In this document: positions 1 through 64,000 of the stretch, piece after piece
Layout of the letters: each line of letters begins with the position of its first letter
Numbering within the stretch: the stretch's first letter is position 1
Source of the DNA: a virus
Virus record (IMG/VR): IMGVR_UViG_3300042387_000725
Location: 1 to 64,000 of that record
Length of the DNA stretch: 64,000 bases
Reading direction: 5' to 3' (one strand)
The notes under the pieces: generated by a model
Seen by the model: only the letters and a program-made list of their open reading frames with translations
What the model was told of the DNA's origin: nothing
Databases searched by the model: none
Translations under genes and position numbers: made by a program

Positions 1-1264
1 AAACTCCAGCAGTAGTCTGAACATCAGCAGTAGATCCTCCTCCACCCTTATCAAACCAGTCATTAATAACTAGTTCTCCATCAAGATATAGTCTAGTACC
101 ATCATCTGCTGATGCTGTGATGTACTGTGTTCCAGTATATTGTGGTGTCCAAAGTCCTTGCCACCTTACTTGAAAATCTTCTGTAACAGTTGTAGTTGTT
201 TGAGTAGTTGCAGATACATTGTCAACACCATAGTAATCCCAGTTTGCTGGAATATTTATTGTTGCAATAGTTTTTCCTGCAGGTGCTGTAATTACTTCTT
301 GATGCACATAGTTAGGGTATGTTTCGCTGACATTATGCTGAATACTAAAGTTGCTTGTAGTTCCATCTGTATATGTAACTACGGCATCATGGTCACCATT
401 TTTAGCAAATACCTGAAAACTTGCAGAGGTTGTGTTTGATGGCATAGTTATAAGAGTGTCAGCAGTTGATCCTCTCAGGGTAAGGGAAGGGTCTTGTCCA
501 GGACCAGGGAATCCGATTGATCCAATGTAAACCTGATTATTGTTTGTAGTTGAAACTGGTGTTCCATTTACTGTAATACCTATTGAAGTGTTGAGTGTAT
601 TATTATTAAAAGTTTCAGTAATTGTTGTTGTTCCACCATTGACTGTTGGACCACTACTACCCCATTGTTCATTAATACCATTTGTATCTGTTCCAGTGTA
701 AACTAAATTTCCACCCATTGCAGGAGAGGCATTTGTTCCTGGGTTATGATAAACAGTCATTGTCAAACCAGGACTAGTGTTTGCATTTACTACTGCAGTA
801 GCAGAGTCTACTAAGCCTATATTTGTTCCAACTACTACTGTTTGTGAGTCTACTGCGATCTGAGCAATTTCAACATTTTCTTCAGCCTCAGCAACTAAAA
901 CGGTAGCAGAATCAACTTGAGCCACAGCCACAGTAGCACTATCTACTACTGATTGAGCCTGTAGTATTGAGTCCTGAGCCTGTGTGATAGTGGCTGTAAT
1001 GGTCTCTGTAGGGCTTGTAATGGCTGTTGCTTGGGTCTCTATAAGTGCCGTTGCACTTTCAGCCTGAGTGATTGCAGTCTGTGCTGCCTCTATAATGACT
1101 GTTGAATTTGGTGTTATTACTACCGTAGATGTGTCAGAATATGAAACTTGAACAGTTACCTCATCTGCATGAGCATAGTCTGCTGGAAAAAAAATAAGCC
1201 AAATCCCCACCAAAAAAGCTACTACCCCACTTTTTATGAGGAGTTTTTTAATAGAGGGCCACAT
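1..1264 (-). CDS. Exported PA14-domain protein, C-terminus cut by window edge
   Basis: I read 421 codons without a stop from an ATG at 1264 to the window edge, so the gene is partial. The N-terminus is a signal peptide or membrane anchor: basic KKLLIK, a hydrophobic core around residues 13-27, and an AHA/DE cleavage-like site near residue 34. Next comes an Ala/Thr/Ser/Val-rich, helical-looking stretch (about 45-150), then a beta-rich region. The last 50 or so residues (RWQGLWTPQYTG, SADDGTRLYLDG) match the start of a PA14 domain, usually a carbohydrate-binding module. GGAAAGG lies just before the ATG, and an extended -10 promoter and the terminator of the preceding gene lie upstream. I infer a cell-surface or exported glycan-binding protein. 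Whether it is a virion part or a host-modifying protein is unknown. Confidence 0.75.
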   Translation of the reverse strand, partial: MWPSIKKLLIKSGVVAFLVGIWLIFFPADYAHADEVTVQVSYSDTSTVVITPNSTVIIEAAQTAITQAESATALIETQATAITSPTETITATITQAQDSILQAQSVVDSATVAVAQVDSATVLVAEAEENVEIAQIAVDSQTVVVGTNIGLVDSATAVVNANTSPGLTMTVYHNPGTNASPAMGGNLVYTGTDTNGINEQWGSSGPTVNGGTTTITETFNNNTLNTSIGITVNGTPVSTTNNNQVYIGSIGFPGPGQDPSLTLRGSTADTLITMPSNTTSASFQVFAKNGDHDAVVTYTDGTTSNFSIQHNVSETYPNYVHQEVITAPAGKTIATINIPANWDYYGVDNVSATTQTTTTVTEDFQVRWQGLWTPQYTGTQYITASADDGTRLYLDGELVINDWFDKGGGGSTADVQTTAGV

Positions 1265-1287
1265 CCTTTCCGATGTTTAATAGCCCT

Positions 1288-1296
1288 ATTATATCA
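1288..1296 (-). promoter_or_regulatory. Extended -10 promoter of the PA14 gene
   Basis: On the minus strand this reads TGATATAAT, a perfect extended -10. It lies 23 nt before the ATG at 1264 and just after the terminator of the upstream gene. No convincing -35 is visible, as expected for extended -10 promoters. Confidence 0.6.
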
Positions 1297-1308
1297 TTTT
1301 ATAGGCAC

Positions 1309-1336
1309 AAAAAAGGGAGCCAGTTGCCTGACTCCC
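1309..1336 (-). terminator. Rho-independent terminator after the secreted Ig-like gene
   Basis: On the minus strand GGGAGTCAG pairs with CTGGCTCCC around a GCAA tetraloop, with one mismatch, and is followed by TTTTTT. It lies 17 nt past the stop codon of the surface-protein gene. Confidence 0.85.
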
Positions 1337-1352
1337 CTAATTGTTGGATTAT

Positions 1353-3047
1353 TTATGCACGAACCTTCTTCTGGATCTTTACGACCAGTGAAGTAAGTGA
1401 TGTCAACTGCTTCTTAAGTGAAGCAATCAACGATGCAACTTGTGTAGACAATGCTGCTACAGCATCTACTGCTGCCTTAGCTTGTGCTGTTGCTGCTTCT
1501 GCTGCCTTAGTTGCTGACTCTGCTGCAAGAACTGCTGCATCTGCTGCCTTTGCTGCTTCCTTTGCTGCTTCTGAAGCCTTGTTTGTAACCTTTGCTGTTG
1601 CAGATACTTCTACCTGACCAGCAGTTGGAAGAGATGATCCACCCTTTGCAGTTACCTTAACCTCAGTCTCAGTCAATGGCATGAATACCTTGAATGTCTT
1701 AACTGTTGATGTATCTGTTGTTACAGAGACTCCAGTTAGAACATCTGATCCTGAACCAAATGCATATGATGAAGTGATTCCACCTGTAGCAAATAGGTTA
1801 GCATGTGTCTTTGCAGACAATGGGAGACCTGCTGCATCTACTGGTGTTACAGTAATTGTTGCTGCCTCACCTGGAAGATACTCAGCCTTATCAAATTCAA
1901 TCTTGACTGCTGCAAGTGCAGACTCTACACGAACTGGTACTGCAATTGCTGAGATAGTTCCAGACTTAACTGTAACTGCTACTCCACCTGCTGCTACACC
2001 TGTAAGTGTAAATAGGGCTTCTCCGTTAACAATAGTTGCTGCTGTACCTGAGTCAGATACGATTGATGTATTGCTTGAGAAAGCATTTAGCGTTCCTGCT
2101 CCTACTGTTACGCCTGATGCATCGTATGCAACTGCCTTAACTGTTGAAACATTTGCACCTGTTGCGATAACAGTCTTAACTGTAGTTGCAACGATTGAGG
2201 CGATATCGCCGTAGAAGGTTACCTTCTCTGTTGCAATAACTGTGCCTGTAAGAGTTGTAAGAGTAATTGTTCCAACTCCTGCTGTGCCGTCAGCAAAAAC
2301 ACCAATGTGGCTTCCTGAAGGAATTACCAGTGAGCGACCCTGTGCAGAGATAGTCGTAGCATTTGAACCATGACCAATCAAACCTGAACCTGAAACTGTT
2401 GCAAGAATTGACTCTGTTGCATTTCCGCCTGCTGCATTCTTAGGTGTAACAACAATTACTGCTGCTGCATCTGTAGAAGTAGCCTTTGGAGCAAACACAG
2501 AATCATCTGCTGTTGCTGTAGTAACTTCACCACGATTAAGAATTGAAGTTGTTGTTGCTGCAGAAGGTGTAATATCTGCTGCCTTAACTGTTACTGTCCA
2601 TGCAACTGATGGACCTGTTGCTGGGCGAGTTGTTAGAATACGTGCTTCATATGTACCAGCAACTGATGGGGCAACCAATGAAACTGTAAACTTTGCAGTT
2701 ACATATCCTGGTGTACCAACTGTTGAATTAACATCTGCTGAAAGTCCACCTGCTGCAATTGCAACTGTAGATGTTGTTGTTTCAAGCAATGAAAGTGTTG
2801 CTGACTTGTTTGAGCCTGATGGCTGTGCAAAAATAGCAGATAGCACAGTAGCTGTGTCTGCTGCTGTTTCTGAAATAAATGACAATGTAACTACTGCTGT
2901 AGCAGTCTCACCAGCAGTGATTGCATCTGTAGCAGAGTCAATCGTTAGCGTTGGTGCGATTACAGCAGCACTTGTCGGAAGTGCTGACATAACGCCAAAG
3001 GACATTGCTGCAGCGAGTCCTAGGGCAATTTTCTTAAATGAATTCAT
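1353..3047 (-). CDS. Secreted Ig-like surface protein with C-terminal helical segment
   Basis: This 564-residue protein begins with a classical Sec signal peptide: MNSFKK, a hydrophobic core, and cleavage near LPTSAA about residue 28. The body is Ala/Thr/Val/Ser-rich with repeated beta-sandwich-like segments resembling bacterial Ig-like (invasin/Big) domains, for example around residues 290-370 and 385-490. The last 80 residues are an Ala/Lys/Glu heptad-like helix ending in basic KKVRA. This layout looks like actinobacterial envelope or S-layer-like proteins more than a virion protein. It has its own AAGGAG ribosome site and terminator and follows the large terminase gene. I infer a host-derived cargo gene (moron) that remodels the cell surface or blocks superinfection. 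Its DNA is less AT-rich than many neighbours, but so is the capsid gene, so composition alone is not evidence of transfer. Confidence 0.7.
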   Translation of the reverse strand: MNSFKKIALGLAAAMSFGVMSALPTSAAVIAPTLTIDSATDAITAGETATAVVTLSFISETAADTATVLSAIFAQPSGSNKSATLSLLETTTSTVAIAAGGLSADVNSTVGTPGYVTAKFTVSLVAPSVAGTYEARILTTRPATGPSVAWTVTVKAADITPSAATTTSILNRGEVTTATADDSVFAPKATSTDAAAVIVVTPKNAAGGNATESILATVSGSGLIGHGSNATTISAQGRSLVIPSGSHIGVFADGTAGVGTITLTTLTGTVIATEKVTFYGDIASIVATTVKTVIATGANVSTVKAVAYDASGVTVGAGTLNAFSSNTSIVSDSGTAATIVNGEALFTLTGVAAGGVAVTVKSGTISAIAVPVRVESALAAVKIEFDKAEYLPGEAATITVTPVDAAGLPLSAKTHANLFATGGITSSYAFGSGSDVLTGVSVTTDTSTVKTFKVFMPLTETEVKVTAKGGSSLPTAGQVEVSATAKVTNKASEAAKEAAKAADAAVLAAESATKAAEAATAQAKAAVDAVAALSTQVASLIASLKKQLTSLTSLVVKIQKKVRA

Positions 3048-3062
3048 CTTTCTCCTTGTTAG

Positions 3063-4838
3063 TTATATTATGTTTAAATTATCAAGAAAATCCTGAATTT
3101 CTTCTGGAATCTTCTTGTTGTCTAATTCTATCATAGACCTTTGCTTATCTGCAAGTCTAGAGGAAGTAGACCATGTGTGGACATCAATCTCAAGATTGTT
3201 ATCCTTTTGTGTATGTGATATTGCTCCAAAAACGGCTCCGCATACTGCGTCTGCCAAGTCTTTAGATTTCTTTCTAGGGTGATCTACACGATTACCCTTC
3301 ATGATTTTTAGCTCTGACATTTCTTCCAGAAGTAAAGGAATCATGGGCATAGCAACACGCTCTTCATAGATCATCATTGCTAAATCTTCATAATGTTTTT
3401 TTGCAACAGAAACAGTATCAGTTTTAATACCTACAGCCTTTAGTTCTTGCTGAATATCAAATGACTGCCAACGGTCAAATGAAACCATTCCTATATTAAA
3501 CCCTTGTCTACGTAAATTCTGAATCCACTGCTTAACTTCTGATAAATTTACTGGTCCTTCTGCTCGTGGCTCCCACCAAGCAACTGCATCAACTATGACT
3601 ATTGGAGCAACCTGTTCATAATCTTTTATAACCTGAATATTAACCCATTTATCAACATGTGCAATTGCTACTGCACACTTGTCATGCTTTTGTGCAAGGT
3701 CAGCATGGATATAATATGTCTTGTCTGGATCTGGTGTAAATGATTCTTCAAATCTTCTAAAGTTGTCTACAGGATTTCTTAAAGTCATACATTTTTCTAA
3801 CTTATCTTTTTGTTTAAAAAATGCATCTGATGAATAAGTTGGCATACACGCAAAACGCATCATTGCATCTGCAAGGTCTGTATAGAATGCAATCTTAAAA
3901 TCATCAATCTTTCGTGTAGGGTTTACTTCCCACGTAGGCTTCTTAAATGCTAATACCTTTGGTATCTTATAAGAGATAATTGTATCTTCATCCCAAGATA
4001 TATCAAACTGGTTTCCTGGATCATCGTGAGGCAGGTCCTCATTTATTATAAAGGTATATGTCTTTTCAACAGTTTCTTTTTCAGCAATAACAGCTTCATA
4101 TCGTTGAGAAATAAAGTCACCTTGATAACGGGGGAATGAAAGCAAAACAACCTTACCAAGGTCTGGGAAACGAGAATCTACGGTACCACGGAATGCTTTA
4201 TAGATATTGTCTGCAGTCTTGCCCTGCTCATTTCCAGTACCAACCTCACTAGCAAAACCAGAAATTTCATCAAGCACTGCCATAAACAAGTTTAAACCCT
4301 CATGTGATTCACGCTCTGAGTGACCAGAATAAACAGTTACAGATTTATCAAAATCAATTGAGTCTGCTTTAGCATTAAACTTTCCAGCAAACCATGGTGA
4401 TCGTTCAATCTTAGATTTAAAACCTTTAAAGAAAACATTCTTAGCCTGCTGTGCGTTAATAGCAACGTTAATAATATCAATAGCATCTCCTGCAGGCTTG
4501 CCATAGTAGACTGCTGGATCCTTTAGACATAGCAACTTATACACTGTATATGCACAGGCTACTGTAGATACAAAGTCCTTACCGCTACCCTTGCCAAGTT
4601 GCAGAATAATCTCGTTCTTTGTATATTTATTATAGTATTTTGTACCTTCAGCAGACCCGTAAAGTTCTTCAAGATCTTCTTTACGATAGATCTGGCTCAT
4701 TGCTTCAACAATGTCATATTGAATTTCAGACAGCTTTGGCTGTCCTAAATATTCTGGAGACTCAACAAATGTTTTTGCGTCAACAGGCTTTTCAATAAAA
4801 TGATTTTCTTTAAGTACTTCAAAGAAATCATTGAACAT
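3063..4838 (-). CDS. terL: Terminase large subunit
   Basis: This is the DNA-packaging motor ATPase with headful or cos nuclease. It is 591 residues from the ATG at 4838; a TTG three codons upstream is possible but has no better ribosome site. A Walker A-like motif GKGSGKD lies at residues 82-88 and a Walker B (VLDEIS) follows. The C-terminal RNase H-like nuclease shows acidic residues in HADLAQKHD, SFDRWQ and KDLADAV. The length fits actinophage-type TerL. It overlaps the small subunit gene by 11 bp, implying translational coupling. The portal gene lies 35 kb away on the far side of the replication block, consistent with a circularly permuted map. Confidence 0.93.
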   Translation of the reverse strand: MFNDFFEVLKENHFIEKPVDAKTFVESPEYLGQPKLSEIQYDIVEAMSQIYRKEDLEELYGSAEGTKYYNKYTKNEIILQLGKGSGKDFVSTVACAYTVYKLLCLKDPAVYYGKPAGDAIDIINVAINAQQAKNVFFKGFKSKIERSPWFAGKFNAKADSIDFDKSVTVYSGHSERESHEGLNLFMAVLDEISGFASEVGTGNEQGKTADNIYKAFRGTVDSRFPDLGKVVLLSFPRYQGDFISQRYEAVIAEKETVEKTYTFIINEDLPHDDPGNQFDISWDEDTIISYKIPKVLAFKKPTWEVNPTRKIDDFKIAFYTDLADAMMRFACMPTYSSDAFFKQKDKLEKCMTLRNPVDNFRRFEESFTPDPDKTYYIHADLAQKHDKCAVAIAHVDKWVNIQVIKDYEQVAPIVIVDAVAWWEPRAEGPVNLSEVKQWIQNLRRQGFNIGMVSFDRWQSFDIQQELKAVGIKTDTVSVAKKHYEDLAMMIYEERVAMPMIPLLLEEMSELKIMKGNRVDHPRKKSKDLADAVCGAVFGAISHTQKDNNLEIDVHTWSTSSRLADKQRSMIELDNKKIPEEIQDFLDNLNII

Positions 4839-5364
4839 CGTGGACAACTGTGATCACTTCTCCTTCTTTTGCAACAGCTGAAAGGCGTTGCATAATAATA
4901 TCACGAACCTCTGGATGGGAAGATGCAATATCTCTTAGGATACCAACAAGAACTTCTTGTCTACGCTCAATCTCAACCATCTCTTCTGCAAGCTCTTTGT
5001 TCTCAAGAAGCCCAGCCTTTTGTAGCATATCAATACGCTTAGACTCAATATCCATAACAAGTTTAATTGCAGCAGTCTTTGCACTAAGATTGTTAGTCAT
5101 TGATGCTTCATCTATAACTTCATAAGATTTTGTAATCAACTTGCTATAGTGAGTATCAGCACCAACCAAGGCTTCTTTGGCACGAGCACGGATTGCTGCA
5201 TTATCAGATGCCATGGCTTTCCACTCATTGATAAGTGTAACAACACGAGTGCGTGGAATATCTAACTCTTTTGAAATTACTGTTGGGTCATTACCCTTGA
5301 GATATTCACTTACAACGGTATTAACTTGATCAAGGTGTTTGACTAGATCTTCTTCAGTTGACAT
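4828..5364 (-). CDS. terS: Terminase small subunit
   Basis: This 178-residue protein lies directly upstream of terL and overlaps it. Residues 20-50 (VVSEYLKGNDPTVISKELDI) form a plausible helix-turn-helix for recognising the packaging site. Residues 60-150 are long amphipathic helices (an oligomerisation-like segment), including ELAEEMVEIERRQEVLVG. Small terminases combine a DNA-binding N-terminus with an oligomerising core, so both content and position support the call. Its ATG at 5364 lies inside the end of the DUF3310 gene. Confidence 0.82.
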   Translation of the reverse strand: MSTEEDLVKHLDQVNTVVSEYLKGNDPTVISKELDIPRTRVVTLINEWKAMASDNAAIRARAKEALVGADTHYSKLITKSYEVIDEASMTNNLSAKTAAIKLVMDIESKRIDMLQKAGLLENKELAEEMVEIERRQEVLVGILRDIASSHPEVRDIIMQRLSAVAKEGEVITVVHDVQ

Positions 5365-5596
5365 ACTTACCTTCTAGTCTATTAATTTCATCTTTAATAT
5401 AAAAGATTGCCTTCTCTAAATCCTGAATTGTCTTTGCTTCATCTTTAAGTCCAGCTCTCCACAGATACTTAAAAGCATTTCCAATATTGAAATTACGATG
5501 ACGAGTAATCTGAATACATTCAACACCAGAAGGATCTGATGTGTAGTGCATAGGATGGTTAACTTGGTCAACCGTAATGTTTAGATTATTACTCAT
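5354..5596 (-). CDS. DUF3310 protein
   Basis: This 80-residue protein is read from the ATG at 5596. A start 15 nt upstream exists, but GGGAAGAAG precedes this one. The sequence DQVNHPMHYTS, then GVECIQITRHRNFNIGNAFKYLWRAGLK and DLEKAIFYI, is the typical DUF3310 pattern common in phages. The molecular role of the family is not established; it is often listed as nucleotide-kinase-like. It is packed between a small membrane protein and terS with overlaps on both sides. Confidence 0.85.
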   Translation of the reverse strand: MSNNLNITVDQVNHPMHYTSDPSGVECIQITRHRNFNIGNAFKYLWRAGLKDEAKTIQDLEKAIFYIKDEINRLEGKYVN

Positions 5597-5708
5597 CTTC
5601 TTCCCATTCAAAAGCTTCTGGCAAACCTTTTAGTGCTGTTATAACATAGGTCAGTCCTACTGCACCTGCAACACTTAAACCAATAATAATCTTTTGTACT
5701 TTATTCAT
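5589..5708 (-). CDS. Small single-span membrane protein, 39 aa
   Basis: From the ATG at 5708 this encodes 39 residues: a short basic start (MNKVQK), one hydrophobic span (about residues 7-28, IIIGLSVAGAVGLTYVI) and an acidic end (EWEEDE). The start overlaps the upstream HTH gene as ATGA and the end overlaps the DUF3310 gene by 8 bp, so it sits in a translationally coupled chain, which supports it being real. It could be a holin-like or inner-membrane accessory protein; I cannot assign a function. Confidence 0.6.
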   Translation of the reverse strand: MNKVQKIIIGLSVAGAVGLTYVITALKGLPEAFEWEEDE

Positions 5709-5860
5709 CGTCTTGACTTCCTTAGTCCGAATTTTGCAAGGTATACATAGATTGTTTCTACGCTTGCCCCACATTCTTTAGCAATATCTTCTGGAGACTT
5801 TTTATCAATAACAAACCTCTTGCGAAGCCAAATCTCACTTGTATATAGTTTACCAGCCAT
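5705..5860 (-). CDS. Small helix-turn-helix protein, 51 aa
   Basis: I found this 51-codon frame by reading the apparent gap before the RuvC-like gene. It starts MAGKLYTSEIWLRKRF and contains KSPEDIAKECGASVETIYVYLAKFGL, a compact helix-turn-helix with the usual A..C.AS..T..Y spacing, ending in basic RKSRR. It joins the next gene through an ATGA overlap. It is likely a DNA-binding accessory or transcriptional regulator; its targets are unknown. Confidence 0.7.
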   Translation of the reverse strand: MAGKLYTSEIWLRKRFVIDKKSPEDIAKECGASVETIYVYLAKFGLRKSRR

Positions 5861-5864
5861 AATG

Positions 5865-6440
5865 TTATTTGTCAACCCCTATCGCTTTACCCCAATTACT
5901 AAGAGCCCAATGCCCAATGCCACAGGCATCTGCAACATCGTTATCAGTAATAGTTCTATCATAAATAGTATTTATAAACTTAATTGTTCTTTCTTTTCTA
6001 AGGTTTCTTTCATATGACTTATACCAAGATATTGATTTGCCAGGATTTTGTGAACGGATATATAGTTGCTCATCTTTAGATATCTTCTTGTTACCAATAA
6101 AATTTTGCCAGGTAATAGGTGATACTTTGCCAACAGTTGTGATACCACACATAGCAGCAGCACCTAATAGGGCTCCTTGAACAAGAGCAAGATCAGCAGC
6201 AGTCTTAGGACTATTCATAAATACTGTGTGTTCAATAACAATGGCATCTGCCTTCATTACCGTTTCAAAATATGCTTTAGTTTTCTTAGCTGCATCCCCA
6301 ACTTTTTCGTAAATATCTTTACCTTCAAAGTTTATCTTGCCAACTTCTTTTAACTCTTCACCCGCAAATACAGCAAAGGCAAGACTATTAGTACTAGCAT
6401 CAATAGCACAAATTCTTTCTGGTTTAGTTGTCTTGTTCAT
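5865..6440 (-). CDS. RuvC-like Holliday junction resolvase
   Basis: This 191-residue protein (from the ATG at 6440; a TTG lies two codons upstream) has an RNase H-like RuvC fold pattern. It shows CAIDASTNSLAFAVF with the first catalytic Asp, AIVIEHTVF with the Glu, and DNDVADACGIGHWA with the C-terminal acidic pair. Such enzymes resolve branched recombination or replication intermediates before packaging. It lies between the terminase genes and the recombination nuclease, fitting a late role in DNA maturation. Confidence 0.8.
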   Translation of the reverse strand: MNKTTKPERICAIDASTNSLAFAVFAGEELKEVGKINFEGKDIYEKVGDAAKKTKAYFETVMKADAIVIEHTVFMNSPKTAADLALVQGALLGAAAMCGITTVGKVSPITWQNFIGNKKISKDEQLYIRSQNPGKSISWYKSYERNLRKERTIKFINTIYDRTITDNDVADACGIGHWALSNWGKAIGVDK

Positions 6441-6717
6441 AATCAATAAACCCCTTTATTTGCTTTAACATCTTGTCTACTTCTTTTTTATTAATGTTAC
6501 AATTTTTACAAAATCCAGACTCATTATAGATAGACAACTGTAGTCCACATCCACCAATACATAATCTTTTTTTACCTATTCGTTTTTGTGTACGAGTAAG
6601 ATTATATCTTTCTGCAATTTTTTGTTTTGTTGCTGCATCTCTACAAGCTTCTCCACAGTAAATTTGATAATTTACTTTTGGAATAAATAGAGTTTCACAT
6701 CTGTCACATGGTTTCAC
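6424..6717 (-). CDS. Double zinc-ribbon protein
   Basis: This 97-residue protein uses a GTG start at 6717 preceded by a good GGAGGGG ribosome site and overlaps the preceding nuclease gene by 14 bp. Two cysteine clusters are visible: CDRC with CGEAC in the first 25 residues, and CIGGC with CKNC around 53-74. This suggests two zinc-binding ribbons. The middle and the end are basic and helical. It is probably a nucleic-acid-binding accessory of the neighbouring recombination enzymes; no specific family is recognised. Confidence 0.7.
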   Translation of the reverse strand: MKPCDRCETLFIPKVNYQIYCGEACRDAATKQKIAERYNLTRTQKRIGKKRLCIGGCGLQLSIYNESGFCKNCNINKKEVDKMLKQIKGFIDYEQDN

Positions 6718-7519
6718 TTAGCCCCTCCAGGGACTTAATTTTAATCACTCCAGCGCCAGCATCAGCACATGCTTGCTGAATAGGACAAGTCTTACATATT
6801 TTTGAGTTAGAGCGATAATTTTTTGTAGGCAATGTCTTTGCTACCCAAGCAGAACGAACATCACGCATCCACTGAAATGCTGCATCAATCCATTGACGAT
6901 AATTATCATCTACTTCAACTGGAAGAACAAGCAGTTCGTGATTGTTTTTATTTTCATAAATCAATACACCCTTCTTCTTGCCAAGTATTTTCATATAAAT
7001 AAGCAATTGAATTAAGTGACCAGTCTTTGGCTTCATAGAGTTCTTACGATACTCAAAACCTTCATTGAGCATTGTTTTGATTTCTCCAACTATTTCTTCG
7101 CCTTCCCATTCAATCATTGCATCGCCATATCCAAAGATTGGTGGATCATCATGTCTAATCTTAAACTCTGTTGTTGGCTGGTTATCATCATCACGATAAA
7201 TCTTTGCCAAACCAGAATTCATCATTGCCTCTTGAATTCTTCCATGAGACAAAGTTCCAGCAGTCATATTAGCTGCACCATAAGCATCAGCATTATCTTC
7301 AAATGTAGCACCCTCAAAAGCAAGATACCAATATCTTGGACACTCTCCATGGCTATAGGAAATTGTTGATGGAGCAAAGGTCTTCTTAGTCTGAAACTTT
7401 GGACCACGATTAATCACATATCCAGACTTAATCTTTTCAATCATAGCCTGTCCATCTAGAAAACTTTGCTTATTAGCCATACTTTTTATCATAACACTCT
7501 GTAGTAAATTTTTAGTCAT
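6704..7519 (-). CDS. Cas4/RecB-family PD-(D/E)XK exonuclease with Fe-S cysteines
   Basis: This 271-residue protein has the hallmarks of Cas4-like nucleases: an N-terminal Cys at about residue 60 (GECPRYW), the core GYGDAMIEWEGEEIVGEIKTM with the acidic and Lys residues of the PD-(D/E)XK site, and a C-terminal cluster CKTCPIQQAC. The four Cys probably bind a 4Fe-4S cluster. In phages such enzymes act in end resection with RecA. No cas1, cas2 or repeat array is nearby, so a CRISPR role is unlikely. AAAGGAT precedes the ATG at 7519; an internal ATG 13 codons later lacks one. Confidence 0.85.
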   Translation of the reverse strand: MTKNLLQSVMIKSMANKQSFLDGQAMIEKIKSGYVINRGPKFQTKKTFAPSTISYSHGECPRYWYLAFEGATFEDNADAYGAANMTAGTLSHGRIQEAMMNSGLAKIYRDDDNQPTTEFKIRHDDPPIFGYGDAMIEWEGEEIVGEIKTMLNEGFEYRKNSMKPKTGHLIQLLIYMKILGKKKGVLIYENKNNHELLVLPVEVDDNYRQWIDAAFQWMRDVRSAWVAKTLPTKNYRSNSKICKTCPIQQACADAGAGVIKIKSLEGLSETM

Positions 7520-7541
7520 TTTTTATCCTTTGTTTTATATA

Positions 7542-7550
7542 AGTATAGCA
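7542..7550 (-). promoter_or_regulatory. Extended -10 promoter before the Cas4-like nuclease
   Basis: The minus strand reads TGCTATACT, 22 nt upstream of the ATG at 7519. The only non-coding gap in this part of the replication block holds this promoter and the AAAGGAT ribosome site. Confidence 0.55.
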
Positions 7551-7552
7551 GG

Positions 7553-7867
7553 TTAACGCATTATGTATTTAAGTGCTGATACCAAGTTATTAATAGATTC
7601 TGCTGCTGTATAGTAAATATTTTTCTTTGCACGATCATTTTTGTCTACATTTGCCATCCAGGTAGCCTTTAAAGCCATCTTTGCTGCAATTGCCTGTAAT
7701 CTTACAATCTCAATACTGGCTACCTGAGTAGGGATATCTGGCTTAATTATGACCTTTGCAATAAATGTTAGGGCAGTAGTAAGTTCTTCATCCTGCATAT
7801 AGTCTGCAATTTCTGTTAAACCATTCACCATATCTAGTGTTGTTTGCTGTGGTCCTGTTTCAGTCAT
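7553..7867 (-). CDS. Hypothetical helical protein, 104 aa
   Basis: This small acidic-to-neutral protein is predicted almost entirely helical (LTEIADYMQDEELTTALTFIAKVII, then ESINNLVSALKYI). No catalytic motif or family is recognised. It overlaps the upstream gene by 8 bp and lies between RecA and the Cas4-like nuclease, so a role in replication or recombination is possible. Confidence 0.6.
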   Translation of the reverse strand: MTETGPQQTTLDMVNGLTEIADYMQDEELTTALTFIAKVIIKPDIPTQVASIEIVRLQAIAAKMALKATWMANVDKNDRAKKNIYYTAAESINNLVSALKYIMR

Positions 7868-8153
7868 TTTGTTCCCCCTCTGTTAGTTGCTCTAATAGTT
7901 CTACTTCAATTACTGCTAATCTTACTTTAGCATTACCCTCGCCTAAAACAATAAAGATTGCTGGATCATTATGATTTTTTATAGCATCTGTAACAGCTTT
8001 AGCCCATATATCTTTATTTATGGTTATGCCTTTGGGATACTCTTTAAAGTCAACCGTAAAGTTTCTCCAAGTAGCATCACCTTTATGTGTTCCTCTTCCA
8101 GAGTTTTTATGCTGCTTAGCACCAATCCTCTTTGACTCACTTCTTTCGCTCAT
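7860..8153 (-). CDS. Hypothetical protein, 97 aa
   Basis: A basic, disordered N-terminus (MSERSESKRIGAKQHKNSGRG) leads into a small alpha/beta segment (WRNFTVDFKEYPKGITINKDIWAKAVTDAIKNHNDPAIFIVLGEG). This somewhat resembles phage-encoded PDDEXK or Holliday-junction-type folds, but I see no complete catalytic set. Both ends overlap neighbouring frames, which supports a real gene in a coupled cluster. Function unknown. Confidence 0.6.
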   Translation of the reverse strand: MSERSESKRIGAKQHKNSGRGTHKGDATWRNFTVDFKEYPKGITINKDIWAKAVTDAIKNHNDPAIFIVLGEGNAKVRLAVIEVELLEQLTEGEQND

Positions 8154-8316
8154 AATCCTTCTTTGTAAAAATTAATGGAACCCTTGATATGTGCTTGTTC
8201 GTACACATCCAGGTTAATTCCGCAGTTTCAAGCCATAAACGTAAAGATTTTACTTCTTGTTTGCAAGTTTGACAGTGAAACTCACCATTAAAAACTTTAA
8301 ACTTTTCGTTATACAT
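8137..8316 (-). CDS. Small Cys-containing protein, 59 aa
   Basis: Reading the gap between RecA and the 97-aa gene gives a 59-codon frame starting MYNEKFKVFNGEFHCQTC. CQTC at residues 15-18 and a later WMCTNKH suggest a small zinc-ribbon-like fold (C-x2-C, C-x3-H). It overlaps recA by 8 bp and the next gene by 17 bp, continuing the chain of overlapping genes. Function unknown. Confidence 0.6.
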   Translation of the reverse strand: MYNEKFKVFNGEFHCQTCKQEVKSLRLWLETAELTWMCTNKHISRVPLIFTKKDYERKK

Positions 8317-9322
8317 TCATCAACTTATTCTTTAAAGATTCCTGTAGATCAAGATCTTCTTTAACACGATTGATAAAACCTTCACGTCCTTGTACCTTAG
8401 TTCCATCTTCAAGTTTATACCAGGCTCCTGTACGTTCTACAAGTCCAGCTAACTCTGCAGTGTCAACAAGATCACCAATTGTATCAATGCCAACCTCGTC
8501 ACCTCTGAAATAAAAATCATATTCTCCAGATTGGAAACCAGCAGATGTTTTAGAGAATTGTAATTCCCACTTAATCTTGCGACCAATCTTTTCTTCAATA
8601 AGTTTATCTCCTACCTGAATCTTTCCCTTAATCGCTTGGTTATCTGACTCAGAGGAAAATAACTTAATAACAGTTGAGGAATAAAACTTAGTAGCCTGAC
8701 CACCAGAAGGCTGCTGACTAGTATACATAGCACTGATATTGTTACGAGACTGAGAAATAAGAACAAGCAAAGTTGGCTTAACTTTATTGTTTGCGTAGTT
8801 AAGCATCTTCCACGCATTACTAAAGTCTCTAGACTCAGCACCGATTTGTTTGGTATTCTCAAGTTGCTTAAGTTCATCTGTGTCCTTCTCAAAATAAATA
8901 GCAGGCAGCAGAGATGTAATACTGTCTACAACAATTATATCAACACCAGCATTCATTAGACTTGTGCCAACATCTACCATCTCATTAATAGTACGAGCTT
9001 GTGAGTAAATAAGCTTTGTTGAATCTACCCCAAGCTTTTCAGCCCAATCAGAATCATATGACATTTCTGCATCAATCCATGCACAAACCTTTCCTTCTGC
9101 TTGTGCCTGAGCAATCATCTGAAGGCACATAGAAGACTTTGCAGAGGATTTAGAGCCCCATACAAGAACTTGTCTACCATAAGGTAGGCCACCCTTTAAT
9201 GCTCTGTTAAGGCCAAAGCTAGGTGTTGCTGCATAGTCAACCTTTTGCCCAGTAGCATCACCTAAGCGCTTACGAATACGTGGGTCTAACTGTGCTAATA
9301 CTTCTTCCATTGTTACTGACAT
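8309..9322 (-). CDS. recA: RecA/UvsX-like recombinase with atypical Walker A
   Basis: This 337-residue strand-exchange ATPase shows the RecA core layout: a P-loop at residues 56-63, DAEMSYDSDWAEKLGVD, then IIVVDSITSLLPAIYFE (Walker B) and a LISQSRNNIS L2-like region. The P-loop reads GSKSSAKS, so the usual Gly before the catalytic Lys is Ala. The C-terminus (VQGREGFINRVKEDLDLQ) is shorter than bacterial RecA. It probably forms filaments for recombination-dependent replication together with the nearby SSB-like protein and nuclease. It is translationally coupled to the MazG-like gene (TAATG overlap). Confidence 0.9.
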   Translation of the reverse strand: MSVTMEEVLAQLDPRIRKRLGDATGQKVDYAATPSFGLNRALKGGLPYGRQVLVWGSKSSAKSSMCLQMIAQAQAEGKVCAWIDAEMSYDSDWAEKLGVDSTKLIYSQARTINEMVDVGTSLMNAGVDIIVVDSITSLLPAIYFEKDTDELKQLENTKQIGAESRDFSNAWKMLNYANNKVKPTLLVLISQSRNNISAMYTSQQPSGGQATKFYSSTVIKLFSSESDNQAIKGKIQVGDKLIEEKIGRKIKWELQFSKTSAGFQSGEYDFYFRGDEVGIDTIGDLVDTAELAGLVERTGAWYKLEDGTKVQGREGFINRVKEDLDLQESLKNKLMNV

Positions 9323-9654
9323 TAAAATCTTACCCCATGCTTTTCTGGTCTAGTCTTGTTGAATTCCGTTTTTTGTTTAAGAATATAATCAAGTGATTCT
9401 CTAGTATACCCTGCTTCAACCATTCCTGCATATAGGTCTAGTGTACGAATAATAATGTCTGCAAATTCCTTAGCAATCTCTTCTCCACCCTTATCTTTAC
9501 GAACAGCCTCCATAACCTCAGTTACTTCTGAGACAATCATCATGCACTGCTTAGCAATAAAAATATCATTAACTGCATCATGATCTTCTGGGCTTCCCCA
9601 AAATCCTTTTTCTACTGCAATTTTGTGCAGGTCAATCGCTAACTGATCAAACAT
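9322..9654 (-). CDS. MazG-like nucleotide pyrophosphohydrolase
   Basis: This 110-residue all-helical protein carries the MazG signature: SEVTEVMEAVRKDKGGEEIAKEFADIIIRTLD, with the E-x3-E and E-x2-D acidic sets that bind Mg2+ and nucleotide. Phage MazG-like enzymes hydrolyse non-canonical or regulatory nucleotides and may tune (p)ppGpp or dNTP pools. It sits between recA and dnaE and overlaps both, so it is presumably co-expressed with the replisome. Confidence 0.85.
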   Translation of the reverse strand: MFDQLAIDLHKIAVEKGFWGSPEDHDAVNDIFIAKQCMMIVSEVTEVMEAVRKDKGGEEIAKEFADIIIRTLDLYAGMVEAGYTRESLDYILKQKTEFNKTRPEKHGVRF

Positions 9655-12600
9655 TTACTACATCCTCCAATATAACTGTTCCGTCTTTAGTTTTACCCAA
9701 AGAAACCTTATAAACATTTCCTTCTTCAATTGTCATGTAAGCCTTAGAAAATGCTGTAGGAAATACAAGAACTGAATGAAGTTCTCTTCCAGCATCTGCC
9801 ACTACAAGGTTTGCCATCTTCTTACCTGCCTTTGTCATACGTGGCTTAAACGAAACTACAAACTGCTCTTCGCCTTTGTATGGTAACTGCTTGTAATTTA
9901 AAAACTTTACTAGTGCATCTTTAGATTCTTTTATACTGTCTGCTGGTATAGCATTTACAATTCTGTTGTCGCTAACAAGAATTAAATATGTTCTACCAGT
10001 TTCAATTGTTGTATTTTCATCATCAAAGATTCCAACACTACCAGTCTTATCTAAGAACTCAACTCTTGACCAACCTTTACCACGCTTAATTGACTTAATC
10101 ATTCCAAGCATAATAAATGATCCAGTCTCTTCATAGTCTTCTGCTTCTTGAATATAAGCATAATAATGTTGTGGAACTGTCATATTAAACTCAGGAAGAT
10201 TTAAATACTCGTAGAGATTTTCTTTAATCTCTTTGTCATTACGTGGGCTGTCTTCAAATGTTGCTGCACCAATGATTCGTAGTGCTTGAAGAGCACGAGA
10301 GTTAACTCCGTTTCCTTTAGTAAAAGTAAACTCCTCAAGTTCAGCGTATGACTTAAAAGGTCTAGCAGCCATGTATCTTTCAGCAATTTTATCGGAGATA
10401 AACTTAATCCCTGACAAACCAAAGCGTATACCCTTGCCTTCAATCTTAAAGTCAATATCTGACTCGTTAATGTGAGGTAGCTTAATGCTGATCCCCATTC
10501 TTTTTGCTTCAATAAGGTACTCAGTACGTGCATCTTTATCCTTCTCATTCTTTAATAGTGAATACATAAACTCTAGTGGGTAGTGATACTTCAGCCATGC
10601 TGTCCAGTAAGATAGTGTTGAGTATGCTACTGCGTGTGACTTATTAAATGAGTACCCTGCGTGGGCCTCAAAATCATGCCATAGATCTAAAGCTTGGTTT
10701 GGCGAAATATACGCAGATGCTCCAGAAACGAATCTATCTTTAAACTCATCAAACTCTTTAGCATCTTTTTTCTTTCCAATGATCTTTCTAACTTTATCTG
10801 CTTCCGACATGGACATACCGCCAAGGTGTACGCATGCTTGCATAACTTGTTCCTGGTAAAGAATACAGCCATAGGTTTCCTCCGTAAATGATTTAAGAAT
10901 CTGGTGCTTATACTCTGGGTTCTGACGACCATGCTTAATAGCAATATAATCTTTTCCAATTGTATTCATAGCACCTGGACGAACTAGAGCATTTGATGCA
11001 GCAAGCTCTTCAAGATTTTTTACACGCATCTTAACAAGAAGGTTTGTGTATGGTGCTGCTTCACACTGGAATACACCTTTTGTATAGCCATCAGATAGCA
11101 TGCTATATACATTAGCATCATCCATATTAATCTTTAATAGGTCAATCTTAGTTCCTTCACGGTCTTTAATAATGTCAATGCAATCTTTAAGTACCGTCAA
11201 AGTTTTTAGACCCAAAGCATCAATCTTAATTAGACCAATGTTTTCAGCCTCACCCATATCAACCGCAACAACAGGAATACGCTCATCACTGCCAGTAACA
11301 GAACGTGTTTCCATTGGTGCGTACCTAAAAATAGGATCTTTACTAGTGACAACACCAGCAGCATGAATGCCAGTACCCTTAATACGTCCACGTAATTGTT
11401 CACCATATACCTCCACCTCTGGATATTTTTCTCTAAACCATTGTGCATTTCTAGATGTACAGTACTCATCCCAAGTATCAATTTGCTTATTTACTTTGTT
11501 TGCATCTGCAAGTGGTATATTCAGTACACGAGAAACATCTTTAACAATATTTTTATCTTTAAACTGTAAGAATGTTGCAATTGAAGCGACATGACGATAT
11601 TGTCTAACTAGATAATCTTTTACCTCATCACGACGATTATCCTGAATGTCAGAATCAATATCTGGAAAGTCATTACGGTCAGGGTTAATGAATCGGAAAA
11701 ACAAAAGACCATGCTTAATTGGATCAATATCTGTTATTCCAAGTGCATAGCAAAGCAATGATCCTGCAGCAGAACCACGACCTGGGCCAACCATAATGCC
11801 TTCTTTTTTTGCCCAGTTAAGCATGCTACGCACAACTAGAAAGTAAGGACCAAAGTTCTTTTCTCCAATAATTTTTAATTCTTCTTCAAGACGGTCAAGA
11901 TATTCTTGATTAGACTCTAGTCCACGCTCAGTTAATCCCTCAATAGCAAGAGTTTTAAGTTCTTGCATAGGCTTCTTATATTGAACTGGAAGCAGATCAA
12001 GTCCAGATTTAATATCGTAGTCTTCAATCTTATCTGCAATCTCAATAGAGCTTATAAACATTTCTTCATCAGTGTGACCTTGTTCTGCCATTGCAGATTT
12101 CATCTCTTCATATGAGAGTAGGTGAATGTCAAAGGTACGAAAAGACATTTGACGGTCTGCACCATATAGATAATCAAGGCGTTCCATCATGTTATCAATC
12201 TTCTTTGATTTATCAAAGGTTGAATCCTTTTGAACTTTACCGTGGGTATTTAGCAGGAGCATCATCTCCTGAATTTCTTTTTGGCTTGTATCTGCATGGT
12301 GACAGTCAGGTGTGACTACAACCTTAACATCAAATGCCTTTGCAAGAGCAACAAGTTCATCATTAATATTCTTTGGGTTGTGTGGCATGAGTTCAATGTA
12401 GAAGTCATCCTTGAAACGATTTTTAAACCATTGAACTTTTTCTTTGGCAAAAGCATACTCTTCATTCTCAATAGCTTTTGCAATCAGTCCACCTTGACAA
12501 GCAGACAAAACAATTAGGCCATCTCCATATTGATCTAGCACTTCAAAGTCAATACGTGGTTTACGATAAAAGCCATCTGTCCATGAAATCTCATTTAGTT

Positions 12601-12922
12601 TATTAAGGTTTTCTAAACCTTTTTGGTTCTTGGCAAGAAGAACTATATGGAAGTAGTTGACATCAAGTGGACCTACCCTTTCGGACTTATCCCTTTTATC
12701 ATGTCTATCTAATGCCAAATAGCCTTCTATGCCAAGAATTGGCTTGATGCCCTTTGCTTTTGCAATTCGGTACAGCTCCCGATGCCCAGATAAGGTTCCG
12801 TGATCTGTGATAGCCAATGCTGGCATACCAAGTTCAACTGCTCGGTCAATATATTCTTCTGGAGTAGCAACACCATCCATCAATGAATAGTGTGTATGGA
12901 CATGCAAGCCTACGTAATTCAC
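9647..12922 (-). CDS. dnaE: DNA polymerase III alpha subunit (DnaE-type)
   Basis: This 1,091-residue replicative C-family polymerase begins with a PHP domain (HVHTHYS at residues 7-13, then TDHG), which suggests it may carry its own metal-dependent proofreading or structural site. The palm shows PDIDSDI near residue 420 with the catalytic aspartates and GRGSAAGS just before it. Helix-hairpin-helix sequence and an OB-like domain (IMLGMIKSIKRGKGWSRVEFLDKTG) follow. It starts with GTG at 12922, the only start that keeps the PHP motif. No clamp, clamp loader or separate exonuclease gene is visible in the window, so it probably borrows the host's. Confidence 0.95.
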   Translation of the reverse strand: MNYVGLHVHTHYSLMDGVATPEEYIDRAVELGMPALAITDHGTLSGHRELYRIAKAKGIKPILGIEGYLALDRHDKRDKSERVGPLDVNYFHIVLLAKNQKGLENLNKLNEISWTDGFYRKPRIDFEVLDQYGDGLIVLSACQGGLIAKAIENEEYAFAKEKVQWFKNRFKDDFYIELMPHNPKNINDELVALAKAFDVKVVVTPDCHHADTSQKEIQEMMLLLNTHGKVQKDSTFDKSKKIDNMMERLDYLYGADRQMSFRTFDIHLLSYEEMKSAMAEQGHTDEEMFISSIEIADKIEDYDIKSGLDLLPVQYKKPMQELKTLAIEGLTERGLESNQEYLDRLEEELKIIGEKNFGPYFLVVRSMLNWAKKEGIMVGPGRGSAAGSLLCYALGITDIDPIKHGLLFFRFINPDRNDFPDIDSDIQDNRRDEVKDYLVRQYRHVASIATFLQFKDKNIVKDVSRVLNIPLADANKVNKQIDTWDEYCTSRNAQWFREKYPEVEVYGEQLRGRIKGTGIHAAGVVTSKDPIFRYAPMETRSVTGSDERIPVVAVDMGEAENIGLIKIDALGLKTLTVLKDCIDIIKDREGTKIDLLKINMDDANVYSMLSDGYTKGVFQCEAAPYTNLLVKMRVKNLEELAASNALVRPGAMNTIGKDYIAIKHGRQNPEYKHQILKSFTEETYGCILYQEQVMQACVHLGGMSMSEADKVRKIIGKKKDAKEFDEFKDRFVSGASAYISPNQALDLWHDFEAHAGYSFNKSHAVAYSTLSYWTAWLKYHYPLEFMYSLLKNEKDKDARTEYLIEAKRMGISIKLPHINESDIDFKIEGKGIRFGLSGIKFISDKIAERYMAARPFKSYAELEEFTFTKGNGVNSRALQALRIIGAATFEDSPRNDKEIKENLYEYLNLPEFNMTVPQHYYAYIQEAEDYEETGSFIMLGMIKSIKRGKGWSRVEFLDKTGSVGIFDDENTTIETGRTYLILVSDNRIVNAIPADSIKESKDALVKFLNYKQLPYKGEEQFVVSFKPRMTKAGKKMANLVVADAGRELHSVLVFPTAFSKAYMTIEEGNVYKVSLGKTKDGTVILEDVVNV

Positions 12923-12930
12923 CTAGGCGA

Positions 12931-13584
12931 TTACCAATCCATGTTTGTGGATGTAGTGCCTGGTGTGTCAAAGCCTAGATAAAAGGCTTCTTGTTCAGCA
13001 TAAGGAATCTTGTTGAGTGCCTTCTCTAGTGGGAATGGTTCAACTGTTGCCCAATCAAATGGTTCCTTATCTGGACCACCTGGAATAAGTGTGTATGATG
13101 TTTCAGTTCCCTGACCATTACGCTTCACCTTCCAAGTAAGATTTGAAATACTGCCTGTCTCCAGTGCATATTCACGAATAGTATTAAATGCAGATTGCTT
13201 GCTAACACCCATTGACCAAATAGCCACATATGGTGCTTCAATGCCGTCATCTACAAGTACATTGCAATAGAAGCGAAGACGTGCTCTCCAGCCAGCCTTT
13301 GGATCCTTGCGGTGCATCTCTTCTGCCCAGTCACGACCTTCTGTATCCATTGTGTCTACAGCCTTACGCTTATAGTCCTTTGGATTTGTGTGCTCTGAAA
13401 CTACAAGAGCAAGACCACGATCTGCATTATAGTTTGCTGAGTCTTCGTCAAGTTCTTCAATAAAGCGAATCTTTACTGACTGTCCATCAGCAAGCTTGAG
13501 CCAACGAACCTTGCTGCCTGTGCCTTCATACTTGGGCTTATCTACCAATGCGTTGATATTTTTTAGTCCCTTTACAATAGCCAT
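12931..13584 (-). CDS. Phage single-stranded DNA-binding protein (gp32-like)
   Basis: This 217-residue protein starts with a basic Lys-rich leader, then WLKLADGQSVKIRFIEEL. That pattern is typical of phage ssDNA-binding proteins of the gp32/OB-fold kind. RFYCNVLVDDGIEAPYVAIWSMGVSKQSAFNTIREY follows, also common in these proteins. It sits between primase and polymerase, as expected. The usual acidic tail is absent; the end is TTSTNMDW. AGGAG lies before the ATG. Confidence 0.75.
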   Translation of the reverse strand: MAIVKGLKNINALVDKPKYEGTGSKVRWLKLADGQSVKIRFIEELDEDSANYNADRGLALVVSEHTNPKDYKRKAVDTMDTEGRDWAEEMHRKDPKAGWRARLRFYCNVLVDDGIEAPYVAIWSMGVSKQSAFNTIREYALETGSISNLTWKVKRNGQGTETSYTLIPGGPDKEPFDWATVEPFPLEKALNKIPYAEQEAFYLGFDTPGTTSTNMDW

Positions 13585-13613
13585 TTTATTTTCTCCTATA
13601 TGTTTGTTATGTT

Positions 13614-14540
13614 TTATTTTAGCATGGCGATGATTGAATTGTCAAACTGGAACTCCAACCTTTTAATTGCCTCATCATCCATGTCGCCTATGTCTTTATA
13701 TTTTTTATCTAGCTGTATTACTGTAACAAGGTGGCCTAGTTTTTCAACTAGTTTATCTTTCATGATAGATCCAGCCTCATCATTATCTGCAACAAGCACA
13801 ACATTGTTGAAGTACTTTTCTAACAGTTTAATCTGTGATACAGATACGTTAGCACCCAGTGTTGCAACTGCTGGGAAACCTACTTGATCCAGTCTGATAG
13901 CATCAAATGATGATTCAACTACATAGACTGTTGTTGATGTTTTAACTCTGTGCAAGTTAAAAAGAATTTTACTCTTTGGAAGTCCTGGAGTATTTTTAAA
14001 ATCTTTACCTTCAACTGTTCTTGCAACAAAACCAATACACATTCCGTCTGGAGTGGCCATTGGTATTGTGACTGAATCTTGTTTTTCTGAATAGCCTAGA
14101 TTAAATTTTATCACAGAATCTTTTGTAATGCTGCGACCTTCAAAATATCTCATTGCCCTTGGTGATTCAAGTGCCTGATTATTTAATCTTTTAATTAGTA
14201 GTTCATCATACTGAACAAAATCTGCTGGAGCATATAAAGCTTTATCAATTACAGAAGATATATTTAATTCTTGCTCTTTGCTTTTAATATAGCGAACTGC
14301 CTCAAAGTATGTTCTATTTGACATAAACATAATTAGTTCAACTAGATTTTTAGTTACTTGACAGCCAAAGCAAAAGAACAATCCAGATTCTTTTGAAACT
14401 TCTCCTGCAGGTGTTCTATTATTATTGTGATAAGGACAAAAGATAATAAAGTCAGAGCCAAACTCTGCTTCAATGTCAATGCCTGCACCATTTAGCACAC
14501 GACGAATTTGATCTTCTGAATATATATCTTTACTTGCCAT
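13614..14540 (-). CDS. DnaG-type primase
   Basis: From the ATG at 14540 this encodes 308 residues. The open frame extends 40 codons further, but that part lies inside the helicase gene, and the 11-bp overlap favours this start. A CHC2-type zinc site is visible (C35, H38, C57, C60: CPYHNN and CFGC), as is a TOPRIM core (VVESSFDAIRL, later VADNDEAG). It synthesises primers at the fork together with the DnaB-like helicase encoded just upstream. It is shorter than bacterial DnaG, lacking the large helicase-interacting C-terminal domain. Confidence 0.9.
   Translation of the reverse strand: MASKDIYSEDQIRRVLNGAGIDIEAEFGSDFIIFCPYHNNNRTPAGEVSKESGLFFCFGCQVTKNLVELIMFMSNRTYFEAVRYIKSKEQELNISSVIDKALYAPADFVQYDELLIKRLNNQALESPRAMRYFEGRSITKDSVIKFNLGYSEKQDSVTIPMATPDGMCIGFVARTVEGKDFKNTPGLPKSKILFNLHRVKTSTTVYVVESSFDAIRLDQVGFPAVATLGANVSVSQIKLLEKYFNNVVLVADNDEAGSIMKDKLVEKLGHLVTVIQLDKKYKDIGDMDDEAIKRLEFQFDNSIIAMLK
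13616..13624 (-). promoter_or_regulatory. Possible extended -10 promoter before the SSB gene
   Basis: The minus strand reads TGCTAAAAT, 31 nt before the SSB ATG and overlapping the last codons of the primase gene. The -10 has one mismatch to TATAAT, so this is tentative. Confidence 0.35.
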
Positions 14541-15753
14541 CTTCAAAATCCTTGTATCTGTAATAACCTTTATCAAAATCACACTGCACCAAGAAGTCTC
14601 CCATAAAACCATTACGGTTCTTTCTAAATGCACATTCAATAATGTCAGAGTTTGTTCCACGACCTAATGCAAGCACCCAGTCAGCATCATAAGCAATCTG
14701 TCTAGACCATGCAGTTTGAGCCAATGTAGGCACTGTAGAAAGGTCTTTAACGTCATCTGGTGTAGCAGAGGAGATAGCAATAATAGGAACCTCTTCACTA
14801 ATAGCCATTAGCTTTAGCTCACGAGAAAGATTTTTCATCTTTACCGTTTCATTATCTGCCTTTTGATTTGGATTCATAAGTTGAAGATAATCTACTACAA
14901 CGAAGTCAGGCTTGTACTGGTCAATCTTTCCACGAATAACTGATGGTGTTACTTCTCCACCACTATCATTTGAGATAATGTGAAATGGTGGACGACCATC
15001 TAATTTAGATGCATGCCACTTCTTCATCATTTCAAGTTCTACTTCACCATTTGATAATTTACGATGTGACCATAGGCCCTCTCCCATAATTGTGTATGCT
15101 CTATTACGAACTTCTGTCTCGCTCATTTCAAGGGATATGATTAATGGTGTCTTGCCTTGCTTCCATGCTTGCACTGCAAAGTATAGAGCCATCCATGACT
15201 TTCCAATACCTGGGTATGCAAGGAATACTCCTAGTTGTCCTGGCATGATTCCAGATGGTAGATAGTTATCAAAACCTGGCAATCCAGTCTTAATACCTCT
15301 ATGTCCAGCAGCCTGATCTGCTTTTACTTGTTCAAAGTAAGCAATTGCAGAATCAATATCTGTTGCATCAATATCACGAATAGCAGAAGTGTTTTTCTTT
15401 AATTCAGATGTTTTTGTAATTAGCTCTTCAAGTGCTGTAACTCCTTGTCCAGACTGAACTTCTCCAGCAGCAGAGCGCAAAATATCTTTTAGGCTATCAT
15501 TAAGATATTCTGTTTGTAATTCTTCTAAGTGATGTTTTGTTGCTCCAACACCTGCAACAGGAGTGAAGTCTCTAAACTTTTCTACAACTAATGATGTTGG
15601 TGGAACTGTTCCATTATTTTCTGCATACAGTCTAATGAAGTTCCATAAATCATTATGAGTTCTCATGAGTGTTTCTACATTTGCCTGTAGTAATACGTGC
15701 AGTTGCTTATCTTCAAGTACCGCAGATATTACCTTAGCTTCTGTATTATTCAC
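14530..15753 (-). CDS. dnaB: DnaB-like replicative helicase
   Basis: This 407-residue hexameric fork helicase has an N-terminal helical domain (1-150) and a RecA-like ATPase. The P-loop PGIGKS is at residues 181-186, LIISLEMSE follows, and the Walker B is FVVVDYLQLM. RKNRNGFMGDFLVQCDF near the C-terminus resembles the DnaB arginine-finger region. Translation probably starts with GTG at 15753, overlapping the preceding gene by 8 bp. It forms an operon-like unit with primase and SSB downstream. Confidence 0.93.
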   Translation of the reverse strand: MNNTEAKVISAVLEDKQLHVLLQANVETLMRTHNDLWNFIRLYAENNGTVPPTSLVVEKFRDFTPVAGVGATKHHLEELQTEYLNDSLKDILRSAAGEVQSGQGVTALEELITKTSELKKNTSAIRDIDATDIDSAIAYFEQVKADQAAGHRGIKTGLPGFDNYLPSGIMPGQLGVFLAYPGIGKSWMALYFAVQAWKQGKTPLIISLEMSETEVRNRAYTIMGEGLWSHRKLSNGEVELEMMKKWHASKLDGRPPFHIISNDSGGEVTPSVIRGKIDQYKPDFVVVDYLQLMNPNQKADNETVKMKNLSRELKLMAISEEVPIIAISSATPDDVKDLSTVPTLAQTAWSRQIAYDADWVLALGRGTNSDIIECAFRKNRNGFMGDFLVQCDFDKGYYRYKDFEDGK

Positions 15754-16054
15754 TTAACCACTCTTTCGCTTTTAATCTTAGTTCTGCTCTTTGTTTAATG
15801 TCTTCTTCTACTTCTAGTTTACCATTAAGAATTTTTTCTGCATTGTATGCAAAGTAATTCCAGTTAGGGTCCTGTGCAATACTAAAGTAATACTCTAGCA
15901 AATCGTAGCACTGTGACACCCCATATGATTCAATGAGTCCATCTGCAGCCCACTGTTCAACGTTTAGATTGATATTAGACTTACGCTCATATCGTTGCGT
16001 ATAAAATTTATTGTAGCGACTGAGCAAAGCCATTCGGTCTTTGCGATCAGCCAT
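15746..16054 (-). CDS. Hypothetical protein upstream of helicase (possible loader)
   Basis: This 102-residue, charged, helical protein is rich in Tyr/Trp (NKFYTQRYERK, LLEYYFSIAQDPNWNYFAYNAEKIL). No family is recognised from sequence. Its position directly before dnaB, overlapping it, is where many phages encode a helicase loader or replication accessory factor, so that is a reasonable but unproven guess. Confidence 0.6.
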   Translation of the reverse strand: MADRKDRMALLSRYNKFYTQRYERKSNINLNVEQWAADGLIESYGVSQCYDLLEYYFSIAQDPNWNYFAYNAEKILNGKLEVEEDIKQRAELRLKAKEWLSE

Positions 16055-16263
16055 TAGCCTTCAGAAGCTTCTTCTTGTGCTTCCTTAATCTTTTCTGTAA
16101 GCTTGTCTTCTACAAACTTATAGACACGATTAAAAGCCTGGTCTACTGTTTCTCCATTACGTGCACTATCTGAAACACCAAGGTCAAGTCTTAATGATTG
16201 AAAGTTTCCTAGATTAAGAGTATAGCCAAGTGTTACATTTACTTTAGTTGAATCGTTTTCCAT
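16054..16263 (-). CDS. Hypothetical protein, 69 aa
   Basis: This small protein has a beta-rich start (KVNVTLGYTLNLGNFQSLRLDLGVS) and a helical acidic end (FVEDKLTEKIKEAQEEASEG). It overlaps the next gene by one base (TAATG), a typical coupled arrangement. No recognisable function. Confidence 0.6.
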   Translation of the reverse strand: MENDSTKVNVTLGYTLNLGNFQSLRLDLGVSDSARNGETVDQAFNRVYKFVEDKLTEKIKEAQEEASEG

Positions 16264-16281
16264 TACCCACCCATTTCTATT

Positions 16282-16824
16282 TTAAATATTCTCAGACCAG
16301 ACTGGAATATATCTTCCATCTTCTGTTCTCGTATATGTAAGTATACCGTCTCCCATTCGCCGTGTCAATTCTTGGCTTGTAGGAGTCATATTATTTGTTA
16401 TTAATTTGTCTTTTCTTGGTTGTCCAATATGTATAGTAGAAAGTATAGCACGTATATCCCTTACCATGCTTTCTGAATAATAAGATCTTATTTGCCAACC
16501 ACGAACACCATCTAATCTTGCTCCAACTGGTGGAGGTATTACTCCATTTTTTATTAGCTTAGGCATATATTTTCTATGACGATTAACTAACTTAGCAGTC
16601 TCTGTAACAGTATATGCTCTTTCTCTATTTTTTCTAAAATCAGAACGCATGCATGTTTCTAAACGATCTTTTGTTATATTATAAACAGAAACTAATCCAG
16701 TAGATCTTGAGCTATGGTGAAGCCTAACCAAGTCTCCATTTAAAAACCATATTTTTTGATTACCTTTAATTACAGCGTCGTTATTGTAAGCTTCACTCTG
16801 GATAATTCCTTTGCCAGTAGCCAT
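16282..16824 (-). CDS. MerR/excisionase-like helix-turn-helix protein
   Basis: Residues 70-105 of this 180-residue protein (AYTVTETAKLVNRHRKYMPKLIKNGVIPPP) form a winged-HTH-like motif resembling MerR or DNA-binding excisionase domains. A basic linker and SESMVRDIRAILSTIH follow. The N-terminal half has LNGDLVRLHH and a basic stretch. It starts the replication block, so it is a candidate transcriptional regulator of early genes; target sites are unknown. It overlaps the small zinc protein gene by 55 bp. Confidence 0.6.
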   Translation of the reverse strand: MATGKGIIQSEAYNNDAVIKGNQKIWFLNGDLVRLHHSSRSTGLVSVYNITKDRLETCMRSDFRKNRERAYTVTETAKLVNRHRKYMPKLIKNGVIPPPVGARLDGVRGWQIRSYYSESMVRDIRAILSTIHIGQPRKDKLITNNMTPTSQELTRRMGDGILTYTRTEDGRYIPVWSENI

Positions 16825-16958
16825 CTGCCTTTTTCACTTTCTGTAGGTGGATGAAAAAAAGATCTTAGTCCACAAGAAATGCAGTATGTTTCTATATGCA
16901 TAACGCTTGTATACTGTCTATCAACAAATACTCTTCCTTTACATTTGATGCAAGTCAT
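16770..16958 (-). CDS. Small zinc-ribbon protein, 62 aa
   Basis: CIKC (residues 3-6) and CISC (about 27-30) make a four-cysteine zinc ribbon, followed by SFFHPPTESEKGRWLLAKELSR. The 3' end overlaps the HTH gene by 55 bp in another frame, which is long but seen in phages. Such ribbons usually contact nucleic acids or other proteins. Function unknown. Confidence 0.55.
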   Translation of the reverse strand: MTCIKCKGRVFVDRQYTSVMHIETYCISCGLRSFFHPPTESEKGRWLLAKELSRVKLTITTL

Positions 16959-16973
16959 GTTTTTACTTTATCC

Positions 16974-17414
16974 TTAGTTTGGAATTCCAACAATGACTAA
17001 ATGTACAGCTAAAGATAAGTCTCCAGAAGATCCAAATCTTACAACTCCTTCAACTCTTGAAGTTGTTACCGTTTTTAAAATAACATTTACATTTTGCCCT
17101 GCTGGTGTCTGGCCAATATTTACTGCTGTTGCTGAAACAATTGGAGCATACTTAAAATCACTAAAGTCATATGTGAATGTTTTTTCATTTCCAGAAGACA
17201 CTGTTGAGTTATTTGCAACCTCAACATATCCTCCGATAACTCTAGTCTCAGATGTTTTAATGTTTTGTTTTCCAGCACTAACTGTATCAATTGTTGTATA
17301 GTTATATGTTGCTGAAGATATTTGAGTAGACAAATCATTAACTGCATCAACTAAACTATACAGATATGTAACATCAAGAGGTTGCCCTCTTTCTGGTAAA
17401 GGTACTTTAGCCAT
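16974..17414 (-). CDS. Probable virion (tail tip) protein, 146 aa
   Basis: A short helical N-terminus (LYSLVDAVNDLSTQISSATYNY) is followed by a beta-sandwich-like C-terminus (FTYDFSDFKYAPIVSATAV, VRFGSSGDLSLAVHLVIVG). This is typical of small tail-tip or fibre proteins. It is last in the tail operon, with its own extended -10 promoter and AGGAG site. No named family is recognised. Confidence 0.6.
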   Translation of the reverse strand: MAKVPLPERGQPLDVTYLYSLVDAVNDLSTQISSATYNYTTIDTVSAGKQNIKTSETRVIGGYVEVANNSTVSSGNEKTFTYDFSDFKYAPIVSATAVNIGQTPAGQNVNVILKTVTTSRVEGVVRFGSSGDLSLAVHLVIVGIPN

Positions 17415-17431
17415 AATTTTCTCCTATTTTC

Positions 17432-17440
17432 ATTATACCA
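17432..17440 (-). promoter_or_regulatory. Extended -10 promoter before the 146-aa tail protein
   Basis: The minus strand reads TGGTATAAT overlapping the stop codon of the upstream gene, then GAAAATAGGAGAAAATT and the ATG at 17414. The spacing leaves a short leader with a normal ribosome site. Confidence 0.65.
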
Positions 17441-17858
17441 AAGATTCTATTCCTGAATCATAGATCTGAAGATTTTCGTTTAACTCTTTTTTGGAAGATT
17501 CCACCTGAATAATTACACGAATATTAATTGTACCAGTATTGATAACAGAATATGTATGTATTGGAGACGTTCCATGATAAACTGGAGTTGAAGAATCAAA
17601 ACCAACAAATACATCATATTTTGGCCTATTAACTTCATCCCCCCAAACAATTGTAGTTATTGCAGGTGAGACATTGATTGCCCCAGATACGGTGACAATA
17701 GAATCGTCTATAACTAAATTTATTGGAGACCACTGTGAAGTTCTATTTTTATCCTCAGAGATTATTCTATATTTAAAAATATATGAAAGGCTATCAAAAG
17801 CTATTGCAGGAAGGCTTTGTTTTTTTATAATTACTTTTTTAATTCCTTTATCTGCCAT
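17433..17858 (-). CDS. Hypothetical tail-tip protein, 141 aa
   Basis: This beta-rich protein contains YIFKYRIISEDKNRTSQWSP, a fibronectin-III-like strand pattern, then TIVWGDEVNRPKYDVFVGFD. It lies between two structural genes and overlaps its upstream neighbour by one base. Probably a minor tail or baseplate component; no family is certain. Confidence 0.55.
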   Translation of the reverse strand: MADKGIKKVIIKKQSLPAIAFDSLSYIFKYRIISEDKNRTSQWSPINLVIDDSIVTVSGAINVSPAITTIVWGDEVNRPKYDVFVGFDSSTPVYHGTSPIHTYSVINTGTINIRVIIQVESSKKELNENLQIYDSGIESLV

Positions 17859-19030
17859 TATGAAACAGTTCCCCCAGATACGTCTACAGAAAATCTAAAC
17901 TCAATATAATTGTTAGTGTTTGGACTTTTAACAACAGTAGATGCACTTGAATTTTGAATAACTGAATATCCTGTTAATCCATATAGAGGATTAACTGTTC
18001 CAATATTTTCTAGTCTAAGCGAGTCTAAAGATACATAAAAATTTCCAGTTGGGGTTTCTGAGTTGTTGTTTCTTTCAAGAACACAAGCATATATTTTAAC
18101 AACAGTAACAGCATTCCATGTAAAGTTTGGACTTGTAATAAGCTCTTGTAGTTGTTTTTTAACAACAAAATATCTTTCTGTAGAAAAATCATACTCTCCA
18201 CCACTAGAATCATCTACAACTTCTGCTTCAAATCTTGCAAATTCTGCATTTTGAGATTCTGTTGATGCAAACTCAATTAATACTCTTACCGCTTCTGGCG
18301 TTTGTATTGATTCTCCATCTCTATTTACCAAAGAAAAAGCCAGTCTTAGCTCATCCACTGGTGAGTTTCTTGTAAAATCAAGAGTTGTTCCAGTTAGATG
18401 TATGTGATTTGAGCCAGACTCTACAACAAATGTATTTTGAGAATCTCCGCTTTCTTCACTTAGAGTTATATTTGATTCATCTCCAGCTATCAAAATTACA
18501 TTATTTAAAAATCTTGAAGGCTCATACCTTTCAAATCTTGGAGACTTAGAAAATATTGGATTGTCTGCTGTAGCTTGAAAAACAGGGACAGGAATTGAAA
18601 TAATATTGTTGTTTGCAGGAGCATCAAGTGCTGCTAAGTAAGTAGCAAGTCCTGATACTGAATTTTCAGCATGGTATTGCCAATTTTCTGTTTGTGTAAA
18701 GGCAAATATAGTTTTGCTATCATATGATCCAGCAGAAGGATTTGATCCTGCGGAATATAGACCTACCTCTGTTATCTCATATCTTTCTTCTGTAGGTAAT
18801 TCTGCGGTAAGAACAATTTTATCCATACCGTTTTCATTTACAAAACCTCTTGAAGATATTGGAACACGAAACATTTCAAAGTCCAAATTTGTTTTTGTGG
18901 AATAATCACCAACAATATCTCCAGTAGCAAATGGCTTTGCCCCGCAGCCAACAGCTATATAGGATGCAAAAGCTGGAGCCTGTCCAAGAAGATATTTAGC
19001 AATAATATTTTTGCCAGTATTAGTTATCAT
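17858..19030 (-). CDS. Minor tail protein, 390 aa
   Basis: The N-terminus (ITNTGKNIIAKYLLGQAPAFASYIAVGCG, then YEITEVGLYSAG) resembles the start of phage baseplate/tail proteins that attach fibres. The C-terminal two thirds are beta-rich and jellyroll-like (NVILIAGDESNITLSEESGD, NFYVSLDSLRLENIG), as in carbohydrate-binding modules. It probably forms part of the host-recognition apparatus at the tail tip. It overlaps the upstream gene by one base. Confidence 0.65.
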   Translation of the reverse strand: MITNTGKNIIAKYLLGQAPAFASYIAVGCGAKPFATGDIVGDYSTKTNLDFEMFRVPISSRGFVNENGMDKIVLTAELPTEERYEITEVGLYSAGSNPSAGSYDSKTIFAFTQTENWQYHAENSVSGLATYLAALDAPANNNIISIPVPVFQATADNPIFSKSPRFERYEPSRFLNNVILIAGDESNITLSEESGDSQNTFVVESGSNHIHLTGTTLDFTRNSPVDELRLAFSLVNRDGESIQTPEAVRVLIEFASTESQNAEFARFEAEVVDDSSGGEYDFSTERYFVVKKQLQELITSPNFTWNAVTVVKIYACVLERNNNSETPTGNFYVSLDSLRLENIGTVNPLYGLTGYSVIQNSSASTVVKSPNTNNYIEFRFSVDVSGGTVS

Positions 19031-19830
19031 TATTCGTACTCTCCAAGATTCGCTTCATATATTGTACCATTTAAAGTTATCTGAGTTTCTACTTGCTCAT
19101 CATCATTAAGATTAATAAGCTCAATAACTAAGTCACCATTTTCTTCCAGATAGACATTTTTACCATTTGCGCCATTTCCTTGGTTTGGAATTTTGTCTTC
19201 TAGTTTTATTGAAAATCCAGCAAAATACTTATCAGATGTCTGCTGTAGTCCAAGTATGTTATTGGGGTTGTACTGTTGCTGAATGCTTGATAAATTTTTA
19301 ATTGGCTGATATATAATTTTTTGCCCATTAACAATATCTGATCTAACTATACTTATTAATTCTTGGCCACCAATATTTTCAAATATTAAATCAGACATTA
19401 CCTCAATTGGTACAGCCTCTTCATCAAATAAAATAATGTCTGGTGTTGCAGTTTTTATTGCTGGCGGTGGTGAAAAGGAAGGAATATTGTTATTTTGAGG
19501 AACATAAGGTGTTGCACTTACTGTAGCTGATTTTAGATCTGGCTCTGGCTCTACCTGCTTTGGTGGCGCAGGAGGGCCATAGTGTCCTTGTTTTGGTGAT
19601 TCACTCGCTGCTTGATTTGCTGCGGCAGCTTTTGCCCAAGGTGTATCTGAACCAAATTGCGAATTTGATCCTGATGTACTTGGTGTACTAGTAGAGGGAG
19701 CTGACTTTGTTGCTGGCGGTGGTGTAGGAGGACCGTAGTGTGCTTGCTTTGGTGATTCACTCGTTGGTTGATTTGCAGCAACTGCTTTTGCCCATGGAGT
19801 ATTTGAACCAAACTGAGAGTCTCTAGGCAT
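19030..19830 (-). CDS. Tail-associated protein with SQFGSNTPWA repeats
   Basis: This 266-residue protein has a Pro/Ser/Gln-rich, disordered N-terminal half containing two copies of a module: SQFGS(N/D)TPWAKA.AANQ...SESPKQ.HYGPP, at about residues 5-35 and 57-92. The same peptide occurs twice near the C-terminus of the tape measure protein. The C-terminal half is folded-looking and acidic (EVMSDLIFENIGGQELISIVR, IELINLNDDEQVETQITLNG). Position and shared peptide argue for a tail-tip component. Function unknown. Confidence 0.65.
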   Translation of the reverse strand: MPRDSQFGSNTPWAKAVAANQPTSESPKQAHYGPPTPPPATKSAPSTSTPSTSGSNSQFGSDTPWAKAAAANQAASESPKQGHYGPPAPPKQVEPEPDLKSATVSATPYVPQNNNIPSFSPPPAIKTATPDIILFDEEAVPIEVMSDLIFENIGGQELISIVRSDIVNGQKIIYQPIKNLSSIQQQYNPNNILGLQQTSDKYFAGFSIKLEDKIPNQGNGANGKNVYLEENGDLVIELINLNDDEQVETQITLNGTIYEANLGEYE

Positions 19831-19831
19831 C

Positions 19832-22800
19832 TTAAACCTCCGCCAGGTATACAGTCATGTCTGGGCCACTTATGCTTCTTGAATATTCAATGTTATATAC
19901 AACATACTTTTCTTCTAAAGAAGCAACCAAATCTACACCATCATTATTTTTATAGTTTATGTTCACAATATCTCCTAGTTGAATTGTAGGTGTTGAAAAA
20001 ATTTTTACTCCAATTGATTTTCTTGGAACCATTGTTTTATTAATTATCCACCCCATAAGGTTTTCTGCATCATCTTCTGTTTGAATGTATGGTGTGTCTA
20101 ATGTAAACTCATTATTTCCATGGATCATTCTACTTAACTTTATATTATCAAATTTTTCTTTTTCAACTAGTGAAGAAGTTATTGTGGATGATGAGTCTAA
20201 TTGTGGATTTGAGAGATTTCCTTTTTTCTTAAAGTATTCATCTACTGTCAACTCATGTGTTGTATCCTGTGTAAAAGTAATTCCTTGTATTCTTAAATAG
20301 TTTCCAGTTGTCTCATCAAGGTTTAATGCTGTATCTGTAGCATTGAATATTAAAAACTCTGCTCCATAAGAATCTGCATAAAATCCTGATGTGGTATAAC
20401 CTTTTAGTCTGTTAAATGTTGGAGAAATTTGAGCATATAATGCTGGATATGCTCTGTCATATTTAATATCAAAATAAGAACACTCTCTCATTATTGAACC
20501 AAACTCGTCAAAATAAATATTATATTTTGGTGGCTGTTGAGCACTTATTCCAGAAAGATATGTTGATTGAACAACTCCACTTAAAGCATATTTTCTAAAT
20601 GACTCATTAAGGTTTATCTCATTATCTCCAAATAGTCCAGTGGACTTAATAAATCTTTTAGACTCTTCAGTCTCTCCAAACACCTTTGAAATTGGAGTAG
20701 AAACAGATGCTACTGTATTTTGTGAATAATTTTGTGATATAGCATATATGTTTTCAAACATACATCTAGATGATCCACGAACAAATGGTGCCATATTATT
20801 ATAGATTGGCAACGGATCTGGATCATCAACTATCTTAATTAGCTTACCATTAATATATAAATAAAATCTTCTAGTCTTTCCAATATTTTCATATTCAACA
20901 GCTAAATCATATACAGTTGTATTTTCTTCTCCTGCTGATCTATATTGACCTGTAAATCTTCCATCGTCTACAATTATTTTTGCAAGTCCGCCGTAAAGCT
21001 TAATTGGAATTGCATCATTATTTGATGCATCTTTTTTAACCTTATAAAACACAACATTGTTAATTGATATATTTGAATTACCTGATTTATCTAATTTTAG
21101 ATATGATTCTATGTTTTCTTCTGTTAGCGCAGCTATTTCAAAATAATAACCATTGTTTGTTTCTGGATTTAACATTACAGCTAAACCTCCAGAACTACCT
21201 CCAATGCTTACATTTTGATTTGGTTGAGTTCCTGGAACTTGATAATAAGGTACGCTTCCATTTGGTGTTTGTCCACGATTTTCATTATTTTCAATTTTAC
21301 CAATAATTCTCATTCTTGTTCCAAAATGCTTATAAGCACTATTAAGTTCTTTATATACATAAGAAACAAGATTGATTGGTGTTTCTAATACTGTAAATGA
21401 TGGTCCATTTATAACCAATGCAGATGATTGTATTGTTGCAGATTCAGTTGAAACTTTATTATTGTTTGAAGTTTCTGATGAATGGCTTGATGCCATAAAG
21501 TTTTTTATAGTACCGCTTCTGGATGCTAATCTTGCTTTTGTGTTATTTACACCTGCTGCACCAACAACAGTTTGTGGCAAAGAAATATCTTCTAAAAGAG
21601 TTGTTGTGAACAAATAATTACTTTTCATTTCACACCCTCTAACATATTCATTGTTAGACCAGTATGGACTTATTCCTGCATTATGCGAAGCAATAGTAGT
21701 TCCAAACTGAGCACGACCATGTTGATATACTGGACCATTTTGTAGACGAGTAATTCCATCAACTGTTTCATAGTATGGCTCAGAGTATATTCTTACAAGT
21801 CCTGTAGGATAAATTTTTCCATTAAATGGAATTGACTTAAAGTAGTTTTGGTATTCCTGATTATTTGTAATCCATACATTGCTACTTCCTTGACGATGTG
21901 TATTTCTCCACTCTTGAATTCTTTTTGCTTTTTCTTCTTCTTTGATGGCCCCAGATAAAACTAACGAATCTAAGTTATCAATAAAATTTGTTGGAGCAAG
22001 TCTTCCAGGCAAAACTATGCTTGGATTTTTATCTGAAAGTGTTCCATCTTTATTAATGTCATACCAAATTGGAAGAGTAACATTAAACTGTGCAGCATCA
22101 AATTTAATAACTTCTCCATTAGAATAAAAATATCCCTGATACCTACTAAGCCAATAAACATTTTCTCCTAAATCAATAACATTATTAGTTATCTTGTGAT
22201 TAACTACTGATGGTGGAGTAGAAGATAAATCTGAGTTTAATGGCAATGCTGCAAGCATATAGCTACTTTGTTTTGATGCAATCTCATTAACTGTTTTAAC
22301 AGAATCTGTTCCTGCTACTTCCCACAAAAGCGATGGTTTATAGATCCAGGTTTTTTCTTTATCTATCATTGATCCTTGACGAATTGAGCCATAAGACTTT
22401 TGAATATATCTTGTTGTATAGTTAATTTTTCCATTATTATAAATTTTTTTATTTTCTGATGCAATACTTAGAATATTAGGCAAAGCCCCAGATGTTTGGT
22501 TCTCTACAATTCCATCTAGAGCTTGGTTATTTGATCCTGTTAAAGTCATAGATATGTCTCTAGTATATGGCGCTGATGGAAGCATATAGTTTTTACTCAT
22601 TACAATAAAATTATTATATTCATCAAAGAACATTGCACTCTGAGTTGATATAGCTAATTGACTTAATACTTCAGCAACATTTTGATCAGGTGCAACAAAA
22701 AAATATGGGATTATTGGTTCTGGTTCATTTAATGCTCTATAAAATGAATAGTTGCTAAATCCTATGTAGTCTAATAGAAGACTAATGGCGTAACTAATAG

Positions 22801-24496
22801 ATACCTGTGTTACTAGCATTTTTGGTGCTGGCATAGATTCTAAGAAAAAATAAAAATCTCTTAGTTCAATCTCTAATGTTCCAGCAGTAACATTTGCTTG
22901 TGGAAATCCTTCAGAATATAAAGTTTTAATTGGAACCCAGTAATCAAATTCATTTACATTTAGTATCTTTTCATAAAAATTAAACTTAATGTTTTTACGA
23001 ATATATTTATAAACTATACTTAAGTCATTATTTTCATTAAATGCTTGATCATCATCAAACAAAGAAATTCTTCCAGTTGAAGCTAAAAGTTGTCCAACTG
23101 GCAAAGATGAACTAGACAAGTCTGCAAGATTTTTCTTAACACTATATTCAATTACTTTATCAGATACATCTACTACTAGTCTTGGTGACATTTCAATAAG
23201 ATCAAATGTTGCATCAAACTTATTCATTCTTTCTACTACTATTCTTAGGCCAAGAATTTCCTGAAACTCTCTATAAAATATTTTTTTATTACCATTTTTT
23301 AAAAATGACGATGGGTTTGTTAAATCTGTCACAAACGATGTTTTATTATTTATTTGTTCACTGCCAAGAAGCCAGCCGTAGTCTGGAGTAAATGATTCAT
23401 ATTCTTTGGTTATATTATTCCAAATATGATATTCTCCAACACTTTGTTCATTTTCAATAACTAAATATGCATATCCATGAATAGATACGGTTGGCAATAA
23501 AGAGCTAGAAGAAAAAGTTTCTGCCACTACAAAACTTTCTTTAAATTTGTCTGGTATATTTTTTATTCCATATTGTAACTCAACATATCCATCATGACTA
23601 ATAATTGGAGTAGAGTCTTCACGTGTATTATTTTCATTAAAAGTATAAGCATCTGTCCAGCTTGTTCCATCTAAATACTGTATTTTCCATCTTGTTGGAG
23701 TTGCTTTATTTGTATTGCCAAAAAATGGATCTTCAAAAGTTTTTGTTTTATCTGTAAATGGGCCAAGATTAATATCACCAACATGTGTTTGCATTTTAAC
23801 TATTAACCTATTTGCAGGAACACTATTTTTGTATACTACAAATGGAACTGCATCATCTATGTAGTAGTTTCCATTTACTGGAATCTTTGCAATACCACGT
23901 TCTGAATTTAAAGGTATACCATTCTTAATAGTTGGCGGATCAGTATTATTATCATCAGTAAAAGTTGGACTAAATCCATAAGCTATTGGACCATTGGTAT
24001 ATACATACTTATACATAGTTTCTGTTCTATAGGATGTCCAATATTTAAATTGGTCATCTCTTGCTGGCATATAATATCTAGGCCTTCTTGCAAGATTAGC
24101 ACCAGAGTTAGATAAATATTTTCCTTTAAAGAACGCAGCTTTATTTATTCCAGACCGTGGTCTAAATGGCTTAACACAATCTTCCAAAGAATATATAAGT
24201 TTATTTTTTTCTTTTACTGATGTAAATAATTGAGGAGTTCCATCATTTTTAAATCCACCATCAATGGTAACATCAGCATCTGTTGCTCCTGTATAGTAAT
24301 AACCAGTATCTGAATTATCAAAAGTATTAGGAAGTGTTAGGAACTGTGAATTAACTTCTTGTGGTCTATATCTATAGTTTCCAATCTTAGATATGTTGTC
24401 TGGCATATTCATGTTCCACTCTGCAAGCACAAGTGACTGTAACTGAATAGTTGGAGAAGACTCTAAATGTGTTTTTAATTCGTTACTTACAAACAC
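19832..24496 (-). CDS. Large tail-tip/receptor-binding protein, 1,554 aa
   Basis: This is the second largest gene of the tail operon. It begins with GTG at 24496, right after the stop of the preceding gene. The N-terminal third resembles hub-type minor tail proteins (VVERMNKFDATFDLIEMSPRLVVDVSDKVIEYSVKKNL). A central region (about 1000-1250) looks LamG/concanavalin-like (VEYENIGKTRRFYLYINGKLI), a fold that binds glycans. The C-terminus (FTLDTPYIQTEDDAENLMGWIINKTM, LGDIVNINYKNNDG) resembles the end of siphophage tip proteins. The likely role is tail tip and host adsorption. Confidence 0.7.
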   Translation of the reverse strand: MFVSNELKTHLESSPTIQLQSLVLAEWNMNMPDNISKIGNYRYRPQEVNSQFLTLPNTFDNSDTGYYYTGATDADVTIDGGFKNDGTPQLFTSVKEKNKLIYSLEDCVKPFRPRSGINKAAFFKGKYLSNSGANLARRPRYYMPARDDQFKYWTSYRTETMYKYVYTNGPIAYGFSPTFTDDNNTDPPTIKNGIPLNSERGIAKIPVNGNYYIDDAVPFVVYKNSVPANRLIVKMQTHVGDINLGPFTDKTKTFEDPFFGNTNKATPTRWKIQYLDGTSWTDAYTFNENNTREDSTPIISHDGYVELQYGIKNIPDKFKESFVVAETFSSSSLLPTVSIHGYAYLVIENEQSVGEYHIWNNITKEYESFTPDYGWLLGSEQINNKTSFVTDLTNPSSFLKNGNKKIFYREFQEILGLRIVVERMNKFDATFDLIEMSPRLVVDVSDKVIEYSVKKNLADLSSSSLPVGQLLASTGRISLFDDDQAFNENNDLSIVYKYIRKNIKFNFYEKILNVNEFDYWVPIKTLYSEGFPQANVTAGTLEIELRDFYFFLESMPAPKMLVTQVSISYAISLLLDYIGFSNYSFYRALNEPEPIIPYFFVAPDQNVAEVLSQLAISTQSAMFFDEYNNFIVMSKNYMLPSAPYTRDISMTLTGSNNQALDGIVENQTSGALPNILSIASENKKIYNNGKINYTTRYIQKSYGSIRQGSMIDKEKTWIYKPSLLWEVAGTDSVKTVNEIASKQSSYMLAALPLNSDLSSTPPSVVNHKITNNVIDLGENVYWLSRYQGYFYSNGEVIKFDAAQFNVTLPIWYDINKDGTLSDKNPSIVLPGRLAPTNFIDNLDSLVLSGAIKEEEKAKRIQEWRNTHRQGSSNVWITNNQEYQNYFKSIPFNGKIYPTGLVRIYSEPYYETVDGITRLQNGPVYQHGRAQFGTTIASHNAGISPYWSNNEYVRGCEMKSNYLFTTTLLEDISLPQTVVGAAGVNNTKARLASRSGTIKNFMASSHSSETSNNNKVSTESATIQSSALVINGPSFTVLETPINLVSYVYKELNSAYKHFGTRMRIIGKIENNENRGQTPNGSVPYYQVPGTQPNQNVSIGGSSGGLAVMLNPETNNGYYFEIAALTEENIESYLKLDKSGNSNISINNVVFYKVKKDASNNDAIPIKLYGGLAKIIVDDGRFTGQYRSAGEENTTVYDLAVEYENIGKTRRFYLYINGKLIKIVDDPDPLPIYNNMAPFVRGSSRCMFENIYAISQNYSQNTVASVSTPISKVFGETEESKRFIKSTGLFGDNEINLNESFRKYALSGVVQSTYLSGISAQQPPKYNIYFDEFGSIMRECSYFDIKYDRAYPALYAQISPTFNRLKGYTTSGFYADSYGAEFLIFNATDTALNLDETTGNYLRIQGITFTQDTTHELTVDEYFKKKGNLSNPQLDSSSTITSSLVEKEKFDNIKLSRMIHGNNEFTLDTPYIQTEDDAENLMGWIINKTMVPRKSIGVKIFSTPTIQLGDIVNINYKNNDGVDLVASLEEKYVVYNIEYSRSISGPDMTVYLAEV

Positions 24497-24497
24497 A

Positions 24498-25145
24498 TTA
24501 AACCTCTTCCAGCGTTACTGAAATATTCCAAAGGTCATGGTTGTTTGCTCCACGCTTTACAACGGTATAGCTAAAATCTGATATGTAAACTTGAATTATC
24601 TGATTATATTCTGCAAGATGCTTATATGCAGCATCTGAATCTTCTTCTGTTGGACCAAAATTATTATATTTATCATATGCTAGATACATCCAAAATGGTC
24701 CTGGATGACTCTCATACCAATCAAGAATCTCTGCTCCTCCAGCCCCACCATCTGATGTATATTCATTTTGTGATCTTGCATTGGGAGATAGCCCTGTTTC
24801 TGTATCATACATTGCTGAACCATTATAAGATCTTGATGGAAGCATATTCCATGAAACTGACATACTTAACTTATCTGCAATATGATAGGAACGCATTCTT
24901 CCATTAATGGTTCTTTGACGCTGTTCAATTCTTTGATTGGTAAATTGCATTTCTGATCTATTGTGGTCTGAAAGCACTATAAACTGATCTAGAATACTTT
25001 GGTCATCTTCATCAGTGTCTACCCCTACTTCAAGGCCTGTGGGCACGTAGAGGCCGTCAGAGAGGGTCCCTGAGTTGTTTGCCCAGAGGATTGCTTGTGG
25101 ACGAGAATATCTACGTCTTCCGCTTAGGTATGCACCAGTAGCCAT
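24498..25145 (-). CDS. Probable distal tail protein, 215 aa
   Basis: It lies directly after the tape measure gene and before the large tip protein, the canonical place for the distal tail (Dit) protein. The sequence is beta-rich, with QFIVLSDHNRSEMQFTNQRIEQRQRTINGRMRSYHIADKLSMSVSW and a WMYLAYDKYN segment. I see no diagnostic Dit motif, so the call rests mostly on position and size. Confidence 0.6.
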   Translation of the reverse strand: MATGAYLSGRRRYSRPQAILWANNSGTLSDGLYVPTGLEVGVDTDEDDQSILDQFIVLSDHNRSEMQFTNQRIEQRQRTINGRMRSYHIADKLSMSVSWNMLPSRSYNGSAMYDTETGLSPNARSQNEYTSDGGAGGAEILDWYESHPGPFWMYLAYDKYNNFGPTEEDSDAAYKHLAEYNQIIQVYISDFSYTVVKRGANNHDLWNISVTLEEV

Positions 25146-28100
25146 TATATGCTTCTCCCCCTTATTCTCTGTGAATCAATATTTTTTATTTCTTTCATAA
25201 CTGATCTTGCAATATCATTAGCGTTTGAGCTAGACCCATTAATATTAAATCCTAAAGTATAATTATACACTGCCGTTGAGCTATTATCCATTGATGTAGA
25301 ATTATTAAGTACTGGAACATTTATTGATCTAGGCCCTCCTAGCATTGATGGATACTTTGACTCGTTTAATGACTGAAGCATTGGGCCTGCTGCACTTGCT
25401 GCATATTTATTAACTATAAACTCTCCAGGGGTGAGCATGGCTGGAACTGTATCGGTGCCACGAGCAAATCCACCTGCTGCAAAATACTTAGGAACTAGTC
25501 CACCCCTAGACATCTTACCTACCTTACTTGATGCAGCAGCTAAAGCCCAAGGAGTATTTGAGCCAAACTGGGAGTTGTTTCCTGAAGTACCAGACTTTGG
25601 CTTAGATAGCGCTGCTGCTGCCTGGGCCCAAGGAGTGTTTGATCCAAATTGAGAGTTACTTCCTGAAGTACCAGATGTTGTTCCAGATGATGTTCCAGAA
25701 GAGTTTGTTACTACATTATGAACTGTAGTAACTTCTCTATCTAAAGAAGCTATAGCTGCAGCGATTCCTTCTGCATTTGCTAATTGCTTAATTAAAGTAC
25801 TGTTATATTTTATTCCTGCTGCATCTGCTAAGCCTATTAATTCTTCTTGGTCAGCAATTTGTTGTTTTGTTTGCCCAGCATAAATAGCTCCATCTTTTAG
25901 CTTTTGAGCTTCTGATTCTAGTGCAGCTATTTTTCTTTGAGTTGCTTCTATTTGCCCCTCAATAGTTTTTTTCTGTGCTTCAAGAGTTAGTAGAGTTGTA
26001 TTTTCAATAACACTAATCTGATATTGTAAATCTTTATTTTCCTTTTCAAGTTTATTTCTTCCAAGTCCTGCAATGGTTGCATCACGACTTGCTGTTAATC
26101 CATTTTTTAATCCAGCCAAAGCAGATTGAGCTTGTTGATCTCTTGCTTCTTGTACTGCTGCTGCTGCTGCAGATATATCTCCACGAGTAATTGCATCTGC
26201 AATAGTCATTCTTTGTTTTTGTACATTTGCAATATCTTGATTTATTGTTTCAATTTTTTCTAATGCTGCTATTTGTGTATCATATTTTTCATTAACAATA
26301 TCTTCTTGTCTTGATATTGCTTCAAGAGCAAAACTATTTGCATCAATTCTTGCACGTAGTGGATCAAGTTGAGATTTTGTAACTTCATCAATTTTATCGT
26401 TTATAGATTGAAGAGAATCTTCTTGAGATTTTAATGCATCATTTTCTTTCTTTAGTTTTGGTGCAAAATCTATATCAATTAACTTTTCACGAAGAGCTAT
26501 TAAAGCTGATGTACGTTCTACAAGAGACTTAAACTTTTCTTCTTCTGTCTGAAGAGATGTTTCAAAATCAAGTTTAGCAGTTCTATCCTGCATCGTAACT
26601 GTAATAATCTTATTAAGGTCTTCTGCTTGCAGTTTTCCATTTTTTACATTTTTAATAAATTGTTGTGCAAAAGAAGGATCATCAAAAATATTTTTAATTT
26701 CTTCTGCATTTAACCCTAGATCTTTTAATACTGGAACTATAGCAGTAAACTGCCTTGTATAGTCTCTGTCTGCACGTAGCTCTGTAAGCTTACTCTTAAC
26801 CAATGCTGCATCAGTTTCCTTAATTAACTTAATTAACTCTTTCCATTTTTTAGTTCCAACTTTTGTAGAGTTTATTCCTGCTGCTAGTATTGGATCTTTT
26901 GCTATTGCAAATGCTTTTCCTGCTGCAACTCCAGCATTTCTTAGAGTGCTGTAAGCTTTTGTTGTACCAACCATCTCTTTTCTTTGTTGCTTTAATTGTT
27001 CAATTGCTAGTTGAAATGGGCTTTTTTCTTTTGTGGTTGTATTTGTTGTTTCAAAAGGTTTTGTAGCAACAACTTGACTTGCAATGGCATCAGTAACAAG
27101 TCTGTATTTTTCTAGTTCTGCTTTTGCTGCTGCTATTTTAGCTGGATTCTTTGACATTAAGTCTGTAAAAATACTTTGAGCAACAGATGCATTAACCAAA
27201 GAAGCTCTTAACAATAACATCTTTGTATCATAGTCTGTTATGCCAGCAGCTGCTTTAGCAAACTCAGGATTTAAATTAGTCATGATCTTATCCATCAACA
27301 TCATTCCTACGGTTCCTTGAGGAATGGTATTTGATATCTCTGCCATCTTTTTATTATATTCGTCTGCTTTAATTGTTTGATTTCCAAATGCTGTAGTTAG
27401 CCCAGCAAAGGTGTTAGCAAGTGCTGCAGATGAAATGTTTAATTGTTTTTGCTGCTCTTTTGTTAATTCCATTTTAGATGTAGCAGTAGCACCTGCAGTC
27501 ATATTATCTGATATTGGTAAAGGAATTATCTTTCCTTTAAATGCTTTATTAAGTCCTTTTGTTACATCTTTTGCTAAATCTACTACAGCCTTTTTGCCTG
27601 ATTCGCTAGTAAGGTCAATCTTTTTAAATTTTAATGCAACATCTGTTTTACCAGCTTCTTCACCTAAAGCATCAATATAAGTTTTAATAGCCTCATCTGT
27701 AAAACCTTGTCCACTTAAGTCTAAAGCAATAGCATTAAAAGCAATTTCTGCCTCTCCTACTGTTGCCTGCTTAATTGCTTTAATTTCATTTTTATATTTA
27801 TCTAAAAATTCTTGACTGCTTCTTAATTCATCTACAGCAGTTTGCTCTTTAGCGTCAAGCTGATTAGCGCTGACTCTTGCTCCAGAGCCTGCTCTTGCTG
27901 TAGGTGTTTGACCTAACAAGTCTGCTAAAATTTTAACCTTATCTTTTGATAAAGTCATTGCTTTTGCAAGCCCCTCAGCAGCAAATGCTGCTTGATCGCT
28001 TCTGTGCTTAAGGAACTTAAATGCTCCATAAGCTGCTACAACTGCTGTTGTTGCTAGGCCTATTGGACCAAGAAACTTTGTAATCCCAAGTCCAAGTCTT

Positions 28101-31100
28101 GCTATATTACCCATTAAACCAGACTTTCCAACAAGTCCAGGCATTGCAGCAATTCCTCCACCACCCTTAGCCATCTTCATTGCACTTGAAGCAATTGATA
28201 ATCTTGTCGCAACTAACTCTGCCATTTTTGTTTGTGTTAGTAGTTGTGTAACAGACATTAGTCCAAACAATAGTCCAGAGAACTTCATTACCTGTTGAGA
28301 AACGGTACCCATTGTTCCGCCAAACATAGAGCCAGCACCTGCAAGAGATGTCAGTGCAAAGGTTCCACCCATCAATCCTTTATTAAGCTGGTCCATTCTT
28401 TGATTCATGACCTGCATCTTGGTAGCTTGTTCTTTTACCTTGCTTCTCATCATGTCTTCTTGATAAGCCATTGATAGTAATGCTGGATCAGATATTGCTA
28501 TACCTCTTGATAAAGGAGATCCCTGTGGTACTGATACTCTACGTGCTCCAGACTTACGTACTCCAGACTGAGTTCCACCTGTTGCAGCTGTACCAAGTTG
28601 TTCTCCAGACCTTTGGACATCATCAACCTTGCTATCCATTCCAACTTCAAGTCCACGACCAATATCTTGGCCAACCTTTATAGCCTTTTTTGAAGGAGAC
28701 TTGGTTTCTGCTCCTATTGCAATTCCCTCTATTGTATATTGTCCTACATCAATTCCAGCTTTACGTGCTTCTTCTACAACCTTTTTAGACATTAACTTAA
28801 TGTCACCAACATATGCATCAAGCATCTTCTTTGTTTCTTTACTTAATTTTGAGTACATTTCTTTAATTGCTGCAGCATCTCTCATGCCTGCTTCTTGTGC
28901 TGCCTTTGTTGTAAACTTTCCTCCTTGCTGAGTAGGAAAACGTCCTGGCAATTGTTCTTGTACTACTTTATTAACTTTTCTTCTATTTGTTGAAGAGTTA
29001 TACGCTCCTCTAAATTGAGTTCTTCCGCCAGTTTTTACTGCACCAAACTGCTCTTTCATTGCTCCAGGTTTTCTTAGTTCTTCACGAGCAGCTCTAACTT
29101 GTTCATTTGTTTTTGCGACAACATCATATGCGTCTTGTGTTATTTTATTAATTTCTTCTGCGGTAACAGTTGTTTGATCCTTTAAGCCGTCTATTCCTTT
29201 TTCAAACTCTTTTGCTAAATCTTTAACTGCAATCTCTAGCTCTTCTGGAGAAGCACCAGCCTCTTGCATCTTAACAAGCAATGGAGCATTATATGCACCA
29301 GCACCAGACACTGCTTCCTGTTTAAATAATTCTGTTGATGCTCTTTTACCTGAGCCAACTTCTCCAATTGCTTGATTAAGGTCTGAACTTTGAACTACAA
29401 CTTCATTTGAAAATACATCAAACGCATGCTCTAGTCCATCTTGAACTGAAGCAATTAATGTATTAATAGTATCTTTAACGCTTTGAGTTTGTGTTTTAGC
29501 AAATTCTAGTAATTCTGATCCAGTCATTTTCATTGCTGGAGCGAAATGTCCTAACTCATAAGAATCTTGAAGCCTAAACGCCTTGTCTCCACCAACAATT
29601 CCAGCTCTCTTAAATCCAGGTATGTTTCCAGAAATAAGTCCTTCAACTATTCCAGGATACTTTTTAACTATTTCTGCAGAAATAATTGCTTCTCCATTAG
29701 AAGCCATAATTGGAACTGAGTCAGAGGTTGGCCCTCCAGGTCCTGAAATTATTCCCCCCTGTGCAAACTTCTTTGCTCCTGTTCCTGGCATCATCATTCC
29801 AGGATTAGCTCTAGCAAAGTTTGCCGATGCTACTGCTGCCGAAGAATATGCTGCTATAAGTTTTTGTATTGCTGCTGCTTCTGCCGTAAAGGTTTGTGTT
29901 AATGTTGCGTGTGTCTGATTAAGAGAGTGAGCTGCTGCTGCAGCATCTAGCTGCTCCATTGTCATGTACTGAGTTTGTTCGCCAAGTATTTGAGACTGAC
30001 CAGTTAATCTTTGATACCCGTTACGAAGTGTCATAAATAGTTTAATTATATTTGCAACACCGTTGGCAAGCAAACCAAACGTCATAAGTAGTACTGGACC
30101 TACCGCTCCAATTCCAACAGTTAAAAGTGTTATTACTTTTTTAGTTCCATCTGAAAGATTTGCAAACTTTTCAAGTATATTTGCAACAAACTCAACAATT
30201 GGAGTTACTGCCTCTAGAAATGCTTTTCCTACAGGAATGATGGCAACTTTAAGATCTTCAACTGTTTTCTTAAATTTATTCATTGCTGATTCTGCAGTTT
30301 GACCTAATTCTTTTTCAGATAGCGAAGAAAGTTCTTCTACTGATGAATTTGCCAAACCAAGAACTCTTGCAGCTTGATTTCCTTCTTTGGTTACGTTTGC
30401 AAACAATGCTGATAGACGTGCAAACTGGAACTTGCCAAACATCTGCTCAATAACCTGGGCCCTGTTAAGTGGATCTAGTGCATTAAGCGCATTAGCAAAT
30501 TCAATAACTGTTGCTTTAAGATCACCCTTATTATTCTCAACAATTGCAGTTGCATTAATTCCAAAAGACTTAAGCATTGCACTTGCTTTACCTGTTGGAT
30601 TAATTAAAGAAGCAAGACCAGACTTTAATGCGTTTGCTCCTTCTGATGCATTAATTCCACCTTCTTTCATTGCTGCCATAAAAAATGCTAAGTCTTTAAC
30701 ATCTCCACCAAGTTGCTGGATTACTGGCGCTACCTTTGGAATAGCAGTAGTAATATCATCAAGTGATACAACTGTTTGGTTTTCTACTGCGTTAAGGAAG
30801 TTAATAGAATCTGCAAGTTTTGCAGAAGACATTCCAAAAGCATTTTGTAAAGAGATAGTAGTTTCAAGAGCCTGCTGACTTTCAATTTGTCCAAGAATAG
30901 AAAGACGTGTTGCTTCTGTTGTTTGTCTTTGAAGATCTAAACCTGAAAAACCTGCTGCAGCAGCATCTGCTGCTAATCCAACAGTAGTAGATACAGCAAC
31001 TCCATATTTAGTAAACTGCTTACCAAGCTCTGTAATATTTGCTAAGGCTTGTTCTGTTTCTTCAGCTGGAGTAAATAAGTCTCCGTATACCTTTTTAAAC

Positions 31101-31762
31101 TTAATCGCTTGAGCTTCCATGTCCATAAAAGATTTTGCTGCTGCTGTTCCAACAGCCATAAGTGGAAGGGTAAAACCAACCATAAGCTGACGACCAGCCC
31201 ACTGAGTATTTTTACCAAAGTTAAGAAGGTTAGTAGAGCCCTGCTTCATTAGCTGATTAAAGAGTGCCTGCTTCTGTGCTGCTAACTGAACCTGTGTTGC
31301 ATAATCAGACATATCAAGCTTAGTAGGCATAATGGCCATTGCTTGCATTGCACCGTTTGTATCACGGCCCATCTTGATATACTGAGTTTGTAGCTTCTTT
31401 ACACGTTCTTCTGCTACCCTGCCAATTGTGTCAAACTCAGATTTAAATAGACGACCAAAGGTTTTAGTAGATGCTCCAGCATAACGGAAATACTCCCGCA
31501 TTGAGAACTTATTTTTTTCTAATGAATTTGTAAAAGATTCTGCAGAAGTTTTTACTGTTCGCATCTCAGCAGTGAGTCCACTGATTGCGTTAATACTATT
31601 TAAAAGATTTTTTTGCAAACCTCTTTGTGCGATAGCTGCAGATTCACTTGATTTGGCTACTGAGGTGTGGAACTGAGAGATTTGTCTTTGCAGTGACTTA
31701 AGTTGCGTCAGTGCATTAGACGAATCAATATTAATGTCAATATTAGCATTAACATCAGCCAT
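25145..31762 (-). CDS. Tape measure protein, 2,205 aa
   Basis: This sets tail length and probably travels with DNA at injection. Features in order: a helical N-terminus; a TP901-type core (about 240-500: GVAVSTTVGLAADAAAAGFSG, NASEGANALKSGLASLINP); hydrophobic segments around 540-570 and again near 1170-1250; a Gly-rich GGIISGPGGPTSDSVPIMASNGEA at about 665-690; long coiled coils (about 1760-1990); and two NSQFGSNTPWA peptides near 2038 and 2064. A second GTDTVPAMLTPGEFIVNK motif lies near the end. At roughly 0.15 nm per residue the tail would be about 300 nm, a rough estimate. It follows the two tail-assembly chaperone genes as usual. Confidence 0.93.
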   Translation of the reverse strand: MADVNANIDINIDSSNALTQLKSLQRQISQFHTSVAKSSESAAIAQRGLQKNLLNSINAISGLTAEMRTVKTSAESFTNSLEKNKFSMREYFRYAGASTKTFGRLFKSEFDTIGRVAEERVKKLQTQYIKMGRDTNGAMQAMAIMPTKLDMSDYATQVQLAAQKQALFNQLMKQGSTNLLNFGKNTQWAGRQLMVGFTLPLMAVGTAAAKSFMDMEAQAIKFKKVYGDLFTPAEETEQALANITELGKQFTKYGVAVSTTVGLAADAAAAGFSGLDLQRQTTEATRLSILGQIESQQALETTISLQNAFGMSSAKLADSINFLNAVENQTVVSLDDITTAIPKVAPVIQQLGGDVKDLAFFMAAMKEGGINASEGANALKSGLASLINPTGKASAMLKSFGINATAIVENNKGDLKATVIEFANALNALDPLNRAQVIEQMFGKFQFARLSALFANVTKEGNQAARVLGLANSSVEELSSLSEKELGQTAESAMNKFKKTVEDLKVAIIPVGKAFLEAVTPIVEFVANILEKFANLSDGTKKVITLLTVGIGAVGPVLLMTFGLLANGVANIIKLFMTLRNGYQRLTGQSQILGEQTQYMTMEQLDAAAAAHSLNQTHATLTQTFTAEAAAIQKLIAAYSSAAVASANFARANPGMMMPGTGAKKFAQGGIISGPGGPTSDSVPIMASNGEAIISAEIVKKYPGIVEGLISGNIPGFKRAGIVGGDKAFRLQDSYELGHFAPAMKMTGSELLEFAKTQTQSVKDTINTLIASVQDGLEHAFDVFSNEVVVQSSDLNQAIGEVGSGKRASTELFKQEAVSGAGAYNAPLLVKMQEAGASPEELEIAVKDLAKEFEKGIDGLKDQTTVTAEEINKITQDAYDVVAKTNEQVRAAREELRKPGAMKEQFGAVKTGGRTQFRGAYNSSTNRRKVNKVVQEQLPGRFPTQQGGKFTTKAAQEAGMRDAAAIKEMYSKLSKETKKMLDAYVGDIKLMSKKVVEEARKAGIDVGQYTIEGIAIGAETKSPSKKAIKVGQDIGRGLEVGMDSKVDDVQRSGEQLGTAATGGTQSGVRKSGARRVSVPQGSPLSRGIAISDPALLSMAYQEDMMRSKVKEQATKMQVMNQRMDQLNKGLMGGTFALTSLAGAGSMFGGTMGTVSQQVMKFSGLLFGLMSVTQLLTQTKMAELVATRLSIASSAMKMAKGGGGIAAMPGLVGKSGLMGNIARLGLGITKFLGPIGLATTAVVAAYGAFKFLKHRSDQAAFAAEGLAKAMTLSKDKVKILADLLGQTPTARAGSGARVSANQLDAKEQTAVDELRSSQEFLDKYKNEIKAIKQATVGEAEIAFNAIALDLSGQGFTDEAIKTYIDALGEEAGKTDVALKFKKIDLTSESGKKAVVDLAKDVTKGLNKAFKGKIIPLPISDNMTAGATATSKMELTKEQQKQLNISSAALANTFAGLTTAFGNQTIKADEYNKKMAEISNTIPQGTVGMMLMDKIMTNLNPEFAKAAAGITDYDTKMLLLRASLVNASVAQSIFTDLMSKNPAKIAAAKAELEKYRLVTDAIASQVVATKPFETTNTTTKEKSPFQLAIEQLKQQRKEMVGTTKAYSTLRNAGVAAGKAFAIAKDPILAAGINSTKVGTKKWKELIKLIKETDAALVKSKLTELRADRDYTRQFTAIVPVLKDLGLNAEEIKNIFDDPSFAQQFIKNVKNGKLQAEDLNKIITVTMQDRTAKLDFETSLQTEEEKFKSLVERTSALIALREKLIDIDFAPKLKKENDALKSQEDSLQSINDKIDEVTKSQLDPLRARIDANSFALEAISRQEDIVNEKYDTQIAALEKIETINQDIANVQKQRMTIADAITRGDISAAAAAVQEARDQQAQSALAGLKNGLTASRDATIAGLGRNKLEKENKDLQYQISVIENTTLLTLEAQKKTIEGQIEATQRKIAALESEAQKLKDGAIYAGQTKQQIADQEELIGLADAAGIKYNSTLIKQLANAEGIAAAIASLDREVTTVHNVVTNSSGTSSGTTSGTSGSNSQFGSNTPWAQAAAALSKPKSGTSGNNSQFGSNTPWALAAASSKVGKMSRGGLVPKYFAAGGFARGTDTVPAMLTPGEFIVNKYAASAAGPMLQSLNESKYPSMLGGPRSINVPVLNNSTSMDNSSTAVYNYTLGFNINGSSSNANDIARSVMKEIKNIDSQRIRGRSI

Positions 31763-31784
31763 TTAGTTCCACACCTCTTTTAAG

Positions 31785-32114
31785 TTATTCAGCCATAGTT
31801 ACGCCAAGAACGTCTGAAACTTCAGCAAGTTTAATTCCTGATGCTGCTTCTACGATCTTGTAAACTGTTGGAAGATCTACGATTTCCTCAAGTTTTTCTA
31901 CGTCTTCTGAGAGTTCTGGCTTGTACTGCTTCATTGCAATCTGAACACATTCCATAAGAATGTCCATAGACTTTTCATTGTTTTCCGCCACTGCTCCCAC
32001 ACCCTCAAACTTCTTCATAAACGGACGAAGTAGAGAGATTTTTAGAGGACGTACTGTAATTTTTGTGCCATCAATTAACGTGAGGGTCGTGCCCTCATGT
32101 GTAGTTGTTGCCAT
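31785..32114 (-). CDS. Tail assembly chaperone, short paralogue
   Basis: This 109-residue protein is clearly related to the first 95 or so residues of the adjacent 230-residue gene product: both share LIDGT, PLKI..LR.FM..FE, DFL/DIL.ECV.IAMKQ and a (D/E)LPT.YK...SAGIK-like segment. The two genes occupy the place of the lambda gpG/gpGT pair before the tape measure gene. It has its own promoter and AGGAGGA ribosome site. It probably binds the tape measure protein and tail tube subunits during assembly. Confidence 0.85.
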   Translation of the reverse strand: MATTTHEGTTLTLIDGTKITVRPLKISLLRPFMKKFEGVGAVAENNEKSMDILMECVQIAMKQYKPELSEDVEKLEEIVDLPTVYKIVEAASGIKLAEVSDVLGVTMAE

Positions 32115-32140
32115 TGTTCCTCCTATATAGGTTAATGTTA

Positions 32141-32149
32141 ATTATAGCA
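32141..32149 (-). promoter_or_regulatory. Extended -10 promoter between the two chaperone genes
   Basis: The minus strand reads TGCTATAAT, 26 nt before the ATG at 32114, followed by AGGAGGA. It gives the short chaperone and the tape measure gene their own transcription start. Confidence 0.65.
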
Positions 32150-32163
32150 CGTTCAGGCTTATT

Positions 32164-32856
32164 TTAAGTTAAATTCTCATACTCTAGGCCAAGTCCAATT
32201 CCAAACCCTGCTTTTTCAGCATTATATCCCTGCAATGCTAAAATATCATTACTGTCTCCAGTTGCACCACGACTAAATACTCTAGCCTTCATGTCTTCCC
32301 ACTCTTTTTGTCCTTTGCCAGATTCAGAGTTAGATTCTAGGTCAACTCCTTGAATAGCAGCCAAAAACTTTTTCTCTTCGTAATCTAGTTCTCTTTTACT
32401 TGATAACGTAATCATTAACTCTGGCATAGACAAAGACTCTTCTAGTTCTTTATAATCTTTCCATATTCCCAGCAAAAATACTTCAGATTCAATTTTTGCT
32501 AAGTCTAAATCAAGCCAGGATGACCCACTATCTGTTGCTTGATCCTTTACGGGTTCTTCTGACTTTTGATTTATTTTTATGCCTGCAGATACATCTAAAA
32601 CCTTATATATGGTTGGCATATCAATGTTATCTTCTATATCTGATTTATTTTTAGATATTTGTGGATAAAACTGTTTCATTGCTATTCTTACGCATTCAAC
32701 TAAAAAATCAATTGCCTCATCATCATTTTTAGATTTTTTTACATCTTCAAATGATTCCATGAATTCACGTAAATATTTTATTTTTAATGGAACTATTTCC
32801 AATTCTGTTCCATCAATTAGTTTTACATTTTTGCTTTGATATACAGTTGTTGCCAT
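32164..32856 (-). CDS. Tail assembly chaperone, long paralogue
   Basis: This 230-residue protein has a G-like N-terminal domain (1-97) homologous to the neighbouring 109-residue protein. A linker (KSEEPVKDQATDSGSS) leads to an extension (105-230) with WLDLDLAKIESEVFLLGIWKDYKELEESLSMPELMITLSSKRELDYEEKKFLAAIQGVDL, typical of the T part of G-T fusions. It is therefore a gpGT equivalent made without a visible frameshift. It is driven by a promoter 9 nt before the ATG. Confidence 0.85.
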   Translation of the reverse strand: MATTVYQSKNVKLIDGTELEIVPLKIKYLREFMESFEDVKKSKNDDEAIDFLVECVRIAMKQFYPQISKNKSDIEDNIDMPTIYKVLDVSAGIKINQKSEEPVKDQATDSGSSWLDLDLAKIESEVFLLGIWKDYKELEESLSMPELMITLSSKRELDYEEKKFLAAIQGVDLESNSESGKGQKEWEDMKARVFSRGATGDSNDILALQGYNAEKAGFGIGLGLEYENLT

Positions 32857-32865
32857 AATCTTTCT

Positions 32866-32874
32866 ATTCTATCA
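32866..32874 (-). promoter_or_regulatory. Near-leaderless extended -10 promoter of the long chaperone
   Basis: The minus strand reads TGATAGAAT, then AGAAAGATT, then ATG at 32856. The -10 to ATG gap is 9 nt, so transcription should begin 2-3 nt before the start codon. Confidence 0.6.
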
Positions 32875-32881
32875 CAAAAAC

Positions 32882-32907
32882 AAAAAACCCACCTAGTTAA
32901 AGGTGGG
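32882..32907 (-). terminator. Rho-independent terminator after tail tube gene
   Basis: On the minus strand CCCACCT pairs with AGGTGGG around a six-base loop, followed by TTTTTT. It lies 25 nt past the tail tube stop and separates tube expression from the chaperones. Confidence 0.88.
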
Positions 32908-32931
32908 CCTTTGTATTAATCTAATTATAGA

Positions 32932-33573
32932 TTATGACTGTCCGTATGTGCGATCTACGATCTTACCATATGAACCAGATGTATCCTCTGGAAGAAGACG
33001 GAAAGAAACTTCAAACATTGAAGCCTCATCACGCTTTGCAGATACTGTAACATTCTCAATTGAGAGTGCACGGTAAGCAGTGTAAACACGCTCTACTGTG
33101 TCAGCTGTTAGAGGATTACCTGTTCCTGGACCAACTGCTACGATACCACGCTCTACAGGAACGTCGCCAATATCTCCAGCGGAAAGATTTAGTTCCCGTC
33201 CTGTAGATGCTGCCTTGTTTCCTGAGATTTCTTCTTCTTGGTATGCCAATGCAACAAGTAGGTTTTCAAGTGTTGCTTCAGCAAATGCTGTTGCCATATT
33301 AACTTGCATACCCTGCTTGTATAGTCTTGCAACGTCAAGAATCTGATCTACCTGAACTTCACCAAAATCTGGCTGGAACTGTAGTTCCAAACCATTCATT
33401 GTGTATCCTACGTTAGTGTAGGAATTTGATGCTGGTGATGTTGAGAGTGTATCCTTAAAAGATTCACTTGAATCAAAATCTTCAATAGTTGCAGGAGTTA
33501 GTGTTGTATCAGCAATAAAAAGTGCTGCTGCTCCAACAATGATGTTATTTGATGTACCACGGCTATATGCCAT
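32932..33573 (-). CDS. Major tail (tube) protein
   Basis: This 213-residue protein has the composition and position of a siphophage tail tube subunit. It follows the connector genes and precedes the terminator and tail chaperones. It shows beta-rich N-terminal segments (IIVGAAALFIADTTLTPATIEDF), GLELQFQPDFGEVQVDQILDVARLY and a C-terminal ASMFEVSFRLLPEDTSGSYGKIVDRTYG. The gene has its own promoter and an AAAGGAG ribosome site, consistent with high output. Confidence 0.8.
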   Translation of the reverse strand: MAYSRGTSNNIIVGAAALFIADTTLTPATIEDFDSSESFKDTLSTSPASNSYTNVGYTMNGLELQFQPDFGEVQVDQILDVARLYKQGMQVNMATAFAEATLENLLVALAYQEEEISGNKAASTGRELNLSAGDIGDVPVERGIVAVGPGTGNPLTADTVERVYTAYRALSIENVTVSAKRDEASMFEVSFRLLPEDTSGSYGKIVDRTYGQS

Positions 33574-33642
33574 ATTTTATCTCCTTTATGAAAGTTATAT
33601 TAAGTTGTCTTGCAATGTACGGCGTTTGTTTCCTCAGACTAA

Positions 33643-33648
33643 ATTATA
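33643..33648 (-). promoter_or_regulatory. Putative promoter of the tail tube gene
   Basis: A TATAAT box on the minus strand lies 69 nt before the tube ATG, preceded by CTG rather than TGn and without a clear -35. The 82-nt gap between genes otherwise holds only the AAAGGAG ribosome site. Confidence 0.4.
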
Positions 33649-33655
33649 CAGCCTT

Positions 33656-34201
33656 TTATGTATATCTAGAATTTGGCTCAGTTTTGACGTGATAGTCATA
33701 TTCTACAATAATCTTATTTACAAATAATGTTCTTGCTGAGGCTAGTTCTGCCACATCCCTGCTCTCGTCTGCCTGATATACCCTTGTATTATGGAAAAAA
33801 ATGTTAGGGGATTCAAGATTTGCTATGGACCAAGAATTGACATCTTGGGCTGAAGAGTCTTCACGATCTAAGGCGCTTGATATTACTCTTACTGAGTCTA
33901 TGAGCTTAGCCACATCTGTAGAGTAAATAAAATATATCAACTGCTCTCTTTTGTGAGCATAAAATGGTGTTGGACGAAATCTCATCAGTCTGTCATAAAC
34001 TATTAGTATAGGGCTATCTGTTTGTCTAATTGAAACGTTGTCATTATATAAGTCTTCAATATTGGTTGGAAATTGTGCAGGAACCATTGGGCTAGGACTG
34101 AGTAAATCGGCATCCGCAACTAATCCATGGAATGCTAGTTCTGAAAGAATGTATCCGTTTATTAGTGCTGGTGGAAATCCAGTATCTGTTGCTATAGTCA
34201 T
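33656..34201 (-). CDS. Probable tail terminator/completion protein, 181 aa
   Basis: It sits between the head-tail connector genes and the tube gene, where tail terminator proteins are encoded. It has ILIVYDRLMRFRPTPFYAHKREQLIYFIYSTDVAKLIDSVRVI and ends with VDFHVKTE-like strands (KIIVEYDYHVKTEPNSRYT). This fits a small alpha/beta terminator fold, but no signature is definite. TAGAAT lies 6 nt before the ATG and may be a start-proximal promoter. Confidence 0.6.
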   Translation of the reverse strand: MTIATDTGFPPALINGYILSELAFHGLVADADLLSPSPMVPAQFPTNIEDLYNDNVSIRQTDSPILIVYDRLMRFRPTPFYAHKREQLIYFIYSTDVAKLIDSVRVISSALDREDSSAQDVNSWSIANLESPNIFFHNTRVYQADESRDVAELASARTLFVNKIIVEYDYHVKTEPNSRYT

Positions 34202-34205
34202 AATG

Positions 34206-34883
34206 TTATTCTACACCAATTGTTGCATTTGTTATCCACTTAAACCCTGTTTCAACACCCTTGCTTTTACCCATTCTTGAACCAGCCTTAAAGTTATTTT
34301 TATAAATAGTTGGCTTTTTAATATAGTCATATAGCCCTGAAGCTTTTAAAAATGATTGTTTAAAGTATCTACTCATAAACTCATCAACTGCTGACTCAAA
34401 GCTCCCATAAACTTCATTTCCTCCAGGAGATTCTACAGTTATTGGCCTTCTTGTAAACACCTCTCCACTTGGACCGTTAAATCTTAACACACCTGATCTT
34501 TTTGGAGAAATAGTAACTGGTATTCCTTCTTCCATAATTTTTGCTTTATTATAAAATGGTGTATTCATATTTTCTGAAACACTTCTTGATTGAGTAAAAG
34601 TAGAATTAACTGAAAGCCCCAGGTTGCTAACTTTATGCGTTAAATTAAATAGTCTTGATCCTGGACTACCAGTTTTATTCCATTCATAAACGTGATGCAA
34701 GGCGTTTGGATTTGATCTTGCTTGGACATCAACATATTGACCTAAAGCTTCAATAACTCCTATGCCTAATTTATTAAAGAATATTTTTTTGCCACGTTCT
34801 ACTCCATCTAAAAAACCAAAAGAATAATTTACTATATTATTTAGTTGAGCATTAATTGATCTAGAGTTGGCTGTAATTATCAT
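34206..34883 (-). CDS. Probable head-tail joining or minor capsid protein, 225 aa
   Basis: The start is at the ATG at 34883, overlapping the upstream stop as TAATG; a TTG start 36 nt upstream is unlikely. The protein has SINAQLNNIVNYSFGFLDGVERGKKIF, resembling HK97 gp10-type neck proteins, and a long C-terminal stretch. In the connector order it follows a stopper-like gene and precedes the terminator-like gene, so a neck role is inferred. Confidence 0.6.
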   Translation of the reverse strand: MIITANSRSINAQLNNIVNYSFGFLDGVERGKKIFFNKLGIGVIEALGQYVDVQARSNPNALHHVYEWNKTGSPGSRLFNLTHKVSNLGLSVNSTFTQSRSVSENMNTPFYNKAKIMEEGIPVTISPKRSGVLRFNGPSGEVFTRRPITVESPGGNEVYGSFESAVDEFMSRYFKQSFLKASGLYDYIKKPTIYKNNFKAGSRMGKSKGVETGFKWITNATIGVE

Positions 34884-35329
34884 TAGTCGCCTACCGTTTG
34901 ATTTTCGGTTCTGCGCCAAAGCATTTTATAATATTCTATTGAACCAAAGGCACCAGTAAACGGTTCTACTGTTGCTATTTCATAGATTGTTCCTCTGCCA
35001 GATCTTGGTCCAGCAGTTTCTATATAAATTATGCGATCACTTGAATCTCTTATGTTTGTTATTAATATATTGGTAATAGCATTACCTGAGTTGTTTGATG
35101 AAAATCTTGGGTCATTCTGTGTTCTTGCAATAAGTTTATTTTCATACTGTAAAAAGGTTTCTGGCTTAATGTCTTCACTTCCTGCTCCACCAACAGATGT
35201 AGCATTGCATGCAATTGTTCTATCAAATACCCAATCTTTTTTAGGCTGTCCATATTCACCTTGTGTGATTATTGGAAAGTATATGTCTGCTTTCATTGGA
35301 AACATAAAAGTTGTAGTATCACAAGTCAT
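34883..35329 (-). CDS. Probable head-tail connector (stopper), 148 aa
   Basis: This beta-rich protein has KADIYFPIITQGEYGQPKKDWVFDRTIACNATSVGG and DRIIYIETAGPRSGRGTIYEIATVEPFTGAFGSIEYYKMLWRR, resembling head-completion/stopper proteins of the HK97 or SPP1 type. The ATG at 35329 is used; a GTG lies one codon upstream. Position in the connector block supports the role. Confidence 0.6.
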   Translation of the reverse strand: MTCDTTTFMFPMKADIYFPIITQGEYGQPKKDWVFDRTIACNATSVGGAGSEDIKPETFLQYENKLIARTQNDPRFSSNNSGNAITNILITNIRDSSDRIIYIETAGPRSGRGTIYEIATVEPFTGAFGSIEYYKMLWRRTENQTVGD

Positions 35330-35331
35330 CA

Positions 35332-36318
35332 CTATAAAACTCCAGGACGAACTATGTTGTTTACATACTTAGACAAAATCTTGTCTACAATAATGTTTCC
35401 AGTACCTTCCATCATTCTCTTGTCATATTCAATCTTAAACTGATCTGTACTATAGTTCTTAACATATCTCTTGTAATAGTCTAATTTTCCACATTTAATG
35501 TCATCAATTAAAAGTGCTGTTGCATCTTGAATATCAATAGGTACCACTGGATATCCAACCTCTAGCAAAAATACATAGTCTGCTCCTGAAGGAAATCCAA
35601 CCCCTGGAGTTATTGTTTGAGTATTTCCACTGTCTTCTGTGTCAAATATTCCATAGGAGTCTGAACTACCTAGAGGAATTCTAAGTGGGCTTCTCTCTGC
35701 TCTATTAATTGAATCTATTGCTGTTACTGGATCTTTTGTTATTGCTGACTTATCAGTAGTTATAATATAGTTGTATTCCCCAAGTATTGGGCCATCAGGA
35801 TTTGCTATGTCATAAACTAGTTTTGAATTTTCATATGCTCTAACAATTTTATGTGTTCTATCCCAAAGAGGTATGTAGTCTGTTTGTTGTCCAACAACCT
35901 CTAAAAATTTTCTAGAATAATAAAAACCACCAACAATTGAATCAATAATTGCTCTAGCTAAAGATTCATGTTGTGTATATTCTTTTATTTCTGTAGCACT
36001 AGTTCCAAGTGTATTTGGATTAACGTATGGTCTTTCAATCTGTAGGTTATCTTCAACAACAATGTTTCCACGATCTGCTAATACATTTCCACTTTCCATC
36101 AAATCTTCATATATCTTTACAGAGTATGACTTATCATATTTAACAAAATCTTCTCCAAGAGAATATACTATCTTGGCATTAGAGTTAGAGGTTACATACT
36201 CAACTAACTCTGACTGTTCTAGAACGTCATCAATAACTAGTATGTATCCTGTGTTAGCCTCTGGGACATTATATGTAACAGAAAGGGGATATGGTGGAAG
36301 ACGAAGAATTACTGACAT
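35332..36318 (-). CDS. Hypothetical capsid/neck-region protein, 328 aa
   Basis: This mixed alpha/beta protein lies between the small SAP-like protein gene and the connector genes. It contains GYILVIDDVLEQSELVEYVTSNSNAKIVYSLGEDFVKYDK and later ATALLIDDIKCGKLDYYKRYVKNYSTDQFKIEYDKRM, the latter reminiscent of adaptor (gp6/gp15-like) proteins that contact the portal. Overlaps on both sides (TAATG, TAGTG) place it in one transcription unit. A head-tail adaptor is my best guess. Confidence 0.55.
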   Translation of the reverse strand: MSVILRLPPYPLSVTYNVPEANTGYILVIDDVLEQSELVEYVTSNSNAKIVYSLGEDFVKYDKSYSVKIYEDLMESGNVLADRGNIVVEDNLQIERPYVNPNTLGTSATEIKEYTQHESLARAIIDSIVGGFYYSRKFLEVVGQQTDYIPLWDRTHKIVRAYENSKLVYDIANPDGPILGEYNYIITTDKSAITKDPVTAIDSINRAERSPLRIPLGSSDSYGIFDTEDSGNTQTITPGVGFPSGADYVFLLEVGYPVVPIDIQDATALLIDDIKCGKLDYYKRYVKNYSTDQFKIEYDKRMMEGTGNIIVDKILSKYVNNIVRPGVL

Positions 36319-36671
36319 TATTGTTTACCGTAGTATGAGGCTACTTCTTCAGGTGGTGCTATTCTGACCAACCTGTGGGATAACCACTTTTCCGATGCCT
36401 CCTTTGAGACGATGTTATATCCTACCTTTAAAGCCCCTAGATTATCCATGTGTAGGTTTCTATCTGAATATAGGGCTACTTTATCTGTCAAGTCACTTGA
36501 CTTGCCTGCTTTTTCTACTACCTCTTTTGGTTTTGGTGGAATCCAACTAGCCAAAATCTCTAAAATCTCAAGTTTAGTATTTGCTTCAAATAGTTCAATA
36601 TTATTTTTCTTTGCATATGCTTTAAGTGCCATGACAGTTTTGCCTGATAATTCTTCTATTGTTAGAGTCAT
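36318..36671 (-). CDS. Small SAP/HeH-like capsid-region protein, 117 aa
   Basis: Residues 3-42 (LTIEELSGKTVMALKAYAKKNNIELFEANTKLEILEILASW) form a helix-extended-helix SAP/HeH/Rho-N-like motif, which often binds nucleic acid and is frequent in small proteins next to phage capsid genes. The C-terminus (YNIVSKEASEKWLSHRLVRIAPPEEVASYY) resembles the end of phage adaptor-like proteins. It is the first gene after the capsid terminator, with its own promoter and AGGAG. Confidence 0.65.
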   Translation of the reverse strand: MTLTIEELSGKTVMALKAYAKKNNIELFEANTKLEILEILASWIPPKPKEVVEKAGKSSDLTDKVALYSDRNLHMDNLGALKVGYNIVSKEASEKWLSHRLVRIAPPEEVASYYGKQ

Positions 36672-36693
36672 AATTCTCCTATCCTCATTTGTA

Positions 36694-36702
36694 ATTATAC
36701 CA
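36694..36702 (-). promoter_or_regulatory. Extended -10 promoter of the connector operon
   Basis: The minus strand reads TGGTATAAT, 22 nt before the ATG at 36671, with GGATAGGAG between. It restarts transcription just after the capsid terminator. Confidence 0.7.
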
Positions 36703-36710
36703 GAATAAAG

Positions 36711-36740
36711 AAAAAGGAGGGCAGCTTTAAACTGCCCTCC
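36711..36740 (-). terminator. Strong Rho-independent terminator after capsid gene
   Basis: A 9-bp GC-rich stem (GGAGGGCAG with CTGCCCTCC) around a seven-base loop is followed on the minus strand by TTTTT. It sits 20 nt past the capsid stop codon and should insulate abundant capsid mRNA. Confidence 0.92.
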
Positions 36741-36759
36741 CTTATACTTATTTTAGGAA

Positions 36760-37911
36760 TTATGAGTCTGCAGAGTCTGCATCAACGAATGCAACTGCAT
36801 CTAGCTCTTCCCATTGTGTACCAAAACGTACGAAGACTGTGTATTCTACAGTATCCTTCTTTGGCTTGTATTCACGGTTAACAGTGATGTCACGCTGGAA
36901 GCCCCATACACGGTTCTGTGGGAATGTAAGATCTACATATCCTGCAGGGTAGTAAGGAACTTCAAGAACATCTACTCCTAGTACACGAGTTGTGCGTGTG
37001 TTTCCGAGAGTCTGTGCTGTTCCATCAAGGTATGCCTGACGGTTTGCCTGTGTGCTTCCTGGAGTCTGTCCAGCAAGTGCTTCTGCTACTGCATCAGCCA
37101 ATGTACCGTTATTCTTTACGATACCAGCGAATGCATCAGTACCTGCGTAGAACTTAAGGTTTGACTTAAGTGCACGGTACTTACGTGGCATTGCCAAAAG
37201 CAATCCCTGCATAACAGATGTTGTAAACTCATTGTTTGCAACTGTTGCAGCATACTCGTGTGCGTCGCTTCCGACTGTTCCACGTGTCTGCTTGATAAAT
37301 CCAGGCATGATTGAAAGGAATGCGTTATCTCCTGAGCCTACACCGTTAATAGCAAGGTCTTCAAGGTCATTAGCAAAAGCATTTGTCATCAAGCGAACTA
37401 GACGATCTTCAAGGGCTGCACCCTCAATGTTATCTTCTAGTGATTCTGTAGCAACTTCCCAGTCAAGACGAATCTTTTTGGTTGTAAGTTCTACCTTTGT
37501 AAATGTTGCGCCAACGTTGGTGTAATCTGGTGCTCCCTGTGCTGCTGCACGAATAACACGCTCTCCAACGTTTACCTTCTCAATTTCCATTGTGTTGGCT
37601 CGCATTGTAACTCTACGTCCATCTTTAGCGAGAACGGTTGCGTCCCACACGTAATCAATAAAACGACGTGCCTGCTCAGGTGCTAGAATACCACCAGCGA
37701 CTCCAGTCGGATTTACTGCGTTTGGGCCAGATGTTGATCCAAATGCTGCTGTAGCAGTGTTACCTAGCTGATCTCCAACAGACTGTGCTGCAGAGTCCAA
37801 ACCAGTTGCACCACCAATACCTCCAGATACGAATGCACCCTGAGAGTTAATCTCATTGCCTGCTCCGCCTGATCCTGGATAGTTTTTTTCTATATTTGTT
37901 GATTCTGACAT
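36760..37911 (-). CDS. Major capsid protein, HK97 fold
   Basis: This 383-residue protein forms the capsid shell. An N-terminal disordered Gly/Ser/Asn-rich segment precedes LAPEQARRFIDYVWDATVLAKDGRRVTMRANTMEIEKV, the N-arm/E-loop start typical of actinophage HK97-like capsid proteins. The ADLEDLAINGVG, KYRALKSNLKFYAGTDAF and VWGFQRDITVNREYKPKKDTVEYTVFVRFGTQWEELDAVAFVD elements follow in order. I chose the ATG at 37911 because AGGAGGTG lies 6 nt upstream; a GTG nine bases earlier overlaps that ribosome site. It follows the protease/scaffold gene and precedes a strong terminator. Confidence 0.93.
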   Translation of the reverse strand: MSESTNIEKNYPGSGGAGNEINSQGAFVSGGIGGATGLDSAAQSVGDQLGNTATAAFGSTSGPNAVNPTGVAGGILAPEQARRFIDYVWDATVLAKDGRRVTMRANTMEIEKVNVGERVIRAAAQGAPDYTNVGATFTKVELTTKKIRLDWEVATESLEDNIEGAALEDRLVRLMTNAFANDLEDLAINGVGSGDNAFLSIMPGFIKQTRGTVGSDAHEYAATVANNEFTTSVMQGLLLAMPRKYRALKSNLKFYAGTDAFAGIVKNNGTLADAVAEALAGQTPGSTQANRQAYLDGTAQTLGNTRTTRVLGVDVLEVPYYPAGYVDLTFPQNRVWGFQRDITVNREYKPKKDTVEYTVFVRFGTQWEELDAVAFVDADSADS

Positions 37912-37938
37912 ATTGTTCACCTCCTAGTGATATATACC

Positions 37939-38481
37939 TTAGTTAAATAGGTCGGAATTTGTGAGGAAACGTCCGCCCCATAGGGATTTTTGAATCACTT
38001 CTGGTGATTCCTGAACGATCTCGCCTAGATCGCCAGACTTTCGGAAAGCAGTATCTGCTTCTACAGCATCTACTCTCTTTCCAAACTCATTAAATGTCCC
38101 CTTAGCATCGGCAACTTCTGCCTTAACTGTTTCTAGAGACTTTGTTAGTGCTGCTACCTGGTCATTAATAGACTTAACGGTTGCAGCTAGATCGCCAAAG
38201 GCATTAGTAAGAGAAGAATTAATTTCTGAAATTGCTTTTGCAAACTCTTCATTAACTTGAATAGCAGCTGCTGCCACTACTTCTTCTGCTTTCTGTACTT
38301 CAACTGCTGCTTCTGCAACAGAAGAATCTGCACCACCGTCAACTGATTTTTCAACTGCTGACTCTTCAGCAACTGTTTCAGCAACTACAGGTGTTTCAAC
38401 AACATCTGCTGGTTGTGCCTCTGGAGCAACCTCTGCAACTTCAACTGCAACATCTGCTGTTGCTTCTGTTGATTCTGTCAT
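37939..38481 (-). CDS. Nested in-frame scaffold protein
   Basis: Inside the protease gene, codon 252 is an ATG preceded by AAGGAGGTAAATCAA, one of the best ribosome sites in the window and very similar to that of the capsid gene. It would yield a 180-residue protein (MTESTEATADV...) containing only the acidic linker and coiled-coil scaffold, as phage lambda does with C and Nu3. This lets scaffold be made in excess over protease. Confidence 0.8.
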   Translation of the reverse strand: MTESTEATADVAVEVAEVAPEAQPADVVETPVVAETVAEESAVEKSVDGGADSSVAEAAVEVQKAEEVVAAAAIQVNEEFAKAISEINSSLTNAFGDLAATVKSINDQVAALTKSLETVKAEVADAKGTFNEFGKRVDAVEADTAFRKSGDLGEIVQESPEVIQKSLWGGRFLTNSDLFN

Positions 38482-39234
38482 TTGATTTACCTCCTTAGTA
38501 ATCTTAATTGTACTAATGCCTTTAGCACTATCAACTAAGAATTTTATCATTTGTGTTTTTTCAGTATCTGCTTTTTCAACAAAACCTATATTTGACATTG
38601 GGTCTCCAGTTATAGGACTAATCTCTGATTCGTTTTCAGATGCAATAACTATTCCTGACTCCTTGTCATAAAAAATATTCTCTAAGACTGTTTCGTCTCC
38701 CTTAATAATATCTACTCCATCAACCTTTTCAATAGACATGATATTTGCAAACTGATTTGCTGGAGAGTCTACAAGACTTAGTTCAACTAAATCGTACTGC
38801 TTAATTACTCTAATTTTTTTATCTGCTTTTTCATCATAGGCATCATCCCACTTATTCATTCTTCCCCCAATTGAAAAACCAGTCAAAGTTCCATCAAGAA
38901 CTTTTTCCCATGTATCTTGTGCACCCTTTGAAACATATGCTGATACAAAAACGCCCTTATAAAACTTCTTTGATTCTGGATCAAAATATTTATCTTCTTT
39001 AAAATCTACCATTTTGCCAACTGCTAATGGTTGGTGCATCTCTCTTATGTTGCCACGGAACTTTGCAAATGCATCCATAGACGCTTCAGCTGTTACAATG
39101 TCGTCTTGCTTATCTAGGTTGTCAAGTGATGCAAACCCTGATACAATACGACGTTCTTTGTCTACTTTTGTGAGTGGCATAGATAAGCGAACGGTGTCGC
39201 CTTCTGTTACCCAATGAGCTTTATTTATCAACAT
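37939..39234 (-). CDS. Prohead protease fused to scaffold
   Basis: This 431-residue protein begins with a XkdF/S78-like capsid maturation protease domain (about 1-190: RRIVSGFASLDNLDKQDDIV, MHQPLAVGKMVDFKED, GTLTGFSIGGRM, LVELSLVDSPAN). His and Ser in MHQPL and LSLVDSP are the likely catalytic residues. Residues 252-431 are an acidic Ala/Glu/Val-rich region then coiled coil (SEINSSLTNAFGDLAATVKSINDQVAALTKSLETVKAEVA), typical of a scaffold. The last residues (WGGRFLTNSDLFN) may bind the capsid. A promoter lies 9 nt before the ATG. Confidence 0.88.
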   Translation of the reverse strand: MLINKAHWVTEGDTVRLSMPLTKVDKERRIVSGFASLDNLDKQDDIVTAEASMDAFAKFRGNIREMHQPLAVGKMVDFKEDKYFDPESKKFYKGVFVSAYVSKGAQDTWEKVLDGTLTGFSIGGRMNKWDDAYDEKADKKIRVIKQYDLVELSLVDSPANQFANIMSIEKVDGVDIIKGDETVLENIFYDKESGIVIASENESEISPITGDPMSNIGFVEKADTEKTQMIKFLVDSAKGISTIKITKEVNQMTESTEATADVAVEVAEVAPEAQPADVVETPVVAETVAEESAVEKSVDGGADSSVAEAAVEVQKAEEVVAAAAIQVNEEFAKAISEINSSLTNAFGDLAATVKSINDQVAALTKSLETVKAEVADAKGTFNEFGKRVDAVEADTAFRKSGDLGEIVQESPEVIQKSLWGGRFLTNSDLFN

Positions 39235-39243
39235 AGCCTTTCT

Positions 39244-39252
39244 ATTATATCA
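39244..39252 (-). promoter_or_regulatory. Near-leaderless extended -10 promoter of protease-scaffold
   Basis: The minus strand reads TGATATAAT, then AGAAAGGCT, then ATG at 39234. The gap is exactly 9 nt, the same as at two other genes. Confidence 0.65.
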
Positions 39253-39274
39253 TTATGTTTATAGTTTTTCTCAA

Positions 39275-40891
39275 CTATTGAGATGATCTACCTTCACCCT
39301 GTGGATTTCTTCCAGCCACGGTTGTTGTAGAGTCTGAGTTATTATTTCTTCTCTCTGCATCCCGTGAACGATTGCCAGCAAGATTTGCCCTGCTGTCAGT
39401 TGCTTGTCTTGGACTCATTTGGAAAGGCTCATCACCGTCCTGTCTTTGTGGCAAGTCAATCATTTCACGAGCTTCATTTGGAGTGATTACCTGGGTCTTT
39501 ACAAACCTTTCAATAATCTGAGATTGTGCGATTTCATCAGTTAAGGTTAACTCATTAAATCTGAGCTCTAATATATCTGTTTTTTCTTTAATAATTTTAT
39601 TTACTATTTTTTCAAGATGTTTTTGTGCTGGACGAGATACCTGCTCTTTAAAGGTACGATCTTGTGATAAGGCTGCTGCTGATCCACCAGCATCAGAGCC
39701 ACCCAGTTTAGACATTGGTACCTGGTGAGCAATTAAAATATCATCTCTATTCTGCTTGCGATATTCTTTAAATGAACCATCTTGGATTCCATTTTCAATA
39801 GGCTCCATCTTGAACTCTACCTTGTTGCCATCTGAATCTCCAGGAAGAGGGATGTAAAGAGTTCTGTGTGATTGTGCTTTTAGTCCTGTTTGTAAGAATC
39901 TAAACATTTTGTCTTCAGCATCCCCTGAAAGTTTTGCACCCTTTAGAGTTACAACATATCTTGGAACTGCCTTATTTTCAAAGTAATCAATGTTGTATTG
40001 TGATGCTAACTGGTCTCCAATAAGGGATGGCATAGCAGCCATAATGTCTGGAATTCCATAAAATGTATTTAGTGGAGAATATTCCTTAAGGTGAATAATT
40101 TCATTTGGACGAGCATCAGTTCCCATTGGATTTTGATTTTTAGCACCAAAGTTTCTAAAGTAAACAACCTTCTGTCCAATTATCTGAACAAATCCATCAC
40201 GCAAACGACGAACACGAACAGTGGTTGCTGGAATATGACCAACGTATCCAATTTCTCCTGTAACTGTTCTTCCTATTTCAATAAAACCATTTCCTGTTGC
40301 TTGAAGATCTGTATAAACTTTTTCCATTGTTTTTGTAAAACTATCATCATCATTTAAGTTTTCTAGCCAGTCACGTAATTCAATCTTCATTCTTTCAATA
40401 CGACGACGAGCACGAGCTACAGACTCTTTATCTTCATTTGTTTCAAATCTTAACATTGTTCTATCTGTTAGATCAAAGCGATATCCAAGACCAACAACAT
40501 TTTCCACCTTAGCATCAATAGCTGCATGGTTAGCAAAAGATGTGTCATAAAAGTTAGCCAACTCATACATGTTATATGGTGGAGTGATTACATCAAATAG
40601 TCCATATCCATTACGATATACAGTTCCAGGATTAATTTGTTTTGATGATGCATCTACACCACTTGGGGTAACTCTGGCAGAATCTAAATACTGCTGATTT
40701 GTTTCTGGACTATTTACTGATCCAACATATTTAGCAAGATTGCGAGTTGTTCTACGACGGAAGTTTTGATCAAGACCACTATAATCTTTTAGCATATCCC
40801 AAGACTTATTAAATGGATCTTGTGACTTAAAGATATTCTCTTCTTTTTTTTGTGTATTTAATCCTACATTAATATATTCTTGATCACTCAT
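39275..40891 (-). CDS. Portal protein
   Basis: This 538-residue portal forms the dodecameric DNA entry channel. Recognisable parts are MYELANFYDTSFANHAAIDAKVENVVGLGYRF, then GNGFIEIGRTVTGEIGYVGHIPATTVRV, EIIHLKEYSPLNTFYGIPDIMAAM and DRTFKEQVSRPAQKHLEKIVNKII. The C-terminus is polar and disordered. The ATG at 40891 is chosen because GAGGTG lies 8 bp upstream and it overlaps the preceding gene by 8 bp. It precedes the protease gene as in most siphophages. Confidence 0.93.
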   Translation of the reverse strand: MSDQEYINVGLNTQKKEENIFKSQDPFNKSWDMLKDYSGLDQNFRRRTTRNLAKYVGSVNSPETNQQYLDSARVTPSGVDASSKQINPGTVYRNGYGLFDVITPPYNMYELANFYDTSFANHAAIDAKVENVVGLGYRFDLTDRTMLRFETNEDKESVARARRRIERMKIELRDWLENLNDDDSFTKTMEKVYTDLQATGNGFIEIGRTVTGEIGYVGHIPATTVRVRRLRDGFVQIIGQKVVYFRNFGAKNQNPMGTDARPNEIIHLKEYSPLNTFYGIPDIMAAMPSLIGDQLASQYNIDYFENKAVPRYVVTLKGAKLSGDAEDKMFRFLQTGLKAQSHRTLYIPLPGDSDGNKVEFKMEPIENGIQDGSFKEYRKQNRDDILIAHQVPMSKLGGSDAGGSAAALSQDRTFKEQVSRPAQKHLEKIVNKIIKEKTDILELRFNELTLTDEIAQSQIIERFVKTQVITPNEAREMIDLPQRQDGDEPFQMSPRQATDSRANLAGNRSRDAERRNNNSDSTTTVAGRNPQGEGRSSQ

Positions 40892-41279
40892 CCATTGCAC
40901 CTCTACCATACTTGTCTAATGTTTGCTTTGCTGCATCCCACGCACCTAAGTCATTCATGCTTGGAATTAAACCATTTATCATTCTTTCCTTTTGTTCGGA
41001 ATACTCTTCTTCACTAATTCTATGAAGTCCTGGAACGAATGTAGCCGTACCTTCTCCATCATCTCCATGGTGCATTGCTGCTTTTCTTAGTTCTGCAATC
41101 TTAGAAATATCTCCACGTTCAGCTGGGATATTTAAAACTGATCCAGTTCCATCTGTAAACCATGAACCATCTGCTTTTTTATATACGTACAATCCCCAGT
41201 CATAATGCTTCTCAATTACCTTTCGGCGGACATTTTGTACGTAGGGTTTACCAGTTTCTGGGTTAATTAGTGATTCCAT
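40884..41279 (-). CDS. Hypothetical protein before portal, 131 aa
   Basis: This charged protein has KPYVQNVRRKVIEKHYDWGLYVYKKADGSWFTDGTGSVLNIPAERGDISKIAELRKAAMHHG. It resembles no family I can name, though actinophages often carry a small protein at this place. I chose the second ATG at 41279, which lies 7 nt after the -10 box; the first, at 41285, would lie only 1 nt after it. Confidence 0.6.
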   Translation of the reverse strand: MESLINPETGKPYVQNVRRKVIEKHYDWGLYVYKKADGSWFTDGTGSVLNIPAERGDISKIAELRKAAMHHGDDGEGTATFVPGLHRISEEEYSEQKERMINGLIPSMNDLGAWDAAKQTLDKYGRGAMDE

Positions 41280-41286
41280 AACCATA

Positions 41287-41295
41287 AGTATATCA
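41287..41295 (-). promoter_or_regulatory. Start-proximal extended -10 promoter
   Basis: The minus strand reads TGATATACT, 7 nt before the ATG at 41279, predicting a leaderless mRNA for the portal operon. It lies between the lectin-like gene's stop and the next start. Confidence 0.5.
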
Positions 41296-41297
41296 GA

Positions 41298-44200
41298 CTA
41301 TACTGGTGTCAGTACACTAGTTTGCCACTCTATATCAGTATATATTTTTAGCTTTTCTGGCTGATAGACTAAGCCTTCTCCATCATCAATAATAATCTTA
41401 TTAGTTCCAATATATGTTTTATATATATCTGTTGGATTAATCCCATAAAATTCTGTTGATTCTAATATAAGAACCTCGTCCCAGCTAAAGTTATTGTCCC
41501 AAAATAACCAGTCAAAAGTCTCTAGCCCATCAGTTAAGACTTTTATCCAAGGTCTTTGAGTACTACTTTCAATTTCTCTTAAGCTGCTTCCTTGGTAATA
41601 AGAAATGTTATTAAATAAAAGTGGCCCAGTTATGTTAATGCTTCCAAGATAGGAATCAACTCTTAATGGCGATGCAAAAGAAATTCCTATGGATGCCCAC
41701 TCCCTTAATGACAAAACTGGTCGCTTTACAAGGTTTCCATTTAAATAAAAAGATAATCCGTTATATTCAATACCATTTTGATTTAATGCATAAATAGTTC
41801 CTCTATCTCCAACAGAGCTATTAGCTTTTAAGTAAAACTTTATAGTTTGTTTATCTTTATAATTAATTTCAAATACTTCTATTGGATTTTGAGGAAAAAC
41901 ATTTTTATCATATCTAGCCCATATCTGCATAGCACTGACGCTATATACGTTTGACATCTCTTTATTAATTGGTAAAGATAGACCACGATTTTCTAGAGGA
42001 TTAAATTCTCCACGAACCGCTATTCCAGAGTTTTCAGTTAAATACAGGTATGGTGTACTTTCTTTATAAATGCTAAATGGATTTTTTGCTTTATAGTTGT
42101 AATAAATTCCAGTTTTTTTGTATGGGAAAAGATCTACACCAAATCTAGTACCAACTGGATTTGATGAATTATCATTAAATGATTGAGATGCTATTTGCAA
42201 TGTATTTAATGACAATGGCTTTGTTAATATTCCACGACTATTAAACTCAAGACTATAAACTATTGCAATAGAGTTAAAGTCTGTAGTTTTATTTGGATAT
42301 ACTAATGTATTATTTAGTATTTCAAATCTAGTTGTTAGCCAATCTTCATTATTATTAACATCAATAACCTTGTACTCATTTAATTCTTGTTGATTTGTAA
42401 ATGGTATTGGATTGTTTGCACCATCTACTATAGGTTGAAAAGTTATATAGCTTTTAATTTGAGAGTTTTCTGTATTATAATAAAGATCAGAAGAGCCTTG
42501 ACTTTCTACCAGACTGGTTACTGCTGGGTATCCAACATTAAACTGTAAGAAGTCTAAGTCATAAAAAATTTCTCCTTCTTTATTTCTCACAAATTGTGCA
42601 AAATATGATAATGGAAGATAGTCTTCCCAATATCCTGCAACTCCAATATCTAGAAAATATTTATCGTAGGCTATAGAAGGCAACAACGTATAGCTTGCTG
42701 TATAGTCAATTAGATCTTGTCCATTATCTATAAAAACAAATCCTTCATCATCAAAATTATCAACATTCTTTGTAGAATTTAATTCAGTAGAAAAGCCAAT
42801 AGAATATACCTTTCCAGTAAATGAGTACTGTCCAGTGTTATCTCCAGCAACATACATTTTTAAATTATTAGTATTCCCAAAAAATGAAGAAACATTATTT
42901 CCAAATCTATTAGATATTTTATTTATGTCAAACCCAACTGAAAATAATGTATTTGAGCCAATTTCATCTGTTGTGTGCAGAACCTCATTTATTCCATTAT
43001 AGTTTAATGAATATTCAATTACATCATTATTTTTAAGTATTAAAAAGTAATCACTGTTTAGTTCGTTATATATTTTAAATAATATTTGATCTGAAGAAAG
43101 ATCGCTTATGCTAAAAACTCCATAGAGGCTATGTAGTTCACTTGATAACAAATTAAATTTTGGAAAGTTTATATATGAGTTTATACTATTCCAAGTATTA
43201 TTTGGTCTAAATGATAAAAATTGATTATCAATAAGTGCTCCAGAGTCGCTCTCTTGTATATTTTTGTTATCATTATATAGATTCTGAATAGTCTTATTTC
43301 CTATTGATATTTCTGGTAAAGAATATTCTGGAGTTCTTAAGCTTGTTGTTGTTGTTGATAAATTATCAAAACTTCCTTGATCCCATTTTGCAAAATCTGG
43401 ATAATTATAGTTTACACTATAGTTGGCAAATGGATAATCTATAAAAGCTGTTGTTCCATTATAAGATGAGTTAATGCTTTCTGGAGAGGCAACACCTTGT
43501 CCATAAACCCATCTTCTCTTTGCAACAATCGTTGGTACTTGATATGAATATATAGCAACACAGTCAATTTCAATTTCGCATATATTTTCAGATGAGGCAA
43601 AATAAATCCAGTCTTGATTTTTCCCAAGCTCATCTAATTCATTTGGAAGTACTAAGTCATCTGTATTAAATGATAAAGAAATTACCTGTTCCCCATTTAA
43701 TAACAATGATGCAGAATTTTTAATTATACGAAGATGAATTAGCATTGGTCTAGACCACTCTGAAACAAAATATGACGCAAAGTTATTATTTATTACAACT
43801 GTTAAAAATCCATTTTCAACATATATTCCATCATCAGAATTAATTGGTCCAAAAATTTTAAATGGTGAAGATGTAGTTGAATTTATTCTTGCCCAAAATT
43901 CAACTGTATAATCGTTATACTGTCCTTTTTTATTTAAAAATCCTTTACCTGGAAGTATTAGCTGCGGAATATCATTTGGTATTAATTTTGTTACACCACT
44001 TGCTCCATAAACCAAAGGCATACTAGTATTTTTGCAAGTAAGTTTGTTATTGTCAATAATGTAATATCCTGAATCTTCTGCAATTCCATAAGCTTGAGCC
44101 TCTACAGCTTCTGATCCACCGTATACAGAAACATCACCTGGTATAGTAATCTTATTAATACCATAGGAATTTGTATTAAACTCTTCATTCAGTTGGCCTA

Positions 44201-44765
44201 AAGTGATTCCATTAATATAGAATGAATTTTCTGATGGTAAAGATGAGCCTTCAATCACTGTTACTTTTATGACTAATCTTAGTTCTGCATCAATGTTTGG
44301 TGTTTCAAATGTTTCAGATAAAAATGCCCATTTCCCATAGAATGTAGTTGTAAAGGTTTTAAGAACTTGAACTACTGACTCAGTATCTGGATCAGTATAT
44401 TCATATCCAATTGATATGCTTTGCAAAAAGTTGCTATCTGAGTATATGTATGCTCCTATTGCAAATGTTGACGAGTCTAATAAATCGCTCAAATTAATAA
44501 TATCTGAACTAATTAAAGATGCTTCTGTTGTATTTTCAGAAGGTACGTCTACTTCAAGCAGTGTTACTACGCTATCTGGAAATGGCTCTTTTATGTATTC
44601 TGTTTGTAAAGATGTTGATCCATTATCTACAGTCCAAGAATTTACAATATTTCTTTGCTGTTCAGAAATTAAACCAATATAGTCAACCTTATCATCTAAT
44701 GCCCAAAGAACTAGCGGGTGTTCCGAATAAATCTTTTCAGCATACAGGTTTGATGGGTTAGACAT
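41298..44765 (-). CDS. Large lectin-like structural protein, 1,155 aa
   Basis: This long beta-rich protein has repeated LamG/concanavalin-like units. One is at about 265-430 (LPGKGFLNKKGQYNDYTVEFWARINSTTSSPFKIFGP, SLLLNGEQVISLSFNTDDL) and another near 950-1080 (SAMQIWARYDKNVFPQNPIEVFEI, LSFYLNGNLVKRP). These folds usually bind glycans. It is encoded just upstream of the portal and has its own promoter with AAGGAG. It could be a capsid or tail decoration or an adhesin; I cannot decide. Confidence 0.7.
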   Translation of the reverse strand: MSNPSNLYAEKIYSEHPLVLWALDDKVDYIGLISEQQRNIVNSWTVDNGSTSLQTEYIKEPFPDSVVTLLEVDVPSENTTEASLISSDIINLSDLLDSSTFAIGAYIYSDSNFLQSISIGYEYTDPDTESVVQVLKTFTTTFYGKWAFLSETFETPNIDAELRLVIKVTVIEGSSLPSENSFYINGITLGQLNEEFNTNSYGINKITIPGDVSVYGGSEAVEAQAYGIAEDSGYYIIDNNKLTCKNTSMPLVYGASGVTKLIPNDIPQLILPGKGFLNKKGQYNDYTVEFWARINSTTSSPFKIFGPINSDDGIYVENGFLTVVINNNFASYFVSEWSRPMLIHLRIIKNSASLLLNGEQVISLSFNTDDLVLPNELDELGKNQDWIYFASSENICEIEIDCVAIYSYQVPTIVAKRRWVYGQGVASPESINSSYNGTTAFIDYPFANYSVNYNYPDFAKWDQGSFDNLSTTTTSLRTPEYSLPEISIGNKTIQNLYNDNKNIQESDSGALIDNQFLSFRPNNTWNSINSYINFPKFNLLSSELHSLYGVFSISDLSSDQILFKIYNELNSDYFLILKNNDVIEYSLNYNGINEVLHTTDEIGSNTLFSVGFDINKISNRFGNNVSSFFGNTNNLKMYVAGDNTGQYSFTGKVYSIGFSTELNSTKNVDNFDDEGFVFIDNGQDLIDYTASYTLLPSIAYDKYFLDIGVAGYWEDYLPLSYFAQFVRNKEGEIFYDLDFLQFNVGYPAVTSLVESQGSSDLYYNTENSQIKSYITFQPIVDGANNPIPFTNQQELNEYKVIDVNNNEDWLTTRFEILNNTLVYPNKTTDFNSIAIVYSLEFNSRGILTKPLSLNTLQIASQSFNDNSSNPVGTRFGVDLFPYKKTGIYYNYKAKNPFSIYKESTPYLYLTENSGIAVRGEFNPLENRGLSLPINKEMSNVYSVSAMQIWARYDKNVFPQNPIEVFEINYKDKQTIKFYLKANSSVGDRGTIYALNQNGIEYNGLSFYLNGNLVKRPVLSLREWASIGISFASPLRVDSYLGSINITGPLLFNNISYYQGSSLREIESSTQRPWIKVLTDGLETFDWLFWDNNFSWDEVLILESTEFYGINPTDIYKTYIGTNKIIIDDGEGLVYQPEKLKIYTDIEWQTSVLTPV

Positions 44766-44782
44766 TTTGCTCCTTAGCCTTA

Positions 44783-44791
44783 ATTATAGCA
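44783..44791 (-). promoter_or_regulatory. Extended -10 promoter of the lectin-like gene
   Basis: The minus strand reads TGCTATAAT, 17 nt before the ATG at 44765, with AAGGAG in between. It probably heads the whole structural operon. Confidence 0.65.
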
Positions 44792-44800
44792 GGGCAAACC

Positions 44801-46831
44801 TTAATATAGTTTAATCTCACATGCATCTGTGCTGCAATATGCTTCACCCTGTGCTTCAAGATTTTCAACTCCATCATAAATAGCAGACCAGTCAATCTTA
44901 CCAATTATTCCAACATATGCGTTGTATTCTTCTCTTGTGATTTCAGTATAAGGTTGCTGAGGATATGTTTGATTTCCCATTGGAAGGAATGATACTGCTT
45001 TTAGCTGTCCTTCGTACATATGAAGGGCAGGAGCAATAAACTTGGCCTCAGTTTCTTTATCAAATGAAAGTGTCACAGAAACACCATTATCTGACCAGTA
45101 CTTCTGAGCAGTTGCTGCCAAACCAATTTTCTCAAATAGACTAACATTTTTTTCAGCACGTGGGTGACCAGACGCTACTGGGAAATACACTACTTGAGTA
45201 TTTGCTGATACTAAATCTCTTTCAATTTTATATCCCGCTGCTTTAAACAAATGAAGCATTGGATCTTGGTCTCCAAAACGAATAGCACGAAGATAGAATG
45301 CTCCTCCTGGGCCCCAGTGAACCCCTGGAGTTGCACCAGACAGTAGTGATACAGATCCTGATGGCTTAACGGTTGTCACACGAATTGACTCACGAACACA
45401 TAGCCATTCTGAATATTGCTTGTCATAGCTACGAATCTTTTTGTATCCTTCATCCATCCACTCACGAGTTATTGGCAAACCATTTTTATCAGCAAATGAG
45501 GCAATTCCTGTAAGGGATGTACCAATACGACGATTACGCTGCATAATTCCGTTTGTAGTTGGCCAGTGTGTTGGAAGAAGTGTTACAGTCTTTCCGTAAA
45601 GATATGCAAACTTCAATGTCTTAAGAAAGTCTTCCTTAGAATCATGACGATTTAGGTGAACTTCTACAAGAGTACAAAGTTCGTACGATTCCAATGGCTG
45701 CTCTGCACAAGGATTAAAGCCCATTACACGATAGTCTTTTCCGTCTGCAGGATCAGCAAGGCGACCATAATTACGAGCAACATCAAGCCAAATAAAACCT
45801 GGCTCTCCGTTATCTTTAATAAGGTCTACGTAGTCTTCATACTTTGTTCCGACTGTTGCAGAGATAGAGTTATTACTCATCCATGCCCAACCTGGTTTTT
45901 CTGGATCATATGAGTTACGTTCTGGAAATACTTCTGGATTCTTAAGATTAATAAAGTCTTCATCTTCTGGAGTACCAAGTGCTAGTGTTGCAGAACGACG
46001 AACATTTCCAGAAACAACACATGTTCCAATAAGATTAATGATATCTGTAATTGCACGTGAGTCAAGGTTTTCCCCTGCTCTTCCTCCAATTACTTTATCA
46101 ATTCTATTATGTAAATCAATTAGTGGTTGTGGTCCAGATGCTACTCCGCCAAACCCCTTAATTGGTGCACCTAATGGGCGAATCTCAGAATAATCAAACT
46201 TTTGAATATTTTGATTTTGACGAAGGTATGAGTTTAAAAGCATTTTTACTGACTCTACCCAGCCTTCACGAGTATCAGGAATAACATAGGTATTTACAGG
46301 CTCTGTAGGGCTGTAGATAGGCATTTCTTTATCTTGACCTAATGTATCAAACCCTACTCCAATACCCAGCATAAGGGCATCCATAACCCACGAGAACAGG
46401 GCTCCTGGGTCATTGCGGTCAATATCTCTAGTAGATACCATTGCACAGTTTTGAAGGGCTGCAGAGTTACGCTTCTCCATAGTCATAGGAGTTCCAAATG
46501 TCCACATACCACGACCTGGGGGTGTCCACTTTAATTCAAACATTCTTTGAAAGGCTTCTTGTGCTGACTTCTGTGCCTTATTATCATTCCAAGGCAAACG
46601 ATTCTCTTTGGCATGGTTCTTCTGTACTGAGTACATTCCTTCAATTACACGCTTACAAACCTCATGCCATCTTTCTTTTGTTCCATCTTCCTTCACACGG
46701 GAATATGTACGAATAAACGTAATTTCTCCAAGTGAGTTAGATCCTGCATCTTGATATCCAAACGGAGCTGGAAGTGTTGAATATTTATTTACAAAATCTT
46801 CTGTTAAACGAAAAGAAAATATATCTGACAT
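44801..46831 (-). CDS. nrdJ: Class II (B12-dependent) ribonucleotide reductase
   Basis: This 676-residue enzyme reduces ribonucleotides to deoxyribonucleotides using adenosylcobalamin, so it needs no oxygen and no partner subunit. It resembles the monomeric Lactobacillus RTPR type. It has NCAMVSTRD, GTCVVSGNVRRSA, the active-site motif NPCAEQPLESYELC with the thiyl Cys and its partner 11 residues later, and C-terminal YCSTDAC whose two cysteines shuttle electrons. Length and cysteine pattern look intact. It follows a promoter with a 5' hairpin and AAAGG before ATG. Confidence 0.95.
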   Translation of the reverse strand: MSDIFSFRLTEDFVNKYSTLPAPFGYQDAGSNSLGEITFIRTYSRVKEDGTKERWHEVCKRVIEGMYSVQKNHAKENRLPWNDNKAQKSAQEAFQRMFELKWTPPGRGMWTFGTPMTMEKRNSAALQNCAMVSTRDIDRNDPGALFSWVMDALMLGIGVGFDTLGQDKEMPIYSPTEPVNTYVIPDTREGWVESVKMLLNSYLRQNQNIQKFDYSEIRPLGAPIKGFGGVASGPQPLIDLHNRIDKVIGGRAGENLDSRAITDIINLIGTCVVSGNVRRSATLALGTPEDEDFINLKNPEVFPERNSYDPEKPGWAWMSNNSISATVGTKYEDYVDLIKDNGEPGFIWLDVARNYGRLADPADGKDYRVMGFNPCAEQPLESYELCTLVEVHLNRHDSKEDFLKTLKFAYLYGKTVTLLPTHWPTTNGIMQRNRRIGTSLTGIASFADKNGLPITREWMDEGYKKIRSYDKQYSEWLCVRESIRVTTVKPSGSVSLLSGATPGVHWGPGGAFYLRAIRFGDQDPMLHLFKAAGYKIERDLVSANTQVVYFPVASGHPRAEKNVSLFEKIGLAATAQKYWSDNGVSVTLSFDKETEAKFIAPALHMYEGQLKAVSFLPMGNQTYPQQPYTEITREEYNAYVGIIGKIDWSAIYDGVENLEAQGEAYCSTDACEIKLY

Positions 46832-46862
46832 TTTAAACCTTTCAAAGTTAAATTAAGCTGAG

Positions 46863-46883
46863 TACTTCATGTTTTCTGAAGTA
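46863..46883 (-). promoter_or_regulatory. 5' stem-loop of the reductase mRNA
   Basis: TACTTCA and TGAAGTA form a perfect 7-bp inverted repeat with a seven-base loop. It begins 8 nt after the -10 box, at the predicted 5' end of the transcript, so it may protect the mRNA or act as an operator. Confidence 0.55.
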
Positions 46884-46890
46884 GTCTCTA

Positions 46891-46899
46891 AGTATAACA
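46891..46899 (-). promoter_or_regulatory. Promoter of the ribonucleotide reductase gene
   Basis: The minus strand reads TGTTATACT inside GTGTTATACTTAGA, a 14-nt core shared with the plus-strand lysozyme promoter. TTAAAA lies 17 nt upstream as a weak -35. The leader to ATG is about 50 nt. Confidence 0.7.
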
Positions 46900-46979
46900 C
46901 AACTTTTGTTTTATTTTAAGCACAAAATAAAAAGTCTAAATGATTACATGATAGTAGAGCTTTAGATTTACAATAGTTG

Positions 46980-47648
46980 TTATCTAAACATTGTATTATT
47001 TATATGGCTAATGTTTATACTATTTACATTAAAATGTTTAGGCAATGATGATACCCACAAAATAGACTGAGCAAGATCATTTGCGGTCAGTGCATCATTT
47101 TTCTTTTCTGCCTGAGTATCAATTGTTCCAGGACATATCTCAGTAATCTTAATGCCATATGCTGGAAACTCTAGTCTCATTGTTTCCAATAATCCAATTT
47201 CTCCCCTTTTAGCATTTGTATAGTTACCGCCACCAGGATAGGGAACGTTTCCACCTATTGATGTTACAAAAATTATTGTTGGAGAATTTGATCTTTGCAT
47301 ACAAGGTACAAATAGCTGAGAAATATACATTGGGCCAGTTACGTTTATGTCATAAGCTCTTCTAAAGTTTTCTGGAGTTTCATTAATAATTTGTGTTGGC
47401 CCAGCTCCTCCACCTGCATTATTTACTAAAAGATCAAGCGTAATGTCTTTGTATTTTTCAAAGAATAACTCTATGGCTTTTGAGTCTGTTATATCTAGTT
47501 GATAAACCTCAACGTTATCAGATACAAGATCAGATACCTTAGATAGGTCTCTTGAAACAGCAATAACCTTGTAACCATTTTCAGATAGTAGTTTTACTGT
47601 TTCTAGTCCAACGCCCTTGCTTGCCCCAGTTACAATTGCTGTTTTCAA
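46980..47648 (-). CDS. Short-chain dehydrogenase/reductase
   Basis: This 222-residue Rossmann oxidoreductase has all the classical SDR signatures: the nucleotide-binding TGASKGVG (7-14), NNAGG (76-80), the catalytic Ser130, and Y143-x3-K147 (YTNAK). Substrate is unknown; SDRs act on sugars, lipids and steroids. Translation must start at TTG (47648), since an in-frame TAA precedes it directly. It is the last gene of the modification island, so it might act on a carbonyl or sugar linked to that pathway, but this is only context. Confidence 0.9.
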   Translation of the reverse strand: MKTAIVTGASKGVGLETVKLLSENGYKVIAVSRDLSKVSDLVSDNVEVYQLDITDSKAIELFFEKYKDITLDLLVNNAGGGAGPTQIINETPENFRRAYDINVTGPMYISQLFVPCMQRSNSPTIIFVTSIGGNVPYPGGGNYTNAKRGEIGLLETMRLEFPAYGIKITEICPGTIDTQAEKKNDALTANDLAQSILWVSSLPKHFNVNSINISHINNTMFR

Positions 47649-48383
47649 TTACATACTCTGATTTTTATTAATGTCCATATTGTTATGAATCCAATGGCCA
47701 GGTATCATATACTTAACCCCAGATTTTACAATATGGGCTGTATGAAAATACGGTGGAAATGCTGGAAATATAATAACACTATTTTCTTTTGGCTTTAGCC
47801 CAAAATCAATTGCTTTATTTTCAACAGATATATCATAGTCTAAATCTACAGCTGGTGCTGATCCTTTAGAAAAACCGTCAGCACTAGTCCATCCTCCATC
47901 ATAATCCTTTAACTGGAAAGATATTTCTCCGCCTTCACAGTCATCATTTAGATACATAACTAGAGAGTATCTTAAAGTTTTGTCTCCATCTAGTTGGTCA
48001 AAATGTGCACCCATTCCCATTCCAGTGTTGTATTTCTTTATATTAAAGGTTGGAAAAAGTCTTGGCTCATCAAAATCACCCAATGAAGAAGCATAGTCCT
48101 TACATACATTGTACATTGTAGTCATGATAGCGTCATATATATATTTGCTTTTTTCCGCTACCTCACCAGTAAGGTTATTTATCGCATTGATGTCAAAAGT
48201 TTTTGTCTCTCCATAAATAAAAGTTTTATCGTTAGAAGAAGTCCAGGGATTCCAAACGTTTACCCCTGACTCTGTGTATTGCTCAAGAGTATCTAACTCT
48301 TTCCATACTTTTTTAAAAGTATCAAAGTCTTCAATAGCATCAGTGTAGTAGTATACTTTTGGGTCTAGTTTTTCTTTATTCAT
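47649..48383 (-). CDS. 2OG-Fe(II) dioxygenase 1 (prolyl 4-hydroxylase-like)
   Basis: This 244-residue double-stranded beta-helix oxygenase uses 2-oxoglutarate, O2 and Fe(II) to hydroxylate a substrate. Its iron triad is intact: H127-x-D129 (GAHFDQ) and H214, with K224 to bind the 2-oxoglutarate carboxylate (SGVKYM). LVMYLNDDCEGGEISF is the strand pattern seen in all seven copies. Substrate unknown. It is the most diverged in length, with an insertion before the distal His. Confidence 0.9.
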   Translation of the reverse strand: MNKEKLDPKVYYYTDAIEDFDTFKKVWKELDTLEQYTESGVNVWNPWTSSNDKTFIYGETKTFDINAINNLTGEVAEKSKYIYDAIMTTMYNVCKDYASSLGDFDEPRLFPTFNIKKYNTGMGMGAHFDQLDGDKTLRYSLVMYLNDDCEGGEISFQLKDYDGGWTSADGFSKGSAPAVDLDYDISVENKAIDFGLKPKENSVIIFPAFPPYFHTAHIVKSGVKYMIPGHWIHNNMDINKNQSM

Positions 48384-48394
48384 ATTTTTCTCCT

Positions 48395-49054
48395 CTAGTA
48401 CTTGTTATTAACGTAAAAATCTTTTACTTTTATAAAGGCTGTAATGACATGTCTTATTGGACCATCCCCCACATGCTTTACTCCATGCTCATGTTCTGGG
48501 TCACCTGGAAAAACAAGCAATGACCCTGGTTTTGGTCTTAACGTGATGTCAAAATTTTTAAAGAAAAGTTCTCCATCAGAATAATTTTCATTAATATATA
48601 GGATTGCAGCATATCTAATAGATGGGTCTGTGTCTTGATCCACATGAGATTTTAATTCAACACCAGTTTGCATTCTTTGTATAGTTCCCATGCCACCTAC
48701 TATTAAATTTTCATCTGCTCTTTTAACTAAATCTTGTATTCTTTCTTGAAGTACTCTAGCTATATCATATTGCTGAATTTCAAGAATTTTATCATCCCAT
48801 CCTTTAGTAACTTCATATTTGCCTTCATCAACTAGCTTTTGAACATCCGTTGTACCAAATTTTTCTAAACAAAACTCAGCCAAACTTTTCTGATAAGCAA
48901 CGTGCCACTCTGTTTCTTCTGTGGAGTTAATTATGTCTAATACTTGATGCAGTTCTTCTTTAGAGATAAAATCTTCTACTAGCAAAATGCTATCTGAAAT
49001 ATCTACAACGCTATAGTTGTCCTCAATAAGTTCTTTTCTTAAGAAACTACTCAT
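48395..49054 (-). CDS. 2OG-Fe(II) dioxygenase 2
   Basis: This 219-residue protein has HVD at 137-139 and a distal His at about 190 in the run EHEHG, with R201 as the likely 2-oxoglutarate ligand. Facial triad and fold signature (AAILYINENYSDGELFF, RPKPGSLLVFPGD) are complete. It overlaps the third dioxygenase gene by 8 bp. Compared with its neighbours the distal region is slightly rearranged (VGDGPIRHV). Substrate unknown. Confidence 0.88.
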   Translation of the reverse strand: MSSFLRKELIEDNYSVVDISDSILLVEDFISKEELHQVLDIINSTEETEWHVAYQKSLAEFCLEKFGTTDVQKLVDEGKYEVTKGWDDKILEIQQYDIARVLQERIQDLVKRADENLIVGGMGTIQRMQTGVELKSHVDQDTDPSIRYAAILYINENYSDGELFFKNFDITLRPKPGSLLVFPGDPEHEHGVKHVGDGPIRHVITAFIKVKDFYVNNKY

Positions 49055-49805
49055 TGCGATTTAACTCCTCTATCTTATACTTATTACCATCTTTATCTAT
49101 TTTATAGCCCTTTTTAATAAGGTCCTGCCACTCTGCTCTTTCAATCTCTTGCTGTTCTCTTGTTGCTTTCATTTCTGCTGCCCAAGCATCTCTTAGCTCT
49201 TGCGGATAAGCATCTTCTTCTCTGTCATCCCAGAATGAACCTATGGTGTATCTTACTCCGCTTTCAATTAAAGTAACTTCATGCATATTGTTAAAGCCAC
49301 CGTCAAAGACAGCAAGCATTCCAACTTTTGGCTCAATTTCTATTTCTTGTCCTGGGAATCTTAATAGTCCACCTTTAAAATTATCATTTAGATAAAGGAA
49401 CCCAGCATATCTACTTCTTGTAAATGCGCCAGAGTTTCCTTCAGCATCAGTATTGTCTGAGTGTACTCTTGCGTATGCTCCAGGTTCCCATTTTTGTGTG
49501 TGATATCCAATTTTACAAATTGTTTTTGGATCAAGATCGTGAACTGAAGCAATTGCTTCTGGCATTGTTTTTTCAATGTCTGAAAAAATAGTTGGAGATA
49601 ATCCAGCATCAAGTACCTCTTGATCGTTATCTTGTGGAAGAACAGAAGAATATGATTCATAAAATGAAATAGGCATCCATGACAACTTTCCACCTTCTGC
49701 TTGAGCATCAAGTGCCTGAATCATTTTTTTACAATCTTCATCACTAATAAAGTTTTCATAAATAACAATATCTTTTGTGATTCTTTTTTTATTGTTTAGA
49801 TTCAT
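49047..49805 (-). CDS. 2OG-Fe(II) dioxygenase 3
   Basis: This 252-residue protein shows H115-x-D117 (ARVHSDN), H175 (NMHEV) and R185 (SGVRYT). FLYLNDNFKGGLLRFPG matches the prolyl-hydroxylase-like strand block. The last 45 residues are a charged helix (EMKATREQQEIERAEWQDLIKKG) absent from the others and perhaps a partner-binding tail. ATGA overlap couples it to the next copy. Confidence 0.9.
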   Translation of the reverse strand: MNLNNKKRITKDIVIYENFISDEDCKKMIQALDAQAEGGKLSWMPISFYESYSSVLPQDNDQEVLDAGLSPTIFSDIEKTMPEAIASVHDLDPKTICKIGYHTQKWEPGAYARVHSDNTDAEGNSGAFTRSRYAGFLYLNDNFKGGLLRFPGQEIEIEPKVGMLAVFDGGFNNMHEVTLIESGVRYTIGSFWDDREEDAYPQELRDAWAAEMKATREQQEIERAEWQDLIKKGYKIDKDGNKYKIEELNRNE

Positions 49806-50668
49806 TTTATCCTTCTTTCTTTGTCAGCGCTAATTTTATTTGGATTATCTAGTCTAAATTCTTCTATAATAGATGGTTGCATTTCTGCCCAAACTTCTTT
49901 ACCAAACTCTTTTTCTTTTTCAAACCACTCAGGACTGCCTACAGAATATTTCATCCAATACATTCTAGAAAGATACTTGTTTGCTCCCGTTGCAGGCATT
50001 ACGCCATGTATGTAAACAGATCCATTTTTTGTTAATACATCTGGGTGACCTGATGGGAAAATCAAAAAATCTCCAGCCTTTGGCTTATACATGTATGCTT
50101 CACCATCAACAATAAAGTCTATCTCTCCACCTTCATAGTCGTCATTAAAATAACAAAGAGCAGTTATTGCAAACTTATACCCTGGACTTGTTATTGGCTC
50201 ACGAATATAATCAGAATGATAGGTCATTGCTAGTGGGTCTTCAATATCTGTTTTATATCTTGCTATAGATGGTCCAGTCATTTGCCATTCTTCCATAAGT
50301 TGACCATTATTTGCTAATACCGTTTTTGTTTTGTCAAGTTCTATACCATTACGTAAAGCATAGTCTTCAGTAGCTAAATAAAAATTTTTAAAAAGTTCAA
50401 GGATTGCAAGCTTTTGAAGTTCTTGTTTTTCTGTTTTTGTTTCTATTTCCTCAATTAAGTCAATTCTTAAATTAGATTGGTAACCCTTAAACATAGGACT
50501 TAAATATTCTCCGAAATGAGCCCATTGAGTCCATGGACTAAAAATACCATCTTCTTCTCCTGTAGAATTTTTTAACAACTCATAGGTTTGTTCTATATTC
50601 TTAAAAAGATTTTTATATACAAATATTTTAGGATATATTTCAATGGCTTCTAAAGTATTTTGACTCAT
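49802..50668 (-). CDS. 2OG-Fe(II) dioxygenase 4
   Basis: From the ATG at 50668 (ATGA overlap with the upstream gene) this encodes 288 residues, the longest copy. H151-x-D153 (TYHSDYI), H221 (YIHGV) and K231 form the active site. CYFNDDYEGGEIDF is nearly the consensus of the family. An extra N-terminal half, with TKTEKQELQKLAILELFKNFYLATEDYAL, may form a substrate cover. A longer frame begins upstream at 50716 but overlaps the neighbour by 52 bp. Confidence 0.9.
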   Translation of the reverse strand: MSQNTLEAIEIYPKIFVYKNLFKNIEQTYELLKNSTGEEDGIFSPWTQWAHFGEYLSPMFKGYQSNLRIDLIEEIETKTEKQELQKLAILELFKNFYLATEDYALRNGIELDKTKTVLANNGQLMEEWQMTGPSIARYKTDIEDPLAMTYHSDYIREPITSPGYKFAITALCYFNDDYEGGEIDFIVDGEAYMYKPKAGDFLIFPSGHPDVLTKNGSVYIHGVMPATGANKYLSRMYWMKYSVGSPEWFEKEKEFGKEVWAEMQPSIIEEFRLDNPNKISADKERRIK

Positions 50669-51345
50669 GGCTTTCTGTCTCCTGTATGTGCCGTAATTTC
50701 CCAAAAAAATGGACATGTAAATCTTAATCCACTTTTTATTTCACTTACTCCATGGATATAGTTTTTATCTCCTGGGAAAAAATAAGCAGCACCTTTCTTA
50801 GGTTTAAATTGCACACCTTGCAGAGGAAAATATAATTCTCCCCCTTCATAATCATCATTTAAATAAAACAAACTTGAAAGATCATAGTTTGGAAAATCAT
50901 TTGGAAGTCCAGCATCTGGTCCTTCATGAAGTTCTTTGTCTGCATGAGGCTTTTGAAATTGCCCTGGAAGCCATTTAACAATTGTAGTTCCAGTTGGTAC
51001 AACTTCTACCTTATAAAAATCTTCAACAATTGGTTTTAGTCTTTGAAATAAACCAGCTATAACTGGGGCAATTCTAGGATCATTTTTGTCAAGACTAGGA
51101 GTTGTTGCTACTCTATCTTTCCAGTAGTCTGAGTCATATACAACAGTGCCGTTTTCATTTACATGGCTTTGTGTTACATCCCAGATAGTTAGAGATTTTG
51201 CTGCTTTTTCTAAAAACTCAATCTCTTCTTCAGTCATGAAGTTTTCTAGCTCTACAATCATGTCTTTGCTGTCTCCAAACCATCCAGATGGGGTTATTGA
51301 CGGAGATCTTTTTACTACTGTATATTCATCTTTGTTTTGTTCCAT
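50665..51345 (-). CDS. 2OG-Fe(II) dioxygenase 5
   Basis: This 226-residue protein has H134-x-D136 (KPHADKE), H198 (YIHGVSEIKSG) and R208. YLNDDYEGGELYFP and PKKGAAYFFPGD are classic for phage prolyl-hydroxylase-like enzymes. Its own promoter lies 6 nt before the ATG, so it can start a transcript for copies 5 to 1. Confidence 0.92.
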   Translation of the reverse strand: MEQNKDEYTVVKRSPSITPSGWFGDSKDMIVELENFMTEEEIEFLEKAAKSLTIWDVTQSHVNENGTVVYDSDYWKDRVATTPSLDKNDPRIAPVIAGLFQRLKPIVEDFYKVEVVPTGTTIVKWLPGQFQKPHADKELHEGPDAGLPNDFPNYDLSSLFYLNDDYEGGELYFPLQGVQFKPKKGAAYFFPGDKNYIHGVSEIKSGLRFTCPFFWEITAHTGDRKP

Positions 51346-51347
51346 TT

Positions 51348-52070
51348 TTATATTATATCATCCTTCGTATTATCTATTACTCCAAGCTTTATGGTTTTAG
51401 CCTCATGGCTACCCAAAGATTCACCTTTTTCATTTACTGCATTTCTATACCAGTCTGTCCATTTTCCTACCTTGTTAATTTCTTGTGCTGCATCTCCATA
51501 AGATTTATTTGCTGCTTGTTTTTTTCCATCTGGATCCGTGTATTTGTTAATTTGAATAACAGTATTATTTAAGCTTGTTAAAGAGATAGGAATTATTGTT
51601 GCAAGTGGGGTTCCTGCCTTTATTGTTGTAATTTTATTTGCTGCTTTTGCTTTTGCTTTAATTGCTAATGGCAGAGGATTGTCATAAAAAGATGTACTTA
51701 TAACGTTAGACATAGTTTCAAACTCGTCGCTATAATAATTGACTGGATTTATTGTAATAATGCTAAAATTTTCTTCTGTTCTAAAGTATAGACCAGTATC
51801 AAAACTTATTGATGACTGACCTCTTCCAGAATAAGCTCTATCTGGTCCAAAAACTTTTACATTGTCTGGACGCTCACTATTGATCCCATCCCACTCAAAA
51901 CATACATCTTGTTTACAAAAAATACTCCAACCAATTGAATTTGCCTGTGTTACAGGAAAACAATGGTATGCATGTTTTTCTGATGAGACATCCATCCAGT
52001 CTCTCTTAATAGACATAGGAGAAATATCAAATAAAGAGTGTGAGTCTTTTTCAATTATAACATTTATCAT
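51348..52070 (-). CDS. DUF6065-like protein A
   Basis: This 240-residue protein has AYHCFPVTQANSIGWSIFCKQDVCFEWDG, then FSIITINPVNYY and IKAGTPLATIIPI. The last pattern recurs in the other DUF6065-like protein of this cluster, and the two appear to be diverged paralogues. I recall this family (DUF6065) beside dioxygenase genes in phages. No catalytic site is evident. It overlaps its upstream neighbour as TAATG. It may be a partner, substrate carrier or scaffold of the modification system. Confidence 0.6.
   Translation of the reverse strand: MINVIIEKDSHSLFDISPMSIKRDWMDVSSEKHAYHCFPVTQANSIGWSIFCKQDVCFEWDGINSERPDNVKVFGPDRAYSGRGQSSISFDTGLYFRTEENFSIITINPVNYYSDEFETMSNVISTSFYDNPLPLAIKAKAKAANKITTIKAGTPLATIIPISLTSLNNTVIQINKYTDPDGKKQAANKSYGDAAQEINKVGKWTDWYRNAVNEKGESLGSHEAKTIKLGVIDNTKDDII
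51352..51360 (-). promoter_or_regulatory. Leaderless-type extended -10 promoter for dioxygenase 5
   Basis: The minus strand reads TGATATAAT, then ATAAAA, then the ATG at 51345. The 6-nt gap puts the expected transcription start at the A of the start codon. Confidence 0.6.
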
Positions 52071-52726
52071 TAGTCTGCCTCTGCGCTATACATTTCTGGA
52101 GTATGAAACTTTTTACTGTAATCAAGCATTGTAACAATAGAGTACTTGAGTCCAGATGTTACTGGCATTGCCTGATGAGGATACATGTAGTTTGATGGAA
52201 ACACAAAAAGATCTCCTGCTTCTGGCTTAACCTTTAGGTTTTGAAGTCTAAAGAATAACTCTCCACCCTCATAGTCATCATTTGGATATCCTACAAGTGA
52301 TACAGTACAGTTATATGAGAATCCATGATCATGGTGTTCCATAAAGTGCTGTCCTGGACCATACTTAATAAAATTAAATGCTTCCCAATATTTTAGGTTA
52401 TGAATATTGTGCATCTTGCAATAGTCTTCTACTACTGGAGACTTAACATCGTATAGATCTTGCCATAGTGACTGAAGGTTTAAGCTTGTTTCACTTGTAT
52501 CATTTTCAATGTCTGTTTTCTTGAACTTAAAATCATTGCAATCTCTGTAGTCTGGCATTAATTGTTTATATCCAACATAGGCAGGCTGCCAACTGTATCC
52601 AGTCGTATCTCCTACTGGCTTAAGGTTTTCTTCAATTCTTTTAATTACTTCAATTTCTTTTTTAATTACACCTTTGTAACAGAATATTCCATTTCCAAGA
52701 TTTTGTTTTTCTGTCCACGTTTGCAT
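52070..52726 (-). CDS. 2OG-Fe(II) dioxygenase 6
   Basis: This 218-residue protein has H131-x-D133 (MEHHDHG), H184 (MYPHQAM) and K194 (SGLKYS). Together with copy 7 it forms a closer pair: both have FSYNC or PAYNC followed by TVS, and an identical DDYEGGE. This suggests a more recent duplication. Its gene has its own promoter, 55 nt upstream. Confidence 0.92.
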   Translation of the reverse strand: MQTWTEKQNLGNGIFCYKGVIKKEIEVIKRIEENLKPVGDTTGYSWQPAYVGYKQLMPDYRDCNDFKFKKTDIENDTSETSLNLQSLWQDLYDVKSPVVEDYCKMHNIHNLKYWEAFNFIKYGPGQHFMEHHDHGFSYNCTVSLVGYPNDDYEGGELFFRLQNLKVKPEAGDLFVFPSNYMYPHQAMPVTSGLKYSIVTMLDYSKKFHTPEMYSAEAD

Positions 52727-52781
52727 TTATTGCTCCCTCTTTATATTTTTAGACTATATTGCTATCTAACAGTTTACCATA

Positions 52782-52790
52782 TTTATAGCA
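52782..52790 (-). promoter_or_regulatory. Extended -10 promoter before dioxygenase 6
   Basis: The minus strand reads TGCTATAAA in the 74-nt gap between the radical SAM gene and dioxygenase 6. A GAGGGAG ribosome site precedes the ATG at 52726. The rest of the gap shows nothing else. Confidence 0.5.
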
Positions 52791-52800
52791 ATTATATTTA

Positions 52801-53736
52801 TTATTCCTTCCAAACTGCATGAACACAGCTTGTGCAAAAATTTTCATAAGAATTTTTAATCATATTTTTGCGTTCTTGGCTTTCCCATATTTCCTTTATT
52901 GGCTTTTCATTAATATTAGCAAATATTGTTTCAAACTCATAGTCATTGCAGCATAAGAATACATCTCCATTAGCATTTATATGTATCCAATCTTCAGTCC
53001 TACTTCCCATATTATTGCAGCCAATAACCTTGCCCTTTTTATTTATTTTATTTTTCATTATTTTACGAGTATCTAAATTTCCTGCTCTGTCAACTAAAGA
53101 TATATTTGGAAATATTCTAATTTCTGGGAATGACTCTTTCATTTGCTTAAGAGCAATTGCTGTATCTCCAGTATTATCATCTAAATTTATTTCAGGAGCA
53201 TTTTCCAATAACTCTGTATATCTAAGTGAACTTTGGTTAATTCCATTAACTTGCATTGAAATTTTTTCAACAGGAAAATTATCTATAGCGTATCTAATGT
53301 TGTCCATAACTCTTTGGTGCATTTTTTCAGGTTTACCTGTCATTTTTGACCAGGTAGCAGCATCAGCGGAAGGTGTATTAAAGTGGATTAAATCAACTAC
53401 ATCACTATATTCTTTGATAATGTCCATCTTTTCTTTTGTTAATGGAGAACCATTTGTTAGTACAACTGTTCTAACTCCATGCTCTCTAAACAAATCAAGC
53501 ATTTCTTTAAAATGCTCATAAAGCAAAACTTCGTTATAGTGTGCTGTATAAATAAAAGAAAACTGTGGATCTACAAAATCTCCAATACCAGCCTTTAGCT
53601 GTTCAAGAATAGACCTAATTGTTTCAATAGACATGGTTTTTCTACCAATTGCTGGGTTTCCATCATATGCTACAGGACAAAACCAACAACCAAGATTACA
53701 CAAACCATTAGGATCTAATTGAACTAACTTTATCAC
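52801..53736 (-). CDS. Radical SAM/SPASM enzyme
   Basis: This 311-residue enzyme carries the canonical 4Fe-4S motif CNLGCWFC (C13, C17, C20) and a radical SAM barrel with TVVLTNGSPLT. The C-terminus has a SPASM-like cysteine set (GCNN, FLCCND, FCTSC) expected to bind auxiliary Fe-S clusters. SPASM proteins commonly modify peptide or protein side chains, so it could install a C-C or C-S crosslink or epimerise residues in a virion or host protein. It begins with GTG at 53736. It is unusual in phages and here sits among seven dioxygenases. Confidence 0.9.
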   Translation of the reverse strand: MIKLVQLDPNGLCNLGCWFCPVAYDGNPAIGRKTMSIETIRSILEQLKAGIGDFVDPQFSFIYTAHYNEVLLYEHFKEMLDLFREHGVRTVVLTNGSPLTKEKMDIIKEYSDVVDLIHFNTPSADAATWSKMTGKPEKMHQRVMDNIRYAIDNFPVEKISMQVNGINQSSLRYTELLENAPEINLDDNTGDTAIALKQMKESFPEIRIFPNISLVDRAGNLDTRKIMKNKINKKGKVIGCNNMGSRTEDWIHINANGDVFLCCNDYEFETIFANINEKPIKEIWESQERKNMIKNSYENFCTSCVHAVWKE

Positions 53737-53747
53737 ATTGTTACCAT

Positions 53748-54515
53748 CTATCTATATTCTCTTCTTGACCATACTTTATTTTTATATATACCGCCATCTG
53801 GTTGACGATAAAATTTTGAATTATCAACCATATTACCATATATCTCTGATTGATTCAAAATCTCTATATTATGATCCCAGTTTTCTCTTTTAAATGGCAA
53901 AATCTGAAGATACGGAGTTCCTGCTGGAATTGTTCCTTCCCAACCATCTGCAATAAAAAATGGAAAACTTCCAAGAAGATGAACTTTATCTGAATCAACA
54001 ACACCAGTGGTATTTAAAAATGGAAGATCAAATCTATTCATTGGTGTCATGAATAGTGCACTATATCCTTCTGGTAGTTTTAATCCCCAGTCAGCAGACC
54101 ATGCAAAATGATACTTGTAGTATCCATGCGGATGTTCAAACTGTGGCATAGGAGGTCTCTGAGTACAAAAGTCTTGATACTTAGAGTCTTCAATCTTTAC
54201 ATTAATTATACCCTGCGAGTTTTTAAAAAATGTTAAGTCACAAGGGGTTTTAAAAACATATCCAGTTGAAAATGCATCCATGATTGCAGGACATGCTTTC
54301 CATGTTGGAATCTTTCCATAATCATCAGTAGTTCCCTCTTTTGGAAATGGACAAACCTCTTTTGGCGCTTTATAGTATTCCCCATTTGGCATCTTTGCAA
54401 ATCTATCTGCATCTTTGTACCAGTCTGGAATTTCTTTTTGTGTTGGAACAGGAACAGAAATACTTTCTTTATTTAGCCATGGCCTATAAGATTTAAATGT
54501 AGCTATTAGTGACAC
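53748..54515 (-). CDS. DUF6065-like protein B
   Basis: This 255-residue protein (GTG start) has WKACPAIMDAFSTGYVFKTPCDLTFFKN, YSALFMTPMNRFDLPFLNTTGVVDSDKV and IPAGTPYLQILPFKRENW. It shows limited similarity to DUF6065-like protein A, mainly the position and form of AGTP..(I/L)(I/L)P and the segment before it. No catalytic motif is visible. It lies between the radical SAM gene and dioxygenase 7 and overlaps the latter. Confidence 0.6.
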   Translation of the reverse strand: MSLIATFKSYRPWLNKESISVPVPTQKEIPDWYKDADRFAKMPNGEYYKAPKEVCPFPKEGTTDDYGKIPTWKACPAIMDAFSTGYVFKTPCDLTFFKNSQGIINVKIEDSKYQDFCTQRPPMPQFEHPHGYYKYHFAWSADWGLKLPEGYSALFMTPMNRFDLPFLNTTGVVDSDKVHLLGSFPFFIADGWEGTIPAGTPYLQILPFKRENWDHNIEILNQSEIYGNMVDNSKFYRQPDGGIYKNKVWSRREYR

Positions 54516-55243
54516 TACTTATGACCTAGCTCGTTAATATCTGTCATTACCACAACACAGTACTTTGTACCTGACTTCATCGGAAGAGATGCATGCTCAT
54601 AAATATAGTTTGAAGGAAATACTGCTATATCTCCAACTCTTGGTGTATGAACATAGTTGTCTAGTCTTGGGAACTTTATTTCTCCACCTTCGTAATCATC
54701 ATTAATATAGATTACTGCAGATACTGTGCAATTGTAGGCTGGACCATGATCAGCATGAATATTAAAGTGTGTTCCTTCTCCTTCATACTTTACAAAATTA
54801 AATGCTTCATAATAAACAACATTGATTCCCCAGTATGCAGCGTAATCATCAATGCAGTACTTTAATTTTTGATAGATCTCTTCATGAAGATCTAAAAGTT
54901 CTGAGTTTGTTTCATCTCTTGGTCCTAAGTTTTCCTGCTTGTACTTAAAGTCTACACAGTCTCTAGCCTTCTTGATAGGAGTTGTAGAATTAGTTACCTG
55001 AGCTTCTGACCATTTATGTTTTTTGTCACCAGACAGATTTGACTCAAGAATATTTATGTATCTATCAGCATCTGCTTTAGAAAATGTATCATGATATACA
55101 TGCAGGCCTAATCCAAGATTCTCAGCGACAATGCCATCTTTGAGCTGTCGTGGAGGGATTCTGTTTGATGCTGTTTCTGATCTATCTTTAGTAAACCAGT
55201 AGTTTGAGTTTTCATCTTGTACTTGTAAGTTATTATATTCCAT
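54515..55243 (-). CDS. 2OG-Fe(II) dioxygenase 7
   Basis: This 242-residue protein has H163-x-D165 (NIHADHG), H217 (YEHAS) and K227 (SGTKYC) complete. VIYINDDYEGGEIKFP is close to copy 6. A 40-residue N-terminal extension is peculiar to this copy. It is the first dioxygenase gene of the island in transcription order, following the glycosyltransferase gene. Confidence 0.92.
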   Translation of the reverse strand: MEYNNLQVQDENSNYWFTKDRSETASNRIPPRQLKDGIVAENLGLGLHVYHDTFSKADADRYINILESNLSGDKKHKWSEAQVTNSTTPIKKARDCVDFKYKQENLGPRDETNSELLDLHEEIYQKLKYCIDDYAAYWGINVVYYEAFNFVKYEGEGTHFNIHADHGPAYNCTVSAVIYINDDYEGGEIKFPRLDNYVHTPRVGDIAVFPSNYIYEHASLPMKSGTKYCVVVMTDINELGHK

Positions 55244-56042
55244 TTGTTTCTCCCTTTTTTTCTGTTAAATTTAATTGCTTAGCCATATATTTTTTAGTTA
55301 AATACCCAATTAAAGTATTTTCTTGTGGAGTAGAAGACATGCTTGGAATTTCTACCTGATGTCTTTTCCAAGAAGAAGAAAATAAAGATACAGCAACACT
55401 ATTACGTATTAATTTTTTACTATATTCAAAACTTATTGGATCTAAAAAGCTATCTATATGTGAATACCTTATTGGATTAAACACACTCTCTTCTTTGGCA
55501 AAACTTGTTAAATTGTTTTTTTCAATTATTTTTGTAAGTAGCTCTGGACCATTTGCAATTTGATCCTTTTGTGATCCATTTGGTATAAAAACAAAATTAT
55601 CAATTAATTCATTTAAAATCTTTTTATCATTTATATACAAAATACCATTGCCAATTCTTACTGGCTCTTTTGCTGGGTAAGGCTTGTCTATAAGAAATCC
55701 AAAAAGATATGGTTCTGGATCTGGCCACTCATCTTTTAAACAGACGGAATCAGAATCTGTCCAAATAAGATTTGTGTTTTTTAACATATGCAATCTAAAG
55801 AAATCAGCAAACTGTGCATGCCCACCTCCAAAGAGTTCATTATCAAATTTTGTTAGAAATATATCTTTTTCTAATACAATTTCATTGGCATCTTTTTTTA
55901 TGGCACCCTCTGGTACCTCAATAGACATATCATATAAATATATATTTAGTTCATGTCCATGATAAATATATGAATTCCATGAGAGTTGCTGTAACAATGT
56001 TGGTTTATTTCCAAACCACAATGTACCAAACTTTAAACCCAT
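55233..56042 (-). CDS. DXD glycosyltransferase (GT32-like)
   Basis: This 269-residue protein has LKFGTLWFGNKPTLLQQLSWNSYIYHGHELNIYLYD, then QFADFFRLHMLKNTNLIWTDSDSVCL. The last part is the nucleotide-sugar DXD motif with the preceding FADFFRLHML helix typical of GT32/Och1-like and alpha-galactosyl-type enzymes. It would transfer a sugar to a protein, lipid or glycan. The frame starts at TTG upstream, but I chose the ATG at 56042. With a hydroxylase gene next to it, it could glycosylate hydroxylated residues; this is inference. Confidence 0.78.
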   Translation of the reverse strand: MGLKFGTLWFGNKPTLLQQLSWNSYIYHGHELNIYLYDMSIEVPEGAIKKDANEIVLEKDIFLTKFDNELFGGGHAQFADFFRLHMLKNTNLIWTDSDSVCLKDEWPDPEPYLFGFLIDKPYPAKEPVRIGNGILYINDKKILNELIDNFVFIPNGSQKDQIANGPELLTKIIEKNNLTSFAKEESVFNPIRYSHIDSFLDPISFEYSKKLIRNSVAVSLFSSSWKRHQVEIPSMSSTPQENTLIGYLTKKYMAKQLNLTEKKGETNGI

Positions 56043-56070
56043 AAGTTTATGCCCCAATCTTATTTAATCA

Positions 56071-56079
56071 ATCATACCA
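56071..56079 (-). promoter_or_regulatory. Promoter at the head of the modification island
   Basis: The minus strand reads TGGTATGAT, an extended -10 with one mismatch, 28 nt before the ATG of the glycosyltransferase gene, in a gap of only 59 nt. Confidence 0.45.
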
Positions 56080-56101
56080 TATAGTTGATTTATAAGAATA
56101 A

Positions 56102-56383
56102 TTATTTATTTTTTAATGTATTTAGTTCGTCTTCTAGTTTTTCTATTTTTTGCATTAAGATCTTTAAAACTTCTACTGCATAAACAGAAAGAATGTCATA
56201 CCTAAGAGCCATAGGCTTATCTTCTTTATCTAAGATAACCATATACTTTAAAGAGTCTACCTCATTAACCTCTTCTGCTATATATCCTAGTTGCCTAATA
56301 TTTTTAGGATCATTATTATATATCCAGGTTACTGGGTTTAAAGCTTGTATGGCTTTTTCAAAATCAATTTCAGTTGACCCCAT
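56102..56383 (-). CDS. Stand-alone S74 intramolecular-chaperone domain
   Basis: This 93-residue protein matches the core of peptidase S74 (endosialidase-type) tail-fibre chaperone domains: ALNPVTWIYNNDPKNIRQLGYIAEEVNEV, then MALRYDILSVYAVEVLKILMQKIEKLEDELN with its terminal coiled coil. Such domains trimerise and self-cleave from fibres. Here the first strand of the domain (SSARFKHSI) lies in the C-terminus of the preceding gene product, separated by stops, so the domain is split. Confidence 0.8.
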   Translation of the reverse strand: MGSTEIDFEKAIQALNPVTWIYNNDPKNIRQLGYIAEEVNEVDSLKYMVILDKEDKPMALRYDILSVYAVEVLKILMQKIEKLEDELNTLKNK

Positions 56384-56401
56384 GTTATTTAACTACCCCT
56401 T

Positions 56402-57250
56402 TTATGAATTGATGTTTACAACCCTCATTATACTGTGCTTAAACCTCGCAGATGAGTATCCAAATCTTGGGAAGAACGGGAAGAATGGAGGGAAGAACGG
56501 TGGGAAGAACGGTGGGAAGAACGGTGGGAAGAACGGGAAGAAAGGTGGGAAGAACGGTGGGAAGAACGGGAAGAACGGGAAGAAAGGTGGGAAAAATGGA
56601 GGGAAGAACGGGAAGAATGGTGGGAAAAATGGAGGGAAAAATGGTGGAGTTGTTGTAATAGAACCAGAAGCATCTGAAGTTTCAGAATTTCCATTAGCAT
56701 TTGTTGCATAAACTGTGTATGTCTGAGAAGTGCCACCTTCTTGAGCTACTGCAGCGCTTAGAGTTGATCCTGATACTGTTGCTCCCTTAGAATCAGAAGA
56801 TGCCCAAGTATATCCAGTAATCGCAGAACCACCATTTGCTGGGGCAGACCAAGAAACGTTATCTTGATTAACCTGTGTAGTTACAGTTGGTGCTGAAGGT
56901 TTAGCTGGAACTGTTGTTGCAGTAATTGAAGCAGATTCTGACGAAGCAGTAGATGTTCCTGCAGCATTTGTTGCTGTTACTGTAAATGTATAGGCAGTAT
57001 TAGATTGAAGACCAGTTACAGTGACTGGAGAAGTTGCACCAGTACCTGTAAAACCTCCAGGAGATGAGGTAGCTGTAAAAGATGTGGCTGCAGGAGAAAG
57101 TGCTGGTAGAGAGAAAGAAACAGTTGCTGCACCATTATTAAATGCTCGTGCAGTTCCAACATTTGTTGCTGTAACATCTGTTGGAGCTAATGGTTCTAAG
57201 AAGTCATTTGATGCCTGAGACTTCTTACCCGCTTTTTTCCCTGCTGCCAT
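56402..57250 (-). CDS. Fibronectin-III protein with C-terminal PPFF repeats
   Basis: This 282-residue protein begins MAAGKKAGKKSQ and contains two fibronectin type III-like domains (about 20-110: YTFTVTATNAAGTSTAS; about 112-200: TYTVYATNANGNSETSD). Residues 202-261 consist only of Pro and Phe in units PPFF or PFF, with 16 FF pairs. The end is RFGYSSARFKHSIMRVVNINS, whose SSARFKHSI looks like the start of an S74 chaperone domain. It is paralogous to 62901-63959. It is presumably a virion fibre or decoration protein exposed to the host. Confidence 0.8.
   Translation of the reverse strand: MAAGKKAGKKSQASNDFLEPLAPTDVTATNVGTARAFNNGAATVSFSLPALSPAATSFTATSSPGGFTGTGATSPVTVTGLQSNTAYTFTVTATNAAGTSTASSESASITATTVPAKPSAPTVTTQVNQDNVSWSAPANGGSAITGYTWASSDSKGATVSGSTLSAAVAQEGGTSQTYTVYATNANGNSETSDASGSITTTPPFFPPFFPPFFPFFPPFFPPFFPFFPFFPPFFPPFFPFFPPFFPPFFPPFFPPFFPFFPRFGYSSARFKHSIMRVVNINS
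56468..56647 (-). repeat. Tandem repeat coding for (P)PFF units
   Basis: On the plus strand this is about 180 bp of near-perfect 9- and 12-base units such as GGGAAGAACGGT, all purine-rich. The codons are nearly identical between units, which suggests expansion by slippage or recombination, although the reading frame is kept. Confidence 0.9.
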
Positions 57251-57272
57251 TTTTATCTCCTAGTTTATTGTA

Positions 57273-58652
57273 TTACGCTGTTAAATCGCCGTAGACAACC
57301 CAAGTATTTTCTGCTCTTTTGAAAAGAGTTGCAGATGACCACTGAGTTCTTAGCTTTAATCCTGGTGTTGCATTTACTGTTACTCCTACTGCTCCTGCAA
57401 TTGTAACCTGTCCTGTTCCCGTCTGAAGAATATCTAGTGATGTTCCGATTGGGTATGCAATTGTTGCATTTAGAGGAATTGTTAATGTAAGTGCTGAAGA
57501 GGATCCCATTTCAATTAAATCATCTCTGTGATCCAATGTTGAAAGTGTGTATGAAGCAGTCTTTTGAGTAATAGGTGTTAAAGAGTCTACCTTTAATCCA
57601 AGGCTAGTTGTTACTGTTCCTGCAAAATCAGCGTCGTCTCCGAGTGCTGCAGCAAGTTCATTAAGAGTATTAAGTGCTGCTGGTGCGCTATCAAGAACTG
57701 CATTTACCTGAGCAGTTGCATCTGCAATTGCTTCTGTCTTAGCAGTTTCAATCGCTGTAGCCTGTGCGGTTGACACTGGCTTATCTGCATCTGCTGTGTT
57801 ATCAACATTTCCAAGCCCTACATCCGCTTTTACAATCCCTACTGGAGATGTAATTGTTTTATTTGTTAAAGTTTGTGTTCCAGTTGTTGTAACTAGTATG
57901 CTAGTGTCTGCAATGCCGTGTACGTTTGTTGTATCATCATTGTGTGTTGTAACATATCCAGATGCTGTTGATTCTGCTTCTGATTTAGCAGTTGCAACAT
58001 TTGATGTAGTTGCAAGAACTGAAGTATCTGCAATACCATGAACGTTTGTTGTGTCGTTATTGTGTGTTGTTACTGCTCCATCTGCATATGTCTTTGTTGC
58101 TACTGTGCTATCAATATCAAACTGATCTGTGTCTGCATTCCAGTCAATTCCTGTTCCTGCAAGTTCTGACTGATCAACTGTTGCATTTCCAACTGCAGTT
58201 CCAACATACTCTTCCATACCATCTTGTGTTACGAGAACTGAGGTGTCAGTAATTCCATGAACGTTTGTTGTGTCGTTATTATGTGTTGTTACTGCGCTAT
58301 TTGTAAAAGACTGAGTTGCAAGGTCTGCCGTATTAGCAATTCCGTGAATATCTGTTGTATCAGATTGGTGATTAGATAGGTTTGTTGCTACTGTTGAGAA
58401 AAAGTTTGGATCATCATTTATTGCTGCTGCAAGCTCATTTAGAGTATCAAGTGCTCCTGGTGCTCCAGCAATAAGGTTAGATATTGAGTCACTATCTGAG
58501 AAGTATGAGAGGTCTGACCAGTGGTTAGTTCCATCACCAATCTTAAACTTATTTGTGTCTGTTTCGTATCCAATTTCTGCTACGTTTAGAATTGGATCTG
58601 CAGAGGTCCACTGAGAAGCAGTTCCTCTGCGCTGTTGCATTCTTGTTGCCAT
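57273..58652 (-). CDS. Tail fibre protein with Mtd-N-type start and HNNDTTNVHG repeats
   Basis: The first 55 residues (RRGTASQWTSADPILNVAEIGYETDTNKFKIGDGTNHWSDLSYF) match the N-terminal domain found on many phage fibres (Mtd-like attachment domain). THNNDTTNVHGI(A/T)DTSVL recurs about three times, with shorter variants, and an LNTLNELAAALGDD-type segment occurs twice, as in shaft repeats. The C-terminus (TLTIPLNATIAYPIGTSLDIL) is beta-rich. It is therefore a 459-residue fibre whose distal part may bind receptor. Confidence 0.8.
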   Translation of the reverse strand: MATRMQQRRGTASQWTSADPILNVAEIGYETDTNKFKIGDGTNHWSDLSYFSDSDSISNLIAGAPGALDTLNELAAAINDDPNFFSTVATNLSNHQSDTTDIHGIANTADLATQSFTNSAVTTHNNDTTNVHGITDTSVLVTQDGMEEYVGTAVGNATVDQSELAGTGIDWNADTDQFDIDSTVATKTYADGAVTTHNNDTTNVHGIADTSVLATTSNVATAKSEAESTASGYVTTHNDDTTNVHGIADTSILVTTTGTQTLTNKTITSPVGIVKADVGLGNVDNTADADKPVSTAQATAIETAKTEAIADATAQVNAVLDSAPAALNTLNELAAALGDDADFAGTVTTSLGLKVDSLTPITQKTASYTLSTLDHRDDLIEMGSSSALTLTIPLNATIAYPIGTSLDILQTGTGQVTIAGAVGVTVNATPGLKLRTQWSSATLFKRAENTWVVYGDLTA

Positions 58653-58677
58653 TTTTATACTCCTCTAGTATTTGTAT

Positions 58678-58686
58678 ATTATATCA
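58678..58686 (-). promoter_or_regulatory. Extended -10 promoter of the Mtd-N fibre gene
   Basis: The minus strand reads TGATATAAT, 25 nt before the ATG at 58652, with GAGGAG between. Confidence 0.65.
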
Positions 58687-58692
58687 GACAAT

Positions 58693-59145
58693 TTAGTTAA
58701 AATTATCTATTGCTTCTCCACCAACCCATGTGGCTTCCCATGAATTAGTATTGTATTGTCCAGCACTTACCAAATACCCTGGCTCATCATATGAACCACC
58801 ACTGACGAAAACACTTGCAATTAAACCATTTCCATCAATAGATGTATCGTGAATGTGGTCTTGCAAAACTTCTGAATCCTCAAGAGTTGCAATAGCAATC
58901 CACTGAGAACTATAGTAAACATGAACTCTTTCGGTTATGGTGTCAAACCATAAATCTCCATTTTCTGGAGATACTGGAGGGGTATCAGAAACATCAATTC
59001 CTCCAGCTACACTATCTACATAGTCTTTAGTTGCTGCGTGTGTACCTAATGTAGGATTTGATACTGTTACTGTACCGCCAAAAGATCCACCAAGGGCAAC
59101 GCTTAACCCATTTTTAACTTTAAAGTCTTTGTTTACCGTTGCCAC
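58693..59145 (-). CDS. Fibre-associated protein, 150 aa
   Basis: It begins MATVNKDFKVKNGL, nearly identical to the start of the next fibre (59166-61013), suggesting a shared attachment module. The middle (VSPENGDLWFDTITERVHVYYSSQWIAIA) is a typical fibre-tip W-x-(D/N)-type segment seen in phage fibres. A short fibre or adaptor is likely. Confidence 0.7.
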   Translation of the reverse strand: MATVNKDFKVKNGLSVALGGSFGGTVTVSNPTLGTHAATKDYVDSVAGGIDVSDTPPVSPENGDLWFDTITERVHVYYSSQWIAIATLEDSEVLQDHIHDTSIDGNGLIASVFVSGGSYDEPGYLVSAGQYNTNSWEATWVGGEAIDNFN

Positions 59146-59165
59146 TTAGTGTCTCCTTTAGTTAA

Positions 59166-61013
59166 TTATGCTAGTAGTGTTCCGAAAACAGTAACTGTTG
59201 AATTGTTTTCAGTAGTTGTTACATCAATATTTACGTAAGTCATTCCAGAAGGAGTACTTATTCTTGGCGCAATGGACATAAGCGGACCATTGGTTGAGAT
59301 ATTTGCATATTCTGTAATTGCTACGTTATTTGATGAATCTAATGTTAGTAATACTTCTGAAACTTCTGAATGAGAAGCAGTTGAGGTTTTTACTAACAGT
59401 TTAGCACTTCTGCCTTGCGATACATTCCATGAAAGTGGTGTTACAGTTTGCGGTACAGAAATTTCTGTTCGCTGACCTGCAACCTGCTTAGTAACTCCAT
59501 CAATAGTAACAGAAGCTGGAGTAATTGGAGATCCATTTATTGCATCTAGTGCTCTCTGGGTTGTAAAGTAGAGGTTTGAAGTACCTTCTGTTAGATCATC
59601 AGTATCAGAATCTGCTACACCGTTTTCTGCGGTGATTACAAGAGTTCCAGCATTATCAGTAATTGTGATATTTGTCTTATCTGCATTAACCAATACATCT
59701 CTTACTCTTTGTGATGTGAAGTACTGGTTTGTTGAACCTTCTTCAATATCGTCTGAGTCAAGTTGTGATGCATCTACTGCAATTTCGCCTGTTCCGTTAT
59801 TGTAACTAATTGCATTTCCTGCAGATAGTGATTGACGAGCACGAGCCTGTGTGAAGTACTCGTTTGTACCTTCAGCAATATCTGAAGTTGTAAGTGCATC
59901 TGCGTATGCCTCTGCATCTTCAAGAGCCTGTGCTGCTGCACCTGCTACATCGTATGCTGCTGATGTTGCGTCAAGTGCTCTTTGGTTTGTGAAGTATAGT
60001 CGTGAAGCATCTTCTGCAACATCTGCTGTGTCAAGACCAGTTACAGAAATTGTTACTCCAGTAATGTCAATGTTGTCGCCTGCAGTTAATGTATCTTGCT
60101 TGCCTGCTGCAATGTCTTGAAGATCACCAATAACATCTGGATTATCATCAAGTGCTGCTGCCAACTCATTAAGAGTATTGAGAAGATCAGGTGCTCCATC
60201 TACAAGTGCTGCTACTGCTGCGTCTGCATATGCAGTTGTTGCAACCTGTGTAGAGTTAGTTCCTGGTGCTGCTGTTGGGGCAGTAGGTGTACCAGTTAGT
60301 GCTGGTGAAGCCAGTGGCGCCTTATCATCAAGTTGATTTTGAATGTTAGATGTTACACCATCAAGGTATGCAATTTCAGTGGTATCAATAGTAATACCTC
60401 CTGCTCCACCACCAATTAGAAATGTTGGGTCCTGAATAGTCTTATTAGAAAGTGTCTGTTGGGCGCTTGTACCTACAACATTTCCATCTCCTACCACAAG
60501 TCCATGAACACCTGAAGAAGCGTTTGTGTGGCTATCAAGGTTGTCTTGAACATCTTCTGCTGCGCCGTTTGCATCGTACCAATCATCTACTATTGGACGA
60601 TCTACAACAATTTGACCACTTACAATTTCAAGACCTACTCCAAGGTCTGCAGAAATTGTTCCCTGTGAGTATGTGATTCCATCTCCACCTGAAAGGTGTG
60701 AATCAACTCTTGCTGTTGTAAAGTACTGGTTTGTTACACCTTCTTCAATGTCTGCTGTTGTAAGTGCATCAATTGCTGAAGTAATATCACCATCTCTTGC
60801 AATATCTGAACCTGCTGCAATTGTAAGTTCTCCAGCAGTTACTGTAAAGTCATCGCTATCAACAGATGTGATAAGTGTTTCTCCGCCAATGAGGTCAAGA
60901 ATGTATTCGTCTCCAGCGCCTTCTGTAAGAATGTTTTCGCCGTTGATTGTACCTGTTTGACCTTCAACTACCAGGCCATTTTTAATTTTAAAATCTTTAT
61001 TTACTGTTGCCAT
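59166..61013 (-). CDS. Long tail fibre protein, 615 aa
   Basis: This shares the MATVNKDFKIKNGL start with the preceding gene. The shaft contains repeats of the type (D/E)(I/D)EEG(T/V)NQYFT(T/S).R(V/A), at least six, and an LLNTLNELAAALDDNPD segment also seen in the 459-residue fibre. The C-terminal 90 residues (LLVKTSTASHSEVSEVLLTLDSSNNVAITEYANISTNG) resemble the 148-residue protein encoded upstream, a probable adaptor or tip domain. Confidence 0.82.
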   Translation of the reverse strand: MATVNKDFKIKNGLVVEGQTGTINGENILTEGAGDEYILDLIGGETLITSVDSDDFTVTAGELTIAAGSDIARDGDITSAIDALTTADIEEGVTNQYFTTARVDSHLSGGDGITYSQGTISADLGVGLEIVSGQIVVDRPIVDDWYDANGAAEDVQDNLDSHTNASSGVHGLVVGDGNVVGTSAQQTLSNKTIQDPTFLIGGGAGGITIDTTEIAYLDGVTSNIQNQLDDKAPLASPALTGTPTAPTAAPGTNSTQVATTAYADAAVAALVDGAPDLLNTLNELAAALDDNPDVIGDLQDIAAGKQDTLTAGDNIDITGVTISVTGLDTADVAEDASRLYFTNQRALDATSAAYDVAGAAAQALEDAEAYADALTTSDIAEGTNEYFTQARARQSLSAGNAISYNNGTGEIAVDASQLDSDDIEEGSTNQYFTSQRVRDVLVNADKTNITITDNAGTLVITAENGVADSDTDDLTEGTSNLYFTTQRALDAINGSPITPASVTIDGVTKQVAGQRTEISVPQTVTPLSWNVSQGRSAKLLVKTSTASHSEVSEVLLTLDSSNNVAITEYANISTNGPLMSIAPRISTPSGMTYVNIDVTTTENNSTVTVFGTLLA

Positions 61014-61029
61014 TTTTTATCTCCTTTGT

Positions 61030-61476
61030 CTATGCCTTCAAGCCCATACGTGCATAACGTACGGTTATAGGGGTTTGTCCAGCTACTGGTGTCACAGTGA
61101 GGGCAACTGTGTCGCTGACCCTGGAGACGCTAATGGTGCCAATATTCCCATCGTTGTCAATTGTTCCATATTCGCTAACCGATACATTTGTACCGTCAAC
61201 GAGGATTGTCATTTCTGTGGCATAAAACTTATTTGCGCCAGCAGAAGTCTTTTTAATGGAGATGATATATTTAACCATTCTCCATACTGTTGCATCAAAA
61301 TTATCAATGACTGTTGCATTCTCAATTCCAGTGATTGTATTTTCGTTATTACCAGCAGAACCTAAATCTGTTGACTGCGCTGCTGTTGTGTCAATAAGGT
61401 TTTCGTAGTCAGTTTGACTTGGACGATCACCAGTTTGGAAGTAAGTCTTCAAACTTGATAATGATAATTTTGCCAT
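61030..61476 (-). CDS. Fibre tip/adaptor protein, 148 aa
   Basis: A helical start (MAKLSLSSLKTYFQTGDRPSQTDYENLIDTTAAQS) leads to a beta-rich C-terminus: WRMVKYIISIKKTSAGANKFYATEMTILVDGTNVSVSEYGTID. This part matches the form of the C-terminus of the 615-residue fibre. It may bind the same partner or be a short version of the fibre head. Its promoter is only 6 nt from the ATG. Confidence 0.65.
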   Translation of the reverse strand: MAKLSLSSLKTYFQTGDRPSQTDYENLIDTTAAQSTDLGSAGNNENTITGIENATVIDNFDATVWRMVKYIISIKKTSAGANKFYATEMTILVDGTNVSVSEYGTIDNDGNIGTISVSRVSDTVALTVTPVAGQTPITVRYARMGLKA

Positions 61477-61482
61477 GTCTGT

Positions 61483-61491
61483 ATTATAACA
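61483..61491 (-). promoter_or_regulatory. Leaderless-type extended -10 promoter
   Basis: The minus strand reads TGTTATAAT, then ACAGAC, then ATG at 61476. A gap of 6 nt predicts transcription from the start codon itself. Confidence 0.6.
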
Positions 61492-61506
61492 TAATTATTT
61501 ATACAA

Positions 61507-61731
61507 TTAAATGATGTAGTTTGAGAACCCAATTATTTGGATTCCAATTCCTGGAGGGTTTGAAGAAGAAAACCCTTCAATCATTACAGTACTGATTTTA
61601 ACCCTAAATGGAAGTATAGACTCAACCCTAGTAAGTGGTGCAGAATATTCTATTTGTGTTATTGGATAATTAACGGCATTAGGAATTGCTACCCTCTTAC
61701 TGTAATCGTCAATAATTACAGCAGTTGCCAT
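61507..61731 (-). CDS. Small beta-rich structural protein, 74 aa
   Basis: IQIIGFSNYII at the end and SAPLTRVESILPFRVKISTVMIEGF in the middle suggest a small all-beta protein. It overlaps the next upstream gene by one base. It is probably a virion component by location; no family recognised. Confidence 0.5.
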   Translation of the reverse strand: MATAVIIDDYSKRVAIPNAVNYPITQIEYSAPLTRVESILPFRVKISTVMIEGFSSSNPPGIGIQIIGFSNYII

Positions 61732-62135
61732 TAGTCAGTTACATCCTCAATAACTATCATTCTACCCTGACAAACTGTCCAGACTCTATCAGCATCACTT
61801 AGCTCAACATCAAATACGTCACCAGTACGAAGTTGAATTGTCTGAGCAGATGTTAGAGAAACAGTAAATTCACCAATTTCATCATTTGGAGTTGGACCTG
61901 GAACAACAGTAAAAATAGTTCCAGCAGAGTCTTGATCTATGTTATTTTGAATATCTGGACGACGGAACTCACAGCGAATATCCCAGTCCTCAATAATCAG
62001 TGGATCTTTATTATCGTCCGTTGTATAAACTCTAAATGCTGCTGTGTCGCCTTTAACTACCGTCCAACTTACCATTGGTGGTCGTAATCCAACATCGTAA
62101 GAACTCTTTGATTCTTGTCCTCTATAAGTAGCCAT
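61731..62135 (-). CDS. Fibre-operon leading protein, 134 aa
   Basis: From the ATG at 62135 it reads MATYRGQESKSSYDVGLRPP, then MVSWTVVKGDTAAFRVYTTDDNKDPLIIEDWDIRCEFRRP. This pattern is seen in small phage tail proteins just upstream of fibres. The frame extends 15 codons further upstream but runs through the promoter, so the ATG nine bases after the -10 box is chosen. It is beta-rich and probably a tail or fibre adaptor. Confidence 0.65.
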   Translation of the reverse strand: MATYRGQESKSSYDVGLRPPMVSWTVVKGDTAAFRVYTTDDNKDPLIIEDWDIRCEFRRPDIQNNIDQDSAGTIFTVVPGPTPNDEIGEFTVSLTSAQTIQLRTGDVFDVELSDADRVWTVCQGRMIVIEDVTD

Positions 62136-62144
62136 AGTATTTCT

Positions 62145-62153
62145 ATTATACCA
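62145..62153 (-). promoter_or_regulatory. Near-leaderless extended -10 promoter of the fibre operon
   Basis: The minus strand reads TGGTATAAT, then AGAAATACT, then ATG at 62135. The gap of exactly 9 nt and AGAAA match the protease and long chaperone promoters. The divergent lysozyme promoter lies about 75 bp away. Confidence 0.65.
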
Positions 62154-62196
62154 CCTTGAATTATAACAAAATGATAACAATATAAAAAAATGTCAA

Positions 62197-62220
62197 GAAT
62201 TTGCTTTTGAAGGCAAATTC
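62197..62220. promoter_or_regulatory. Operator-like inverted repeat in the lysozyme promoter
   Basis: GAATTTGC and GCAAATTC form a perfect 8-bp inverted repeat with an eight-base spacer. It covers the -35 and spacer of the plus-strand promoter, as a repressor or activator site would. Confidence 0.6.
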
Positions 62221-62230
62221 GTGTTATACT
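62201..62230 (+). promoter_or_regulatory. Promoter of the plus-strand lysozyme gene
   Basis: TTGCTT as -35, an 18-base spacer, then TGTTATACT as extended -10. The core GTGTTATACTTAGA is shared with the reductase promoter. Confidence 0.75.
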
Positions 62231-62236
62231 TAGATT

Positions 62237-62256
62237 ATGCTACCAACAGGTAGCAT
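62237..62256 (+). promoter_or_regulatory. 5' stem-loop of the lysozyme mRNA
   Basis: ATGCTACC and GGTAGCAT form a perfect 8-bp stem around AACA. It starts 7 nt after the -10, so it should be the first thing on the transcript. Confidence 0.6.
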
Positions 62257-62280
62257 TTGTTCTCTAGGAGGTATTTTACA

Positions 62281-62829
62281 ATGAGAGAAGCAAATGTTTG
62301 GTTAGGGGTTTTATTGTTGGTCATTAGTAGTGCCATTTTTTCTGGTAATGCTAGTGCAACTAATGAAAACAACCTTTTGACTAAGAAATCTATGGAAACC
62401 TCTGCCACCCAAAAGGTGGCTTTTTTGGTTTCTAAAGAGCAAAAACTTGAAAAGTACGAAAATGCTCACGCTTTGACTGATGAGCAACTAGTTGAAATGT
62501 TATCGGCTGTAGGCTTTACTGGAAAATCTTTAAGGACTGCTTGTGCAATTGCTAAAGCAGAATCTAATGGTCGTCCACTAGCCTTCAATGGTAATACTAA
62601 AACTGGCGATAGCTCCTATGGCGTATTTCAAATAAATATGCTTGGGAAACTTGGATCAGATCGTAGGGAGAAATTTGAGCTAGATGCAAATGCTGATTTA
62701 CTAAATCCAGTAACTAATGCACAGATTGCCCTACATATGACTAAGGGTGGAGAAGACTGGTCATCATGGAGTTCCTTAAATGGAAAGCGGTACCTAGAGT
62801 GGTACAACAAATATCCATGTAAAAAATAA
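62281..62829 (+). CDS. Exported lysozyme/transglycosylase-like protein
   Basis: This is the only plus-strand gene. It is 182 residues from the ATG at 62281, preceded by AGGAGG; the open frame runs upstream to a TTG, but that would include the ribosome site. Residues 1-26 form a signal peptide (VWLGVLLLVISSAIFSGNASA). Residues 85-178 match a goose-type/SLT lysozyme-like fold: CAIAKAESNGRPLAFNGNTKTGDSSYGVFQINM, with E94 the probable catalytic acid, and later WSSWSSLNGKRYLEWYNKYPC. It cleaves peptidoglycan and may be the lysin or a resuscitation-factor-like enzyme. The Sec signal would let it leave without a holin. Confidence 0.85.
   Translation: MREANVWLGVLLLVISSAIFSGNASATNENNLLTKKSMETSATQKVAFLVSKEQKLEKYENAHALTDEQLVEMLSAVGFTGKSLRTACAIAKAESNGRPLAFNGNTKTGDSSYGVFQINMLGKLGSDRREKFELDANADLLNPVTNAQIALHMTKGGEDWSSWSSLNGKRYLEWYNKYPCKK
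62404..62426 (+). terminator. Terminator-like hairpin inside the lysozyme gene
   Basis: GCCACC and GGTGGC form a 6-bp GC-rich stem around CAAAA, directly followed by TTTTTT. It lies at codons 42-49, between the signal peptide and the catalytic domain. Confidence 0.6.
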
Positions 62830-62844
62830 AGTTAAATAAAAATA

Positions 62845-62877
62845 CCCCCCTTGGATATTTTCCTTGGGGGGTTTTTT
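62845..62877 (+). terminator. Terminator of the lysozyme gene, possibly bidirectional
   Basis: Six C pair with six G, with an extra GG/CC pair inside, followed by TTTTTT on the plus strand. The minus strand reads GGGGGG then TATTTTTATTT, so it may also stop the converging PPFF-repeat gene. Confidence 0.88.
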
Positions 62878-62900
62878 ATGCTGCTTTTAAAATTTGTAGA

Positions 62901-63959
62901 TTAGTATCCTCCATATGAGAATCTTGGGAAGAATGGGAAGAACGGCGGAAAGAATGGAGGGAAGAATGGAGGGAAGAACGGCGGAAAGAATGGAGGGAAG
63001 AACGGTGGGAAAAATGGTGGGAAGAATGGAAAGAACGGAAAGAATGGTGGGAAAAATGGTGAGGTAACCACGAGATTAGATGGATCTGAAGTTGGAGAAT
63101 TTCCAATTGCATTTGTAGCATAAACGGTATATGTTTGTGAAGTATTAACTTCTTGATCAACTTCAACTGATAGCGTTGTTCCAGAAACTGTACCAGTCTT
63201 ACCGTCAGAAGATGCCCAGGTGTAACCAGTAATTGTAGATCCACCGTTTGCTGGAGCAATCCAAGAAACGATATCTTTAGATGATCCTGTTGTTACTGTT
63301 GGTGCTGCTGGTTTAGCTGGAACGGATGTGTCTGTAACATAAGGTTCGCTTGCAGAACTAAACAATCCAGATCCATTGGCATTATTTGCACAAATAGTAA
63401 AAGTATAAGATGTTCCTCCATTAAATGCACCAGTGGCAGTTAATGGACTATTTATTCCTGCCTGAGTTGTTATTGATACAGAAGGAGATGAAGCAATGGT
63501 ATAACCTGTTATTTCGCTTCCTCCAGATTCTGGGGGAGTAAATGTTAAGCTTACTACTGTATTGCTAACTTTAGTTGGTACACCAATGGTTGGAGTTCCT
63601 GGAACAGTAGTTGCTAGAATTGAATTAGAACTTATACTTGGTAGATAAGAACTTCCAAGTGAGCTATTTCCTTTTGATGTAAAAGTATATGAAGTATTAG
63701 ACTGTAATCCTGTAATTGTTAATGGTGAAGAACCTGTTGCTGTAAATGATCCTGGATCTGATGTTACCGTATAGCTTGTAGCTGGACCACCTGTTCCTGG
63801 AGCAGCTAAAGAAATAGTAGCAGATCCATCATTAAATGGACGATTTGTACCAACATTTGTTGCAGTTGGAACTGCTCCGTCTGGAAGATCATTTATTGGG
63901 GTAGTGTACTGTATCTTTCTTAATAATAAGCTTAGTAAAGATACTTTTGAAATTGTCAT
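62901..63959 (-). CDS. Fibronectin-III protein with C-terminal PPFF repeats, paralogue
   Basis: This 352-residue protein has three fibronectin type III-like units (about 25-110, 120-210, 215-295: TSYTVTSDPGSFTATG, GGSEITGYTIASSPS, SQTYTVYATNAIGNSPTSD). The third is clearly related to the second unit of the 56402-57250 product (AP.NGGS.ITGYTWASSD). Residues 301-345 are Pro and Phe only, in PPFF/PFF units with 12 FF pairs, then RFSYGGY. No S74 piece follows. It is presumably a virion decoration or fibre part. Confidence 0.78.
   Translation of the reverse strand: MTISKVSLLSLLLRKIQYTTPINDLPDGAVPTATNVGTNRPFNDGSATISLAAPGTGGPATSYTVTSDPGSFTATGSSPLTITGLQSNTSYTFTSKGNSSLGSSYLPSISSNSILATTVPGTPTIGVPTKVSNTVVSLTFTPPESGGSEITGYTIASSPSVSITTQAGINSPLTATGAFNGGTSYTFTICANNANGSGLFSSASEPYVTDTSVPAKPAAPTVTTGSSKDIVSWIAPANGGSTITGYTWASSDGKTGTVSGTTLSVEVDQEVNTSQTYTVYATNAIGNSPTSDPSNLVVTSPFFPPFFPFFPFFPPFFPPFFPPFFPPFFPPFFPPFFPPFFPFFPRFSYGGY
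62925..63059 (-). repeat. Second (P)PFF-coding tandem repeat
   Basis: This 135-bp array of 9- and 12-base purine-rich units (plus strand GGAAGAATGGTG and variants) is the counterpart of 56468-56647. The two arrays differ in unit order, so both have been rearranging independently. Confidence 0.9.
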
Positions 63960-63962
63960 TGT

Positions 63963-64000
63963 TTAAGAAAGTTCTGATCCATATGCTGCAAAAGATATAT
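63963..64000 (-). CDS. C-terminal tail of a further gene, cut by window edge
   Basis: Only the last 11 complete codons are visible, reading ISFAAYGSELS then TAA, immediately upstream of the 62901-63959 gene. They give no functional clue. Confidence 0.35.
   Translation of the reverse strand, partial: ISFAAYGSELS

Follow-up and report, generated by a model that had tools for sequence, protein, structure and literature searches.

The window analysed here is the first 64,000 nucleotides of a phage record of 89,155 bases (IMG/VR IMGVR_UViG_3300042387_000725). It contains an island of genes, all on the minus strand, in which seven dioxygenase ORFs (D1 to D7) run in one direction and mostly overlap or abut. 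The gene directly upstream of the island (56402–57250) codes for a tail protein with two fn3-like domains and a C-terminal end of 60 residues made only of Pro and Phe, a (P)PFF repeat of ca. 17 units that we refer to as PFF fibre 1. Behind it come a fragment of the endosialidase-type (S74) intramolecular chaperone of the upstream fibre (56102–56383; PF13884 and tail fibre PHROGs) and a DXD glycosyltransferase-like protein of the alpha-1,4 type, GT1 (55233–56057; PF04572, 24.2 bits over a cut-off of 22.3). The island continues with D7, the first dioxygenase after the repeat gene (54515–55243), a protein that we call P7084 (53748–54515), a radical SAM/SPASM enzyme (52801–53736; PF04055 with 52.7 bits and PF13186 with 44.7 bits, both over the cut-off, the domain pair of peptide-modifying enzymes of this type), D6 (52070–52726), a DUF6065 protein (51348–52070), D5 (50665–51345), D4 (49802–50716), D3 (49047–49805), D2 (48395–49054), D1 (47649–48383) and an SDR (46980–47648; PF00106, 142 bits). 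The enzyme types named in the earlier note on this DNA (radical SAM/SPASM, DXD glycosyltransferase and SDR) were thus all recovered by Pfam. A second protein with a C-terminal (P)PFF repeat, PFF fibre 2, is found at 62901–63959 on the same strand (fn3, 58.6 bits). The complete record encodes at least ten dioxygenases (nine PF13640 matches in the genome search plus D4), three of them outside the island, together with two more glycosyltransferases (PF04488 and PF11051) and a collagen-like fibre (genome positions 66168–66881; PF01391, Gly-X-Y with Lys and Pro).

All seven island dioxygenases exceeded the PF13640 gathering score of 27 bits, with 33–50 bits (D1 35.2, D2 42.3, D3 35.9, D4 33.4, D6 49.6 and D7 42.3). 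The H-x-D…H…K/R residues, already listed in the earlier note as evidence that none of the copies is decayed, were recomputed with equal numbering in six of them: H127/D129/H214/K224 in D1, H137/D139/H190/R201 in D2, H115/D117/H175/R185 in D3, H134/D136/H198/R208 in D5, H131/D133/H184/K194 in D6 and H163/D165/H217/K227 in D7. In D4 the numbering is shifted (H167/D169/H237/K247) because the longest ORF begins 16 codons earlier. The motif was also intact in nearly all full-length orthologues (98/98 for D1, 91/91 for D2, 107/107 for D3, 96/98 for D4, 140/140 for D5, 160/161 for D6 and 155/157 for D7), and dN/dS against the nearest orthologue ranged from 0.03 to 0.19, with dS saturated in the case of D7. 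The dioxygenase tree resolved separate orthologous clades across phages, with D3, D4 and D5 on one side of a branch and D6 and D7 as sisters, which rules out that the seven genes are recent duplicates. D1 to D7 are intact, ancient and orthologous genes under purifying selection.

As to the family, the nearest solved relatives of all seven were peptidyl prolyl or lysyl hydroxylases, weakly so for D1 and D4. Judged from profile searches against the PDB, a prolyl hydroxylase affinity appears clear for D3 (prolyl 3-hydroxylase 1 and Bacillus P4H, E 1.4e-5), D5 (P4H matches, E 5e-5), D6 (Bacillus P4H, 6e-4, followed by procollagen lysyl hydroxylase) and D7 (Bacillus P4H, 7e-6; LH3, 1e-3), fair for D2 (prolyl 3-hydroxylase 1, E 0.0045) and suggestive for D1 (transmembrane P4H, E 0.068) and D4 (Bacillus P4H, E 0.065). 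An AlphaFold2 model of D5 (pLDDT 85) retrieved BaP4H, Chlamydomonas P4H, PBCV-1 vCPH and PHD2 as the best PDB matches by Foldseek (E 2e-10 to 4e-9). An enzyme of the LH3 or mimivirus L230 type, in which a lysyl hydroxylase is fused to glycosyltransferase domains, was discarded for D6 (218 aa) and D7 (242 aa), both single-domain proteins with LH3 as the weaker match.

The repeat protein adjoining the island, the central clue in our analysis, did not figure in the earlier note. The codons of the (P)PFF repeat vary synonymously (CCA/CCG/CCT and TTC/TTT); therefore the protein pattern is what is conserved, and a DNA-level feature can be ruled out. Half of the repeat is Phe, with a Phe-to-Tyr change now and then, and neither Lys nor Arg occurs in this long repeat. 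A search of 84,980 bacterial and archaeal genomes gave a single match to the PFF repeat, on a stray contig of phage origin that itself carries this island. No earlier description of the island or the repeat was found in the literature searched (subscription papers lay outside its scope).

We sampled loci blind to the enzymes, using a DNA pattern for PFFPPFFPFFPP alone against IMG/VR, and obtained 119 loci. A same-strand dioxygenase was located within 2.5 kb downstream in 77 of the 85 PFF loci that have at least that much downstream sequence, against 5/64 loci for a Pro-Thr repeat sampled identically as a control (Fisher 2e-26; the loci are related and the value overstates independence because they collapse into few clusters, the 82 D7 genes forming 47 at 90% identity and 26 at 85%). 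Likewise, among tail fibres with the Mtd_N motif, a dioxygenase followed 12/12 that had a PFF repeat behind them vs. 3/29 of those that did not, and in a small sample of whole records dioxygenases were present in 5/5 with P/F repeats vs. 2/12 without them. The whole records of three of the eight exceptions were searched: L113 and L177 carry six dioxygenases elsewhere, while L146/G011, a 38-kb record with the repeat, had no PF13640 gene along its whole length. Where a PFF locus had a dioxygenase, the first one after the repeat was D7 in 104 of 109 cases. Sampling from the other end, with P7084, repeat-bearing fibre homologues were found in every locus that reached that position. In these freshwater phages the cassette, with up to seven of the dioxygenases, has the conserved order fibre-D7-P7084-D6-DUF6065-D5-D4-D3-D2-D1, and its location behind a Pro-Phe-Phe tail protein suggests that the enzymes chemically modify that part of the tail.

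Two members of this order are not dioxygenases. The earlier note counted two DUF6065-like proteins, which holds for the one at 51348–52070 (PF19541, 88.3 bits against a gathering threshold of 26.6); P7084 had no Pfam match, remaining below the PF19541 threshold, and the two are distant relatives because both match phrog_7084 (120 bits for P7084). Of 120 PFF loci, 105 have a DUF6065 gene after the repeat gene, and no mention of DUF6065 was found in the literature searched. P7084 is the most conserved gene of the cassette (85–89% identity in the best 80 loci), with a homologue in haloarchaeal tailed viruses (25–32% identity) and no sequence relatives found in the PDB. Its AlphaFold2 model (pLDDT 79) gave weak matches to dUTPase/dCTP-deaminase-like beta-folds (best E 1e-3, TM ca. 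0.3 by query length), too weak to count as evidence of such a function.

The radical SAM enzyme, the glycosyltransferase and the SDR are variable additions. Full orthologues of GT1 appeared in 4 of ca. 150 related loci, and those of the SDR, located at the D1 end, numbered 46 (median identity 76%), i.e., about half of the 90 loci that keep D1. The radical SAM enzyme is mostly missing from PFF islands, and its relatives (74–85% identical) belong to a sister module, where a Pro-Thr repeat gene flanks them on one side and a GlcNAc transferase on the other; we read it as an accessory insertion outside the conserved core. Both the glycosyltransferase and the radical SAM enzyme are too rare in PFF islands to be core components. 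In the sister module the Pro-Thr repeat protein is accompanied by one dioxygenase and by a GlcNAc transferase of PF11397 (123 bits in locus L013), a family that was not seen among the Pfam-scanned proteins of the present record. Repeat type and enzyme set co-vary, PFF going with the D7 clade and Pro-Thr with its own dioxygenase clade and PF11397.

The reading that we favor, with a probability of roughly two in three, is that the island encodes a pathway dedicated to prolyl hydroxylation of the phage tail repeat. D1 to D7 would be prolyl-4/3-hydroxylase-like 2OG-Fe(II) oxygenases, probably made late, alongside the tail genes, and we infer that they hydroxylate prolines in the (P)PFF repeats of the fibres at 56402–57250 and 62901–63959, separate enzymes perhaps serving different proline contexts or ring positions. 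P7084 and DUF6065 would act as core partners, perhaps as carriers or chaperones of the repeat, and in this phage the radical SAM enzyme, the glycosyltransferase and the SDR might lengthen the pathway, e.g., by placing a sugar onto hydroxyproline. The phage could benefit by having, in place of a very hydrophobic run, a stalk or adhesin that is hydrated, stiff or coated with sugar. A single pathway of hydroxylations ending in sugar addition had been proposed in the earlier note, and the profiles, the D5 fold and the repeat linkage agree with its protein hydroxylation part; the closing sugar step is not supported as a general feature of the island, because the radical SAM enzyme, the glycosyltransferase and the SDR vary. 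Gene proximity is no proof of an enzyme and its substrate, and the weak P4H matches of D1 and D4 and the repeat-bearing record L146/G011 count against our explanation. So do seven enzymes for a two-letter repeat.

That number is also where another possibility comes in, namely that the PFF fibre is the target but that residues other than proline, or a different chemistry, are involved (Phe beta-hydroxylation, Asn/Asp/Lys of the fn3 domains or cross-linking) and proline stays unmodified or plays a minor part. Seven diverged subfamilies hint at more than one reaction, procollagen lysyl hydroxylases are also among the profile matches of D6 and D7, and the Phe content of the repeat and its occasional Tyr fit such chemistry. 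However, five of the seven profiles, and the D5 model too, have prolyl hydroxylases as their best match, and one related phage has PPPF-type repeats with D7 and D6 after its fibre, so that Pro is the common element; we regard this possibility as unlikely. We give little credence to a different virion target, e.g., the collagen-like fibre, in the manner of animal collagen and mimivirus: such a protein is encoded in the record, collagen-like genes lie near many loci, and collagen P4H and LH3 are among the nearest structural relatives, but the cassette sits behind the PFF gene and not behind the collagen-like one. Little can be expected, too, of an auxiliary metabolic role, in which the dioxygenases would act on the host, small molecules or surface glycans and would be here since fibre regions gather accessory genes. 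PHROG files phage 2OG oxygenases mostly as auxiliary metabolic genes and the SDR and glycosyltransferase could use sugars; against this, the seven subfamilies and the order of the genes persist across dozens of lineages together with one repeat protein, and the identically sampled Pro-Thr repeat lacks these enzymes. Modification of DNA bases, the alternative in the earlier note, is very improbable in its TET/JBP form, as the Tet_JBP matches were sub-threshold (D5, 17.4 vs. 34.9 bits; D9, 26.8 bits), no AlkB or TET structure was reached by the D1 to D7 PDB profiles or found in the 50 best folds of the D5 model, and the genes belong to a tail module linked to a protein repeat.

P4H genes are counted among the abundant viral auxiliary metabolic genes, and according to a recent survey their use by viruses “remains cryptic” (PMC9301287); the role of the chlorovirus P4H is unknown (PMC7019647). 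The conserved physical link described here names a concrete candidate substrate for viral prolyl hydroxylases. If the repeat is hydroxylated at proline, very common lake phages should have tail proteins rich in hydroxyproline, and a repeat without Lys or Arg would escape standard tryptic proteomics. If true, the island would be a ready hydroxylase set for a simple two-residue polymer, useful in materials work. More tentatively, and with doubts about so wide a scope, freshwater phages may possess a modular system of repeats and their writers, in which (P)PFF, PPPF, (PT)n or INT tail repeats each have their own hydroxylases, some with sugar transferases, giving virion surfaces like hydroxyproline-rich glycoproteins that could be exchanged to alter adhesion or host recognition.

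Among known enzymes, BaP4H of Bacillus anthracis ranks first or joint first among the PDB profile matches of D3, D5, D6 and D7 and is one of the best folds for D5; it is a cellular enzyme, unlike those of the phage island, and we know of no tandem paralogues or PFF substrate for it. Cultured phages have 2OG-Fe(II) oxygenases (phrog_61) that belong by PHROG match to the same broad family as those of the island, whereas for its radical SAM enzyme, DUF6065 and PFF fibre a search of 50,697 records of cultured phages gave no match. In the sister Pro-Thr module of related phages, a P4H-like enzyme is found together with a GlcNAc transferase of PF11397, the family of which we take Gnt1 to be a member. 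A similar pairing acts on Dictyostelium Skp1, in which prolyl hydroxylation by PhyA/P4H1 is followed by addition of a sugar to the hydroxyproline by the GlcNAc transferase Gnt1 (PMC3515798). Skp1 is modified at one proline of a cytoplasmic protein, in contrast to the long repeat of a phage tail protein, and PF11397 is found in the Pro-Thr module and not in the island of the window. Hydroxyproline was sought in virions of PBCV-1, which has a proven P4H, and the attempts failed (PMC7019647), a result that counts against our explanation. The PBCV-1 enzyme vCPH shares with D5 the P4H fold, the iron and 2OG residues and a viral origin; it is one gene in an algal virus, whereas the island belongs to a tailed phage and has at least seven paralogues next to a single repeat protein. 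Animal collagen and the hydroxyproline-rich glycoproteins of plants are likewise built of repeats of a few residues, on which several enzymes act by hydroxylation and often glycosylation, although they are non-viral and their repeat sequences are unrelated to the (P)PFF of these phages.

The seven 2OG-Fe(II) dioxygenases that the earlier note had reported are borne out, and the iron and 2OG-binding residues agree with those it had listed. In transcription order (D7, D6, D5, D4, D3, D2, D1) they run from 55243 to 47649 on the minus strand, interleaved with a DUF6065 protein (51348-52070), the phrog_7084 protein P7084 (53748-54515) and a radical SAM/SPASM enzyme, with a glycosyltransferase at one end and an SDR at the other. 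The full virus record (89,155 bases, of which the window is part) carries three additional dioxygenases, i.e., D8 at about 69.0-69.9 kb (L009:5049-5852, with a weak CDGSH-like N-terminal match), D9 at about 85.1-85.8 kb (L010:5085-5828) and D10 at about 86.2-86.9 kb (L010:6180-6854, with a variant iron triad, H-x-E). Close to D9 and D10, two further glycosyltransferase-like genes (PF04488, L010:4425-5108; PF11051, L010:7946-8776) make up a second small modification cluster. Another conceivable hydroxylase substrate is a Lys- and Pro-rich, collagen-like tail protein of the Gly-X-Y type (L009:2165-2881). Genes for terminase, portal, head protease and a DnaE-like polymerase give the record the gene complement of a tailed phage. 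At about 53% identity, the polymerase is closest to those of Streptomyces phages, a hint that the host may be actinobacterial.

Directly upstream of the island we found a tail fibre gene (PFF fibre 1, 56402-57250) coding for two fn3-like domains followed by PPFFPPFFPPFFPFFPPFF..., a tail of 60 residues, Pro and Phe only, with varied codons for both. This fibre is the probable substrate of the dioxygenases. Another fibre, PFF fibre 2 (62901-63959), likewise combines fn3 domains with a (P)PFF repeat at its C-terminus; it lies outside the coordinates of the earlier note, and no dioxygenase is located directly behind it. In two phages (56102-56420 in the window and L077:4150-4510) the S74 chaperone appears to be split: the fibre ends with an RFKHSI-type beginning of the chaperone domain and the remainder is a separate ORF ca. 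20 bases downstream.

The P7084 query retrieved 394 relatives in IMG/VR. The best 80 of these loci, read as far as each contig extends, share the gene order fibre-D7-P7084-D6-DUF6065-D5-D4-D3-D2-D1-(SDR)-ribonucleotide reductase, with occasional loss of single genes, most often D4, and the repeat-bearing fibre gene was found in every P7084-derived locus that reached its position. In the maximum-likelihood tree, D1, D3, D4 and D5 each form one group and D6 is sister to D7, apart from a few distant strays, indicating that each cassette position is an orthologous family. Of 852 full-length orthologues (summed over D1-D7), 847 retain the active-site motif, and dN/dS for the dioxygenases was between 0.03 and 0.19; all seven active-site sets have clearly been kept by selection. 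Taken together with the shared gene order and the tree, the set is real and old. The loci are related by descent: at different identity cut-offs, the 82 copies of D7 fall into 26 to 62 clusters.

To avoid circularity, the scan of viral contigs used a DNA pattern that describes the repeat and nothing else. A dioxygenase was found within 2.5 kb downstream in 77 of the 85 repeat loci with that much sequence, and the first one behind the repeat was D7 in 104/109 cases of the pooled non-redundant set. Most loci of the control repeat (PT)6, sampled blindly, lacked a dioxygenase (present in 5/64). Eight of the 85 loci had no dioxygenase nearby; three were checked over the whole record (L113, L177 and L146), of which two have six dioxygenases and the remaining one, a 38-kb fragment, has none. 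In a second sample, tail fibres were picked by an unrelated N-terminal motif and the next 4 kb inspected: a dioxygenase was present in 12/12 with the repeat vs. 3/29 without it. Among whole records of this control, six or more dioxygenases were found in 5/5 repeat-positive vs. 2/12 repeat-negative ones. One of the latter two (G032) has PFFPFF and PPPF repeats, which escape the pattern, and these are followed by D7 and D6. The remaining record (G025) offers an informative repeat swap, in which the same fn3 fibre bears FSPFGV repeats with no PF13640 gene behind it. A search of 84,980 genomes of bacteria and archaea with the pattern gave a single match, a 5-kb contig in a Chitinophagaceae metagenome-assembled genome; this contig (L329) is a phage piece (fibre-D7-D6-DUF6065-P7084-D5-D4), probably either contamination or a host clue. 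We found no earlier description of the island or the repeat in the part of the literature covered.

When the family profiles of D1-D7 were compared with all PDB chains, D3 and D5 had Bacillus P4H and prolyl 3-hydroxylase 1 as top matches (1e-5 to 1e-4), D6 and D7 matched Bacillus P4H first and then lysyl hydroxylases, D2 matched best prolyl 3-hydroxylase 1, and D1 and D4 gave only a borderline P4H match. The D5 model (pLDDT 85) resembles BaP4H, Chlamydomonas P4H, PBCV-1 vCPH, PHD2 and human P3H1. No nucleic-acid dioxygenase appeared among either set of matches. Together these matches make hydroxylation of proline (or lysine) in proteins the nearest known activity.

The fibre and enzyme genes share one orientation, and most of them touch or overlap their neighbours; joint expression late in infection is therefore probable. 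The proposed task of the enzymes would be to hydroxylate the repeat, either ahead of fibre assembly or while it is under way. An unmodified Pro-Phe run is expected to be extremely hydrophobic, and hydroxyl groups would provide hydration, stiffness and sites for sugars. The seven paralogues may differ in the context (FPF, FPP, PPF) or the ring position on which they act, or may be there for the second fibre. In this scheme the data show the enzyme family, its conservation, its linkage to the repeat and the exclusivity of that repeat, whereas the substrate, the modified residue, the sequence of reactions and the benefit are inferred.

P7084 and the DUF6065 protein are conserved partners in the cassette. 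In Halorubrum and Haloarcula tailed viruses, e.g., HF2 and HSTV-2, homologues of P7084 (25-32% identity) lie close to where the tail module ends. In two haloarchaeal viruses inspected there were no annotated dioxygenases beside the homologue, and P7084 may thus have a tail-related role instead of one in hydroxylation.

Other repeats were seen as well. At L331:6048-8688, a protein with long INTINTINT repeats and a C-terminus that by eye is Hint/intein-like precedes two D6/D7-related dioxygenases. At L331:15148-18554, behind a PFF-fibre homologue with an FSPFGV-like repeat come a sulfotransferase-like gene and two further genes whose products may contain 2OG-type motifs; the product that was tested has no Pfam match. 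Fibre homologues with PPPF repeats (L330:1079-2008 and 12533-13825) end in a Hint/intein-like domain (PF14890, below cut-off), which suggests that the fibre end self-cleaves.

Chloroviruses have an active P4H, yet hydroxyproline was not found in their virions (PMC7019647), so the presence of such a gene is no proof of particle modification. Genes related to the radical SAM enzyme (74-85% identity) occupy a different cassette (L011-L030, e.g., L013:3508-9249), which in many of these loci comprises a Pro-Thr or Pro-Ala repeat tail protein, a small ORF, a dioxygenase (one per locus, of a separate clade), the radical SAM enzyme, a PF11397 GlcNAc transferase and an NAD epimerase. Repeat type and enzyme set vary together, with the reservation that the Pro-Thr sample was collected via the radical SAM gene and this part of the link is therefore ascertained. 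In Dictyostelium Skp1, prolyl hydroxylation is followed by glycosylation of the hydroxyproline beginning with Gnt1 (PMC3515798), and the similar pairing in this sister cassette supports the idea that these phages form hydroxyproline and sometimes add sugar to it.

Follow-up and report, generated by a model that had tools for sequence, protein, structure and literature searches.

A Pro/Phe-armed fibre-like protein of a siphovirus and the exchangeable set of putative peptidyl hydroxylases encoded beside it

Our comparison of a phage DNA of 64,000 bases (the window; bases 1-64000 of an 89,155-base IMG/VR virus record) with its relatives showed that a gene for an FN3-type protein with a proline/phenylalanine arm (the PPFF protein), six or seven 2OG-Fe(II) oxygenase genes and two DUF6065-family genes are present or absent as a unit. 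Judged from sequence comparison, this unit is probably a swappable tail-fibre and hydroxylase cassette of siphoviruses, with a probable actinobacterial host, that would hydroxylate the P/F arm of its own fibre.

The Pro/Phe-armed protein and its neighbouring genes

The phage is of freshwater type, and the window carries a siphovirus gene set (terminase, portal, head protease and tape-measure). Because the portal protein is closest to those of Streptomyces phages (45%), the host is likely an actinobacterium. After the PPFF gene, on the same strand, come genes for a glycosyltransferase, oxygenase H, the two DUF6065-family proteins, a radical SAM protein, oxygenases G, F, E, D, C and B, and a short-chain dehydrogenase. 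The features are listed below, together with their frequency among 116 cassettes, defined as loci with six or more oxygenases.

62901..63959, minus strand: second FN3-PPFF protein, with a 45-residue run and the C-terminus FFPRFSYGGY; present in G116 but, like the cassette, missing from empty-site relatives
57273..58652, minus strand: Mtd_N tail fibre, conserved flank on the opposite side of the insertion site
56402..57250, minus strand: PPFF fibre-like protein with FN3-type domains, a 60-residue Pro/Phe arm and the putative start of an S74 chaperone
about 56468..56647, minus strand: uninterrupted (P1-2 FF)n segment of exactly 60 consecutive Pro/Phe residues
56102..56383, minus strand: rest of Peptidase_S74 (endosialidase-type chaperone), encoded by an ORF of its own; PF13884 E 7e-6; PHROG tail-fibre C-termini; split kept in relatives
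55233..56057, minus strand: glycosyltransferase (Gb3_synth-like), not a conserved cassette member; in 2/116 cassettes
54515..55243, minus strand: 2OG-Fe(II) oxygenase H (P4H-like); PF13640; AF2 model pLDDT 88; in 115/116 cassettes
53748..54515, minus strand: DUF6065 relative with a predicted dUTPase-like fold; in 112/116 cassettes
52801..53736, minus strand: radical SAM/SPASM protein; in 2/116 cassettes
52070..52726, minus strand: 2OG-Fe(II) oxygenase G; in 116/116 cassettes
51348..52070, minus strand: DUF6065 protein; PF19541 E 7e-25; in 116/116 cassettes
50665..51345, minus strand: 2OG-Fe(II) oxygenase F; in 116/116 cassettes
49802..50716, minus strand: 2OG-Fe(II) oxygenase E; in 70/116 cassettes
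49047..49805, minus strand: 2OG-Fe(II) oxygenase D; in 114/116 cassettes
48395..49054, minus strand: 2OG-Fe(II) oxygenase C; in 109/116 cassettes
47649..48383, minus strand: 2OG-Fe(II) oxygenase B; in 108/116 cassettes
46980..47648, minus strand: short-chain dehydrogenase at the far end of the cassette; PF00106 E 2e-41; in 67/116 cassettes
44801..46831, minus strand: B12-dependent ribonucleotide reductase, conserved flank of the insertion site

The PPFF gene begins with ATG, has AGGAG a few bases upstream, and encodes a product of 282 amino acid residues with a Pfam fn3 domain (E 2.8e-9). The original prediction had this product end in 60 residues made only of Pro and Phe; the length of the run was exact, but it is followed by 21 more residues (RFGYSSARFKHSIMRVVNINS), which resemble the beginning of a Peptidase_S74 chaperone. 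The putative fibre-type domains (FN3 and the S74 chaperone) and the position of the gene among fibre genes are those of a phage tail fibre. The arm, consisting of P and F only, does not have the Gly-X-Y repeats of collagen-like proteins.

Relatives of the PPFF protein are abundant in IMG/VR (at least 373 matches). Of the 3100 inner Phe runs counted in 219 distinct PPFF proteins, all but one (3099) have a length of exactly two, and the Pro runs are of length one (1173), two (1752) or, in seven cases, longer. No P/F run of ten or more letters was found in 120 random viral stretches. Because of this strict grammar and this absence, the run is not a product of chance. The arms also differ in codon usage, Phe being encoded by TTC in 90% of cases versus 13% in nine other genes of the window (TTT 87%), perhaps reflecting avoidance of poly-T slippage. 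P/F runs are present in several apparently unrelated proteins. A tblastn search of cultured phages with the PPFF protein gave no match, low-complexity masking leaving only the FN3 part as the query.

The C-terminal regions of the relatives vary. A Hint-like (intein/hedgehog-type) region follows the arm in place of S74 in L012 and L019 (weak Hint_2 matches) and, as judged by eye, in L005, L006 and L029, and the PPFF proteins of some other relatives end in Cys-rich tails. Other low-complexity aromatic tails in the same FN3 family, such as YNFYNFYN, FSFTPYSFVP and FGFSPFGF (L077, L039, L020, L045, L060 and L418), are found without hydroxylase arrays.

The S74 intramolecular chaperone is encoded in two pieces in the window (56102-56440) and also in L042, L075, L173/L248, L236, L374, L377 and L144. 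In the first piece, the PPFF proteins end in ...YSSxRFKxSIxxVxxI, which includes the Ser and Lys from the catalytic motif of S74, and then stop; in the second, the remaining approximately 90 residues form a separate intact ORF with 67-85% identity. This arrangement is seen in about seven distinct loci, and the frame relation varies among them, which suggests that the chaperone works as two separately made pieces. Because of this variation, with in-frame stops in the window and other frames in L042 and L075, a programmed frameshift or readthrough that fuses both pieces is unlikely.

The original prediction counted seven prolyl-4-hydroxylase-like enzymes near the PPFF gene, and the count was right (47649-55243), the product of 46980-47648 being a short-chain dehydrogenase instead. 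PF13640 was matched above the curated cut-off in all seven, although PF13640 alone does not define prolyl hydroxylases. Nine PF13640 matches were obtained in the whole 89-kb record, including six cassette enzymes; enzyme E, which completes the seven of the cassette, was matched in a separate Pfam search. The three genes outside the cassette (G000:69085-69339, 85199-85453 and 86558-86791) lie past the end of the window and, with the seven in the cassette, give a total of ten oxygenases in the record. Each of the seven classes has 74-169 members, nearly all of which keep the HxD...H iron triad and the distal Lys/Arg for 2OG, so that the active sites of the oxygenases are intact. Only enzyme H was folded (pLDDT 88), and the top Foldseek matches of its model were PHD2 with HIF peptides, algal P4H with (Ser-Pro)5, PBCV-1 P4H and EF-Tu P4H, so that the predicted fold is closest to those of prolyl hydroxylases. 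B. anthracis P4H, LH3 and P3H1 are sequence neighbours of H and F. In the G116 cassette, enzyme E was not found, and a JmjC_2/cupin protein, from another 2OG-oxygenase family, is present (L411:2-580).

The two DUF6065-family proteins are homologous to each other (hhalign E 3e-18), and the structural model predicted for the 53748-54515 product is similar to dUTPase/dCTP deaminase (VIA Z about 10). Almost every PPFF cassette encodes both proteins, which are found close to other low-complexity fibres as well. We found no report on DUF6065 in the open-access literature searched, outside which most subscription journals lie. The glycosyltransferase and the radical SAM protein were rejected as core members of the cassette, each being present in 2/116.

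Presence and absence of the arm and the oxygenases in related phages

In the empty-site relatives, the ribonucleotide reductase gene joins the Mtd_N fibre gene directly, and the whole block 46980-57250 is missing. The second PPFF gene, 6 kb away, is likewise missing from these relatives, and in both the window and G116 it accompanies the enzymes. Among the structural proteins, the PPFF protein alone is present or absent together with the enzymes. G110 and G111 have FN3 proteins with Gly-rich ends near the insertion site, and other gene sets occupy the same site in some relatives (G126, G128 and L326).

It had been proposed that PPFF-protein genes and dioxygenase clusters be checked for co-occurrence across related phages, and in the hundreds of uncultured phages compared the arms and the PF13640 arrays were mostly present or absent together. 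We first consider 33 relatives that were picked by their portal protein, blind to both traits. The PPFF arm was found in 5/33, each with 5-7 PF13640 genes; of the 28 without the arm, 26 have no PF13640 gene, one has one and G126 has four (Fisher 2.5e-5, a value that overstates independence because the PPFF gene adjoins the enzymes, so that one recombination moves both, and because each tree holds four independent contrasts). The FN3 protein of the exceptional G126 has a PPPF-repeat arm (FPPPFPPPFPPP). PPPF-repeat phage proteins elsewhere also have one to four of the enzymes alongside, except on fragments cut near the repeat.

Other samples gave a similar picture. Within one FN3 family, the P/F-tailed records have a mean of 5.4 PF13640 genes, with three or more enzymes in 28/36, in contrast to a mean of 0.8, with three or more enzymes in 0/14, for records with other aromatic tails (FSFTP, FGFSP and YNFYN). 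Orthologues of enzyme H are accompanied by a P/F run in 52/52 loci of at least 9 kb, the seven misses being shorter fragments. Records found solely by the PPFF DNA pattern contain PF13640 in 46/50 cases, mostly in 6-11 copies. When PPFF-pattern loci of at least 9 kb were compared with random viral contigs, which were collected with a 14-mer probe after a 16-mer probe gave just two contigs, at least one PF13640 gene was present in 51/62 versus 0/62.

Six changes in the portal tree are required to account for the six PPFF phages, and at least four of these are forced by well-supported branches. The enzymes track the arm in 4/4 independent pairs in this tree (sign test P = 0.125), and in the FN3 tree 2.9 of 4 independent contrasts have the same direction (P = 0.25). 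Note that ORFs truncated by contig ends probably account for three rows of the FN3 tree with enzymes and no P/F tail (L267, L268 and L272). The portal proteins of the PPFF-array records are 52-85% identical to that of the window, and several large records (G056, G068, G072 and G084) have no related portal; the association of the arm and the enzymes is therefore not confined to one close clade.

The association is not complete. In other phages, long fibres with PPFF linkers are encoded on fragments of 28-38 kb that lack any PF13640 gene (G055, G085, G091 and G095), and G064 has a PPFF segment inside a long fibre and one PF13640 gene; these five records are incomplete. G065 (88 kb), which is perhaps complete, encodes a separate, different PPFF protein of 377 residues and one enzyme. 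A dependence of the enzyme number on arm length or on the share of single Pro was rejected (Spearman 0.10 and 0.11). Matches to PPFF in bacterial genome contigs (n = 17) were mostly antisense or short artefacts. Real PPFF proteins were found in MAG contigs of Verrucomicrobiales, Gammaproteobacteria and Chitinophagaceae (L360, L364/L371 and L372), with P4H-like genes beside L360, L364 and L372, and these contigs may be binned phage.

Possible targets of the oxygenases

The proposed role of the PPFF protein as a candidate substrate of the neighbouring enzymes has strong support in the comparative data: the co-occurrence, the joint presence or absence at one site, the intact active sites and the predicted peptidyl-prolyl-hydroxylase fold. 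During infection, before or during virion assembly, the P/F arm would be hydroxylated by the oxygenases, with proline as the most likely target residue. The enzymes may divide the positions among them, each acting on the lone P, on one or the other P of a PP pair or perhaps on Phe. Such modification could make the very hydrophobic arm soluble and stiff (polyproline-II-like), or could give it a hydrogen-bonding or binding surface. On the virion, the modified arm might serve as an adhesin or receptor-binding element or as a spacer, replacing the Gly-rich arms of the empty-site relatives. The chances seem to us evenly balanced that tailed phages possess, in this form, a swappable assembly line, in which six or seven dedicated peptidyl hydroxylases would oxidise successive positions of a near two-letter (P1-2 FF) arm to give a polymer virion surface that replaces other adhesive arms.

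Alternatively, the oxygenases may ride with the adjoining fibre gene in an exchangeable host-range block, their true target being another fibre, a host protein or a small molecule. Bacterial P4Hs are known to hydroxylate EF-Tu, and the model of enzyme H also resembles the EF-Tu-modifying P4H; moreover, the main PPFF gene and the enzymes adjoin and are inserted at one site, and some phages have PPFF segments with no or one enzyme. However, same-site or same-family relatives with other arms (Gly-rich or FSFTP-like) have only 0-2 enzymes, no other structural protein tracks the enzymes, the second PPFF gene tracks them from a distance of 6 kb, and the PPPF-repeat proteins adjoin them as well, so we regard such hitchhiking as unlikely.

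It is rather improbable that the arm-directed oxidation has Phe, FN3-domain residues or a mixture of these with Pro as its main target. Phe makes up half of the arm and is strictly paired, and a single proline position would not call for so many distinct enzymes, but the nearest folds and sequences are those of peptidyl Pro or Lys hydroxylases, and the Pro-rich, Phe-poor PPPF arms keep the enzymes.

The original prediction also included a plant-like route, in which the neighbouring glycosyltransferase, whose gene sits between the PPFF gene and enzyme H in the window, would O-glycosylate Hyp after the hydroxylation step. This route is very improbable and is unsupported as a general step: homologues of this glycosyltransferase are present in 2/116 cassettes, with no other glycosyltransferase group common there, whereas plant and algal hydroxyproline-rich glycoproteins would be marked by a Hyp glycosyltransferase conserved with its substrate. 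Glycosylation could take place in this phage alone, or by host enzymes. Finally, a neutral DNA repeat expansion without function, which would fit the tandem 12/21/33-bp periodicity of the arm DNA, is scarcely credible in view of the near-invariant grammar of the 219 proteins despite third-base variation, the presence of P/F runs in several apparently unrelated proteins and the linkage to the enzymes.

Comparison with known systems

Among the puzzling genes of aquatic phages, those for 2OG-Fe(II) oxygenases rank with the most common. Here, one abundant group of these enzymes is linked, through gain and loss, to a single named structural protein of very simple sequence, which makes the question of the substrate testable. 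If hydroxylation of the arm as we propose is true, a phage virion surface would be made by dedicated multi-enzyme protein hydroxylation, and the enzymes would constitute a new peptide-oxidising toolkit.

In Mimivirus, collagen is hydroxylated and glycosylated by virus-encoded enzymes. In the present system, the virus would likewise encode both the tailoring enzymes and their substrate, a repetitive structural protein, if the PPFF protein has that role, but Gly-X-Y collagen and lysine are involved in Mimivirus and a Pro/Phe arm here, without a conserved glycosyltransferase. Extensin-type proteins of plants and algae and their P4H (3gze, algal P4H with (Ser-Pro)5) share with it a low-complexity Pro-rich extracellular protein and P4H-fold enzymes; unlike them, the PPFF arm is half Phe, has no Ser or Tyr, and has no conserved glycosyltransferase. 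Collagen-like phage tail fibres (PMC3368898) also have a low-complexity repetitive arm, although it forms a GXY triple helix, and hydroxylase cassettes of the present kind are not described for them in the text consulted.

2OG-Fe(II) oxygenase genes are common in cyanophages (PMC3037559; PMC12774648), and are discussed in the former paper under nitrogen metabolism and 2-oxoglutarate. T4-like cyanophages (PMC3037559) resemble the present phage in having several PF13640-type genes per genome with no agreed substrate; their oxygenases are distant from the cassette enzymes, however, with under 45% identity and partial coverage, and no FN3-PPFF protein was found in the collection holding these phages.

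Cyanophage 2OG-Fe(II) genes, and viral prolyl hydroxylases with viral Pro-rich proteins in chloroviruses, are already known, whereas neither PPFF (FFPPFF) arms nor fibre-hydroxylase cassettes in phages were reported in the open-access literature searched, which leaves out most subscription journals. The viral use of prolyl 4-hydroxylase is called cryptic in one survey (PMC9301287), which also cites the prolyl 4-hydroxylase of chlorovirus PBCV-1, with viral Pro-rich proteins as its supposed substrates (Eriksson 1999, cited in PMC9301287). This enzyme (vCPH, PDB 5c5t) is, like the putative cassette enzymes, a viral 2OG-Fe(II) peptidyl prolyl hydroxylase, with the fold that is predicted for enzyme H. 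PBCV-1 is an algal virus with one such enzyme, whereas six or seven distinct enzymes accompany a (P1-2 FF)n arm in the tailed phage described here.
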